Positions 1 to 64,000 of a stretch of 64,000 bases of DNA are shown in pieces. This DNA comes from Ophiosphaerella korrae. Its lineage: Eukaryota; Ascomycota; Dothideomycetes; Pleosporales; Phaeosphaeriaceae. The stretch is from positions 107,484-171,483 of the forward strand of contig JALNQF010000091.1 in NCBI GenBank assembly GCA_028456385.1. Direction: 5' to 3'. The stretch's first letter is position 1. Each line of letters starts with the position of its first letter. Under the pieces are notes generated by a model that saw only the letters and a program-made list of their open reading frames with translations, searched no databases and was not told where the DNA came from. The position numbers and the translations under genes were made by a program.

Positions 1-1765
1 TGATGATGACAGCGCAGTTGAGGCGACCTCAGACTCTTTATCTTCTCGAGATGCGTCGTCAATGGACATGGTTTCTCGCAAAGGTGACGACATGGAGCGG
101 CTTTTGGTAGGTGGGTGTTGGCTACGCCTCGCGCCGCGGCGCTTCAATGTAGGTGTTGGGGTGAGTGCTGATGATACTTCTGTAGGCACTTCTGTTGACA
201 CTTCTGTCGAAACTTCTGTGGACACCTTGGTGGACACCTCTGTAGACACTTCGGTGTCTTTCTTAGTTGTTACCGTCTCGACAGTGCTCTCAGCGACGAC
301 CGTACTAGGGCCCTCTTCCACCTGGTATTGATTTTCGTTTCGCGACTGCGACGACGACGTCTTCTCCTACTCCCACTACCACCACTGCGAGGTCATTCTT
401 CTTCAACTGGTCCATCCACAGTGTCTGTTGAGACAGTAACATCAGATTTGTCGGTCTTGGTTGGTAAATCCAGTGTAGACACTGAGTCCTTCGAGCGTCG
501 CCTCTGCTTGTCAGTAAATGGATCTGGAGTGCCTTCGAGCCAAGCTTCCAATCTTGTTCCGAAGACTTTGGGTGGTGTATCAGTCGCACTTCGCTCTGGT
601 GGCTGAGAACTTGCTTCTTTCGTGTCTGACTTGGGCGATGATCGCCTGCGTCGCCTTCGTCCAGCTGATTGAGGATTTCTTGGGGACTCATCAACGGTGC
701 CATCGCCTTGGCTTCTCGACCGCCTTCTTCGTCGTCGTTCGCGGATTTCCTCGTCTTCGCGGTGATGTGATCTTGCTAACCTCTTCGTACTCAACCGTCA
801 CGATGTTGGCAGGGCCATCGATCAGGGAGCTCTCTGGCTTTCGTCCAGGCCTTGCGCGGAAAGGCGTGGCATCGTCAACGGATAATGAGCCTCTTGGGGA
901 TGTTCGACCGCGTGGTCTGCGGCGGTCTTTTTCCCTTTGGCGATTTCGGAGATGTTGGTGCAGCGGCGTTGTCCTCGCTCTTTGGCTCCTCTGCGCTACC
1001 AGAGCCATTGCTCGCTGGACGCTCATTTTCCGAACTTGACGGCTTCGACGGTCTCTGCTGCTTCTATGGAGGTGGCTTCTTCTGTTGTCCGGTGCTTTTG
1101 CCGACGTAGGACACCAGAGCTACGAGTGTGGGCGTAGGCGGTCCCGGAGGTTTGGCAGCTGGTTTCTCAACTAGCCTGATTTCTGGTGGCTCCTTGATAT
1201 CGTTCTTGATGATCCTTGAGGGGCGAACCTGGCCGCTCAGGGCCCACGTCGGCCGACTTCTTGGGGGTGTGAGCAGGCTCCCGGTTGGGCTTCTCGTCCA
1301 GAGGTTTTGTTTTGGGGGTTGTTGGGGGCTGGGGAGTGTTGTCGGCGGCTGCTGCCACTTCTTGATCTTGTCGCGCACATTGGCGGGCTTGTTGATGCCA
1401 ATGGCCTTGGCAAAGTCGTCGCCGTTCATGTTTGCTTGCCCGTCAGTCGCGCCCTTCTTCTTGCCCAGCGAGCCATGCTTCGGTGCAGACGCGGATTCGG
1501 GGTCAGTAGGCAGCGGCGAGGCTGGCATCGAGTCTGGCGGTCGTTTGAGCGGAGGGCGCGGTGGTGGTTGTGGTGGTGGGGCCTCAGCAAACACGGGCGA
1601 GCGAGTGGACGAGGCTGAGTAATGCACTGAGGACAGCCGCACACGCAGCAATTGGGGATACCTTACGGCATTGACTCTGTCGGCCTCCCATTTCCTGCTC
1701 GTGGCACATGTTTTGATGTTCTGGCGTTCTAGCGTGGTTTGCGACGGGAACATCCTTGACGCCAC
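1..1765 (-). pseudogene. Broken gene for a Pro/Ser/Arg-rich low-complexity protein, partial at left edge
   Basis: A protein-like signal runs right to left but changes frame repeatedly. An open frame at 1765-1067 contains a short charged segment (DDFAKAIGINKPANVRDKIKKW, near 1370-1440) followed by proline-rich sequence; a better Asp/Glu/Lys-rich continuation lies in another frame at about 1240-1358. The first frame meets TAG at 1064-1066, yet Ser/Pro/Lys-rich sequence continues in the same frame to about 890. Coding character then moves to a second frame (SSLIDGPANIVTVEYEE, ending near 790), to a third with an Arg/Ser-rich run (about 790-396, stop TGA at 393-395), and finally to one with Ser-Thr-Glu-Val repeats from about 366 to position 1. 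I do not recognise the family. Repeated frame changes suggest a decayed gene; a low-quality assembly is the alternative. The true start is unknown and the N-terminal 60 codons may be non-coding. Confidence 0.55.
176..259 (-). repeat. 12-bp coding minisatellite (Ser-Thr-Glu-Val repeats)
   Basis: About seven imperfect 12-bp units (acttctgtngac on the plus strand) lie in tandem. On the minus strand each unit encodes Ser/Pro-Thr-Glu/Lys-Val, so unit length keeps the frame. It sits in the low-complexity part of the broken gene at the left edge. The repeat is GC-balanced and shows no strong AT drift. Confidence 0.85.
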
Positions 1766-2066
1766 TCATCGGCCATCCAACTCTCCGCCGACATCAAGTT
1801 TGTTGTCAACACGCCCTGTCGACGCGGCCAAGAAATATAGCAATGGGCACAAGGACTTATCAATAACGCGTTTCTTTTCATTACTGTTATGTACCCATCT
1901 AGTCCTTTGCGCCATGCCACCGAGCGCTCTCTGTTTCGCGAGCCTAACAAATATCGTACACATCAAATCTCTCATCGACACCATACCTGGATCTATGGTC
2001 TAAAATGATGAATCTTCCTCTTTGCCCTGCTAAATGCATCCCACGACTTTTTATGGTCTAGTTGAC
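1766..2066. other. Intergenic spacer between two broken host genes
   Basis: About 300 bp of unremarkable mixed composition between the upstream end of the Pro/Ser-rich gene and the stop codon of the EBP-like pseudogene. Both neighbours read leftwards, so it should contain the promoter of the former and the 3' end of the latter. I see no RNA gene, repeat or convincing coding frame. Confidence 0.5.
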
Positions 2067-2548
2067 CTACTTTCCATTCATCTTGGTCTTGCTCATCCTC
2101 TCAATCAGCCTGCTGGCCTCGTTGGCCGCGCTGAATGCGCTCCATGTTGCGCCAACACTCCGTGCCATCAACAGAGCGGGAATGGCAATCCAGAAAGCAT
2201 TCATCAGAACAAAGTATCCCCAGTAGTATGCGGCCTCAGGATGGGAGTATGACTTGTCTAGAATATGATGGTCTCCATGCAGAGCACGAACGCATCCCGG
2301 GTCAAATATCGCGAGTCGCTCAAGCTGTATTCTTTCCACAGCTGGCCGAAAAGGCCCTGCTGGCCGCCCATCCACCTGGAGTTGTAGGCGAAGTAACCCT
2401 CAAAGAAGAGGTGGATGAAGCCGCAAAGAACGAACCACATAATGGCTATGAGGTCGCCATTGCTCAAGTTCGGTCGGACTTTCTTGACGAGGCCAAAGGT
2501 GATAGTGAAGATAACTGCGCATCCAGTAGCGAACATGCCAACCAGCTA
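2067..2548 (-). pseudogene. EBP-family (emopamil-binding/sterol isomerase, EXPERA) gene, truncated and internally deleted
   Basis: EBP proteins are ER membrane proteins of four helices; the best known member isomerises the delta-8 sterol double bond to delta-7. The first segment (about 2548-2261) carries the family core CGFIHLFFEGYF, then LWKEYSLSDSRY and VLCMETI, including the His and Glu residues known to be catalytic in the family. The second segment (about 2255-2067) carries YYWGYFVLMNAFW with the conserved Asn and Trp, then a lysine-containing C-terminus and stop. Between CMETI and the second segment the family normally has about 50-60 residues including a helix; here the pieces abut at about 2255-2262 in different frames. 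The N-terminal 30-40 residues are missing because the coding sequence stops at the AT-rich boundary. The assignment is firm; whether this was the housekeeping sterol enzyme or a paralogue cannot be told. Confidence 0.85.
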
Positions 2549-3284
2549 TTTACTTTAAAACTCCTTTATTTTAGAGTTTAGATTATCTTACTATATTATA
2601 AATAACCTAAGTTGTATATATAATTTAGACTAGCTAACTTAAGATAACTATATATTAGTAGGTAATATCAGGGTATAAGTAAAAGTCTATAGCTTAATTA
2701 ATCTATTACTCTAATATTAAATTAGAGTTAATAAGTTAACCCTATATAATATAGCTATCTATCTAGATATACTTTATAACCTTGTCTTATTTTAACTACT
2801 CTAACTAAGAAGAATCTAGTAAGATACCTAGTTAGAACTAATAACCTTATATAGACTAAATAGAATAATAATAAAAGAACTCTCTAAAACCTATAGTTAA
2901 TAAATACTTTAGTATTATCTAGTTTATAACATATTATTTAATACCTATATTCTACAAGCTAATAAGTATCTAAAGAAATTATTAGTAAAGCTTTAGTATA
3001 AAAAACTTAGCTATTTAGAACTAGTTCTAATTAAGTACCTAGGAGATTTTATTTAGAGTTATAATAAGTTAATAAAAAAGTATTTTTATAATAGCTATAT
3101 AAAAGTAGTATTATAAGTAGCTATTATAAGATATAAACTTAAGAATAAGTAAAAGATAATTATTAGTTAAAGAGCTATCTAAGCTAAGCTACTTATATAT
3201 AGTAAAGTAGCTTAAATAGCTTATATAGCTTACTTACTACTATAAGCTTACTTAAATTATATAGAGTAAAGCTCTAAGTTATAA
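2549..3284. other. AT-rich, RIP-like DNA of unassigned origin
   Basis: Starts exactly where the EBP coding sequence is cut. The DNA is dominated by TA, AT and AG/CT steps with hardly any CA or TG, and all six frames are full of TAA/TAG. It does not match any other segment of this window that I could recognise, so it is probably a fragment of a different mobile element. It ends where similarity to the gypsy integrase fragment begins. Confidence 0.6.
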
Positions 3285-5866
3285 TACTTACTTATTCTTT
3301 TTTCTATTTAAAGTTTTTAGCTAACTTTTAGCTAAAATTAATCTCTTTATTAAGTTTCTTTTATATAAAGAATTTAAAGTTAGCTAAGTTAAATTTAAGC
3401 TTTTATACTAGGATTTAAACTAATTATTATTAATAAGTTGATATAAGTAGTAGTAAATCCTATCTATATTACTTTTTATAAAGATAATATACTACTAAGA
3501 TAATTTAGATAAAAAGGAGCTAATAGCTAGTTAAGCTATTATAGTAGTATATAATATATATACTAGTTATTACTACTTAAAGTTCTTCGAACTTACTTAG
3601 AACTTACTTAGGGTTATACTAAGTTATATATAGGGGAATATACTAGCTAATAGAGCTAGTAATACTAGTTACTTAGCTTAGTAGAGCTTACTAATAGCAC
3701 TAAGCGTACTCTAATAGCTCTTTACTTTAGACTATTTATACTTTTAAACTTACTTACTTTACTATCTAAATACTAGATTTACTAGTACTAGTTTATCTAA
3801 TACTTTTTTAAGTTACTCTTTAGTATTAAGTAAAGTTTACTCTTCTTTTTATTTAATTATAACGTCTTTAGTTTCTAGTACTAGGTTTTCTAAAATATCT
3901 ACTAGTTCTTACTAGCTTTACTAGTAGAATTCTACTACTCTTACTTTTAGAGTATAACTTCTAAACTTTATACTATTTAGGTTAGTAAGCTAGTACTATC
4001 TAAAGAGATATAACTAGATAAGTTAATAAGGACTTTTCTATTAAGGTTTAAGCTTCTATTATCTAGATTTATTCTAATTACTAAATAAATCTTAAATAAG
4101 TACTAATACTCTTTTAAGTATATCTTTTATATATAATATCTTACTAGTATTAAACTATTCTTTACTTTTTTCTCTTAGCTTAATTATATAGTCTATAGCT
4201 TCTTAGAGTCTATTATTATACTTATTAAATTACTAAGCTTATAATACTAAAAGTATAGTAGTAATATATACTTCTAACTATAAGAAGGTATACTATATAA
4301 AGATATAAAACTTAATAAGTAAGACTTACTCTTAGCTATATATAAAGTATATTAGTATTTCTTTATTACTATACTTTACTATAACTTATTCTACTTATAG
4401 CGCGTAAAGTAAATTATATACTTAATTACCTTTTTTTTAAAGAGTATCTACTAATTCTTTATAGTATCTTTTATTTATTTCTTAGATTTAAAAGTAATAA
4501 GTACTTCTAATAACTTTTTCGATACTATATAAGTAAGTAAAGTTAGTAACTAGTTTTTTATTTTCTAGTCTTCTATCTACTATTATATTAAATAGTATTT
4601 TTTATATTAAAAATATATCTTATTTTATAAACTTAATAATAGCTTCTAATTTATTAGTTCTAAGAGCTTTAGCTTCTATATATAAGCTTGTAAAGTTTTA
4701 ATATATAATTATAAATTTTTTACTACTTTTACTATTAAGTATATAAACTATATTTAATATAATCTATTTCTATAAAGCTTTAGGTTTCTAATTTAAGTAT
4801 AGTTCTTTTTCTACTATCTAAAGTAAATAAAACTAATATTCTTTATAAGACTTTATATAAGCTTCTATATCTTTAAATATATTTAGTTAGTAGTATTAAG
4901 CTTAGATCTTTTACTATATTATTTCTTAACCTTAGTACTTACTTTTATTATATAGTACTTTTAGAATTTCTAGCTACTTTTTTATTTATTTACTACTCTT
5001 TTTAGTAAGTAGTATTTAGAACTCTTAGCCTATAAAAATCTTTATATAACTTTATACTTTTACTTATTTCTATAGAGCTTTTAGATATTTATTCTACTTA
5101 TTTTAGTAAAAGTTAATAGTATTACTAGCTATTTTCCTACGTTATATAAAGAAGGCGTTTTTAAAGTATCTAGTATACTTAAGTCTATTTTAGCTCTTAA
5201 GTATATAAATTCTAGGTCCTAAGAGCTTATTTATAGTAAAATAAAAGTTATAGATTTTAAATAGTAGTATAAAGAAGTTATCTCTTATAAGTAGTTTATA
5301 AATTTTTTTATATCTTCTTTAAGTTCTTCTAGTAGCTACTATTTTAGTAGCTCTAGTTACTTTAAAATAGAGTTAACTACTATATTTTATTTTCTAGCTA
5401 TATACTTTATATTAAATTCCTATATATTTAGAAAAGCAAGCTATCTTATAATAAGAGCTCTTAAGAAGTTACTAGTACTTTAGTTAAGTTAATTTATAAA
5501 AGTATAGGTATCTATTTATATTATAAAATAAACTCTATAAATTTATAAGTAGAATTTCTTAAGTACTAGTAGTATAGCTTTATATTTATATTTCCTAGAA
5601 TCTTAGTTATACTCTAAAAGTAACTATACTCCTAATTTATAGTATATTATATTCTAATAGCCTTTTAGGTTTTCTTACTAAAGTACTATACTCTAACCTT
5701 TTTTACTTCTATTAACTAATATAATAATTAGTTTAATAGGCTTACTATAGTCTATAGAGACTAATACTAGTATACTAGTTAGTTAAGCTTTTAATTTATT
5801 TATAGTAAGAAAAGCTTCTTTATTTTATTTAAATTCTTTATTCTTTTTTAGTAGCTTAAATAGTAT
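3285..5866 (-). pseudogene. Ty3/gypsy pol fragment (RNase H and integrase end), RIP-degraded
   Basis: This stretch matches 9372-11660 almost base for base apart from C/T and G/A differences and one extra block at about 3470-3749. Its counterpart at 9372-11660 reads, right to left, as RNase H then integrase; around 10146 that copy shows the integrase C-terminal pattern YGxEAVLPIE (with G and R/A lost to stops), typical of Ty3/gypsy. Every frame is riddled with stops. The fragment is cut on its 5' side by the LTR starting at 5867, before the RT catalytic motif. No LTR of its own is visible on the left, where it stops near 3285. Confidence 0.7.
3470..3749. mobile_element. Extra ~280-bp block inside the gypsy fragment (MITE, solo LTR or other insertion)
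   Basis: The copy at 9530-9560 runs straight from tatctatatta to cttatacttac, while this copy carries about 280 bp more in between. The block contains a short palindrome (aagttcttcgaactt, about 3579-3593). I could not identify clear terminal repeats or a TSD, and it could equally be a deletion in the other copy. Confidence 0.35.
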
Positions 5867-6127
5867 TATAGGGTTGTATACCTAATATAGATCTAGGGCC
5901 TAAGGGCTTATTAGTCTTAAGGAACTTAGACTTTATTAGCTAAACTAGTTCTAAACGTTGTATGTACTCCTATAGATTGTATCCTATAACCTAAGGGCCT
6001 ATTAGCTTCTCCTCTCTTACCTCTCCTCTTTAATAGTTCGCCTCCTTATAAGCCCTAAGTACTTATATTTCTTTAGTAACTACTTACTCCCTTTTTACTA
6101 TTTCTTTCTTTATAATACTCTACTATA
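5867..6127 (-). repeat. 3' LTR of the outer gypsy element
   Basis: Direct repeat of 30157-30421, sharing a core starting gatctagggcctaag and ending tactctactata. The start (tatagggtt here, tgtagggtt in the other copy) fits a TG-type LTR end altered by a G-to-A change. It is the 3' LTR because the purine tract lies on its right, internal side. Ends are uncertain by about 10 bp. Confidence 0.75.
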
Positions 6128-6140
6128 TACCTCCCCTCTT
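6128..6140 (-). other. Polypurine tract of the outer gypsy element
   Basis: Plus strand tacctcccctctt, i.e. aagaggggaggta on the minus strand, directly next to the LTR. This purine run survives in DNA where runs of G are otherwise rare and sets the orientation of the element. Confidence 0.6.
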
Positions 6141-9100
6141 ATATAGAGCTTAGTCCTATTAAGCTACTATACTTAATTAAGAGCCTCTAGCTTAAAGAGA
6201 GGGTAAAACCTACTTTAACCTATAAACCCCTTTCCTATTTTATTAGCTACAAGGTACTTAAACTATTAGATCTAAAATAATTTAGATTTGTAATTTAGCC
6301 CTACCCTATAAATAGTCTAGTATCTAGCGCTAACTATATATATAGTTAGAGAGTAACTTAGGCTTTCTAGCTAAAATATTAATATTATCAAAAGAGAATA
6401 AAGATATTAAGTACCTAAGAGCTTTCTTCCTCTTAAATAACTTATAGCCTTTTAGGAATTAATTACTATATATTATCTATAAACTACTAATCTAACTTTA
6501 GCTATAGCTATAACCTACCTAGGCCTACCCTAGGGGAACGCTAGCCTTATTAGCGCCGTTACCTAATACAAAGCTTAAGTTACGTTACCTCTATTTCTTT
6601 ATATTAGCTATTATTTTTATTTTAGAGCGTCTATAGCTTAAGACTTTAAAAATACTACTTTTGTTTTTTACTTATAATACCTTTCTCTTAAGGGCTCTAG
6701 ATCTAATATCTAAGGGGTCGTTTATAGAGTATTTACGTAGTTTCTAGGTTATTTAATAAATTTTTTATATAGACGTATTATATAGCTTATAGTAGTAGCT
6801 ACTTATCTTCTTACTATTTCTTTTTATATATATTTTATAAGCTATAGTAGTTTTTACTTTTTTATAATAGTTTTTTTACTTAATATATTTCTACTTACTA
6901 AATTCTTCTTTTACTTATTAATTTTTAATAGCTAGCTCTTTTCTTATATATATATATTTATTAGTTAAGCTAGTATAGGGCCTTTAGGCTCTATATTTAA
7001 ACGTCTTTACTAGTAGTTAAGCTCTTATAGTTATTTACTTCTATAATTTTTAGTAAAGTTATAAATACTCTCTAGAAGTATACTTAAACTTTATCTCTCT
7101 ATTTTTTATTCTATTTTCTTCTTCTTTTCTTTAAGCTTATTTTAGCTACTCTATACTCTCTTACTAGTTTCTTAGCTCTATTCTCTTATTTACTTTCTAC
7201 TTTAATTATTATAGCTACTCTTAACTTCTAACCTAAGTCCTATATAGCTAGCTAGCTTAGCTAGAGTAACTATAGTAGTAATAATCCTTCTTAGCTACTT
7301 TATAACCTAGGTAGACTACTCTTAGGTTACTATTAAACTAAAAGTAAGGCTTTCTACCCTATTTCTATAATATATTATTTTTAGTATAAGAGTAAGTATC
7401 TATTTTTCTTACCTATAGGCCTTTAGGTCTTACTAACTATACTTTTCTCTTTGTTATTACTTATTTCTTTAACTACTCTTTTTTACTTAACTTACTTTAT
7501 AACTTTCTTAACTAAGCTTTTAAAGTCTTTAAAGAGCGTAACTTTAGCTAGCTTCTTTTTTTTATCTAAGAGTTTATATATACTTACTATAATAAGCGTA
7601 AGAATAAAGCTTACTAGTAGAATAGTCTTTATAATATTTATTCTTATAACTCTAATAGCTTCTTCTATACTTCTAATAGCTTTTAGTCTCTCTTTTACTA
7701 GCTATACTATTAGGTATACTATTATAAAGGTTAAGAGATACCTACTTAAGACTTTTTAGCTACTTAAGCTATACGCTTGTAGGATCTTTCTTTAATTAAT
7801 AATCTTTAAGAGATATAAGCCTATTATAAGGCTATAGTCTACGTAAGTTAGTATACTTAGAAGACTATTAGCCTTTATAGGGCCTTACTACTAGGGCTAC
7901 TACTACTAGGCTTTAATAAGGCTATAGCTTATAGTTCTAAAAAAGAAGGTAATTATAGCTATACTACCTATATTTGTAGTAGTATTAGATACTCTATTTT
8001 CTTTAATAATAAAGGTATTATCTACTTTAATAGCTCCTATATTTATTATTATATTTAGGGCTATAATTATAAGTTAAGTAAGTCTTTAACTCTATTTTTC
8101 TTTTTACTTAATCTTATCTTAATAGTTATTTAGAGCTTAGCTAACGCGTTTTTAGTAGTCTAGTAGTTAAATACAAGTAAGTACTTTCTTAAGTTAAGAG
8201 TTTTACTAAGAGTTACTACTATATTACTAAGCTCTTTAAGTAAAAGTATACTTATGCTAATACTTTTATTCCTATAGCTACTTAGTCTTCTAGCTACTCT
8301 ATTACTACGCCCTTTACGCGTAATACTATAGTAGCTAATATTTAGTATCTTATTTACTAAAATATTTCCTTAAGTTATTAAGTAGCCTATAGGCGTCTTT
8401 TTATAACGCCTAGTAAGCTAGTACGTCTTTATAAGCTTAAGGCTTACCTAGTAGTATATAGTATAGATAAGCCTAAAGATAATAACTCTAAGACTTCTAG
8501 CTATCTTTATAGCCCTACTAATAATCCTTTTTACTAGTAAGCTTATAGCTAGCGTCTCTAGGGTTATACTATATCTAAGAGTAAGTCTAATAATTTCTTA
8601 CCTACTATTTTCTCTGTAGTAGATAAGGCCCTTATTTATTAGGTTCTCTCTAGTTCCTTTTTCTTTTTATCTCTTTCTAGTATTAGTAAATACCTTTAAA
8701 GCGCTTCCTCTAGTAGTTCTAGCTTACTTTTAAGCTTTTATACTACTCTAAATTCTCTCTATTAACTACTAGCTCTTTAGGCTTTATAAGGTACGCTCTT
8801 ATACCTTTTTTACTTTACTAACCTAGAGTTAGATATAAGTTACCTAGATCTTAATAAGAGTTTAGGATATACTTATAGATACTCTATTAAGTTTCTTACT
8901 ACTCTTACTCTTACTTCTAGCTACTATCTAGCTACTCTTTTAACTTCTCTTCTTTATACTCTACTTTCTAGTAGTAGTATTCTTACTTTAGTCTATTCTT
9001 AATTTAATATAATAGGTTTAAGCTCTTCTACTTCTTTTTATAAAGGCCTTTAGTCTCTTATTTTTATACTTCTTCTACCTTCTTAGTATTCTCCTAGCCT

Positions 9101-9371
9101 TTTACTTTAAAATCTTTAGCCTTAGAATTAGGATTACTATTATACTTATTATCTAGGTAGTATTTACTTTTAGCTACTTAGGTTTAGTCTTAGAAGTCTT
9201 CTTACTACTTAAGCTTCTTCTTCTAGTTCTAAGGATAGTAATTAGTAATAATAAGTAATATAAGGTTTTTCTTCTTAGTATCTAAGTACTAAGGCCTCTT
9301 TAGTTATTTGTTTTTAGAGAAAATTAACTAAGTTCTTTTCCTCTTATTACTAATTCTCCTATTTACTTATA
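6128..9371. other. 3.2-kb region between integrase end and 3' LTR of the outer gypsy element, unassigned
   Basis: After the integrase C-terminus (near 9400 on the minus strand) a simple gypsy element should reach its 3' LTR within a few hundred bases; here 3.2 kb intervene. The stretch is T-rich on the plus strand and RIP-like. In one plus frame (about 8400-9240) interruptions are only TAA/TAG, which RIP makes from Gln codons, but the minus strand is similarly compatible with coding, so I cannot assign a strand. It could be an additional element gene or a nested fragment. The 102-codon hydrophobic open frame at 7451-7759 looks like a composition artefact. Confidence 0.4.
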
Positions 9372-12300
9372 ATACCTACTTGTTCTCTCCTCTATTTAAA
9401 ATTTTTAGCTAATTTTTAGCTAAGATTAATTTCTTTATTAGGTTCCTTTTATATAAAGAATTTAAAGTTAGCTAGATTAAATTTAGGCTTTTATACTAGG
9501 ATTTAAACTAATTATAGCTAATAAGTTTATACTAGTAATAGTAAGTCCTATCTATATTATTCTTATACTTACCTACTTTACTTTCTAAATACTAGCTCTA
9601 TTAGTACTAGTTTATCTAATACTCTTTTAGGTTACTCTTTAGTATTAGGTAAAGCTTACTCTTCCTTTTATCTAACTATAAAATCTTTAGCTTCTAGCTC
9701 TAAATTTTCTAAGATATCTATTAGTTCCTACTAGCTTTACTAGTAGAATTCTACTACTCTTACTCTTAGAGTATAGTTTCTAAACTTTGTACTATCTAGG
9801 TTAGTAATCTAATACTATCTAGAGGGATATAAGTAGATAACTTAATAAGAGCCCTTTTACTAAGGTTATAGTTTCTACTATCTAGATTTATTCTAGTTAC
9901 TAAATAAGTCTTAAATAAGTACTAATATTCTCTTAGGTATATCTTTTATACCTAATATCCTTTTAGTATTAAACTATTCTTTACTTTCTTTTTTTAGCCT
10001 AATTATACAATCTATAGCTTCTTAGAGTCTATTATTATATTTATTAAACTACTAGGCTTATAATACTAAGAGCGTAGTAGTATTATAAACTTCTAACTAT
10101 AAGAGGGTTTACTATATAGAGACGTAGAGTTTAATAGGTAAGACTTATTCCTAGCTATATATAAAGTATATTAGTATCTCTCTAGTACTACGTTTTACTA
10201 TAACTCTATCTACCTATAGCGTATAAAGTAGATTATCTACTTAATTATATTTAATCTTTTAGAAGGTAGCTACTAACTCTTTATAGCCTCTTTTAATTAT
10301 TCCTTAGTTTTAGAAGTAATAAGTACTTCTAATAACCTTTTAGGTACAATATAAGTAAGTAAGGTTAGCGACTAGTCCTTTATTTTCTAGTCTTCTATCT
10401 ACTATTATTTTAAATAGTACTCCCTATCTTAAGAATATATTTTATTTTAGGAACTTTATAATAGCTTCTAATATATTAACTCTAAGAGCTTTAGCCTCTA
10501 TATATAAGCTTATAAGGTCCTAATATATAATTATATATCTCTTACCTTCTTTACTATTAAGTATATAAACTATATCTAGTATAATCTATCTCTATAGGAC
10601 CTTAGGTCTCTAATTTAGGTATAGCTCTTCCTCTACTATCTAAAGTAAATAAAATTAATATTCTTAGTAAGATTTTACGTAGGTTTCTATATCTTTAAAT
10701 ATATTTAGCTAGAAATATTACGTCTAGATCTTTTACTATATTCTTTCTTAGCCTTAGTATCTACTTTTATTGTATAGTACCTTTAGAATCTCTAGCTACT
10801 CTTCTTTTTTATCTACTACTCTTTTTAGTAAGTACTATTTAGAGCCTTTAGCTTATAAGAGTCCTTATATAACTTTGTACTTTTACGTATTTTTATAGAG
10901 CTTTTAGGTATCTATTCTACTTATTCTAGCTAGAGTTTATAGTGTTACTAGCTATTTTATAATATTGCGTAGAAAAGGTATTTCTAGAGTGTCTAGTACG
11001 CTTAAGTCTATTTCTATCTTTAAGTATATAAATTCTAGGTCCTAAAGGCTTATCTATAGTAAGATAAAAGTTATAGACTCTAGATAGTAGTTTATAAATT
11101 CTTCTACGTCTTCTTTAAGCTCTTTTAGTAGCTACTATCCTAGTAGCTCTAGTTGCCTTAAGAGAGTATTTACTACTACGTTCTTTTTCTTAGCTACGTA
11201 CTTTATATTAAATTCCTATATATTTAGAAAGGTAAGCTATCTTATAATTAGAGCTCCTAAGAAGTTACTAGCGCTTTAATTAAGTTAATTTATAAGTATA
11301 TAGGTGTCTATTTTTACTATAAAATAAACTCTATAGATTTATAAGTAGAATTTCTTAAGTACTAGTAGTATAGCTTTATACTTATATTTCCTAGAATCCT
11401 AGTTACGCTCTAAAAGTAACTATACTCCTAATTTATAGCGTACTACGTTCTAATAGCCTTTTAGGTTTTCTTACTAGAGTACTACGCCCTAACCCTTTTT
11501 ACTTCTATTAACTAATATAATAATTAGTCTAATAGGCTTACTATAGTCTATAGAGACTAATACTAGTATACTAGTTAGTTAGGTTTTTAATTTATCTATA
11601 GTAAGAGAAGCTTCTTAACTCTATTTAAATTCTTTATTCTTCTTTAGTAGCTTAAATAGTAGTATTACTATCTTAGTAAAACCTTTAATCTAGATTCTAT
11701 AGTATACGTAAAAGCTAATAAATATTTAGACTTCTTTTAGAGATCTATAGGCTAGCTATTTAATTATCTTTTAGACCTTCTTATTAGCTAAGTACTAGCC
11801 TTCTTTATCTACTATATACCCTATAATCTCTATAGAGTTATAGTACTAATCTAATTTAAAACCTAAGGTAGTTATACTAGCTATCTTAAAGTTACGTAAA
11901 ACTTTATCTATATTAATAATATATTTGCTAATAAACCTTTAGATCTTAGGTTTAAGTAAATCTAAGTTATAGTCTATTTTTAGGCCTTTTACTATAATGT
12001 TATCTATATATAATATATAGCTAGTTAGAATTAATTCTTATAAGATTTTAGTTACTACTTATATAAACTTAGTAATAGAGTTTATAGTACTTATAGGTAG
12101 AGTGTATTACTATACTAGTCTATAAGTTAGCGTATAAAATACTATAAGTAGTCTAGAGTCTTAATAGAGCTCTACTTAATTATATCTAAAGAAGAAGTCT
12201 ATTAGGGATATAACGTAGTAACCTATAAATTCCTCTAAGAATTTATCTATTATAAGTACTTTTCCCCTTACCTAAAACCTCTCTTTAAGCCTCTCTCTTT

Positions 12301-13792
12301 AAACCTCCCTTTAAGCTCTTTAGGTACCCCTAGGATTACTTTTAGAGCTACTTAGGATTACATATACTCTTTAGATATATAAACACCTTTGTAAGCCTAT
12401 AAATCTCTTAAGGATTTGTCTTACTTTATTAATATACCTATTATTCTATTATATCTAACTTCTACTAAATACTCTTTATATTTTCTAGGTTTAGAAGTAA
12501 GTTAGTATTCCTAATAGTTATTCTATTAGTGCGCTAGGTATTATTAATAAGTTAGTATCCTTAGTCTTTTTTCTTTACTAAGAACTAGAAGTTACTATAT
12601 AGGCTTTTACTTAATTTAAGGACTTCTTAGTCTAGCTATTCTTAAATTATCTTATTAACTACTTCTTTTAGTTTATAAGGTATAGAGAAGCTATCCTCTT
12701 TTTAGGCTTTATAGAGTACTATATTAATTTAAACTAGTAAGATAATATTAGAGTAGATATAGCTTAATTCTATAAAGTTAACACTTAATATAGCTTCTTA
12801 ATATAAAAAAACTTTAATTAGTATTTCTCTTTCTTTTAGCTATAGCTAGTTAGTAATCTTTATTTTTACTAGCTACTCTTCTATAACCTAAGTACCTATA
12901 GATAAAAAAGTAGTCTTATTAGTAATATATTATTAGAATTATCTCTAGCTTTAGTTGTTATTTACTAGCTACCTAAGTTCTACTCTTACTTTCTAGTCTA
13001 ATCGACCCTCTACTTAGTAGGGCTATTCTAAGAAGTTATAGACTAGCTATACTTTTTTACCTTTTAACTTATATATAGTATTTAGCTTAAATTATAGCTT
13101 TATCTTTTATAAACTCTTAGGTATCTATTTTCTTCTTTCTACTTGTTTTTATATCCCTATAAGGTTTTCTAGGATTTCTAAGATACTTTTATCTAGAGAA
13201 ATACTAGCTTATTTTATTATTATTAGATCTACCTATAGATTATTCTATAATTCCTAGTATAGATACTAGGTACTACTAATAGTTCTCTAGGCGTCTCTTT
13301 CTTATTTCTCTATTTTCTAGGTATCTATTTATAGAACTCTACTCCTAGTAGTAGAGTTCCTTGCTAGTTTTTCTATTATTATTATATTTATCTATCTTAT
13401 ACTTTCTATTCTATTAAATATTACTATAAACTTTATAGAAGTATTTTAATTTTTTAACTAAACCTTATAGTATATTTAGCTATTATCTTCTTATTTAAAA
13501 GAGTATTAATAATCTATTATAAATAGGTTCCTAAAGATTATTAGGTAAGAGAAACCTCTTATAATAAAGAAGTTAGACTAGACTTTAATACTTCTAATAA
13601 TAACTAGTACGCCTTATACAATTTCTTTAAAGGACTCCTTTACTCTATTTATAGTAACTAGCTATACTCTAGCTATTTCTTTAAGTATAGAAGTTATACT
13701 TAAGCTAGTAGCTAGAGCTATTTTAAAGTAGATTATATTAAGTTCTACTCCTAAGTTAAGTAAAGCTAGTAGTTTAGTCCTATAGACCTAGA
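9372..13792 (-). pseudogene. Pol of the outer gypsy element: RT, RNase H, integrase (dead)
   Basis: Read right to left. The RT palm motif is LYIDNIIVKG at about 12016-11987, where functional Ty3/gypsy enzymes have Y-x-D-D, followed by a stretch ending IIGYIVDKEG that matches the RT thumb region of one fungal gypsy group. RNase H follows at roughly 11500-11000 and integrase at about 10900-9400. The integrase C-terminus has LYADRVTVKRST-like sequence and Y-S-stop-E-stop-VLPI where the family has YGREAVLPI. Interruptions are TAG/TAA at places where CAG, CAA or TGG would fit. The upstream end is cut by chromovirus K, so protease is probably just upstream of 13792 or beyond 27162. The part downstream of the RT motif is duplicated at 3285-5866. 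Confidence 0.7.
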
Positions 13793-13797
13793 TTATT

Positions 13798-14255
13798 TGT
13801 TATAGGTGTTACTAGGGTTAACTTCCTAGTACTATAGTTATTAGTAGATAGAGAAGTATTAGTAAAAGCTCGTGTTATAATCTATAATAGGCTATAAATA
13901 GTATAAGATGTTTTGTAACTATCTTAGTATTATTGCTTGTAGTTAATAATTAAATTACTAATACTATCCTAGTAATAGGTATTATTACTAACTATATATT
14001 TATAGTAATCTATTTATATAACCTTATAGATTACTACTAATCTATCTATACGTAATTATAGATTACCTTAATCTATTAGTACGTTATTATAGATTACTAC
14101 TAATCTATCTATACGTAACTATAGATTACTACTACGTATCCTAATTATAAGTAGTTTTCTAATTAAAGTTGTTACCCTACTTGTCCTATACTTTATTAGC
14201 GCCTAAGTTAAGACTAATTAGTTCTAACTTAATTTCTTCTATTACTCCTATACTA
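13798..14255 (-). repeat. 3' LTR of chromovirus K (subtype a)
   Basis: Begins tgttataggtgttac, ends ...cctatacta (from cctataaca). The middle holds several copies of agattactactaatct, a palindrome of inverted AGATTA/TAATCT arms. A minus-strand purine tract (agagggagagatag) lies just inside at 14256-14270. Confidence 0.9.
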
Positions 14256-14261
14256 CTATCT

Positions 14262-14928
14262 CTCCCTCTAAGTAGTTCTTAGTTTTCTTACTCTAAGGCT
14301 AAAGTTATTAATCTAGTTTCTTTATTAATATAAAGTTCTTTATCTTCCCTTATACCCACTAAATCTACTCTTTATTGTCTTCGATTAGTAGATTGTATAT
14401 TACGTTATAGTATTACTATATTTCTTTATTCTTGTTATAAATCTTTAAATCCTCCTCTAGAGTATATTTCTTTAAAATATAGTAAGGCTTACAAGGTATA
14501 TATTTATACTAATACTTATACATCTTATAACTTTTCTAGTATTTCCTTTATAGAATATAGGTTAATAATACTTATTTGTGCGTCTATACTTATTTACAAT
14601 AGGGAGAGCTATTAACTATACTTAAGATAAACTATCTAAATAGATTACTAAGGCTAAAAAAGAACGTAATTAGATTCTAAGTATATAGGTAGAAAATTAT
14701 ACTTATCTAATCTATCTTTATAAGATAAAGGCCTTAAATAATAAAAAATCTATTACTTAGGCTATCTTTATAGAGTCTAAGCTTAATTTTAAAGCTATAG
14801 GAGAGGCTACTCTTACTATATTAGGTGCTCTTATTACCTCTTTATCTAGTAGTAGTATTATTAGTTTTCTTAATTTACTACAAGGCGCTCTAGAGAGTTT
14901 TAACTTTAGAACTCCTCTAGTTTCTTAA
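14262..14928 (+). pseudogene. Antisense ORF (aORF) of chromovirus K, subtype a
   Basis: Read against gag-pol, from the 3' LTR toward pol. The first part includes YSCYKS, then KAYKVY (about 14484-14501) and NREESY-like sequence near 14610. The second part, shifted by one frame, runs from about 14626 to the stop TAA at 14926-14928 and includes YKIKALNNKK, IESKLNFKAIGEATLTILGA and the C-terminus LLQGALESFNFRTPLVS. Interruptions are TAA/TAG where Gln codons would fit. The stop lies 23 nt into the convergent pol gene, whose stop is at 14908-14906. The same protein pattern recurs in D, E (twice), H and I. Function unknown; paired Cys/Tyr positions and a Lys/Glu/Asn-rich helical second half suggest a small metal-binding plus coiled-coil protein, which is only inference. 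Confidence 0.7.
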
Positions 14929-17900
14929 GGTAATTAAGATTATCCTCTAGTTTCTATATTTTTTCCTATAGTTACCCTCTTTTATCTATACCTATCTATT
15001 TTACTAAATAGTAGTTCCTACTATTATAGAACTAGTATACTAGGATTTCTTTAACTTCTTATTCTTCTTATTCTCTATATATATCTACTTTATATACTAG
15101 TAGTTCTACGTTTTATAGTACTATCTTAAGTAGCGCTACGTAGAAAGTTAGGTATATCTTTATCTTGTTTAGTAGCTTTAATTTAAATATAACTAGCGTA
15201 ACTTCTTTCTTAATTTTATATAGTCCTATTTTAACGTAATCTAATTTTAGACTTAATTGTTTGCTCTTAATATTTTTTTATACTAACTATACTTTTTCTC
15301 TTTTTCTAAGTTTAAGTCCTTCTTTATATTTTTTATTATAGTACTTAGCTATATAGTTATATAAGAACTCTACGTCTTATCTTAATTAGTTATATATATC
15401 TTTAAGTCTATTAGTAAAGTTTTCTCCTCTTAGAGACTATAATACTTCTAGTCTTAATATTCTATATACGTTAGGGTTAAATCTATAGTTTATAAAGAAA
15501 AGTAATACTCTTATTACTATATTCTTTACGCTATTGTATACTAACTATGCTATAGGTAATAACTATACCTAATTATTCTAGTTGTAGTTAAGGTAGTATC
15601 TTAAGTATTGTTCTACTATTTAATTTATTCGTTCTAACTATTTGTTTATTTATAGATAATACGCTGTAGATATTACGTGTTTAATTCCTAATTACACTAT
15701 TATTGTTCTCTATAGTTTTAATATAAATCTTACGTCTCTATTTATAATAATCTTATCTAGTAGTTTATATTAACTAATTATAGTTCCTAGAACCTAGTAT
15801 ATAGTAACTTCTATCTTGTTTTTCTCTCTATATAGTCTAAAGTATAAGTACTTTATAACTTTATATACTATTATTAAGATTCTATTATACTTAACTCCTA
15901 ATATTTAATCTTTTAACTTAGGTAACTTTATAATAAAGTCTATTGTAATAACTTCCTATAGTTATTCTAGTACTTCTATTAGTTATAATATTCTATATAG
16001 TGCGTATCTATTATACTTATTTCTATAACATTCTATATAATCTTATAGTACTTCTATTACTAGTTATCTTACTCTTAAGATATAGTAGTCTTATAGTAAC
16101 TTATCTAGGGTTTTATTAATCTCTTAATAACTATATACTAGTAATTTATAAAATTGTTATATAAATTCTCTTTAAATTTTCTTTAGAATATATATTCTTT
16201 TATAGGCTTGTACGAATCCTTCTTAGATTTCTAGCTTTTCTATTTCTTTAGGTACTTCTTGTATTATTTTCTAAATCTATTTGTCTAGCTCGCTACTCTT
16301 CCTTTTAAGTATTATAGCTATTTTAGGTATATTTAGGACTAAGTATCCTTCTTTGTTCTATACTAGAACTATACTAGTAGCGCTTACTTCTTCTTATAAG
16401 TCTAATCTTCTACTAAGAGTATCTATAAATTAGTTATCTTTCCCTTTTATATATATAATTTCTATATTAAATATTAATAGGAATTCTTACTATCTTATAT
16501 ATTATTATAATAGTTCTTTATTTATTATAAATCTTATAAGATTCTTATAGTCTATATAGACCTTTATTTAGTATTTTACTCCTTATAGGTATACTCTCTA
16601 TTATTTAAATACTTTATAGATTACTAGTATCTCTTTATTATAAATTAGATAGTTAAGCTCTACTAGCTTTATTTTCTTAGAGAAGTATTTAACTAAATAT
16701 TCTTTCTTAGTCTTTAGGTCTTCTTGTATTAGTACTATTCTATAGACTAAATTAGATACGTCTATTTTTACTATTACTAGTAGGTCTAGGTTATATATTC
16801 TAATAACTAGGTTTTCTATAAACTTCTTTTTAATTATATTAAATACTTTCTTGTATTCCTTTATCTATTTAAATAGCGTATCCTTCTTTATAAGTTTTAT
16901 TATTAGTTTTATATCTTTAGACTATTTTACTATTAACTTTCTATAAAAGTTTACTAACCTATAAAACTATTATACCTCTTTTAGGTTCTTTAGTGTTAGC
17001 TATTTATTAATTAACTTAATTTTTTCTAAGTTAATCTTAATCTTTCCTAGTTTAATAATAAATCTAAGGAAGTCTATTTCTTTTATATAGAATTTACACT
17101 TTCTTATCTTAAGAAATATTTTACTTTCTACTAGTTTTTCTAGTACCTTATATATATATTATACATGTTCTTCTTCTATTTCTAAAAATATAAAGATGTT
17201 GTCTAGGTATATAAATATAAATATATCTAAGTATTCTCTTAGTACTATATTAATTCTTTCTTAAAAAGCTACTAGTGCATTTATTAAGCTAAAGGGTATA
17301 ACTAAGTACTTATATAGTCTATACTATGTTCTAAATACTATTTTCTATTTATTACCTTTCTTAATTCTAATCTAGTAGTAGGCGTTTTAGATATCTAGTT
17401 TTGTAAAGATTTTTACCTTTTATAGCTTATCTTGTATTTTATTAATCTATAGTAAAGGGTATTAGTTTTTGTTTATAACTATATTTATCTTTCTAAAGTC
17501 TACGTAGAGTCTCTTATTACTTATTCTCTTTTTATCTACAAATATAAGGCTATATACTACTAAGGATTTAGATTCTTATATCTATTCTTTCTTTATTGCG
17601 TTTTAAATAAATACTTGTTTAATCTTATATTCTTCTTCTATTTTCTTATAAACTAGGCTCTATCTTACGTTTTTTCTTTCCTCTAGGTCTATTGCTAAGT
17701 CCTATAGCTTGTATCCTAGGAGGTAGTCTTTAGGTTTAATAAGTTATTTTCCTTATTTCTTATATTCTTCTAGGAATTCTCCTCTATATATGCTTATGTT
17801 AGCTTTTAATATATCTTTCTTTAGGTGACTAATTCTTCTAGTTCTCTAATTAATGTATAGGTTAGTTATCTATAACTATAGTATTTCTAATATTATATCT

Positions 17901-19257
17901 TGTTTGTTATTAATTATTATTATATCTATAACTATATTTTTAATCTTTATCTCTTCTAATTCTAATATAAAGGGAACTATTTTAAACCTTATAGGTTCCT
18001 AAAATAGTTTTCCTTTAATTATACTTAGTTATTAAAGGTACTTCTTTGTTATATAGTATATTCCTTGTATTTCTATAAACTTCTTTAATATAAAGTTCTT
18101 TATAGCTCTACTATTAATTATTAGTTGTACTTTCTTCTCTTAGTATATACCTGTTTTTATAATATGTAGGCCTCTTATACCTTCTAGCTATTCTTACTTA
18201 GGTATTTTTATAAATTATCTATCCTTCTATAGCCATAATCTTATTTTAAGCTTATATTCTTTATATTTTAGATATTTATTATTCTTGTATTTATACTATA
18301 GTCCTCTTTAGACATATTTTTTAGATAGTTTTAGTCTAGGTTTTACTACTACGTAACTATTTTCTAGGGTTACTTCCTATCCTTAGATATCTTCTACTAG
18401 GATTACTCTTGTATAATTGTAGCCTCTTCTTCTTATAGGCTATATATTGTTATTTACTTTAAGGTTTCTATATATAATATAGTTCTTGTCTAAGTATACT
18501 AACTATAATACTTTAAAGTGTACTAGATGTTTTAGATTTATTATTCTATTATCTCCTTTCTAGTACTTATTGTTTCTAGGTATATCTATTATTAGAATAT
18601 AATATACTACTAGTATTCTTAGTATATAGGCTTTATTAATCTATTACATCTTCTTTATAAGGATTTACTATTCTTTTTACATAAGTATTCTTCTTACTAT
18701 AACTATATATTACTTTATCTATTCTTAAAATAGTATAAACTTTATTTTTTTAGGATTACGTTCTTTCTAGTCTTTATACGCTTCCTCTATACTTATAACT
18801 AGTAAGTATTTCTAAATAAACTTCTATTACTTATTTTGTTCCTTTATATCTATTATTATATAGATATTATAGCTATATATATCTAGCTAGGTATACTTTA
18901 TACCTCTTATACTAACTTGTTTCTTACTTTCTTATAGTCCTTTAGAGGAATCTATAGTAGTCTCTTTATCTTATACTAGTCTTTTAGCCTAGATTAATAA
19001 AATCTAGGGTCTTTCCCCTTCTAAGTCTTCTATTAGTAGGTCTATTACGTATACTATTTCTTCTAGCTACGCTTTTATTCTTTTTTCCTTTATTACTACT
19101 ACTCTATTCTTCTATAGGAAATATCCTACTCTTTATTTACTAGAAAGGTATATATAGTAGTTATCTTTATAATAAAAGGTTTAATAGAGTATTATATATT
19201 ATATTTCTTTACTCTTAGCTACTTTTTCCTAAGGTTTAGCCTATACTTTTAGTACTT
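14906..19257 (-). pseudogene. Chromovirus K pol: protease, RT, RNase H, integrase, chromodomain (dead)
   Basis: Right to left: an aspartic protease core reads IINSRA at 18118-18104, where the family has (I/L)DSGA, so the catalytic Asp is Asn and Gly is Arg. RT reads YLDN at 17209-17198 (normally YLDD), embedded in EYLDIFIFIYLDNIFIFLE. RNase H, then integrase with the HHCC zinc region and DDE core, follow. The C-terminus ends in a chromodomain-like stretch and LEEF before TAA at 14908-14906, overlapping the antisense ORF. The fragment is contiguous with 25565-26690 once the copia insertion and one TSD copy are removed. Nearly all interruptions are TAG/TAA. Confidence 0.8.
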
Positions 19258-19262
19258 CCTTT

Positions 19263-19812
19263 TATTAGATAAGTTACACAATTAGATACTTGATAGTATG
19301 TACGTAGAGAGGCGCAACAGATTCTAAGTGTACTTAGAATCTGTTAATTAGCTTACTTAAGCTAGTACTACAATCTAATTAGCTTAGCGCACGGGCGTAA
19401 TAATCGCTAAGCTACTAACCCTACTACAGCTAAAAGGATCGTAGCCTTAACCTTTACAAATAAAGGAATCGAATAAAGAATCTTATATATAAGGAGATAG
19501 ACTACGTTAGTACAACTAATATAATAAAGAAACTAGCACCTTAATAGAAGGAGTGTTAAGGATCTAGCTCGCCGCCGTCTCGAGAGACTTAGCTAAGACC
19601 GCCGTATCGTAGATATATAAATAGAGTATAGGGCTAGAGATAAAGAGAATAATTAATCTACTTAGTTTATACTTATTACTTTTAAGTTATAAGTAACTAA
19701 CTAAAAAAGGGCTTTTCTAAAAGCTTTAGTATCCCTCTCTAATAAGGCCCTTATATAGCTATTACAAAAAAGCCTTTTTATTAAATTGTTATAACCTCTT
19801 TTAAATCTAATA
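19263..19812 (+). repeat. 5' LTR of the copia element
   Basis: Starts tattagataagttacac and ends aaatctaata; both ends fit TG...CA altered by RIP-type changes. It retains a CpG-rich block (ctcgccgccgtctcgag, about 19568-19584) that is largely mutated in the 3' copy. No canonical initiator-tRNA primer site is obvious just downstream. Confidence 0.92.
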
Positions 19813-19864
19813 ATTAAGAGTCTTACTACCTTAACTAAGTTAAGTAAACTAGCATCTACCTACA

Positions 19865-19972
19865 TTAACTCGAGTATTAACTCGAGTATTAACTTAAGTA
19901 TTAACTCGAGCATTAACTCGAGCATTAACTCGAGTATTAACTTAAGTATTAACTCGAGTATTAAGCTAAGCA
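19865..19972 (+). repeat. 12-bp minisatellite with CTCGAG/CTTAAG units in the copia leader
   Basis: Nine tandem units of ttaactcgagta with variants (ttaacttaagta, ttaactcgagca, ttaagctaagca). Each unit contains a 6-bp palindrome, CTCGAG or its C/T-G/A mutated form CTTAAG. It lies between the 5' LTR and the first recognisable coding sequence. Confidence 0.9.
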
Positions 19973-19977
19973 CTATA

Positions 19978-20170
19978 AAGAGCATTAGCGAAAAGTGCTA
20001 ATCTCTTACCCTCTAGTAGCCCTACGCGCGTTAGCAAAAAGTACTATTCTCCTACTCTCTAGTAGCCCTACGCGCGTTAGCGAAAAGTACTATTCTCTTA
20101 CCCTCTAGCAGCACTACGAGCATCTTTAAAAAGGGCATAAATCTCCTACCCTCTAGTAGCCCTCTAACAA
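19978..20170 (+). repeat. ~46-bp tandem repeat in the copia leader
   Basis: Four imperfect units, each containing ctctagtagccctacgcgcg-like sequence then a gttagcgaaaagtact-like stretch. The two middle units are nearly identical; the outer ones are diverged. They keep CpG-rich cores (acgcgcg) in otherwise AT-rich surroundings. Confidence 0.8.
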
Positions 20171-20249
20171 CTCTTAAATTAAGCTAAGCACTATACTTAG
20201 CCTTAACTAAAGCGTACTCTAAAAAGTAACAATCTCTTACTCTTTTATA

Positions 20250-23200
20250 ACTTAAAGCTAAAACAAGATAGCTAGTATAACCTAACGCGATCTAACTATA
20301 ACGTTAAAGACTAATAAGGATTACACTATATAGATAATTTAACTACAATCTAGATGCGTAGTATATAACATTTAGGATAAGATTAACCTAGAATCCTCTA
20401 CCTAGCTAATTTAGAGACTAGAACTAATTAGAGCTCTAGTAATAGCTAACTACACTCTAGTATTAGGTGTTAAGACTCTTACGTAGTAGTCTAAACTCTT
20501 AGCTACTAGTTATAAGGCTTTTAAAGAAGACCTTAAATACTATAAAATATTAGCTAAGTAATACTATAGCGACTAACACAAGTACAAAAAGGAGTAGTTA
20601 AGTCTTTAGTATATTATAACGTTTATCTAATCCTTAGTCTCGCTATATCTACTACGAACGTGCTACCTACTAAACTAATCTCTACGTTAGTAGCTATTAA
20701 ACCTAAAGTAAACTGTTAGCGTAGACGAGCGTATTAAGCAAGAGCGTATACGTAATAGATACCTTAAATTACTTAAGCTTATAAGAAGCCTAGTAAATTA
20801 GGATATATAGATAGCTAAGTATAACTATACTACTACTAAGGCTAAAACGTATTAAGTAGTAGAGTTACTATAAATTAATGTAATTACTTAAGACTTTTTA
20901 GTAGCTATTAAATACGTAGTACTAATTTAGTCTATAACCTTTTAAGATAATAGAAAGCTATTACTTAGTATAAACTAGAGAGAGATAATAAAACACTACT
21001 ATAAGTATATAATAGTATACTATCCCCTAAATATAGAAAGGCGTAAAGCTACTTTTATAGTAGATAATATCTTACCTTATGCTACTAGTAGTAATACTAC
21101 CTAGGGTAAGACTAGAGACGCCTCTCTTATAGATAGCGCACTACTTAATAAATAGGGTAGACCTTGTAATTAATATATATATAGTAGTAATGCTAACGTT
21201 AACTAAATAATAAGTTAAAAAGCTATAAGTAAATAATACCTAGCTTGTAAAAGACCTTACAAACTTAGTAATTACTACTATATTAATTTTAACAAAGTAC
21301 TAGATTAGTAGACTCTAAGTAAGACTCTAAAAGAGCTTATTAATTATAAATGTAAGTATAATATAACCTTGTAAAGACTAATAAAAGGATAGTTAAAGTA
21401 TTAAATAAAGCCTTATATAGAACTATACGCTAAGTTACCTTAAATTACTAAAATCTATAAGGAAGATTAACTAGAAGGCTAGTAAATATTAAGTATTAAG
21501 AGTATTTTTGTTACTAAAACTATAAGGAATACTTATAATACCTACTCTCTCTAGAATTCCTTTATCCTAGACTCTAGTTTAACCTACTATATTACAAATA
21601 ACCTAACTTGTGTATACAACTATTATCTATTAAGGCTAAATAATTATATATAGGTAGGCAAGTTAAAGATATAAGTAAAAGGATATAGATCTCTTACCCT
21701 TACACTAAAAAACTAGTTAATAGAAAATAAACTAGTTTTATATAACGTAGCTATATACCTAGATATCTTTTGTAACCTAGTCTCTTTCTAGCTACTCTAG
21801 TAGAGAGGAATATAGTAGAACACTTAATCTAAGCTAACAACTCTAAACAAGCCTAATAGATAAACAATTAGATACCTTACTAAGATCTATAGTTAATAAG
21901 TACTTAAGTATTATTTACTATACAATCTTATATACTAAGTAGCGCACTATACTTATAAACTTTAGACTATTAAAGTACTCGTACTACTATAGTACAAGAG
22001 ACTTAGCTATCTAGGACTAGCTATAATCGAACACCTTGTCTAGTAAGCTCAAGGGGTGCGTATAAAAGGAGTATCTATAGTCTAGTATAACGTATATAGT
22101 AAAGCTAAGATAAAGTAGTAAATTAGCTATATACTAAGAATTAGTTACAAAGGACTAAGAGAAAGACTCTCTATTAACTTCTACTTATATAAAGTATAAA
22201 GTGTTACTAAAGAGAAAAGCTAGATACTTATTACTAATAAGTACTTAAAACTATAGTAAGACTTCTACTTTACTAATAACTAGTTAGCTAAATTAATTAT
22301 TAAGATACTATTAAACTTAACTCTCTTCTTAAAGAATTAGTATAGTATCTTAGTTAAGGTAATTAAAGCTAATAACAAGATTACAATAGTAAAACTAGAG
22401 GTCTAGCGCTAGTTAAACTCGTAAGGTATTACTATTAAACCTTTAGCTCTAGATACTTAAGCCTAAAATAGAGAAGCTAAGCGAGCTAGAAGAATTAACA
22501 AAGAAAAGTTACGTACTATATAACTTAACGCAAATCTACTATAAGAGCTTTAGCTTAAAATTATATAGGCTAGAGTCTACCTATATAATTAAACGCTAAG
22601 TTACTTAAACAACTAGAAGACACTATATAAAGTATTCTTTACAAAAGTTACTAAGAATTAAGGAATTATAGTATTAATAAGAAAGCTAAACTTAGCCTAC
22701 TTAAAAGTATATAGGTGTAAAGCCTTTACAATAACTAATAATATATAGCGTAGTAAATTAAGGCTATAACGTTTAGATCTAAAAGTATAGATTAGCTACC
22801 TTGTAAGATACTAGTTATTAAATATCTACTAGATCTAGGTACTATCTATAGCTAAGGTAATAAGTATATAGGATATAATCTTTAACAAGTAAATAATCTT
22901 TAATAGCAAAATAGAAGATCTAATAGATAACTTTATATATTAAATACTAGAAGAGATTACTACTTATATTAAAACAATCGAGCTCTTAGCACTAGTGTAC
23001 GAGCTAGAAATAGAGTCCTTCTATAAAGATAATACTAAGTTAGATATATCTACAAATAATAAAGAAAATCTACCTAGCTACTACTATAGAAGAAAGATTG
23101 TAGACTACTATCTAACTCTTCTACTATTTCTACCTCTAGTAGTAATACTAGCCTATTTAATAACTAGAGACTAACTAGAGTTAATAGTACACAATAGATA

Positions 23201-24910
23201 TAGCTTATCTAAAACTATACTATAGGTAGTAGCCTTTATAGCTAGTACCTAGGTAGGTAACTTTAGAAAATACTAAAGAGAACTTGTAGACAAAGCTAAG
23301 ATAAAGAAGATACTTATAAAAGGACTAAAGCTCTACTATAATTAACTCCTATTACTACTCTTATACTAAATAAACCTAGAAAGCTATCTAATAGGCGAGT
23401 TATTTAAAGAAGCTAAGCTATCCTACCTAACTAGCTATCGCTAGATAAAATTATAGACTAAAGTACTAGCTAAACCTATCTAGCGTTCTAGCTAGTAGAT
23501 ACTAGACTATATATAGGTATATACGTACAAGCTTAATAAATATTATTAATTTATTAAATGCAAAGCTCGACTTGTAGTATAAGGAGACTAGTAACAAAAC
23601 GTTATAGTATAAGAGACTTATACTATAATACTAGCTAGCTAATCCTTTTAGATACTTATAGCTATTACTACTAAATATAATCTTAAACTAAAATAGTATA
23701 ATATAACTAACGCCTTTATTTATATAGTAATAGACTAAGAGATCTATATAAGAATACTAAGGAGATACTAAAAGAAGAGTATAATCCTTAGAGTCTAAAA
23801 GGCCCTATATAGTTTCTAGATCTTACCTCTCCTATAGTAGAAAGAATTTACGGCTACACTTAAAGCTATAGGCTTTTAAATAGTACTATACAAACTATAC
23901 TATATAGTTAAAGATAGAATTATTATCTTCTTCTACGTAGATAATATTATTATCGCATATAACAAGTAGAAGACTAAAGAAGTATAGTAAGTAACTAATC
24001 TTCTAAAAGAGAAGTATACTATTACTAGAGGAATAGATCTCTAATAGTTTCTTAGTATTAAAGTAATTTAAGATAGAGAGTAATATATAATTTAACTACT
24101 ATAGGCAGCGTATATTAACAAGATAAGTTAGCTCGTAGATAAACTATACGTCTATTACGATATACCTATAGCTGCTACTAAACTTAAGGCCTATACTAGT
24201 TTAGTAATACTATCTAAGATTAATAAATACTAACACAAAATTAGTTTACTTCTATTTACTACTATAACTACTTAGCTAGATATAGCTTTTGTAATATCGC
24301 GACTAGCTCGTTTTCTAGTAAACCTAAGCACTACTTACTATAAAGCTACTAATTAAGTACTTATATACTTCTCTTATACGAGATTAAGAGTACTCTAGCT
24401 AGGTAGAGGCGACTTATTATAAGTTACTAGTAATACTTCCTTTACTAATAATACTATAGACTAAAAAAGTTTACAAAGCTACACAATTAAACTTTTTAAT
24501 AGGCTTATTGTATAGAGAGTAAATAAGTAAGATATAGTTACTACCTCTATAACTAAAGCTAAGTTGCTAGCCCTATTATAGGTAGTAAAAGAAGTATTCT
24601 TTATATTAAAACTTCTTAACAAACTATACGTTAAGCTCCCTACAAACTATATTACAATCTAGTGCAATAATACTTAAATAATCTAGCTTGTTACTAAAGA
24701 ACTAGCTAAGCTACAAACTAAGCTTTAGCACGTTAATATCTACAATTATTAGCTAAGACAAGAGGTCTCTACTAGCTAAATTAAAGTAGAATATACTCTA
24801 TTAATAGAGATAATAGTAGATAGCTTTATAAAAGTCTTACTAGTAAATAAATAAGAAAGCTTCTTAAAATAGCTTAGACTAATAGAAGTAATAGAATACT
24901 AAACAACATA
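20250..24910 (+). pseudogene. Copia gag-pol: protease, integrase, RT, RNase H (dead)
   Basis: Gag-like sequence occupies about 20300-21400. A protease core reads ILDSSLTYYIT near 21560-21600 (family ILDSGAxxHxT; the Asp is kept, Gly is Ser). Integrase covers about 21900-22600, including a degraded zinc region and SYKGPRE-like sequence. RT begins around 23380 and has FFYVDNIIIAY at about 23928-23960, with YVDN (23934-23945) replacing YVDD. RNase H (about 24400-24880) shows SNTSFTNNTID, CNNTQ where CDNTQ is usual, and the region matching LRHVDIxxHWLRQE with His and Asp changed. Stops are TAG/TAA at Gln or Trp positions. The reading is by eye, but order and motifs are diagnostic of Ty1/copia. 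Confidence 0.85.
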
Positions 24911-25007
24911 TAAAGCACCTCTAGATAAAATCTAAGACTACCTCGAAAATCTTATACTTATCTTATAAATATCTAGCTTACTAACAAGTTACTAACCTAA
25001 AGGGGTG

Positions 25008-25559
25008 TATTAGATAAGTTATACAATTAGATACTCGATAGTATATATATATAGAGAGGCGTAACAGATTCTAGGTATACCTAGAATCTATTAATTAGCT
25101 TGCTTAAGCTAGTGCTACGATCTAATTAGCTTAGCGCATAGGCGTAACAATTGCTAAGCTACTAACCTTACTATAGCTAAAAGGATTATAGCCTCGACCT
25201 TTATAAACAAAGGAATTAAATAAAGAATCTTATATACAAGAAGATAGACTATATTAGTATAACTAATATAATAAAGAAACTAGTACCTTAATAGAAGGGG
25301 TGTTAAGGATCTCGCTTACTACTATCTTAAGAGACCTAGCTAAGACTACCGTATTATAGATATATAAATAGAGTGTAGGGCTAGAGATAGAGAGAACAAT
25401 TAATCTACTTAGTTTATACTTATTACTTTTAAGTTATAGGTAACTAACTAAAAAAGGGCTTTTCTAAAAGCCTTAGTATTCCTCTCTAATAAGGCCTTTA
25501 TATAGCTATTACAAAAAAGCCTTTTTATTAAATTACTATAACCTCTTTTAAATCTAATA
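25008..25559 (+). repeat. 3' LTR of the copia element
   Basis: Near-identical to 19263-19812; differences are almost all C/T or G/A. Where the 5' copy has the ctcgccgccgtctcgag block this copy reads ctcgcttactactatcttaag-like sequence. Ends aaatctaata followed by the TSD ccttt. Confidence 0.92.
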
Positions 25560-25564
25560 CCTTT

Positions 25565-26698
25565 TTACTCTTAGTTATTTTTAACTATATTTCTTTATCC
25601 TTTTTATAGTCCTTACTTCTATAGTTTTTTATAAAGTGTCTTAGTTTTCTATATTTATAATATACTATATCCTTTTTCTTTATTAATTAGTAGTTCTTTA
25701 CGTAGTAGCCTTTCTTGCTATAGTTAAAGTACGTAAAGTCTTTTTTTTTCTTCCTATTCTTGTTAGCGTTAAGGATTATAAGGTCTCTAGTATCTTAGTT
25801 TCTAGGTTAGGTACTATACTTGTTCTTCTTCTATTCTTAAAGATTATTATTAATTTGTATTACTTATTACTTTAGAGCTTCTAATATCCTTAGTTTCTCT
25901 ATATAGATTATTTTGTATTAGATTTTCTTATTTAATCCTTGTTTAAATCGTAATATTAGAGCTAATTTATTCTATTCTATGTTTTGCGATAGTTGTTTAA
26001 AATATAATACATACTCTAGAATACTCTTATTCTGTTTTAGCCTTTTAAGTTTTTCTTTAGCTTATTAGGTAATATTTATATCCCTAAATACTACTTTTAT
26101 TCGCCTAGTAAAGTATTTATAACTTCTAAAAATAGCTCTAGTTTTATCCTTTTAGTTTATTAGAGTATATATTATATAGTCTATCTAGTAAGGTTTAAAC
26201 TATCTTATTATATCTTTCTTGAAGTGCATTCTAATATATATTACTTTTTTCTCTTCTATATTAAAGTATAGTACTTGTATATCTATCTAGAGTTATACTA
26301 ATACTATAAAGAGTCTTAGTTATTCTCTTGTTCTATTAAATTTTCTAAGGACAGGTATCTTAGGTAGTTTCTTCGTCGCACTTATTTCTAGTTATTAGGT
26401 AATTAGTTCTATTTAGTTCTAACCTTTAATAATAGCTTTAATTTATACTTTATTTTACTTTACGTAGTCTTATAGTTCTTTATTCTATATTTCTAAAGCT
26501 TTAATTACTATCTTTATATCTTCTTTGTCGTTAATTAATTTATTAATATAATCCTTAATCGTTTCCAATATAGTACTATCTAACTTATAGCTACTCTTAG
26601 GGGCTTTACTTATTTATTTAGTTAAACTTTCTACTATTATGTTAGCTAGACCGCGCGCTACTTACGCTTCGCTTCTCCTAATAACTAAATTAGCAAGG
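25565..26698 (-). pseudogene. Chromovirus K gag with two degraded zinc knuckles
   Basis: The 5' half of K, right of the copia insertion, read right to left from the 5' LTR. Two CCHC-type knuckles are recognisable at about 25743-25605 as YFNYSKKGYYVKNY and YYKYRKLRHFIKNY, with Tyr where Cys is expected (TGC/TGT to TAC/TAT). Upstream capsid-like sequence is alpha-helical and charged and matches D, E, G and H. No tRNA primer site of the usual TGG type sits directly next to the LTR; the sequence there reads caccttgctaatttag. Confidence 0.75.
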
Positions 26699-27156
26699 TG
26701 TTATAGGTGTTACTAGGGTCGACTTCCTAGTACTATAGTTATTAGTAGATAGAGAGGTAATAACAAAAGCTTATATTATAATCTATAATAGGCTATAAAT
26801 AGTAGAAGATGTTTTGCAACTATCTTAGTATTATTACTTGTAGTTAATAATTAAATTGCCAATACTATCCTAGTAATAAGTATTGTTACTAACTATATAT
26901 TCGTAGTAATCTGTTTGTATAACCTTATAGATTACTACTAATCTATCTATACGTAATTATAGATTACCTTGATTTGTTAGTACGTTATTATAGATTACTA
27001 CTAATCTATCTACACGTAACTATAGATTACTACTACGTGTCCTAATTGTAAGTAGTTTCCTAATTAAAGTTATTACCCTACTCGTCCTATACTTTGTTAG
27101 CGCCTAAGTTAGGACTAATTAGTTCTAACTCGATTTCTTCTGTTACTCCTATAACA
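26699..27156 (-). repeat. 5' LTR of chromovirus K (subtype a)
   Basis: Direct repeat of 13798-14255, same length. It best preserves the terminal inverted repeat tgttatagg...cctataaca. Differences from the other copy are C/T or G/A, with each copy keeping the ancestral base at different sites. Followed by TSD ttatt. Confidence 0.92.
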
Positions 27157-27161
27157 TTATT

Positions 27162-29935
27162 ACTTTTAAGTATTTTTTTCTAAGTCTTTTAATCCTACTA
27201 GGTTAGTTATATTCTAGGTACTCTCTTACTATATTTATATTAGCTATAAAACTAGTAGAGCGTATAGGTATAATAGAGAGTACCTTAGTAGAGCCTAAGA
27301 GTTTATAAGCTCTATATCTAACGATTTTTCTATTTATAGCTTTTACTATTACTTAGTTAAGAATATTAGTATTTATTACGTATAGGTATAAGCTATTCTA
27401 AGATAGAGCTACTAGTAGTCCTTTAGGGCTTTAAAGCGTCTCTCCTAAGTCTTTAGTTATACTTACTATTACTCTTATATTTATAAACTCTTCTAACTTA
27501 TCTACTATAAAAGTAGGCTTTATAAGCTTCTTAAGAAGGTCTAGTATATTAGCTAAGAGTATTTATATAAGTAGAGATACTAGCGCTTCTATAACTTTTT
27601 ATATTACTTCTTTAGTATTTAGTTCTAGGGTATTAATCTACTTAAGCTTTTTTACGTAGTTCTTTTGTTTATCTATTTTTTTAAGAAGTTATTCTAGATC
27701 TATTTCTATTTCTATATTATTAAATTAGGTCTACTTAGATTTAAAAAATTTAGCCTCTTTTTTGTAATTATTTTATATAGCTAGAATAGGTACTAAAGGC
27801 CTTTAAGTCCTAAACCCTACTATAGTAATATATATAGTTTTAGTAATATCTTCTTCTACTAGATTTTCTTTTATTTTTAGTTACTATATCTAGAATCTAT
27901 TGTATTCTTCTACGCTTACTATTCTATCTTCTTCTAAATTATCTATTATACTCCTAAGTAAGTTTATTACTACTATTATCTAAGGCTATACTAGCTATTA
28001 TATTATAGGGTTTAGCGTTACCTAAGGGTCTATTTCTCTATACTTTAGGTCTCGTATTCTCTACTAGATATACTAGATTATTATATTATTCTAGTTACCT
28101 TTTACTCTAATCTATTTAATAAACTCTTAGTTAGTTTACTCTATACTTTATTAGTATCTTTTAGTTTCTAGATTAAACTAAATCTATCTATTAAGTATTA
28201 AGGCTTTTCTTTCCTTATAGTTATTAACGTAGTAATTTAGGTCTCTATACCTAATATAACTACAAAAGTCTAAACTTATACCTACTACGTTATTTTAAAA
28301 TTATCGCTCTATTGTAAAAAGTATTACAAACTATAGGCTTACTATAGCTTAAGGAGTCTATAAATATTTATTTACCTTAATTTATCTTTCTATAACTAAG
28401 TATACTTCTAGTAGCTAGATAAGTTCTTAGGCTCTAGCGTTTAGATTATTTATAGCTATAAGAGTAATTACTTAGAGTTTTATTATTTTAAAGTATTCTA
28501 TAAGATTATTAACTTCTAATTATATAACTTCTATTTCTAGAGGTATTTAGACTCTCCTCTATCCTTAAGTCTAGTTATAAGAGTTAGGTATAAGCTTTAT
28601 ATTAGGAGGCCTAAATATTCCTTTAGGTTTTGTATATAGCTATTTTCTATAGCTTATAAGCTTTAGTATACTTGTAGTTTCTTTAAAGGCTAAGTTAAAA
28701 CGTTTTACTTATAGGTCTCTCTATACTAGCTAGTTAAGGTACTTCTAAATTATTTAAAAGTTAAAATCTTCTATATTTTTATTACTTAAGTTAGATTTAT
28801 TAAAGACTTTTTATAGATAGTACTTATTAAGTCCTTTTACTAGGTAGTATGTCTTTATAGCCCTTATAACTATTTCTACTTTCTAGTACTTTGTAAACTA
28901 AAGGCTAAAGTTATTAAAGTAGTCTTAGAGAGAGAGGTTGTCTATAAGTAAGTATTACTATAGCTAGGTTTAAAGTACTTCTTTTATCTCCTCTTATTAT
29001 ACTTTATTAGACTCTTAGAACTTATTTCTTATTACTTCTTTAACTTTTACCTAATCTTTAGCTTTCTCTACCTTTATAAACTTAGTTATACTTTATTTAA
29101 TAATATCTTTTCTTATCTTATTACTAAACGCGATAATATTATAGATCTAGTCTCTAATAAGCTATCTATAAAAGATTACTTATTCCTTAATACTATCTAG
29201 AAACTCTATTATATTAGTACTAATAAACTTAAACTTTTTATCTATAAATAGGTTTTATTTGCTAATATATACTATACTACTCTATTCTACTATTGTTTTA
29301 ATAGCTACTATAAGCTAGCTAAATATCTTTAAAGATATTTTAATTATCAGTTAAGGTATATTTAAGATAGTAGAGCTATTATCTATTATTAGTATACTAA
29401 TTCTTTTAGGTATATTCTATAGTCCTTTAAGTATTAGGTTTAGGAGTCCTAAGTTATATAAGGAAGTTCTTAGCTAGTAGAGAGATAGCCTTAGTATAGT
29501 CTCTTTATTAGATAATAGGTTAGATCTTATAGCTTAGGATTACTTTATAATATTCTTTTTTTTACTACTCTCTTTATACGTTATTTATCTATAATTATAG
29601 TATACTACTTACTACTACTAAGCTATTTCTTCTTACTATACTACTTGTTATTCTTTTCTATCTTTACTATTTTCTTACTAGTTATTTTTTCTATTTTAAT
29701 ATTCCTATTGTCTATACTTCTACTAGCTATTTATTAGGTACCTAAGGGCTTATTAAGAGCTTTTCTAATATTTCCTATTAGCCTCTTTATTTTTAGCTAG
29801 TTATACTACCTACTTTTCGTACTACCTATAGCCCTTTAGGTCTTAGGCTCTATATATTTATAGCGTGTTCTTATTTTTATACTTATACTTATACTATACT
29901 TATTCTTCTATAAAATAAGTTAGCTTATCCTTAGT
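27162..29935 (-). pseudogene. Gag-like region of the outer gypsy element
   Basis: Between the 5' LTR side of the outer element and the K insertion. One minus frame near 29250-29000 reads as a coherent charged helical protein (FKFISTNIIEFLDSIKE, then KIRKDIIK and KFIKVEKAKD) interrupted only by TAG/TAA, which fits a capsid. Position and orientation support gag. I see no zinc knuckle with certainty, and the boundary with pol is lost at the K insertion. Confidence 0.5.
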
Positions 29936-29940
29936 TTTAT

Positions 29941-30085
29941 ATATATACCTATTCCTATACCTATTCCTATACCTATTCCTATGCCTATTCCTATACCTAT
30001 TCCTATATCTATCCCTATACCTATTCCTATACTTATTCCTATATCTATTCCTATACCTATTCCTATACCTATTCTTGTACCTTAC
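29941..30085 (-). repeat. 12-bp minisatellite, (Gly-Ile)n-like, at the 5' end of the outer gypsy element
   Basis: About twelve tandem units of cctattcctata on the plus strand, with occasional C/T changes. On the minus strand the unit is tataggaatagg, a multiple of three that could encode alternating Gly-Ile. It lies about 70-220 bp inside the 5' LTR, in the leader or gag N-terminus. Confidence 0.9.
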
Positions 30086-30139
30086 GTAATAGTGCGTAAG
30101 CTAGCGCTCCTAAAGCTAAGGTTATAGGTTTAAGTTTTA

Positions 30140-30153
30140 TATTAGTCGCTATT
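30140..30153 (-). other. Possible tRNA primer-binding site of the outer gypsy element
   Basis: A few bases inside the 5' LTR the minus strand reads tagcgact, which would be TGGCGACT before a G-to-A change, a plausible match to a tRNA 3' end. Position fits; identity is speculative. Confidence 0.25.
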
Positions 30154-30156
30154 TAT

Positions 30157-30421
30157 TGTAGGGTTATATACTCTATATAGATCTAGGGCCTAAGAGCTTA
30201 TTAGTCTTAGGGAACTTAAACTTTATTAGCTAAACTAATTCTAAACATTATTTATACTCCTATAGATTATATCCTATAACCTAAAGGCTTATAGGCTGCG
30301 CTTCTATTATATACCTCTCCTCCTTAATAGTTTACCTTCTTATAAGCCCTTAGTACCTATATTTCTCTAGTAACTACTTACCTTCTTTTTACTATTCCTT
30401 TCTTTATAATACTCTACTATA
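30157..30421 (-). repeat. 5' LTR of the outer gypsy element
   Basis: Direct repeat of 5867-6127 beginning tgtagggtta and ending near tactctactata. Right of it the sequence switches to an unrelated plus-strand gypsy pol. Ends uncertain by about 10 bp. Confidence 0.75.
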
Positions 30422-33242
30422 ATACCCTAGTACTTATAAGAGCTAAACTAAGAGTATAGATATAAAACTTTAAGAAAGAACTAGCTATAACTTTGTAAGA
30501 ACTAAAACACTATTAACTATAACTAGAAGGTATATTTAAAAGAATATACCTAACTAGTAAAAAGGCTACTCTAATTAAAACTAAGAACTCTAAAATAATT
30601 TTATACTAAGGCTATAAAAAGATAGGTATTAAGAAGCTAGACTATACTACTTATAAATAAATAAAAGCTACTAGATCTAAGATACTTACTAATACTATAA
30701 ACTACTATATAGCTACCTATATAGTAATAGACTCTAAAATAGATATAGAAATAGAGGATTAATTCTTTAAATATAACTCCTAACTAGATAGAGAACTAGA
30801 ACTAGAGCTTAACTTAGATTAGGATTTAGAAAATAACGTTCCCTAGGCCTAAAGCCTTAACCTAGAGATTATATAGACTAGAAGAGTGTAATTTACTACT
30901 AAAATATAACTCTTAGTATAGCTATATCTTATATACTTATATATAGAATATAGATAGTTTAGTAAAAGAAACTACTAACTAACCTTATAGGAACTAAGCT
31001 AAACTAATTCTTATTTACTAGCTTCTTAAGTAAAGACCTTATAGTACTTTATATAGTTAGAACTTTAGCTAATAATAGAGCTAATATAAACTTTATTTAC
31101 TAAAAATTTACTTAGAAGACTATAAAGTTATAAACTATCTAGCTACTTTAACCTATTATCTATAAAGGATATAATTGTTCTCTATCTAAGTCTATTATAT
31201 ATTAGGTTAAGTTCTACTTATAAGTAAGTATATATATAAAATAGACTTCTACTTATATTATTAAAAACAAAAGCTAATTTAACCTTATTCTAGGATTTTT
31301 ATAGTATAAAGCTTATACTATTAAACCTAACTACTATAATAGAATATTATTGTTCTCTAATATTTACTACTAATAATACTACTAGATAACTAATAAAATT
31401 CTTCTAGTAGTATACTATAGTACGCCTAGATAGTACTTTACTATAGCCTTAAAGAAGCTAGTACTTAAACTCTTCTTTACTTCTATAAAGCCTCTAAGTA
31501 AGTACTCTAATAAGAATAAATAGAACGCGTTAATAGATATTTAAACTATTAGTTATTAAGTAATTAAGGCCTTTACTAGAAGAAGTAGATATACGCTTAT
31601 AGTACTTACTTTAGATAAAATACTACTACTAGTATACTACTATAAAGTAGCTAGAAAAGTAGATTATATATAATTTTATAAACTACTAGCTATAGTAAAG
31701 CTTAAAGATATTTTATCTATAGAACTACTCTAGCTATATTAAGATCTAATACCCTATTTTAATAAGAAAGCTACTAAAGAACTTCTCTCTTATAAGCTAT
31801 ATAACCTAGAAATTACTTTTAAGCTTAGCGTAAAAATCCTAGACGCTAAACCTTACTTTTTTACTTGAAAATAAGATAAAGTAATCTAGAAATAGATCTA
31901 AGAAATAGAAAGTAAGGGCTTTATTAGTAAATACAGCTCTTTAGCTAAAAATAACCTACTAATTATAGCTAAACTAGATAGAAGCTTATAAGTTTATATA
32001 AACTACTATAAGCTAAATAAATCTACTATTAAAGACTATTACCTTATTCTATTTTTTAGAGAAACACTAGCCTACTTAAATAAAGTAAAGATTTTCTTTA
32101 AATTTAATATAATATACGCCTTTTACTACTTACGTATTACTTTAAATTTAGAATAGCTAACTACTTTTATTACCTACTTTAGTATATATACTTATAAAGT
32201 AGTGCCCTTTAGCCTTACTAATATACTAGCTACTTTCTAGCGTACTATTAACTTAGCCCTACTAGAATATTTTAATAACTTCTATACTATATATAGATAA
32301 CGTCCTAGTATACTCTAATATTAAAATAGACTATATCTAGTACGTTTATAAAGTACTTACGCAACTAAATATATAAGGCTTCTACGTAGACTTTAAAAAA
32401 TCTAGCCCTTACGCTACTTTAGTTAGGTTTTTAGGTATAATTATCTCTAATAAAAGAATTACAATAGATCTCTTTAAAGTTAAAGCTATCTAGGAGTAAA
32501 TAATACTAAAGACTACTAAAGAAGTCTTAGCCTTTCTAAGCTATACTAGATTCTTCTAGTACTTTATTAAGGATTACTTAAGCTTTACCTTACTACTTAC
32601 TAAATTAATTAAGTTTAAAGTTATTACTAAACTTATAAAAAGAAATAGGCTACTCTTTTAAAAGACTTAGTATAAGCTCTTTATAATTACCTAAGAATAT
32701 ATAGATACTTTTAATAAACTAAAAGCTAGTTTCTAGCTAAGAGTAGTCTTACTTTACTTTAATCCCTTAAAACTAATCTATATCTAAACTAACGCCTTAG
32801 AGTAGGCTTTAGGTTAAGTAATAAGCTAACTAAACTAAGATAGAATCTAAAAGCTAGTTTACTTCTTTTTAAAAAAATACACCCTAGTAGAATATAATTA
32901 AAATATCTACAACCTAGAACTTATAGCTATAATCTAAGTATTTAAAGAATAGAAACTAGAGCTTATAGGTATTCTATATACAATCTACGTTATAATAAAC
33001 TACTATAATTTAGAAACCTTTATAATAACTAAAAAGCTTAATTACTACTAGGCCTATAAGTTATTATTCTTGTCCTAATTTAACTTCTATATTAAATATA
33101 TACTAAGCAATATAAATAAGGTTATAGACGCCTTAAGCTACTAACTATAAGATTACCTTATAGACGATTTAGATCTATAAGTATTAGGAGCTAACTAAAT
33201 TATCCTTAGCCTTTAAGTCCTAGCCCTAGGCGTAAAACCTAC
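30422..33242 (+). pseudogene. Ty3/gypsy pol fragment B (RT and RNase H), RIP-degraded
   Basis: Plus-strand gypsy of a family different from K and the outer element. RT covers about 31950-32500: KDYYLILFF near 32030 (family KDxYPLP), KIFFKFNIIYAFYYLRI near 32085, VVPFSLTNILATFQ near 32200, and YIDNVLVYS at 32290-32316 with YIDN replacing YIDD. The following stretch (FLGIIISNKRI, TTKEVLAFLSYTRFFYFI) matches the RT thumb and connection; RNase H runs to about 33130. Upstream 30422-31900 is probably protease and spacer. It is cut on the left by the outer element's LTR and on the right by chromovirus C (TSD candidate cctac at 33238-33242). Confidence 0.75.
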
Positions 33243-33646
33243 TATTATAGATATAACAAGAGGAATTAAGATAGAACTAATTAGTTTTAACTTAAGTGCT
33301 AACAAAGCATAAGATAAGTTAGGTAACAACCTAGATTAGGAAATAACTTATAATTAGGATACGTAATATAGTAATCTATAGTTTTGTGTAATAGATTAAT
33401 AATCTATAAAACTATATTATAGATTATACCTAGAGTAAAAGTATATAGGTAGCACGAATATATATTATTAGGATAGTATTAGTAATTTAATTACTAAATA
33501 CGAGCGATAATATATTAATATTACAAGATATCTTTTTATTATTTATAGCCTATTACCTAATTATAATATAAGCTTCTACTATTAACTTTTAATCTACTAA
33601 TACTAAATAGTAGCTACTTGTAGTTAATAATAAGAGACTTATAACA
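33243..33646 (+). repeat. 5' LTR of chromovirus C (divergent subtype)
   Basis: Starts tattatagatataacaagag and ends gacttataaca, followed by ccttgctaatttag as in the other chromoviruses. Shorter than subtype a (404 against 458 bp), with a different middle section. No second copy in the window. Confidence 0.8.
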
Positions 33647-36600
33647 CCTTGCTAATTTAGTTATTAAGAGAAGTAAAGCGTAAGTAGTGTATAGTCTAAG
33701 CTAATATAATAGTAGAAAGCTTAGCTAAGAAAAGAGGTAAAGCACCTCTAAGTAGCTATAAGTTAGATAAAACTAACTAGGTAGTAGTTAAGTTATATTT
33801 AAACAACCTAATTGCTAAGAAAAGAGATATACAACTAATAATCGAGGCTCTAGAGTCGGAGAATAAAGAACTATAAGAACACGTTAACTAGAATAAAGCT
33901 TCGATTAAAGCTATTATTAAAGGATAGAATTATATAGAATAAATTACCTAGAGACTAAAAATAAGAAAATTAAAGAAACTACCTAAAATACCTATACTTA
34001 AAATATTTAACAGAATAAAAAAGAAACTAAGACTATTCCTAGTATTTATACAACTTTAGATAGATATATAATTACTACACTTTAATATAGAAGAAAAAAG
34101 GGTATTATATATAGGAATACACTTTAAAGAAGATATAATAAGATAGTTTAAACCTTACTAGATTAACTATATAATATATACTCTAAGAATATAAAAGGAT
34201 AAAATAAAAGCTATTTTTAGAAGTTATAAATACTTTATAAGATAAATACGAGTAGTATTTAGAGATATAGATATTACTTAATAAGTAATAGAAAAGCTTA
34301 AGAAGCTTAAATAATATAAGAGTGTCTTAGAATATATAATATAGTTTAAATAACTATTACAAAATATAGAATAAAATAAGCTATTCTTAATGTTAAGATT
34401 TAAATAAGAACTAAAATTAAATATCTAGTATAAATTAATCTATATAGAGAAACTAAAGAAACTAGAAGCTCTAAAAAGATAGGTAATATAAGTTAATAAT
34501 AACTTCTAAGAATAGAGAACAAATAAATATAAAGGATAACCTAGTAACTATAATAGTAGGGACCCTATAATCCTTAACGTAAATAAGGATAAAAGAAAAA
34601 AGAAGAATAAAGACTTTACGTACTTTAACTATAATAAGAAAGGCTACTATATAAAAGATTATTAATCTAAGAAAAAAGATATAATATATTATAAATATAG
34701 AAAACTAAGATACTTTATAAAAAACTATAGAAGTAAAAACCTAAACAAAGAAGCCTAGTTAAAGACAACTAAAGATAAGAAAGAAGTACCTAAAGTATAG
34801 GTAAGGCCCTAAGAGAAAGTAGTAGTAACTAAAGAGTAATAATATATAATACTCTATTAGACTTTTTATTATAATAATAACTACTATATATACTTCTTTA
34901 GTAAATAGGGGGTAGGATAGTTTGTATAGAAGATAAGAGTAGTAGTAATAAAAAAAAGAATATAAATATAAGTAGAAAAAATACTATATATAATAGACTT
35001 ACTAATAAAGAACTTAGAAGGAATAGAACTCTAGACCTTAATAATTACTACTAAAAGACTAGTAAGATATAAAGAGACTACTATAACCTCTTCTAAAGGA
35101 CTAAGAGGAGATAAGAGTTAAGATAACGTAAGAGGTATAGAGTATACCTAGTTAGATATATATAGTTACAATAGCTCTATAATAATAAATATAATAGAAT
35201 AAAAGAAATAATAGTAGATTATTTAGAAATACTTACTAGTTATAAGTATAGAAGAAGCGTATAAAGATTAGAAAATACGTAACTCTAAAGTAATAAAGTT
35301 TATAACATTCTAATAATAAGTAAAGTAATATATAGTTATAGTAAGAAGAATACCTATATAAAGAGAATAGTAGTACTTTATAAAAAAAACGTAATAGATT
35401 AATAAAGCCTATACGCTAAATATACTAGTAGTATATTATATCCTAATAACAAAACAATATAGTATAGACAAGTATAAAAAAGGAGATAATAAAAGGATAA
35501 ACCTAAAGTACTTAGTATACTTTAAAATATTATAAGTATTATACTTAAATATAGAATACTTTATATATAGTAAACCTAAAGTAAGAAACTACGTATAGCT
35601 AGTAAGAAGAAAAGGATATAACTACACAAAAGTAATCCTAGTAGAAGATATTCTAAGATAAGAAATAATAAAAATACCTAGTAAAAGATATATAGTAGTA
35701 AGACTTAGAAAGAAACTATCTAAAGAACACGTCTTAGGAAAACCTTAGTATAAATATATACAAGATAACTACTTAAAATACAAAGACTATAAATATAAAG
35801 TTAAGTAGTAGCTTTAACTAAGAAGAGAATTTATAAAATAGCTTAAGTAAGATATACTAGAAAGTATAATAGGCCTATATATTATAAAACAAGGTACTTT
35901 ATAAAATAAAAAAGTATAAGTACTAATTAATAGTAGAGCTACTAAGAACTTTATATTAAAGAAGTTTATAGAAAACGCAAGAATACGCTATATAATAAGG
36001 AAGTTCTCTTAATAACTAAGTATAATTATAAGAAAACTATTCTAGGAACTTATAAAGTTCGAGACAATACTTTCTATACTAGAGCTAAAAAGATTAAAGA
36101 TTAAAAATATAGTTATAGATATAATAACAATTAATAATAAATAAGACGTAATACTAGGAATACTATAGCTCTAAATAGCTAACCTAAAAATTAATTAGGG
36201 AATAGAAGAGATTAGCTACTCTAGAAAATATATATTAAAAGCTAACATGAGTATATACAAAGAAGAATTCCTAGATAAATATAAGAAAGAGGAAAAATAG
36301 CTTATAGAGCCTAAAGACTATCTCCTAGAATATTAACTATAGGATTTAGTAATAGACCTAAAAGAAAAGAAAGACGTAGGTTAGAGCCTAGTCTATAGAA
36401 AAACTAAAGAAAAATCTAAAATTAAAAAAGTATTTATATATAATACTATAAAGAAAAGATAGATATAAGAATCCTAATCTTTAGTAGTATATAGACTTAT
36501 ATTTATAGATAAAAAAGAGATAAATAATAAGAGACTCTACGTAAACTTTAGAAAGATAAATATAATTATAAATAAAAACTAATACCTTTTACTATAAATA

Positions 36601-36755
36601 GATAATATATAAGATAAGCTATAAAGAGCGAAAATCTTTATAAAGCTAGATATCTAAAACACCTACTTGTAGATAAGAATTAAGAAAAGTAATAAGTAGA
36701 AAATAGTGTACTAAATATAATATAAACTATTTAAGTATATAGTTATACTTTTGTA
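33647..36755 (+). pseudogene. Chromovirus C gag-protease-RT(partial), dead
   Basis: Zinc knuckles read YFNYNKKGYYIKDY and YYKYRKLRYFIKNY, with Tyr for each Cys. The protease core near 35940 reads LINSRATKNF, again Asn for catalytic Asp. RT begins around 36300 and runs through LYVNFRKINIIINKN near 36540 and KLDIQN-like sequence near 36645 before the break at 36755, so the catalytic YxDD is not present. All frames contain many TAG/TAA. Confidence 0.75.
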
Positions 36756-37870
36756 AAGGAGTTATATCTTATATCTCTTATTTTCGCACTAATATTAGTA
36801 AGTTTACAACTTACTAACATTGTAAACTTACTAATATTACAAAACTTACTATTATTTAACTACCTTTCTACTTTTAGTTAGTGCTTAGTAAGCTACTAGG
36901 TATATATACCTAGTACTTACTTAGATAGCTTTATCTACTATTTACTCTTTTTAGTTAATTATTAAAACTACTTTATTAAGTTATCTTATATAAAGTCTAC
37001 TTTATATAATAGTAGATCTCTATAAATATTTTACTTCTATAAGCTTCTCTATAACCTAGAACTACGCTAGTAGCCTTTTTACTTACGCTAGAGTTACTAC
37101 AAAATAGCTAATTGTAGCTAACTCTTAATTAAGCCTAGCTAGCTAAAAAGAACTACACTACTAGGAATTAGATCTTACCTTAGCTATAGCGCACTAGGTA
37201 GCCCCTTAAGTTTACTATATTATAGTTCTAGTTAAAGTTTCTAGCGCTCTCTTTTTACTAGTACTAGCGCTAACATTCTAGAAAGAAATACGTACTAAAG
37301 AAGAGTAGTTAACTACCTTATAGGTTATAAAGCTTCGGCTTACACCTACTACGTATACCTAAGTAAGGGCGTACTTACACTAGGTATTAAACCTAGGTAG
37401 TAGTACTAGGAAAAGAAAAGACCTCTAAACCTACGTAAATTACTAGTACTTAATTTATAAGACTAAGTAATAAAGTACCCTAGACTCTACTAAAACTTTT
37501 ACTAGCTAGCGCTAAAGATCTAAATCTCTATAAACTAATAGCTAAACGTACTAATATAGTGTATAACTACTATAACTTAGCTTATTATACTATAACTTAG
37601 TTATATAAAAATCTTCTACTCTTTAAAAGCTAGCCTCTTAAACTAAAATAATACTAACTTATAACTTCTTTATTACTTAAACTAAGCGTACTTATAAAAC
37701 AAAGATATACTATAAATTATAAACTATAGATCTAGTAAAGAACTAAGAAAATACTTTAGAGTTACTATACTATAGAAAATCTATAAAATACGCGCTAGAA
37801 CTAAGTTCCTAGAAAAATAGATCTAGAGACTTATTATACTAACTACTCTAATAAAAAAAGTACTAAGTAA
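36756..37870 (+). other. Unassigned 1.1-kb segment, possibly a DNA transposon fragment
   Basis: Lies between the broken end of C and the LTR of D and matches nothing else I could find in the window. It starts with an inverted repeat (36791-36838). Further right, one plus frame at about 37300-37560 reads as a coherent polar protein (TTLxVIKLRLTPTTYT, AYLHxVLNLGSSTRKRKD) whose interruptions are only TAG/TAA, so it was probably coding. I do not recognise it. Candidates are a transposase end or an element gene. D inserted at its right edge (5-mer agtaa at 37866-37870). Confidence 0.45.
36791..36838. repeat. Perfect 19-bp inverted repeat with 10-bp spacer
   Basis: The left arm aatattagtaagtttacaa (36791-36809) is the exact reverse complement of 36820-36838. 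The left arm and spacer also contain a smaller palindrome (agtaagtt-tac-aacttact), and a further related motif (attacaaaacttactatt) follows. A perfect 19-bp stem is unusual in DNA mutated this heavily. Confidence 0.9.
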
Positions 37871-38329
37871 TATTATAGGCGTAATAAGAGAAATCGAGTT
37901 AGAACTAATTAGTCCTAACTTAGGTGCTAACGAAGTATAAGACGAGCGGGGTAACAACTTTAATTAGGAGACTACTTACAACTAGGACACGTAGTAGTAA
38001 TCTGTAGTTACGTATAAATAGATTAGTAGTAATCTATAATAATACACGAATAGATTAAAGTAATCTATAGTTACGTACTAATAGATTTATAGTAATCTAT
38101 ATTGTTATATAAATAGATTAATATAAGTATATAGTTAAAACAACGCGTATTATTAGAATAGTATTAGTAATCTAATCTCTAACCTAGAACGCTAATACTT
38201 AACATTGTATACACAAATTAACTATTATTTATAGTTATTATAGATTACAATATAAGCTTTTGTTATTACCTCCTAATCTACTAATAACTTAAAGGATATT
38301 AGGAAGTTAACCCTAGTGTACCTATTACA
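37871..38329 (+). repeat. 5' LTR of chromovirus D (subtype a)
   Basis: Starts tattataggcgtaataag, ends gtacctattaca; followed by ccttgccgatttag. The middle carries repeated taatctat/atagatta inverted motifs. Its nearest relative is 53547-54005, with which it shares a block around 38200 (aacgctaatacttaa) not seen in the other subtype-a LTRs. Confidence 0.9.
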
Positions 38330-41300
38330 CCTTGCCGATTTAGTTATTAAGAGGAGCGAAGTATAAGTAGCGCGCGGTCTAGCTAATACAATAGTAGAAA
38401 GTTTAACTAGACAAGTAGCTAAGGCACCTATAAGTAGTTATTTAATAGATAATATAGTATAGAAGGTAATTAAAGATTATATAAACAATCTAATCTCTAA
38501 GAAAGAAGATATAAAAATAGTAATTAATACTTTAGAAACGTAGAATAAAGAACTATAGGATTATTTAAAATAGAATAAAGTATAAATTAAAGCTATTATT
38601 AAAGGATAGAACTAGATAGAATTAATTACCTAAAGACTAGAGATAAGTATAATAAAGAAACTACCTAAAATACCTATCTTTAAAAAGTTTAATAGAATAA
38701 AGGAAAAACTAAGACCCTTTATAGTATTAGTATAACTCTGGATAGATATATAAGTACTATACTTTAATATAGAAGAAAAGAAGGTAATATATATTAGACT
38801 ATACTTAGAAGAAGATATAATAAGATAGTATAAACCTTATTAGATAGACTATATAATATATACTCTAATAGCCTAGAAGGATAAAACTAGAGCTATTTTT
38901 AGAAGTTATAAATACTTTACTAAGCGAATAAGAGTAGTATTTAGAGATATAGATATTACCTAATAAGCTAAAGAAAAACTTAAAAGGCTTATACAAAGTA
39001 AGAGTATTCTTAAATACGTATTATAGTTTAAATAACTATCTTAAAATATAGAATAGAATAAGTTAGCCCTAATATTAAGATTTAAACAAGGACTAAATAT
39101 AAAAATTAGATACAACATACTTTATATAGAGAAACCTAGGATACTAGAAGCTCTAAAATAATAGGTAATACAAATTAATAATAATCTTTAAGAATAGAAG
39201 AAGAATAAGTATAGTAGCTAACCTAGGAACTAGGACGTTAGAGACTCTATAATCCTTAATACTAATAAGGATAGAAAGAAAAAGAAGAATAAAGACTTTA
39301 AGTATTACAACTATAGTAAGAAAGGCTACTACGTAAAAGACTACTAATTGTAAAAAAAAAAAGATATAGTATATTATAAATATAGAAAGCTAAGACACTT
39401 TATAAAAGATTATAGAAGTAAGAACTATAAGAAAAATAAAGAAACTTAGTTAAAGATAACTAAAAAGAGGAAAGAAGTACTATAAGTATAGGCTAAACCT
39501 TAGGAGAAAGTAGCTAGGAGTAAAGAAATATAATATATAATACTCTATTAGTCTTTTTATTATAAAGATAGTTACTATATATATCTTTCTAGTAAGTAAA
39601 GAGTAGGATATTTTCTATAAAAGAATAGAGTAGTAGTAATAAAAGAAAGAACAAAAGCGTAGCTAGAAGAAATAGTATACGTAATAGACCTACTAATAGA
39701 AGACTTAGAAAGGGAAGAACCCTAGATACTATTAACTTAGGCTAAAGAACTAGTACTAAATAAAGAGACTACTATAGCTTCTTCTAAAGGACTATAAAGA
39801 AGTAAGAAATAAGTTAGTATAAGAAGTATAGAGTACGCCTAGCTAGATATATATAGTAGCTATAATAGCTATATAATAATAGATATAGAGGAACGAAATA
39901 AAGAATAGAAATTTGTTTAGAAATATTTACTAGTTATAAGTATAGAGGAAGCGTATAAAGACTAGAAAGAACGTAACTCTAAAGAAATAAAGTTTACACT
40001 ATTCTAAGAATAGATAAAGTAATATATAGTTGTAGTAAGAAGAATACCTATATAAAGAGAATAGTAGTTCCTTATAAAAAAGACGCGATAGATTAATAAA
40101 GCCTATATACTAAGAGTACTAGTAGTATACTATATCCTAATAATAGATATACTTAGAAAAGATAAATACTAAGAAGGGAATAACAAAATAATAGACCTAA
40201 AACACCTAGTATATTTTAAAGTATTATAGATATTATACCTAGATAAGAATTATATTATATATAGGAACCCTAAGGTAAATAATAGCATATAGCTTATAAG
40301 AAGAAAAGGCTACAATTATATAAGAATAATTTTAGTAGAAAATATCTAAGGATAGGAGATAACACTAGAAGAAGGATACCTAGTAATAAGGCTAGGACTA
40401 AAACTATCTAAAAAATACGTCTAAAGGAGACTATAGTATAAATATACGTTTAATAAATATCTAAAATATAAGGAATATAAACTTAAAGTAGGGCTATAGC
40501 CTTAGAAAGATAGACAATTTATAAAACTACTTAAAGAATAACTAGAAGGTATAAGAGGCCTATATATTACAAAAATAGGTACGTATTAAGGAAAGAAGGT
40601 ATAATTAATAATTAATAGTAGAGCTACAAGGAACTTTATATTAAAAAAGTTTGTAGAAATATAAAGAATACGTTATACAACAAAGAAATACTTTCGACAA
40701 CTAAGTATAATTAAAAGAAAACTATTTTAGGAACCTATTAGGTTTAAAATAGCTCTTTCTATACTAGAACTAGAAGGGATAACAATTAATAACAAATAAG
40801 ATATAATATTAGGAATACTATAGTTATAGATAACTAACCTATATATTAATTAGAGAATAGGATAGATTAGTTATAGTAAAATAGATATATTAAAAGCTAA
40901 TATAAACACCTATAAAGGAGAATTCCTAGAAGAATATAAGAAATAGGAAAAGTAGCTTATAGAGCTAGAAGACTATCTTCTAGAATATTAGCTATAGGAC
41001 TTAGTAATAGATCTAAAAGAAGATAAAAACGTAAGATAGAGCCTAGTCTATAGAAAAATAGAAAAAGAATCTAAGATTAAACGAGTATTTATAAAGAACG
41101 CAATAAAGAAAGGATAGATATAAGAATCTAAATCCTTAGTAGTATATAGACCTATATTTATAGATAAAAAGAAGATAAGTAATAAAAGACTCTACGTAGA
41201 TTTTAGGAAGACTAATATAATTATAAACAAAAACTAATACCCCTTACTATAAATAGATAAAATATAAGATAGGCTATAGAAAGTAAAGATCTTTATAAAA

Positions 41301-42191
41301 CTAGATATCTAGAATACCTACTACTAAATTAGAATTAAGAAAGGTAATTAATAGAAAATAGCGTTTAGAATATAGTATAGACTATATAAATATCTAGTTA
41401 TACTCTTTTACTTAATAAATGCACTAGTAGCCTTTTAGGAAAGAATTAATATAGTACTAAGAGAGTGCTTAGATGTATTTATATTTATATACTTAGACAA
41501 TATCTTTATATTTTTAGAAATAGAAAAAGAATACGTATAATATATATATAAAATCCTAGAAAAGCTAGTAGAAAGTAAACTATTTCTTAAGATAAGAAAA
41601 TGCGAATTCTATATAAAAGAAATAGACTTACTAGGATTTATTATTAAACTAGGAAAGATTAAGATTAACTTAGAAAAGATTAAGTTAATTAACAAATAGC
41701 TAATACCTAAAAACTTAAAAGAGGTACAATAATTCTATAGACTAGTAAACTTTTATAGAAAATTAATAGTAGGATAGTCTAAAGATATAGAACTAATAAT
41801 AAGACTTATAAAGAAAGATACGCTATTTAAATAGATAAAAGAATATAACAAAGTATTTAATATAATTAAAAGAAAGTTTATAGAAAACCTAGTTATTAGA
41901 ATATATAACCTAGACCTACTAGTAATAGTAAAAACAGACGCATCTAACTTAGTCTATAGAATAGCACTAATATAGGAAGACCTAAAGACTAAATAAGAAT
42001 ACTTAGTTAAGTACTTCTCTAAGAAAATAAAGCTAGTAGAGCTTAACTACTTAATCTACAACAAAGATATACTAGTAATCTATAAAGTATTTAAGTAATA
42101 GAGAGTATATTTATAAAGAGTAAAATATAAAATAAAGGTCTATATAGACTATAGGAACTTTATAGGATTTATACTAAATAAAGACTTATTA
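38330..42191 (+). pseudogene. Chromovirus D gag-pol, first part: gag, protease, RT, RNase H start (dead)
   Basis: Capsid-like gag from about 38400. Zinc knuckles at about 39295-39420 read YYNYSKKGYYVKDY and YYKYRKLRHFIKDY (Cys to Tyr). Protease core at about 40607-40640: IINSRATRNFI, Asn for catalytic Asp and Arg for Gly. RT: LYVDFRKTNIIINKN near 41195, YLDN at 41490-41501 within FIFIYLDNIFIFLE. RNase H starts near 41930 (KTDASN) and includes EYLVKYFSKKIKLVELNY; it is interrupted by the LTR of E just after a TTATTA site (TSD tatta, 42187-42191). Confidence 0.8.
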
Positions 42192-42621
42192 TATTACGAT
42201 AGTAACAAGAGAGCTATAGATAGAGCTAATTAGCCCTACGATAATAGACTTAGAATTATATAACCCTAAAGAGCAGGGACTTTATTAGGAGGCTACATAT
42301 AATTAGGATACCTAGGGTAATCTATAATCTATAGACTCTTAGTATTAATAGATTATAGATTAAGGTAATCTACGATCTATTAGTCTTAGTAACTATAGAT
42401 TATAGATTATAACAAGTATATAGTTAGTAACAATGCGTATTATTAGGATAGTATTAGCAATTCAATTATTAACTACGAGCGATAATACTAAGATAGTTGC
42501 AAAACATCTTCTATTATTTATAGCTTATTATAGATTACTATACAAACTTTTATTATTACTTTGCAATCTACTAATACCCTAATTAGGTATTAGGAAGTTG
42601 ACCCTAGTAACACCTATTACA
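42192..42621 (+). repeat. 5' LTR of chromovirus E (subtype b)
   Basis: Starts tattacgatagtaacaag and ends cacctattaca. Subtype b differs from a in its first 100 bp (gctatagatagagctaattag) and in the central inverted repeats (taatctataatctatag...). Identical in length to 50861-51290. Confidence 0.92.
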
Positions 42622-45600
42622 CCTTACTAATTTAGTTATTACGAGAAGTAAAGCGTAAGTAGCGCATAGTCTAGCTAACACGATAGTAGAAAGTTTAACT
42701 AAAAGAAGTGCTAAAGCACCTACGAGTGCCTATAAGTTAGATAGTACTACTTAGGAAATAATTAAAGGTTGTCTTAACTAACTTATTAATAACAAAGAAG
42801 ATATAAAGATAGTAATTAAAGCCTTAGAGATATAGAATAAAGAACTCTAAGACTATATAAAGTAGAATAAGGTATAAATTAAAGCTATTATTAAAGGTTA
42901 GAATTAGATAGAACTAATTACTTAACGACTAGAGACAAGTGCGATAAAGAAACTACCTAAGATACCTATCTTTAGAAAGTATAATAGAACACGGGAAGAA
43001 CTAAGACCCTTTATAGTATTAGTACAACTCTAGATAGATATATAAGCACTATACTTTAATATAGAAGAAAAGAAAGTAATATATATTAGAATACACCTTA
43101 AGAAGAATGTAATAAGATAGTTTAAACCTTACTAGATAGATTATATAACGTACGCTCTAATACACTAGAAGGACGAAACTAGAGCTATTTTTAGAAGTTA
43201 TAAATACTTTACTAGGCGAATAAGAGTAGTATTTAGGGATATAGATATTACCTAATAAGCTAAAGAATAACTTAAAAGACTTATATAATAAAAGAGTATA
43301 CCTAAGTATATATTATAGTTTAAATAACTATTACAAAATATAGAATAGAATAAATCTACACTAATATTACGATTTAAACAAGGATTAAACTCTAAGATTT
43401 AATACGAAATAATCTATATAGAGAAACTACAGACACTAGAAGCTCTAAAGTAGTAGGTAATCTAAATTAATAATAATCTTTAAGAAGAGAAAAAGAATAA
43501 ATATAGTACCTAACCTAGAAACTAGGATGCTAGAGACTCTATAATCCTTAACGCTAATAAGGATAAGAAGAAAAAGAAGAATAAAGACTTTACGTGCTTT
43601 AATTATAGTAAGAAAGGCTACTACGTAAAAGACTACTAATTATAAAAGAAGAAGAATATAGTATACTATAAATATAGGAAACTAGGATACTTTGCAAAAG
43701 ACTATAGAAGTAAAGACCTAAAGAAAGAAACCTAGTTAAAGATAACTAAGAAAAAGAAAGAAGTACTACAAGTACAGGCTAAACCTTAAGAGAAAGTAGC
43801 TAGGAGCAAAGAAGTACAATATATAATACTCTATTAGACCTTTTATTATAACGACGACTACTATATATATCTTTCTAGTAAATAGAGAGTAGTGTAGTTC
43901 CTATAGAAATAGAGATATAGAGTAGCTATAATAAAAGAAAGTAGAATAAAAGTATAGCTAAATAAGATAGTATATATAATAGGCCTACTAATAGAAGACT
44001 TAGAAAGGGAAGAGCCCTTAGTACTATTAATCTAGGCTAAAGGACTAGTACTAGATAAAGAGACTACTATAGCTTCCTCTAAAGGACTACGAAGAAGTAA
44101 AAGATAGGTTAGTATAAGAAGTATAGAGTATACCTAGCTAATAATATATAGCTATAATAGCTATACAATAATAGATATAGAGGAACGAAATAAAGAATAG
44201 AAGTTTGTTTAAACATACTTAATAGTTATAAGTATAGAGGAAGTATATAAAGACTAGAAAGAACGTAATCCTAAAGAGATAAAGTTTACACTATTTTAAG
44301 AATAGATAAAGTAATATATAGTTGTAGTAAGAAGAATACCTATATAGAGAGAATAGTAGTACTTTATATAAAAAACGCGATAGATTAACGAAGCCTATAT
44401 ACTAAGAATACTAATAGTATACTATATCTTAACAATAGGCATACTAGGCAAAGATAAATACTAGGAAGGGGATAATAAAATAATAGATCTAAGATATCTA
44501 GTATATTTTAAAGTATTATAGATATTATACCTAGATAAGAATTGTATTATATATAGAAACCCTAAGGCAAACAATAATATATAGCTAATAAGGAGAAAAG
44601 GATATAACTATACAAGAGTAATTATAGTAGAAGACATCTAAGGATAAGAAATAATCCTAGAAGATAGATACTTAGTAGTAAGGCTAAGAATAAAACTATC
44701 TAAAAAATACGTCTAAGGAGGACTATAGTATAAATGTATATATAATAAATGTCTAAAATACAAAGAATATAAACTTAATGTAGGGCTATAGCCCTAGAAA
44801 AATAGATAATTTATAAAAATACTAAAGTAAGAATAGCTAGAAGGCATAAGAGGCCTATATATTACGAAAATAGGTATATACTAAGGGAAGAAAGTATATT
44901 TAATAATTAATAGTAGAGCTATAAAGAACTTTATATTAAAGAAGTTTGTAGAAATATAAGGAATGCGTTATACAACAAAGAAATACCCTCGACAACTAAG
45001 TATAATTAAAAGAAAACTATTCTAGGAACCTATTAGGTTTAAAACAGTTCCCTCTACGCTTAAACTAGAAAAGATAACAATTAAGAATATAGTTATAGAC
45101 ATAACAACAATTAATAAGAAGTAGGATATAATACTTAGTATACTATAGTTATAAATAATAAACCTATATATTAATTAGAGAATAAGAAGAATTACTTACC
45201 TAAAGAAAAATATGTTAAAAGCCAACATAAACATAACTAAAGGAGAGTTCCTAGAAGAGTATAAAAAATAGGAAAAATAGCTTAAAGAACCTAAAGACTA
45301 CTTTCTAGAATATTAGCTATAGGACTTAGCGATAGACCTAGAAGAAAGAAAGAACGTAGGATAGAGCCTAGTATACTAAAAAACAGAAGAAGAATCTAAA
45401 ATTAAACAAGTATTTATTACAAAAGTAATAAAGAAAGGATAGATATAAGAATCTAAATCCTTAGTCGCTTATAGACTTATTTTTGTAGATAAAAAAGGAA
45501 TAAGTAAAAAAAAGCCCTACGTAGACTTTAGAAAAACTAACGCAGTTACTAACAAGAACTAATACCTTCTACTACAAATAGATATAATACAAGATAGGCT

Positions 45601-48116
45601 ATAGAAGGTAGAGATCTTTACGAAACTAGATATCTAGAACGTATACTATTAGATTAGAATTAAGAAAGGTAACAAATAGAAAATAGTATTTAGAATATAA
45701 TATAGACTATATAAATATATAGTTATACCTTTTAGTCTAATTAATGTACTAGTAGTATTTTAGGAAAGAATTAACATAGTACTAAGAGAGTACTTAGACG
45801 TATTTATATTTGCATACTTAGACAATATCCTTATATTCTTAGAAATAGAAGAAGAATACGTATAATACGTATATAAAGTGCTAGAAAAGCTAGTAAAAGC
45901 TAAAATATTTCTTAAGATAAGAAAATGTAAATTCTATACAAAGGAAATAGATTTCCTAGGATTTATTATAGAACTAGGAAAAATTAAGATTAACCTAGGA
46001 AAGATTAGATTAATTAACGAATAGCTAACACTAAAAAACCTAAAGGAGGTATAATAATTTTATAGGCTAGCTAACTTTTGTAGAAAGTTAATAGTAGGAT
46101 AGTTAAAGATATAGAACTAATAATAAAACTTATAAAAAAAGATACACTATTTAAATAGATAAAAGAATACAACAAAGTATTTAATAAGATTAAGAAGAAG
46201 TTTATAGAAAACCTAGTTATTAGAATATACAACCTAGACCTACTAGTAATAGTAAAAACAGACGTATCTAACTTAGTCTATAGAATAGCACTAATATAAA
46301 AAGACCTAGAGACTAAAAAAGAATACTTAGTTAAATACTTCTCTAAGAAAATAAAGCTAGTAGAGCTTAACTATTTAATCTACGATAAAGAGATACTAGT
46401 AATCTATAAAGTATTTAAGTAATAGAGAGTATACTTATAAGGAGTAAAATATATAACAAAAGTCTATATAGACTATAAGAATCTTATAGGATTTATGCTA
46501 AACAAAGAACTATTATAACGCTATACAAGATAGTAGGAATTCCTATTAATATTTAATATAGAAATTATATATATAAAGGGAAAGATAATTAACTTATAGA
46601 CGCTCTTAGTAGAAGACTAGACTTACAAGAAGAAGTAAACGCAACTAGTATAGTTTTAGTTAAGAACAAAGAAGGATACTTAATTCTAAATACACCTAAA
46701 ATAGCTACAACACTTAAAAGAAGGAGTAGCGAGCTAGACAAATAGATTTAGAAAACAACGTAAGAAGTATCTAAAGAAATAGAGAAACTAGAAATCTATA
46801 AAGGACTCGCACAAGTATATAGAAGAATATATATTCTAAAGAAAATCTAAAGAGAATTTGTACAACAGTTTTACAAATTACTAGTATATAGTTACTAAGG
46901 GATTAATAAGACCCTAGATAGGTTACTATAAGATTACTATATCCTAAAAGTAAGATAACTAGTAATAGAGGTACTACAAGACTATATAGAATATTAAAGA
47001 AACAAGTATAATAGATACGCACTATATAGGATACTATAACTAATAGAAGTACTAGAACAACTATAGGGAGTTATTACAATAGACTTTATTACGAAGCTAC
47101 TAAAGTCTAAAGACCTAATATTAGAGGTTAAATATAATAGAATCCTAATAATAGTAGATAAACTTACGAAGTACTTATACTTTAAACCGCACAAAGAAAA
47201 GAGTAGAATAGAAGTTACTATATACTAGGTTCTAGGAACTATAATTAGTTAATATAGACTACTAGATAAGATTATTATAGATAGAGATGTAAGGTTTATA
47301 TTAAAACTATAGGGAACAATAATAGTATAACTAGGAATTAAATACGTAATATCTATAGCATATTACCTATAGATAGATAGATAATTAGAATAAATAAATT
47401 AGATAATAGAATAGTACTTAAGATGCTACCTTAACTATAACTAGAACAATTAGGTATAGCTATTACCTATAGTATAGTTAGTATACAATAGCGTAAAGAA
47501 TATAGTAATAAAAGTATTACTCTTCTTTATAAATTATAGATATAAACCTAGTGTATATAGAATACTAAGAATAGAGATATCTTAGTCCTTAAGAGGAGAA
47601 AGCTTTACTAATAGACTTAAAGACATATATAATTAACTAAGATAAGATATAGAATTCCTATGTAATTAAATAGTAAAATACTACAATAAAAAGTATAAAG
47701 AGAGACCTTAATTTAGAGAGAGAGAAAAAGTATAGTTAGTATAAAAAAATATTAAGAGTAAATAGCCTAACTTAAAATTAGACTACGTTAAGATAGGACT
47801 ATATAAAATTAAGAGAAAAGTTACACTAGTTATATTTAGACTAAAGCTACTAAATAAGATAAAGATACACCTAACTTTCTACGTAGCGCTACTTAAGATA
47901 GCACTATAGAATATAGAACTACTAGTGTATAAAGTAGATACGTATAGAGAACAAGAAGAATAAGAAGTTAAGAAAATTCTAGTATATTAGTTCTATAACA
48001 GTAGGAACTACTACTTAGTAAGATAGATAGGTATAAACGAGAAAGGGCAACTATAGGAAGAAACGTAGGAACTAGAAGATAATCTTAACTACCTTAAGAA
48101 ACTAGAGGAGTTCTAA
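42622..48116 (+). pseudogene. Chromovirus E body: gag, protease, RT, RNase H, integrase, chromodomain (dead)
   Basis: Zinc knuckles at about 43597-43720; the first keeps one Cys (TCFNYSKKGYYVKDY), the others are Tyr. Protease IINSRA near 44903-44920. RT YLDN at 45815-45826 (FIFAYLDNILIFLE). RNase H near 46250-46500. Integrase about 46560-47900: ITIDFITKL near 47080 (first catalytic Asp present) and IIDRDVRFILK near 47275 (second Asp present). A chromodomain-like C-terminus at about 47967-48113 has EVKKILVY, YYLVR and LNYLKKLEEF where chromodomains have a YLVKW core and a LEEF end. Stop TAA at 48114-48116. Part of this reading frame probably derives from the nested subtype-a element. Confidence 0.8.
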
Positions 48117-48760
48117 AGTTAAAACCCTCTAGAGCGTCTAGTAGTAAACTAAGAGAACTAACATTACTACTACTAGATAGAGAGATAATAGGAGCGTCTA
48201 GTATAGTAGGAGTAGCCTTAACTATAGCTTTAAAATTAAGTTTAGACTTAATAAGAGTAGCTTAAGTAATAGACTTTTTATTATTTAAGGCCTTTGTCTT
48301 ATAAAGATAAACTAAACGAGCGTAATTTTCTACTTATATACTTAGAATATAATTACGTTCCTTTTTAGCTACAGCGATCTATTTAGACAGTTTATCTTAA
48401 GTACAGTTAATAGCTCTCCCTATTATAAATAAGTATAGACGTATAGATAAGTATTGTTAACCTATATTCTACAAGAGAAACACTAGAAAGGTTATAAGAC
48501 GCATAAGCATTAGTATAAATATATACCTTGTAGGCCTTACTATACTTTAAAGAAATATACTCTAGAAGAGGATTTAAAGATTTACAACAAGAATAAGGAA
48601 ATATAGTAACGCTATAACGTAATATACAATCTACTAATTAAAGATAGTAAAGGGTAGACTTAGTAGGTATAAGGGAGGATAAAGAACTCTATATTAATAA
48701 AGAAACTAGGTTAATAACTTTAGCCTTAGATTAGGAAAACTAAGACCTGTCTAGAGGGGA
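48094..48760 (-). pseudogene. Antisense ORF in E body, subtype a
   Basis: Runs from the inner subtype-a LTR leftwards to the stop at 48096-48094, 23 nt inside pol. Its C-terminal half resembles that of D and K (ESKLNFKAI-type) rather than the subtype-b copy 2 kb to the right. This supports the idea that this stretch came from a subtype-a element. Interruptions are TAA/TAG; function unknown. Confidence 0.6.
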
Positions 48761-48766
48761 AGATAG

Positions 48767-49229
48767 TGTTATAGGCGTAATAAGAGAAATTAAGATAGAA
48801 CTAATTAGTCTTAACTTAGGTGCTAACGAAGTATAGGACGAGTAGAGTAACAACCTTAATTAGGAGACTATATATAATTAGGATACGTAGTACTAATCTA
48901 TAGTTATATAAGAATAGATTAGTAGTAATCTATAATAACGTAAGAATAAATTAGAGTAATCTATAGTTACGTGTATATAGATTAGTAGTAATCTATAGAG
49001 TAATATAGATAGATTACTATAAGTATATAGTTAATACAAATATATATTATTAGGATAGTATTAGTAATTTAATCCTTTAACTATAGAACGCTAATACAAG
49101 ATAGTTATAAAATATCTTCTATTATTTATAGTTATTGTAGATTCTAATACAAGCTTTTATTATTACCTCTTAATCTACTAACTCTCTTAATTAGGTATTA
49201 GGAAGTTAACCCTAGTAATACCTATTATA
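48767..49229 (+). repeat. Subtype-a 3' LTR stranded inside chromovirus E
   Basis: Starts tgttataggcgtaataag directly after a purine tract (agaggggaagatag) and ends aatacctattata. Only one subtype-a LTR lies inside E; its 5' partner is absent. Followed at 49230 by tatttatac, equivalent to the integrase sequence tacttatac near 47173, marking the original insertion point. Confidence 0.88.
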
Positions 49230-50174
49230 TATTTATACTTTAGACTATATAAAGAAAAAAGTAGGATAGAAGTTACTATATACTAGGTTCTAGGAACTAT
49301 AATTAGCTAATATAGACTACTAGATAAGATTATTATAGATAGAGATATATAATTTATATTAAAACTATAGAGAATAATAATAGCGTAATTAGAAATTAAG
49401 TATATAATGTTAATAGCATACTACCTATAGATAGATAGATAATTAGAGTAAATAAATTAGATAGTAGAATAGTACTTAAGATACTACTTTAACTACAACT
49501 AGAATAACTAGGTATAGTTACTACCTATAGCATAGTTAGCTTATAATAGCGTAAAGAATATAGTAATAAAAGTATTACCCTTCTTTATAAACTATAGATT
49601 TAAACCTAGTATATATAGAATACTAAAGAATATAGAATCCTAGTCTCTAAAAAGAGAAAACTTTACTAATAAACTTAAAGATATATATAATTAACTAAGA
49701 CAAGATATAGAATTCTTATATAATAAAATAGCTAAGTACTATAATAGAAAGTATAAAAAGGGACCTTAATTTAAAAAGAGAGAAAAAGTATAGTTAGTAT
49801 AAAAAAATATTAAGAGTAAACAACCTAGTTTAAAACTAGACTACGTTAAGATAAAACTATATAAAGTAGAAAAAGAAGTTATACTAGTTACATTTAAAAT
49901 AAAGCTACTAGATAAAATAAGGATATACTTAATATTCTATATAGTACTACTTAAAATAGTACTATAAGACGTAGAACTACTAGTATATAAAGTAGATATA
50001 TATAGAGAACAAGAAGAATAAGAAGTTAAAGAAATCTTAGTATACTAGTTCTATAATAGAAGGAACTACTACTTAGTAAAATAGATAAGAATAGATAAGA
50101 AAGGAAAACTATAGGAAGATATATAGGAACTAGAAGAAAATCTTAGTTACTTTAAGAAGTTAGAGGAGTTCTAA
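49230..50174 (+). pseudogene. Chromovirus E tail: integrase end and chromodomain (subtype b)
   Basis: Second copy of the integrase C-terminal half, parallel to 47171-48116: IIIDRDI near 49330, LLVYKVDIYREQEEQEVKEILVY near 49985, then a chromodomain-like YYLVKQIRIDKKGKL and LEENLSYFKKLEEF, stop TAA at 50172-50174. This is the 3' end of E proper, separated from its 5' part by the nested LTR. Confidence 0.78.
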
Positions 50175-50836
50175 AATTAAAACCCTCTAGAACGCTTAGT
50201 AGTAAACTAAGAGAACTAATATTACTACTACTAGATAGAGAGGCGATAGGAACGTATAACGTAAGACCTACTATAGTAATAGTAGTATTAAACGCCTTAT
50301 CTAAGTCTAGCTTAGCTTCTAGAGCTACTAACTACTTAGCTAATTTCTTATTATTTAACGCCTTTATCTTATAAAGACAAGAGAGATAAGCTTAATTTTT
50401 TACTAGCTTACTCTACGTAAGCTCTTAGATCTACTTATGCTCTACTTTAGCCTTTGCGATTTTAGATAGTAATTTTACTTAAGTCTAGTTAATAGCTTTT
50501 CTTATTATTATTAAGCCTAGACGCAAGAATAAGTATAATAAACCTATACTTAGAAAGAGAGATACTAGATATATTATAAGAGCTACGTATATTTGCACAA
50601 ATATATACCTTATAAGCCTTACTATTATTTATAGAAATAATATAAGGAAGAGACTTAGGGTTTAACTTAGGAGAAGCATAACAAGAATAAGGAAATATCT
50701 TAATACTATTGCGTAACACACAATTAGTAAGAAGATAGTAATAATATATAGATAAAATAACTATAGGGAGTAATAAAGAATTATAGATTAATAAGAAAAG
50801 TAGATTAATAACCTTAGCTCTAAGATAGATAAACAA
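50152..50836 (-). pseudogene. Antisense ORF in E tail, subtype b; N-terminal half still open
   Basis: The frame from 50836 to 50489 is open for 115 codons, remarkable in DNA where stops occur every few codons. It begins at TTG, not ATG, about 25 bp inside the LTR, so the true start is lost or lies elsewhere. It contains IFPYSCYASPKLNPKSLPY, KAYKVYICANIRSSYNISS and ends at NNNKKSY-stop. After a one-base frame offset the second half contains YKIKALNNKKLAK, LEAKLDLDKAFNTT and LEGFNFRTPL, with stop at 50154-50152, 23 nt inside pol. The closest copy is that of element I. Function unknown. Confidence 0.72.
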
Positions 50837-50860
50837 GGACCTACTTAAAAGAGGAGATAG

Positions 50861-51290
50861 TATTACAATAGTAATAAGAGAGCTATAGATAGAGCTAATT
50901 AGCTCTATAATAATAGACTTAGAATTATATAACTCTAAAGGGTAAGGACTTAATTAGGAGGCTACATATAATTAGGACACCTAGGGTAATCTATAATCTA
51001 TAGACTTTTAGTATTAATAGATTATAGATTAGGGTAATCTACGATCTATTAGTCTTAGCAACTATAGATTATAGATTACAACAAGTATATAGTTAGTAAC
51101 AATACGTATTATTAGGATAGTATTAGTAATTTAATTATTAACTACAAGCGATAATACTAAGATAGTTGTAAAATATCTTCTATTATTTATAGCTTATTAT
51201 AGATTACTATATAAACTTTTGTTATTACCTTGTAATCTACTAATACTCTAATTAGGTATTAGGAAGTTAACTCTAGTAACACCTATTATA
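50861..51290 (+). repeat. 3' LTR of chromovirus E (subtype b)
   Basis: 430 bp, starts tattacaatagtaataag after the purine tract agaggagatag, ends cacctattata, followed by TSD tatta. Confidence 0.92.
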
Positions 51291-51295
51291 TATTA

Positions 51296-52896
51296 TAACG
51301 CTATATAAGATAATAGGAATTCTTATTAATATTTAACTTAGAAATTATATACGTAAAAGAGAAAGACAATTAATTTATAGACGCCTTTAGTAGAAGACTA
51401 GACTTATAAGAAGAAGTAAATACTACTAGTATAGTTCTAGTTAAGAATATAGAAAGATATTTAGTTCTAAATACACCTAAAATAGCTATAATACTTAAGA
51501 GAGAGAGTAGCAAGCTAGATAAATAGATTTAGAAAATAACGTAAGAAGTATCTAAAGAAATAGAGAAACTAGAGATCTAAGAAGGATTTGCATAAGTATA
51601 TAGAAGAATATTTATTCTAAGAAAGATCTAAAGAGAATTTATATAATAATTCTATAAATTACTAGTATATAGATACTAAGAAATTAATAAAACTCTAGAT
51701 AGACTACTATAAGAGTACTATATCTTAAAAGTAAGATAACTAGTAATAGAAGTACTATAGGACTATATAGAATAGTAGAAAAACAAGTATAGTAGATACG
51801 TACTATACAAGATACTATAACTAGTTAAAGTACTAGAATAACTATAGGGAGTTATTACAATAGACTTTATTACAAAGTTACTAAAGTTAAAAGACTTAAT
51901 AATAGGAATTAAGTATAATAAAATCCTAATAATAGTAGATTAGCCTATAAAGTAATTATACTTTAAGCTATATAAAAAGAAAAGTAAGATAGAGGTTACT
52001 ATATACTAGGTTCTAGGAACTATAATTAGTTAATATAAACTACTAGACAAGATTATTACTAATAGAGATATAAGATTTATATTAAAACTATAGAGAATAA
52101 TAATAGTATAATTAGGAATATAACACGTAATATCTACTATATATTATCTATAAATAGATAGATAATTAGAATAAATAAATTAGATAGTAGAGTAATACTT
52201 AAGATACTACCTTAACTATAACTAGAATAATTAGGTATAGTTACTACCTATAGTATAGTTAGTATATAATAGCGTAAAGAATATAGTAATAAGAGTATTA
52301 CCTTTCTTTATAAATTATAGATTTAACCCTAACGCGTACTAAATACTAAGAACCTAGATATCTTAGTCTCTAAGAATAAAAAACTTTACTAATAGACTTA
52401 AGAATATATACAATTAACTAAGATAGGATATAGAATTCCTATACAATTAAATAGTAAAATATTACAATAAAAATATAAAGAGAGACCCTAATTTAGAGAA
52501 AGAGAATAAGTATAGTTAGTACGAAAGAATATTAAGAGTAAACAACTAAGCTTAAAACTAGACTACGTTAAAATAAGACTATACAAAATTAAGAAAGAAG
52601 TTATACTAGTTATATTTAAATTAAAGCTACTGAATAAAATAAAGATATACTTAACCTTTTACGTAGTATTACTTAAGATAGTAATATAAAACGTAGAACT
52701 ACTAGTGTATAAAGTAGATACGTATAAAGAATAAGAAGAATAAGAAGTTAAAAAAATCCTAGTATACTAATTCTATAATAGAAGAAACTACTACTTAGTA
52801 GAATAGATAGGTATAGATAAAAAAGGACAATTATAAGAAAATATATAGGAACTAGAAGATAACCTTAATTACCCTAAGAAACTAGAGGAGTTCTAA
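51296..52896 (+). pseudogene. Chromovirus D pol, second part: RNase H end, integrase, chromodomain (dead)
   Basis: Resumes exactly where D was interrupted at 42191 and is collinear with 46518-48116 of E. Integrase zinc region about 51600-51800, TIDFITKLLK near 51860, then the DDE core; the chromodomain-like end lies at about 52729-52893 (LVYQFYNRRNYYLV type, partly masked by stops). Stop TAA at 52894-52896 overlaps the antisense ORF by 23 nt. Confidence 0.78.
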
Positions 52897-53540
52897 AGTT
52901 AAAACTTTCTAGAGCGCTTTATAGTAAACTAAGAAAATTAATATTACTACTACTAGATAGAGAGGTAATAGGAACGCTTAATATAATAGGAGTAGCCTCT
53001 ACTATAGCTTTAAAATTAAGCTTAGACTCTATAAGAGTAGCTTAAGTAGTAGACTTCTTATTATTTAAGGCCTTTGTCTTATAAAGACAAATTAGACGAG
53101 CGTAATTTTCTACCTATTTACTTAGGATCTAATTATATTCTTTTTTAGCTTTAGTAATCTATTTAGATAGTTTATCTTAAGTATAGTTAATAGCTCTCCC
53201 TATTATAAATAAGTATAGACGTATAAATAAGTATTATTAACTTATATTCTATAAGAAATACACTAGAAAGATTATAAGAAGTATAAGTATAAATATAAAT
53301 ATATACCTTATAAGCCTTACTATATTTTAAAGAAATATACTCTATAAGAGAGTTTAAAGATTTGTAATAAGAATAAAGAAATATAGTAATACTATAACGT
53401 AATACGTAATCTACTAATTAAAGATAAAAGAAAGTAGATTTAGTAGGTATAAGGGAGGATAAAGAGCTTTATATTAATAAAGAAACTAGGTTAATAACTT
53501 TAGCTCTAGAGTAGACAAACTAGAACCTACTTAGAGGAGG
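52874..53540 (-). pseudogene. Antisense ORF of chromovirus D, subtype a
   Basis: C-terminal half reads RLICLYKTKALNNKKSTT, then LIESKLNFKAIVEATP and INFLSLL, with stop TAG at 52876-52874. Interruptions occur at TAA positions matching Gln in other copies. The N-terminal half, near the LTR, is more degraded. Closest to the copies in K and E body. Confidence 0.65.
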
Positions 53541-53546
53541 AGATAG

Positions 53547-54005
53547 TATTATAGGCGTAACAAGAGAAATCAAGTTAGAACTAATTAGTCCTAACTTAGG
53601 TACTAATAAAGTATAGGACGAGTAGAGTAATAACTTTAATTAGGAGACTACTTATAACTAGGATACGTAGTTATTATCTATAGTTACGTATAAATAGATT
53701 AGTAGTAATTTATAATAACTTATAAATAGATTAAAGTAATCTATAGTTATATACTAATAGATTAGTAGTAATCTATATTATTATATAAATAGATTAATAT
53801 AAGTATATAGTTAATAAGATATAGATTATTAAGATAGTATTAGTAATCTAATCTTTAACTAAGAACGCTAATACTTAATATTATATATATAAATTAACTA
53901 TTATTTATAGTATTACTAATTATAATATAAACTTTTGTTATTAACTCTTAATCTACTAATAACTCTAATAGTTACTAGGAAGTCGACCCTAGTATACCTA
54001 TTATA
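53547..54005 (+). repeat. Subtype-a LTR shared by chromoviruses D (3') and G (5')
   Basis: 459 bp, tattataggcgtaacaag...gtatacctattata. On its left is the D purine tract (agaggaggagatag); on its right the leader ccttactaatttag and gag of G follow without a break. An LTR-internal-LTR-internal tandem results from recombination between LTRs. Confidence 0.9.
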
Positions 54006-55974
54006 CCTTACTAATTTAGTTATTATAAAAAGTAAAGCGTAAGTAGTATATAGTCTAGCTAATATAATAGTAGAAAGTTTAACTAAATAAGTAGCTAAAG
54101 TACCTATAAGTAGTTATAAATTAGAAAGTATAGTATAAGAAATAATTAAAAATTATATTAATAATCTAATCTTAGAAAAAGATAATATAAAGATAGTAAT
54201 TAATACTTTAAAAACGTAAAACAAAGAATAATAAAACTATATAAAGTAAAATAAAGTATAGATTAGAGCTATTATTAAAGGTTAGAACTAAATAGAACTA
54301 ATTACTTAAAGACTAGAAATAAGTATAATAAAGAAACTACCTAAGATACCTATCTTTAAAAAATTTAATAGAATAAAGGAGAAACTAAAACCCTTTATAG
54401 TATTAGTATAACTCTAAATAGATATATAAGTACTATACTTTAATATAGAAGAAAAAAAGGTAATATATATTAGAATATACTTTAAAGAAGATATAATAAG
54501 ATAGTTTAAATCCTACTAGATAGATTATATAATATATACTCTAATAATATAGAAAGATAAATCTAGAGCTATTTTTAGAAGTTATAAATACTTTACTAAG
54601 TAAATAAGAGTAGTATTTAGAGATATAGATATTACTTAATAAGTAGAAAAAAAGCTTAAAAGGCTTATATAAAACAAAAGTATTCCTAAATATATATTAT
54701 AGTTTAAATAACTATTATAGAATATAGAATAAAATAAATTAGCTCTAATATTATAATTTAATTAAAAACTAAATATAAAAATCTAATACAAAATAATCTA
54801 TATAAAGAAACCTAGAATACTAAAAGCTCTAAAATAATAGGTAATATAAATTAATAATAATCTTTAAGAATAGAAGAAAAACAAGTATAGTAGCTAACTT
54901 AAAAACTAGGATATTAGAGACCCTATAATCTATAACGCTAATAAGAATAAGAAGAAAAAAAAGAATAAAGACTTTACGTACTTTAACTATAGTAAGAAAA
55001 GCTACTACGTAAAAGATTACTAATTATAAAAGAAAAAGGATATAGTATACTATAAATATAGAAAACTAAGATACTTTATAAAAGATTATAGAAGTAAAAA
55101 CTATAAGAAAGATAAAGAAATATAGTTAAAGATAATAGAAAATAAGAAAGAAGTACTAAAAGTATAAGCTAAACTTTAAGAAAAAGTAGCTAAGAGTAAA
55201 GAAATATAATATATAATACTCTATTAGACCTTTTATTATAAAGATAACTACTATATATATTAATCTAGTAAGAAAGAAGTAAGATAGTTTTTATAGAAAA
55301 ATAGAGTAGTAGTAATAAAAAAAAGTAGAATAAAAGCGTAGCTAGAAGAAATAGCTTACGTAATAGACTTACTAGTAGAAGATCTAGAAGGGAAAGAGCT
55401 TTAGACTCTATTAATCTAGGCTAAAGGACTAGTATAAAATAAAGAGACTACTATAACTTCTTTTAAAAAACTATAAGAAAGTAAGAAATAAGTTAGTATA
55501 AAAGGTATAAAATATACCTAGTTAATAATATATAGCTATAATAGCTATCTAATAATAGATATAAAAAGATAAAATAAATAATAGAAGTTTATATAGAAAT
55601 ACTTACTAGTTATAAGTATAGAAGAAGTATATAAAGACTAGAAAGAGTATAATTCTAAAGAAATAAAGTTTATACTATTTTAAGAATAGATAAAATAATT
55701 TATAGTTATAGTAAAAAGAATACTTATATAAAGAGAATAGTATTTCTTTATAAAAAAAAATATAATAGATTAATAAAGCTTATATACTAAGAGTACTAGT
55801 AGTATACTATATTCTAATAATAGAAATACTTAGAGAAAATAAATACTAAGAAGGAGATAATAAAATAATAGACCTAAAACATCTAGTATATTTTAAAGTA
55901 TTATAGATATTATACCTAGATAAGAATTATATTATATATAAGAACCCTAAAGTAAATAATAGTATATAGCCTAT
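54006..55974 (+). pseudogene. Chromovirus G gag and protease start, interrupted by H
   Basis: Collinear with D 38330-40300. Zinc knuckles at about 54975-55095 (TYFNYSKKSYYVKDY and YYKYRKLRYFIKDY, Cys to Tyr). It ends at the TSD cctat (55970-55974) and resumes right of H at 62997 for 12 bp (aagaagaagagg, matching aagaagaaaagg near 40301 in D) before element I starts. More AT-rich and stop-rich than D. Confidence 0.75.
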
Positions 55975-56426
55975 TATTATAAGCTTACTAGGGTTAACTT
56001 CTTAGTAGCTTATAATTAGGGTATTAGTAGATTAAGAAGTAATAACAAAAGCTTATATTATAATCTATAATAAGCTATAAATAATAGAAGATATTTTACA
56101 ACTATCTAAATATTATTACCTATAGTTAATAATTAAATTACTAATACTATCTTAATAATACGTATTATTACTAACTATATACTTATAGTATTTTACCTAA
56201 CTTTATAGCTTTATAAGTACTAAGCCTTATAAAGTTATAAAGTTCTATAACTACTAGCTTTATAGCTTTATAGGTACTAAGCCTTATAAAGCTATAAAGT
56301 TATTACGTATCTCTATTATAGTTAGTTTCTTAATTAAGTTCTTTATCTTATAGGTTGTATATATTATTATTATTTATAGTAGGAGTAATTAGTTTAAATT
56401 AGTTTTCTTTTATTACTACTATAATA
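55975..56426 (-). repeat. 3' LTR of chromovirus H (subtype c)
   Basis: Shares both ends with subtypes a and b, but the central AATCTATAG-type repeats are replaced by two long inverted repeats, at 56199-56244 (18-bp arms, one mismatch, aactttatagctttataa) and about 56255-56300. Ends ctataata. Confidence 0.92.
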
Positions 56427-56429
56427 CTA

Positions 56430-57114
56430 TTCTCTTCTTTAGGTAGGTTTTTATTTCTCTACTCTAGGCTTAAAGTTATTAGTCTAGTTTCTTTATTTAT
56501 CTCTAGTTCTTTATTATTCTTTATACCTTGTTATTCTTAGTGTAATAAAGTATTACTTACTAATTAGGTTACTTGTAATAGTATTAAGATATTTTCTTAT
56601 TCTTATTATAATAGTCTAGAATTAGTTTATCTTATATCTTTAAAAGATAGTAAGGCTTATAGTAAGTATATTTATACTAACGTTTAGTATTATTATACTT
56701 CTTCTAGTATTTTGCTTACTAAGTATAAGTACTTAATTATAACTAGGTCTCTTAGTTCTAAATTATATAAAGTAAGCTATTAATAAAGCTTAAGTAAAAC
56801 TATTATTATAGCTAGCTAATACTAAGTAAGCTTAGTATAACCTAATTTCTAAGACTACTTATAAGATAGTAGAACTTTAAGCTTATACTAACTACTTATA
56901 TAAGCTAATAGCTTATAATAATACTAAGTTATCTAAATAGTCTTATACCTTAGAAGCTAAGATAGACTTTAAGGATACTATAGAAGCTACTCTAGCTCCT
57001 ATTATATTAAGCGTTCTTATCTCCTCTCTACTTATTAGTAATAACGTAGGTTTTCTTAGTTTACTATAAAGTACTCTAGAAAGTTTTAACTTTAGAAGTT
57101 TTCTAGTTTCTTAG
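56430..57114 (+). pseudogene. Antisense ORF of chromovirus H, subtype c
   Basis: First half contains FSYSYYNSLELVYLISLKDSK, AYSKYIYTNV and LSSKLYKVSY. Second half reads TNYLYKLIAYNNTKLSK, LEAKIDFKDTIEATLAP, then STLESFNFRSFLVS and stop TAG at 57112-57114, 23 nt inside pol (stop 57094-57092). It is the most diverged copy, yet length, motif order and C-terminus are kept, which argues for past selection on the protein. Confidence 0.68.
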
Positions 57115-60100
57115 AGTAGTTAAAGTTATTTTCTAGTTCTTATATTTCTTCCTATAGTTACCCTTTCTTGTCTATACCTATTTATTTTACTAAATAGTAG
57201 TTTCTACTATTATAGAACTAGTATACTAAGATTTTTTTAACTTCCTATTTTTCTTATTCTCTATACGTGTCTACTTTATATACTAGTAGTTCTATATTTT
57301 ATAGTACTATCTCTAGTAGTACTATATAAAAAGTTAAGTATATCTTTATCTTATTTAGTAGCTTTAGTTTAAATATAACTAGCGTAACTTCTTTCTTAAT
57401 TTTATATAGTCTTATTTTAACGTAGTCTAATTTTAGGCTTAGTTATTTACTTTTAATATTTTTCTATACTAACTATACTTTTTCTCTTTTTTTAAATTAA
57501 GGTCTTTCTTTATACTTTTTATTGTAGTACTTAGTTATTTAATTATATTAGAATTCTATATCCTATCTTAGCTAATTATATATATTTTTTAGTCTATTAG
57601 TAAAGTTTTCTCTTCTTAAAGACTAAGATACTTTTAGTCTTAGTATTCTATATACGCTAGAGTTAAATCTATAGTTTATAAAGAAGAGTAATACTCTTAT
57701 TACTATATTCTTTATACTATTATATACTTACTATACTATAAGTAGTAACTATACCTAATTATTCTAGTTATAGTTAAGGTAGTATCTTAAGTATTACTCT
57801 ACTATCTAGTTTATTTATTCTAATTATTTATCTATTTATAGATAATATACTATAGATATTATATATTTAATTCCTAATTATATAGTTATTATTCTCTATA
57901 GTTTTAATATAAATCTTATATCTTTATCTATAATAATCTTATCTAGTAGTTTATATTAACTAATTATAGTTCCTAAGACCTAGTATATAGTAACTTCTAT
58001 TTTACTTTTCTCTTTATATAGTTTAAAGTATAAGTACTTTATAAGTTTATTTACTATTATTAGAATTCTTTTATACTTAACTCCTAATATTAGGTCTTTT
58101 AACTTAAGTAGCTTTGTAATAAAGTCTATTATAATAATTCTCTATAGTTATTCTATATAGTATATATCTATTATACTTATTTTTTTAGTATTCTATATAG
58201 TCTTGTAGTACCTCTATTATTAGTTATTTTACTCTTAGAATATAGTAGTCTTATAGTAGTCTATCTAGGGTTTTATTAATCTTTTAGTATCTATATACTA
58301 GTAATTTATAGAATTACTATATAAATTCTCTTTAGATTTTCTTTAAGATATATATTCTTCTATAAGCTTATATAAGTCTTTCTTAGATTTATAGTTTTTT
58401 TATTTCTTTAGATACTTCTTTTATTACTTTCTAAATCTATTTATCTAGCTTACTACTTATTCTTTTAAGTATTATAGCTATTTTAAGTATATTTAAAATT
58501 AAATATCTTTTTTTATTCTTAACTAAAACTATACTAGTAGTACTTACTTCTTCTTATAAGTCTAGTCTTCTACTAAGGGCGTCTATAAATTAGTTATCTT
58601 TCTCTTTTATATATATAATTTCTATATTAAATATTAATAGGAATTCTTACTATCTTATATATTATTATAATAGTTCTTTATTTAGTATTAATCTTATAAG
58701 GTTCTTATAGTCTATATAAACCTTTATTTAGTATTTTACTTTTTATAAGTATACTCTCTATTATTTAAATACTTTATAGATTACTAGTATTTCTTTATTA
58801 TAGATTAAGTAGTTAAGCTCTACTAGCTTTATTTTCTTAGAGAAGTATTTAACTAAGTATTCTTTTTTAGTTTCTAGGTCTTCTTGTATTAGTGCTATTC
58901 TATAGACTAAATTAGATACGTCTATTTTTACTATTACTAGTAGGTCTAGGTTATATATTCTAATAACTAGGTTTTCTATAAACTTTCTTTTAATCTTATT
59001 AAATACTTTATTATATTCCTTTATCTATTTAAATAGCGTATCTTTCTTTATAAGTCTTATTATTAGTTTTATATCTTTAAACTATCTTACTATTTACTTT
59101 CTATAAAAGTTAGCTAACCTATAAAATTATTATACTTCTTTTAGGTTTTTTAGTGTTAGCTATTTGTTAATTAATCTAATCTTTTCTAGGTTAATATTAA
59201 TTTTTCTTAGTTTAATAATAAATCTAAGGAAGTCTATTTCTTTTATATAGAATTTGTATTTTCTTATTTTAAGGAATAGTTTACTATCTACTAGTTTTTC
59301 TAGTACTTTATATACGTATTATATATATTCTTCTTCTATTTCTAAGAATATAAAGATATTATCTAGGTATATAAATATAAATATATCTAGGTACTCTCTT
59401 AGTACTATATTAATTCTTTCTTAAAATACTACTAGTACGTTTATTAAGCTAAATAGTATAACTAAGTATTTATATAGTCTATATTATATTTTAAATACTA
59501 TTTTCTACTTATTACCTTTCTTAATTCTAATCTAGTAGTAAGCGTTCTAGATATCTAATTTTGTAAAAATTCTTACTCTTTATAGCTTATCTTATATTTT
59601 ATCTATTTATAGTAATAAGTATTAGTTCTTATTTATAATTACGTTAGTTTTTCTAAAATCTATATAGAGTCTTTTATCTCTTATTTTTTTTTTATCTATA
59701 AATATAAGTTTATATACTACTAAAGATTTAGATTTTTATATCTATCTTTTTTAGATTATATTTTTAATAAATACTTATTTAATCTTAGATTCTTCTTCTA
59801 TATTTCTATAAACTAAGCTCTATCTTATATCTTTATCTTTCTTTAGGTCTATTACTAAATCCTATAGCTAATATTCTAGAAAGTAGTCTTCTAGCTCTAT
59901 AAGCTACTTTTCCTATTTCTTATATTCTTTAGGGAATTCTCCTTTATAGGTGTTTATATTAGCTTTTAGTATCTTTACTTTACTATAGCTAATTTTTCCT
60001 ATTCTCTAATTAATATATAGGTTAGTTATCTATAACTATAGTATCTCTAATATTACGTCTTATTTATTATTAATTGTTATTATATCTATAACTAAATTCT

Positions 60101-62539
60101 TAATTATTATTCTTTCTAGCTCTAGTATAGAAAGTACTATCTTAAACCTAATAGGTTCTTAGAATAGTTTTCCTTTAATTATACTTAACTATTAAGGGTA
60201 TTTCTTTATTATATAACGTATTCTTTAATTCTCTATAAACTTTTTTAATATAAAGTTCTTTATAGCTCTACTATTAATTATAATTTATACTTTCTATTCT
60301 TAGTATATACTTATTTTTATAATATATAAGCTTCTTATACCTTCTAGTTATTTTTACTTAAGTAATTTTATAAATTATCTATCTTTCTAAAGCTATAGTC
60401 TTACTTTAAGTTTATATTCTTTGTATTTTAGATATTTATTATTTATATATTTATACTATAGTCTTTCTAGGACGTATTTCTTAGATAATTTAGGTCTTAG
60501 CCTTACTACTATATATCTATCTTTAGGTATTATTTCCTATCTAGTAATATCCTCTCTTAAGATTACCTTTATATAATTATAGTTCTTTTAGCGTACTAGC
60601 TATATATTATTTCTTACTTTTAAGTTTCTATATATAATATAGTTTATATTTAGGTATAATAGCTATACTATCTTAAAGTATACTAGATATTTTAGATCTA
60701 TTCTTTTATTATCTCTTTCTTAGTATTTATCTTTACTAAGTATCTTCTATATTAAAATATAGTATACTACTAGTACTTATAGTATATAAGCTTTATTAAT
60801 CTATTACATTCTTTTTATAAAGTACTACTACTCTCTTTATATAAGTATTTTTCTTACTATAACTATTTATTACTCTATCTACTATTAGAATAATATAAAC
60901 TTTATATTCTTAAAGTTATATATTTTCTAGTCTTTATACGCTTCTTCTATACTTATAACTAGTAAGTATTTCTAAATAAATTTCTATTCTTTATTTTATT
61001 CCTCTATATTTATTATTATATAGCTATTATAGCTATATACTAACTAGGTATACTTTATACTTTTTATATTACTTTCTTTTTTATTACTTTATAGTTCTTT
61101 AGAAGTAACTATAGTAGTTTTCTTATCTTTTACTAGTCTTTTAGTAGAGATTAATAGAGTCTAAAGCTTCTCTCTTTTTAAATCTTCTATTAGTAGGTCT
61201 ATTACGTATACTATTTCTTCTAGCTACGCTTTTATTCTTTCTTTTATTACTACTACTCTATTTCTTTATTATAAGAAGTATCTTACTCTCTACTTACTAG
61301 AAAAGTATATATAGTAGTTATCTTTGTAATAAAAGATCTAGTAGAGTATTACGTATTATAATTCTTTACTCTTAGCTACTTTCTCTTAATGTTTAGCTTA
61401 TACTTATAGTACTTCTTTCTTCTTTTTAGTTATTTTTAACTATATTTCTTTCTTTAGGTCTTTACTTCTATAATCTTTTATAAAGTATTCTAGTTTCCTA
61501 TATTTATAATATACTATATCCTTTTTCTTTTAATAATTAGTAGTCTTTTGCGTAGTAGCCTTTTTTACTATAGTTTAAGTATATAAAGTTTTTATTCTTC
61601 TTCTTCTTTTTATCTTTATTTACGTTAAGGATTATAGAGTCTCTAGTATCTTAGTTTCTAGATTAGCTCCTCTACTTATTCTTCTTCTATTCTTAAAGAT
61701 TATTATTAATTTATATTACCTATTACTTTAGGGCTTCTAGTATCCTTAGTTTTTCTATATAGATTATTTCGTATTAAATTTTTATAATTAGTCTTTACTT
61801 AAATTATAATATTAAAGATACTTTATTATATTTTATATTTTATACTAGTTATTTAAATTATAATATATATTCTAAGATACTCTTACTCTATATAAGTCTT
61901 TTAAGTTTTTCTTTAGCTTATTAAGTAATATCTATATCCCTAAATACTACTCTTATTTATTTAGTAAAGTATTTATAACTTCTAAAAATAGCTCTAGTTT
62001 TATCTTTCTAGGTTATTAGTACGTATATTATATAATCTATCTAGTAAAGCTTATACTATCTTATTATATTTTCTTTAAGGTGTAATCTAATATATATTAC
62101 TTTCTTTTTTTCTATACTATAGTATAGTACTTATATATCTATCTAGAGTTATACTAATACTATAAAAAGTTTTAATTTTTCCTTTATTCTATTAAACTTC
62201 TTAAAGATAAGTATCTTAGGTAGTTTCTTTATTATACTTATTTTTAGTTATTAAGTAATTAGTTCTATCTAATTCTAGCCTTTAATAATAGCTTTAATTT
62301 ATACTTTATTTTACTTTAAGTAGTCTTATAGTTCTTTATTCTACGTTTCTAGAGCTTTAATTACTATTTTTATATCTTCTTTATTATTAATTAATTTATT
62401 TATATAGTCCTTAATTATTTCCTATATAGTACTATCTAATTTATAGCTACTTATAAGGGCTTTTAAACTTTCTACTATTATATTAGCTAGACTATATACT
62501 ACTTACGCTTTACTTCTCTTAATAACTAAATTAGTAAGG
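57092..62539 (-). pseudogene. Chromovirus H gag-pol: gag, protease, RT, RNase H, integrase, chromodomain (dead)
   Basis: Right to left: gag from near 62500, zinc knuckles at about 61605-61470, protease IINSRAIKNF at about 60290-60265, RT YLDN at 59369-59358 (REYLDIFIFIYLDNIFIFLE), RNase H (VELNYLI near 58815), integrase, chromodomain and LEEF-type end, stop at 57094-57092. Same domain spacing as D and K. The mutations turn catalytic Asp into Asn and Cys into Tyr. It faces the antisense ORF tail to tail. Confidence 0.8.
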
Positions 62540-62991
62540 TATTATAAGCTTACTAGAGTTAACTTCCTAGTAGCTTATAATTAAAGTATTAGTAAATTAG
62601 GAAGTAGTAATAAAAGCTTGTGTTATAATCTATAATAGGCTATAAATAATAGAAAATATTTTATAACTATCTAAATATTATTACTTATAGTTAATAATTA
62701 AATTACTAATACTATCTTAATTATATATATTATTACTAACTATATACCTATAGTATTTTACTTAACTTTATAGCTTTATAGGTACTAAGCCTTATAAAGT
62801 TATAAAGTTCTATAACTACTAGCTTTATAGCTTTATAGGTACTAAGCTTTATAAAGCTATAAAGTTATTACGTATTTCTATTATAGTTAGTTTCTTAATT
62901 AAGTTCTTTATCTTATAGGTTATATATATTGTTATTATTTATAGTAGAAGTAATTAGTTTAAATTAGTTCTTTCTTATTACTACTATAATA
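62540..62991 (-). repeat. 5' LTR of chromovirus H (subtype c)
   Basis: 452 bp, tattataagcttactag...ctactataata, same inverted-repeat modules as the left copy (about 62763-62866). Followed by TSD cctat. Confidence 0.92.
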
Positions 62992-63008
62992 CCTATAAGA
63001 AGAAGAGG

Positions 63009-63438
63009 TATTATAGGCCTCCTATTATTAACTATAAGTACTTATCTTTAAAAGTTAGTAAATTAAGAGATAATAGTAAAAGCTTATATTAGGATCTATA
63101 ATAACTATAAATAATAAAAGATATTTTACAACTATCTTATATTAGCGTTCTATAGTTAAAGAATTAAATTACTAATAGTATCTTAATAATATATATTACT
63201 ACTAACTATATACTTGTTATAATCTATTAATCTATAGTTACTAAGACTAATAGATTATAGATTATCTTAATCTATAATCTACTAATACTAAGAGTTTATA
63301 GATTATAGATTACCCTAGGTATCCTAATTATATATAGCCTCCTAGTTAAGTTTATATCCCTTAGAGTTATATAAGTCTAGGTTAGTTATTATAGAGCTTA
63401 TTAGTTCTATCTATAGCTCTCTTATTACTACTATAATA
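63009..63438 (-). repeat. 3' LTR of chromovirus I (subtype b-like)
   Basis: 430 bp, tattataggcctcc...ctactataata. The right part (gagcttattagttctatctatagctctc) and the central aatctatagtta-type repeats match the subtype-b LTRs of E in reverse; the left 80 bp is distinct. Confidence 0.85.
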
Positions 63439-63444
63439 CTATTT

Positions 63445-64000
63445 CTTTTTTTAGGTAGGTTCTTATTTATCTATCTTAGAGCTAAAGTTATTAATCTACT
63501 TTCTTTATTAATTTATAGTTCTTTATTACTCTCTATAGTTATTTTATTTATATATTATTACTACTTTCTTACTAATTACGTATTACGTAATAGTATTAAG
63601 ATATTTCCTTATTTTTATTATACTTCTCTTAAGTTAAACTTTAAGTCTCTTCTTTATATTATTTCTATAAATAATAGTAAGGCTTATAAGGTATATATTT
63701 ATATAAATATACGTAGTTCTTATAATATATTTAGTATCTCTCTTTCTAAGTATATATTTATTTTACTTATTTTTATATCTAAGCTTAATAATAATAGAGA
63801 GAGCTATTAACTAGACTTAAAAGAAATTACTATCTTAAATTATAGAGGCTAAAGCTAAGTATAAGTAGATCTAGGAGCTTACGTAGAGTAAGCTAGTAAA
63901 GAATTAAGCTTATTTCTCTTATCTTTATAAGATAAAGGCGTTAAATAATAAGAAATTAGCTAAATAGTTAGTAGCTCTAGAAGCTAAGCTAGACTTAGAT
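63445..64000 (+). pseudogene. Antisense ORF of chromovirus I, subtype b, partial
   Basis: One frame is open without a stop for about 120 codons from near 63461 (FIYLRAKVINLL) through FPYFYYTSLKLNFKSLLY, INNSKAYKVYIYINIRSSYN to NNNRESY-stop near 63815, parallel to the E-tail copy. After the same one-base frame offset it continues with SYLYKIKALNNKKLAK and LVALEAKLDLD at the window end. No ATG is apparent near the beginning. Confidence 0.7.

What the first reader, a model, noticed from the sequence alone, without database searches (positions are those of the whole stretch)
14262..14928. A conserved antisense gene between pol and the 3' LTR of every chromovirus in the window
In K, D, E (two copies), H and I the strand opposite gag-pol carries the same protein: an N-terminal part with YSCY and KAYKVY-type motifs, and a C-terminal part with YKIKALNNKK, (I/L)E(S/A)K(L/I)(N/D)F and LES/GFNFRxxLVS before the stop. 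The copies differ in DNA and partly in residues (subtypes a, b, c), but length, motif order and C-terminus persist, and most stops are TAA/TAG at Gln positions, as RIP would make. Conservation across diverged subtypes points to selection on a real protein. Antisense reading frames are known in some plant and fungal gypsy elements; I do not recognise this one. It might regulate the element or counter host silencing, which is speculation.
Basis: partly seen in the sequence, partly recalled or inferred. Interest (0 to 1): 0.88.

Follow-up and report, generated by a model that had tools for sequence, protein, structure and literature searches.

The report
Swappable antisense gene-plus-promoter cassette in retrotransposons
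Dead retrotransposons in this probably fungal genome carry a small backwards gene, likely for a zinc-binding regulatory protein, that was exchanged together with the promoter half of the terminal repeat between related elements, much as some phages swap a repressor along with its binding sites.

Summary
The antisense frame is real, but the larger feature is a cassette. From about 13,990 (inside the LTR of element K) to the pol end (about 14,850), copies fall into subtypes a, b, c: transversion divergence per 50 nt is 0.12-0.27 between (lower over 14,250-14,350) and 0.01-0.05 within; flanking pol gives 0.031 and 0.029 (up to 73 copies). Pairwise distances: U3-gene r=0.89, gene-pol r=0.03. The 5' part of the antisense frame alone of six frames shows transversion dN/dS below 1 (0.54, 0.37-0.77; pol control 0.21-0.58) and held six cysteines at Zn2Cys6-like spacing. 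The U3 half holds subtype-dependent inverted-repeat arrays. Best reading: a brtn-type antisense accessory gene for a zinc-binding, probably dimeric regulator of its own U3, reassorted with its sites by template switching. Cassette and N-part coding are shown; zinc, dimer and U3 binding are inferred. The C-terminal motif lies over pol's reversed 3' end, and the second half is in another frame with weak support. An antisense gene at this place (brtn of Botrytis) is known; its coupling to a U3 array was not found in my searches.

The parts
13798..14252 (-). 3' LTR of element K (455 bp); partner 5' LTR 26699-27153
   Evidence: 92.5% identical, transversion divergence 0.004; pol on the - strand
26699..27153 (-). 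5' LTR of K, set apart by a nested element at 19263-25559
13990..14850 (.). heterology block (cassette): U3 part of the LTR plus antisense gene, up to the pol end
   Evidence: transversion divergence per 50 nt 0.12-0.27 between and 0.01-0.05 within subtypes (between 0.05-0.09 over 14250-14350); between about equal to within in the steps next to it; profiles of single pairs
13994..14134 (.). array of inverted repeats TAATCTAT-N-ATAGATTA (TRF: 14024-14134, 32-bp unit, 3.5 copies)
14334..14615 (+). antisense N frame, open 93 codons in K, ending in a TAA found in 86 of 86 copies
   Evidence: transversion dN/dS 0.54 [0.37-0.77] over 14400-14604
14427..14528 (+). six-Cys motif; codons at 14427, 14436, 14463, 14490, 14499, 14526 (C-x2-C-x8-C-x8-C-x2-C-x8-C in subtype a); all six read Tyr in K, as RIP would leave them
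   Evidence: Cys/Tyr polymorphism among copies; K codons
14614..14930 (+). antisense C frame (+1 to N) with YKIKALNNKK; its last part overlaps the pol end
   Evidence: transversion dN/dS 0.71 [0.52-1.13] over 14606-14848, mirror sense frame 0.61 [0.41-1.01]
14870..17617 (-). pol from its stop back to the start of the RT piece (RVT_1, RNase H)
48070..48853 (-). subtype a copy of the antisense gene
52844..53633 (-). subtype a copy
50122..50908 (-). subtype b copy; the LTR part beside it holds doubled TAATCTA/TATAGAT units at 50987-51078
63391..64000 (+). subtype b copy, cut by the window end
56343..57144 (+). subtype c copy, in an element with LTRs 55975-56427 and 62540-62992
56227..56303 (.). 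subtype c U3 array: doublets TTATAAAG / TAGCTTTA / TATAAAGC in alternating orientation

Best explanation
Between pol and the 3' LTR these Ty3/gypsy elements carry an antisense accessory gene. Its N-terminal ORF encodes a small six-cysteine, presumably zinc-binding domain; a second ORF in the +1 frame, reached perhaps by a +1 frameshift at the conserved TAT-TAA-C, would add a C-terminal extension. I propose that the protein is a dimeric DNA-binding regulator (autorepressor or activator) that binds the inverted-repeat array in its own U3, upstream of the sense promoter in the 5' LTR and upstream of its own gene in the 3' LTR. Gene and array lie side by side at the 3' end of the genomic RNA, so template switching in the shared gag-pol, plus strand transfer at the U3/R border, reassorts the whole cassette while keeping regulator and sites together. 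Shown: cassette structure, its loose coupling to pol, N-frame selection, cysteine positions, arrays. Inferred: zinc, dimerisation, binding to the U3, frameshift, direction of regulation, U3/R border.
For: Cassette: between-subtype transversion divergence jumps between the 13,950 and 14,000 steps and drops between 14,800 and 14,850, within-subtype does not (a-c copies); pairwise r U3-gene 0.89, gene-pol 0.03, U3-pol 0.00 over 3081 pairs of a-d copies; nearest neighbour of the same subtype: U3 71 of 72, pol C-term 38 of 72 (gene 73 of 73, but subtypes are defined on the gene); permuted labels reach the pol C-term difference in 320 of 2000. Of 20 stretches fetched next to the pol sequences nearest to K's, none carries K's subtype: 11 b, 7 a c-like subtype e, 1 d-like, 1 rearranged; C843 and C600 in the same list were already held as a. 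Coding: N frame 0.54 [0.37-0.77], the other five frames 0.84-1.70 with intervals that include 1; 0.55 [0.40-0.77] with subtype e added; 4 of 6 subtype pairs exclude 1 on their own; the correct pol frame gives 0.21, 0.40, 0.58. Length of 14351-14848 is a multiple of 3 in 82 of 86 copies; gaps between 8 representative copies are multiples of 3 in 64 of 72. Cys codons are seen at all six positions in b and at five in a, and at all six across four copies of subtype e and the related inverted copy in L110 (by eye). Arrays: 8-mers present 3 or more times, U3 24-39 in a-d against 5-9 in Markov shuffles. L107 and L040 keep b gene with b array although the U3 stretch between is a-type.
Against: No binding, transcript or protein data. 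No Pfam family above cut-off; no homologue in two protein searches or in PDB, though few fungal proteins seem to be held. The dN/dS test also gave a sense frame below 1 (0.50, 0.29-0.83) over 14169-14350, the LTR end and upstream stretch, where I expect no gene, and 2 of 6 subtype pairs (ab, bd) do not exclude 1 in the N frame. The C frame is not separable from its mirror and has a stop at 14758 in 86 of 86 copies. By BLOSUM62 neither antisense frame has the mildest substitutions. Cys spacing deviates from the recalled Zn2Cys6 pattern in a, d (x8) and b (x11); in c three or four of the six positions show a Cys codon, in d none. a_L041 and d_L021 have a related gene but no array. Gene-array linkage may be mere adjacency. 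Pol is not fully unlinked: by group sizes about 27 of 72 same-subtype neighbours are expected, 38 of 72 and, for the longer stretch, 47 of 71 are seen, so recent relatives share both. R-U5 keeps some linkage (51 of 70; 0 of 2000 permutations). The pol-sampled b copies have nearly equal distances and may be one recent lineage. L107 and L040 may be one event.
Confidence: 0.45

Rival explanations
1. The antisense protein is real but unrelated to the U3 arrays (e.g. chaperone, nuclear import, counter-silencing). The arrays are binding sites for host factors, and gene and U3 stay together only because they are adjacent heterologous DNA.
For: Linkage by adjacency needs no function; Tnt1 subfamilies differ in U3, and the passages read mention no such gene (PMC1838419). 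Two copies with a related gene lack the array.
Against: Two copies (perhaps one event) in which gene and array are both b although the stretch between is a-type. By eye array design follows gene kinship: a and d share single half-sites, b has doubled half-sites of the same core, c another core, and e, whose gene is c-like, a unit whose left half resembles c's.
Confidence: 0.3
2. No protein: the cassette acts as RNA (antisense transcript or dsRNA that silences gag-pol or escapes silencing), and the frames are relics.
For: C frame weak; antisense RNA roles are discussed for plant elements (PMC7264820, passages).
Against: N-frame dN/dS 0.54, few stops, Cys positions kept over subtypes, length differences in multiples of 3.
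Confidence: 0.1
3. Sense-strand coding: the block is an extension of pol, and the antisense frame is its mirror.
For: In the C part the sense mirror frame is as constrained (0.61 [0.41-1.01]).
Against: In the N part the sense mirror frame is 0.84 [0.59-1.28] against 0.54; the three sense frames there have 3.3-17.8 stops per 100 codons.
Confidence: 0.07
4. Artefact of RIP and relatedness: similar AT-rich copies give apparent conservation.
For: All copies looked at are AT-rich, consistent with heavy RIP; copies are not independent; one sense frame in the upstream stretch also fell below 1.
Against: Tests used purine/pyrimidine classes, which RIP transitions do not change, between subtypes, with pol as control.
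Confidence: 0.06

Closest known systems
brtn, antisense gene of Boty-like elements of Botrytis cinerea (Zhao et al. 2011; paper not seen, cited in PMC8365987, PMC7264820, PMC5987419, PMC4227169, passages read)
   Same: Fungal gypsy element with an extra gene antisense to gag-pol between pol and 3' LTR.
   Different: BRTN sequence could not be compared; the passages seen say nothing of cassette exchange with U3 or of a six-Cys motif.
Antisense aORF-3R of plant elements (Grande gene23, RIRE2, Retand TRP28; PMC7264820, PMC11963269, passages read)
   Same: [quoted passage not shown] nuclear or DNA-binding role suggested by their authors.
   Different: Plant families, other protein domains; no linked U3 array in the passages read.
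Tnt1 subfamilies with modular U3 (PMC1838419, abstract and passages)
   Same: U3 region comes in discrete versions on a shared coding background.
   Different: Tobacco element (copia type, recalled); the U3 differs; no antisense gene in the passages read.
Lambdoid phage immunity region (recalled)
   Same: Repressor gene and its operators as a heterologous block in exchangeable backgrounds.
   Different: Here the pairing of protein and sites is inferred, and exchange would go by reverse transcription.
HTLV-1 HBZ (named in a passage of PMC11963269; bZIP nature and LTR repression recalled)
   Same: Antisense nuclear protein of a retroelement with a regulatory role.
   Different: bZIP against six-Cys; retrovirus; no evidence of homology.

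Membership tests
[quoted passage not shown]
   pol stop 14870, LTR 13798-14252
brtn-type antisense accessory gene | antisense coding frame under selection | tested here: met
   N frame only
brtn-type antisense accessory gene | sequence similarity to BRTN | not testable with these tools
   BRTN sequence not held; no database hit
brtn-type antisense accessory gene | antisense transcript | not testable with these tools
   no RNA data
Zn2Cys6 binuclear cluster | six Cys, recalled pattern CX2CX6CX5-12CX2CX6-8C | tested here: inconclusive
   spacing of c (10 of 10 matched copies) and e fits: 2,6,9,2,8; a, d have x8 and b x11 in the second gap; Cys inferred from Cys/Tyr polymorphism, none seen in d
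Zn2Cys6 binuclear cluster | Pfam profile match | tested here: not met
   no Zn_clus match at E<=5 or 10; RIPped sequences, so a weak test
Zn2Cys6 binuclear cluster | basic residues between Cys 2 and Cys 3 | tested here: inconclusive
   one or two Lys in the loop of the a, b, d, e copies shown, none in the c copy; RIP may have removed Arg
Zn2Cys6 binuclear cluster | coiled coil after the cluster | not tested
   C frame looks helical by eye only
chromovirus (Ty3/gypsy) | RT and RNase H | tested here: met
   PF00078 6e-16, PF17919 3e-13, PF17917 8e-7
chromovirus (Ty3/gypsy) | chromodomain at the pol end | tested here: inconclusive
   no PF00385 match at E<=1; SH3_Tf2-1 below its cut-off (0.0058) just before
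repressor-operator immunity cassette (works like) | heterologous block in a common background | tested here: met
repressor-operator immunity cassette (works like) | protein binds its own sites, subtype-specific | not testable with these tools
   needs binding assay

The most novel reading that the evidence does not exclude
An immunity-like system in retrotransposons: each element subtype encodes, antisense, a zinc-cluster regulator specific for the palindromic array in its own U3; co-resident subtypes are thus insulated from each other's repression, which keeps several regulator-array cassettes in balanced polymorphism on one recombining gag-pol pool.
Probability: 0.28. Interest if true: 0.9.

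Novelty: new variant of a known kind. Interest (0 to 1): 0.72.

Why it matters
Antisense genes between pol and the 3' LTR are known in plants and Botrytis, but their function is not (PMC7264820, passage). Here the gene is inherited together with an inverted-repeat array in the U3 and shuffled against gag-pol, which says what to test: does the protein bind that array, and only that of its own subtype. If so, LTR retrotransposons would have self-encoded, type-specific control comparable to phage immunity groups. The transversion-only test also shows a way to look for selection in RIP-ravaged DNA without mending it.

Tried and rejected
Protein homology: A3 profile (7984 candidates scored) and a C-frame query (107 candidates), none at E<=1; control with an RT piece gave 36 hits at 4e-60 to 2e-6, 39-50% identity among the best, two with species names (a fungus, Aureobasidium, and a sponge), so absence says little. 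Pfam and PDB: nothing above cut-off. Rfam: no match in the window. A search for a copy with Cys codons at the KAYKVY site: 0 matches. An intron instead of a frameshift was looked for by eye only and not found; not excluded. Mean BLOSUM62 of substitutions did not single out the antisense frames. One search used wrong coordinates (it covered the gene, not pol) and was not used. In one search, and in the segments, the reference had lost some columns, so frame labels and coordinates there are shifted by a few bases; I matched frames by their values. Array classes use a loose doublet threshold: 7 of 10 d and 2 of 31 a copies were scored as b, 2 of 10 c as e, and 1 a and 1 d as none; I call d's array a-like by eye. 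The first phase test showed only a modest third-position excess. Dropped rows: four loci identical to window copies (L001, L014, L029, L031) left out of the alignments; a_L041 left out; four of 86 copies did not match the anchor; open runs were not measured in 12 of 86 copies (9 d, 3 c) because the fetched stretch starts inside.

Full report
Its AT-rich parts carry gypsy-type elements. Element K has LTRs 13798-14252 and 26699-27153 (transversion divergence 0.004) and is split by a nested element, 19263-25559. Its RT and RNase H are on the minus strand, and its pol frame ends at 14870-14872. tblastn of its two halves finds six copies in the window, in subtypes a, b, c. Genome-wide there are about 2000 first-look candidates for each gene query; the best 40 (DNA) or 150 (protein) were scored per search, so copy numbers are lower bounds.

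Is it coding? RIP makes transitions, so I used transversions only. Over 86 copies of four subtypes (31 a, 32 b, 12 c, 11 d) transversion dN/dS between subtypes over 14400-14604 is 0.54 [0.37-0.77] in the antisense N frame; the other five frames lie at 0.84-1.70 and include 1. Taken singly, 4 of 6 subtype pairs exclude 1. With a fifth subtype the value is 0.55 [0.40-0.77]. In pol, between subtypes a and b, the correct frame gives 0.21, 0.40 and 0.58 in three sections, and its mirror frame is also low (0.50, 0.57, 0.79), so the test works but needs the mirror as a check. It is not free of error: over 14169-14350, the LTR end and upstream stretch, one sense frame gives 0.50 [0.29-0.83]. The second half (C frame, +1) gives 0.71 [0.52-1.13], and its mirror on the sense strand 0.61 [0.41-1.01]: phase is suggestive, strand is open. 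The N frame has 0-4.7 stops per 100 codons by subtype against 8.1 in shuffles; the C frame has 6.2-9.1, and pol has 38 stop columns in 365 codons. The segment 14351-14848 is a multiple of 3 long in 82 of 86 copies. The frames meet at AGC-TAT-TAA (84, 82 and 86 of 86 copies). A +1 shift there would lead into the C frame; this is inference.

The C-terminal motif FNFRxxLVS starts at 14899 and lies over the last codons of pol (stop 14870). Divergence between subtypes in 14,849-14,960 is at the pol level. Its conservation is explained by pol and says nothing about the antisense protein.

What protein? Six columns of the N frame hold Cys in some copies and Tyr in nearly all others. RIP turns TGY into TAY, not the reverse, so a Cys/Tyr column points to ancestral Cys. 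Cys codons are seen at all six positions in b, at five in a (not the fifth), at three or four in c, and at none in d (11 copies, Tyr only). Two further columns (14433, 14505) also show Arg and are better read as Arg. Spacing is C-x2-C-x8-C-x8-C-x2-C-x8-C in a (29 of 29 matched) and d (11 of 11), x11/x9 in b (31 of 32), x6/x9 in c (10 of 10). In the pol-sampled subtype e and in L110, whose related gene is inverted, four copies (L101, L103, L111, L110) together show a Cys at all six positions, with the c spacing (read by eye). The c/e spacing equals the fungal Zn2Cys6 pattern as I recall it; basic residues in the loop are few, and no Pfam profile matches, so I do not file it as a member.

The cassette. 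K and the c element (55975-62992) differ by transversions at 0.000-0.053 per 150 nt over most of pol (three windows 0.073-0.093; 0.027 overall) but at 0.155-0.26 in the windows from 13948 to 14848; K against b is alike (0.12-0.20 in the block, 0.00-0.04 in pol). K against two other a copies shows no jump there, though their R-U5 ends differ by 0.10-0.14. In the larger alignment (83 copies: 31 a, 32 b, 11 c, 9 d), a-b-c divergence in 50-nt steps is 0.030 between and 0.032 within at 13950, then 0.227 and 0.051 at 14000; 0.137 and 0.020 at 14800, then 0.033 and 0.012 at 14850. The stretch 14250-14350 inside the block is milder (0.05-0.09). Like for like, a and b differ by 0.162 in the N part and by 0.031-0.075 in four pol sections; in those pol sections copies of one subtype differ as much as copies of two (a-a 0.036-0.084; c-c up to 0.123, d-d up to 0.173). 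Pairwise distances correlate at 0.89 between U3 and gene, 0.03 between gene and pol, 0.00 between U3 and pol (3081 pairs, a-d). Nearest neighbours share the subtype in 71 of 72 (U3) and 73 of 73 (gene, on which the subtypes are defined), but in 38 of 72 for pol 14961-15250 and 47 of 71 for pol 14961-15850. By group sizes about 27 would do so by chance, so recent relatives still share both. Permuted labels reach the pol difference in 320 and 168 of 2000. Sampling by pol gives the same picture: of 20 stretches next to the pol sequences nearest to K's, 11 hold b, 7 hold e, 1 is d-like and 1 is rearranged; two other hits in that list were already held as a. Ten of the 11 b copies look like one recent lineage. 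So over longer times the cassette and gag-pol have separate histories.

The arrays. The U3 part of the cassette, 13994-14134 in K, holds TAATCTAT-N-ATAGATTA inverted repeats. Subtype b has doubled half-sites of the same core, c has doublets of another core (GCTTTATA/TATAAAGC), d is like a by eye, and e has a roughly 50-bp direct repeat whose left half resembles c's doublet (by eye; 2 of 10 c copies score for the e motif). Occurrences of exact 8-mers present three or more times: 35, 30, 39, 24 and 14 in a-e against 5-9 in Markov shuffles; R-U5 and pol are near chance except R-U5 of d (9.2 against 4.8). Inverted repeats with 8-nt arms: 4.3, 6.4, 3.7, 2.4, 1.0 per copy against 0.5-1.1. In L040 and L107 the gene and the array are b, while the U3 stretch between them is a-type. 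a_L041 and d_L021 lack the array.

Model. At the 3' end of the genomic RNA the order would be pol, gene (antisense), polypurine tract, U3, R. Template switching between co-packaged RNAs in the homologous gag-pol and strand transfer at R would reassort gene plus U3 as a unit; strand-switching recombination between LTR-element variants is reported in Drosophila (PMC12992720, passages). That the protein acts on the array is inferred from coupling, palindromic site design and the six-Cys motif. Confidence: cassette 0.90; N protein real 0.80; six-Cys zinc site 0.75; acts on own U3 0.45; +1 frameshift 0.3.

Literature. Searches led to brtn (through citing papers only; Zhao 2011 itself not seen), plant antisense aORFs (PMC7264820, PMC11963269; passages) and Tnt1 U3 modules (PMC1838419; abstract and passages). 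No title or abstract start in those listings, and no passage read, describes an antisense gene exchanged together with a U3 array; most subscription papers are not in that library.

Noticed in passing
19263-25559: A nested LTR element (LTRs about 550 bp, 89% identical) splits element K, so K spans 13798-27153.
   Followed up: partly
33240-54050: Partial elements repeat head to tail at spacings of 4.3-4.8 kb and of 2.06 and 2.72 kb, mixing cassette subtypes a and b.
   Followed up: no
14253-14350: The stretch just inside the 3' LTR is more conserved between subtypes than the rest of the block (0.05-0.09 per 50 nt); pyrimidine-rich on +, perhaps the polypurine tract and more.
   Followed up: no
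13798-13989: The R-U5 side is variable within subtypes (a-a 0.128) and only weakly sorted by subtype, unlike U3.
   Followed up: partly
L110: Pol end joined to an inverted c/e-like antisense gene, a head-to-head rearrangement.
   Followed up: no
L021 231-1026 (-), L041 293-1125 (-): Copies with a d/a-like antisense gene but a U3 without the inverted-repeat array: another U3 version.
   Followed up: no
2067-2536: GC-rich flank holds a likely host gene; by eye (recalled, not searched) it resembles an EBP-type sterol isomerase.
   Followed up: no
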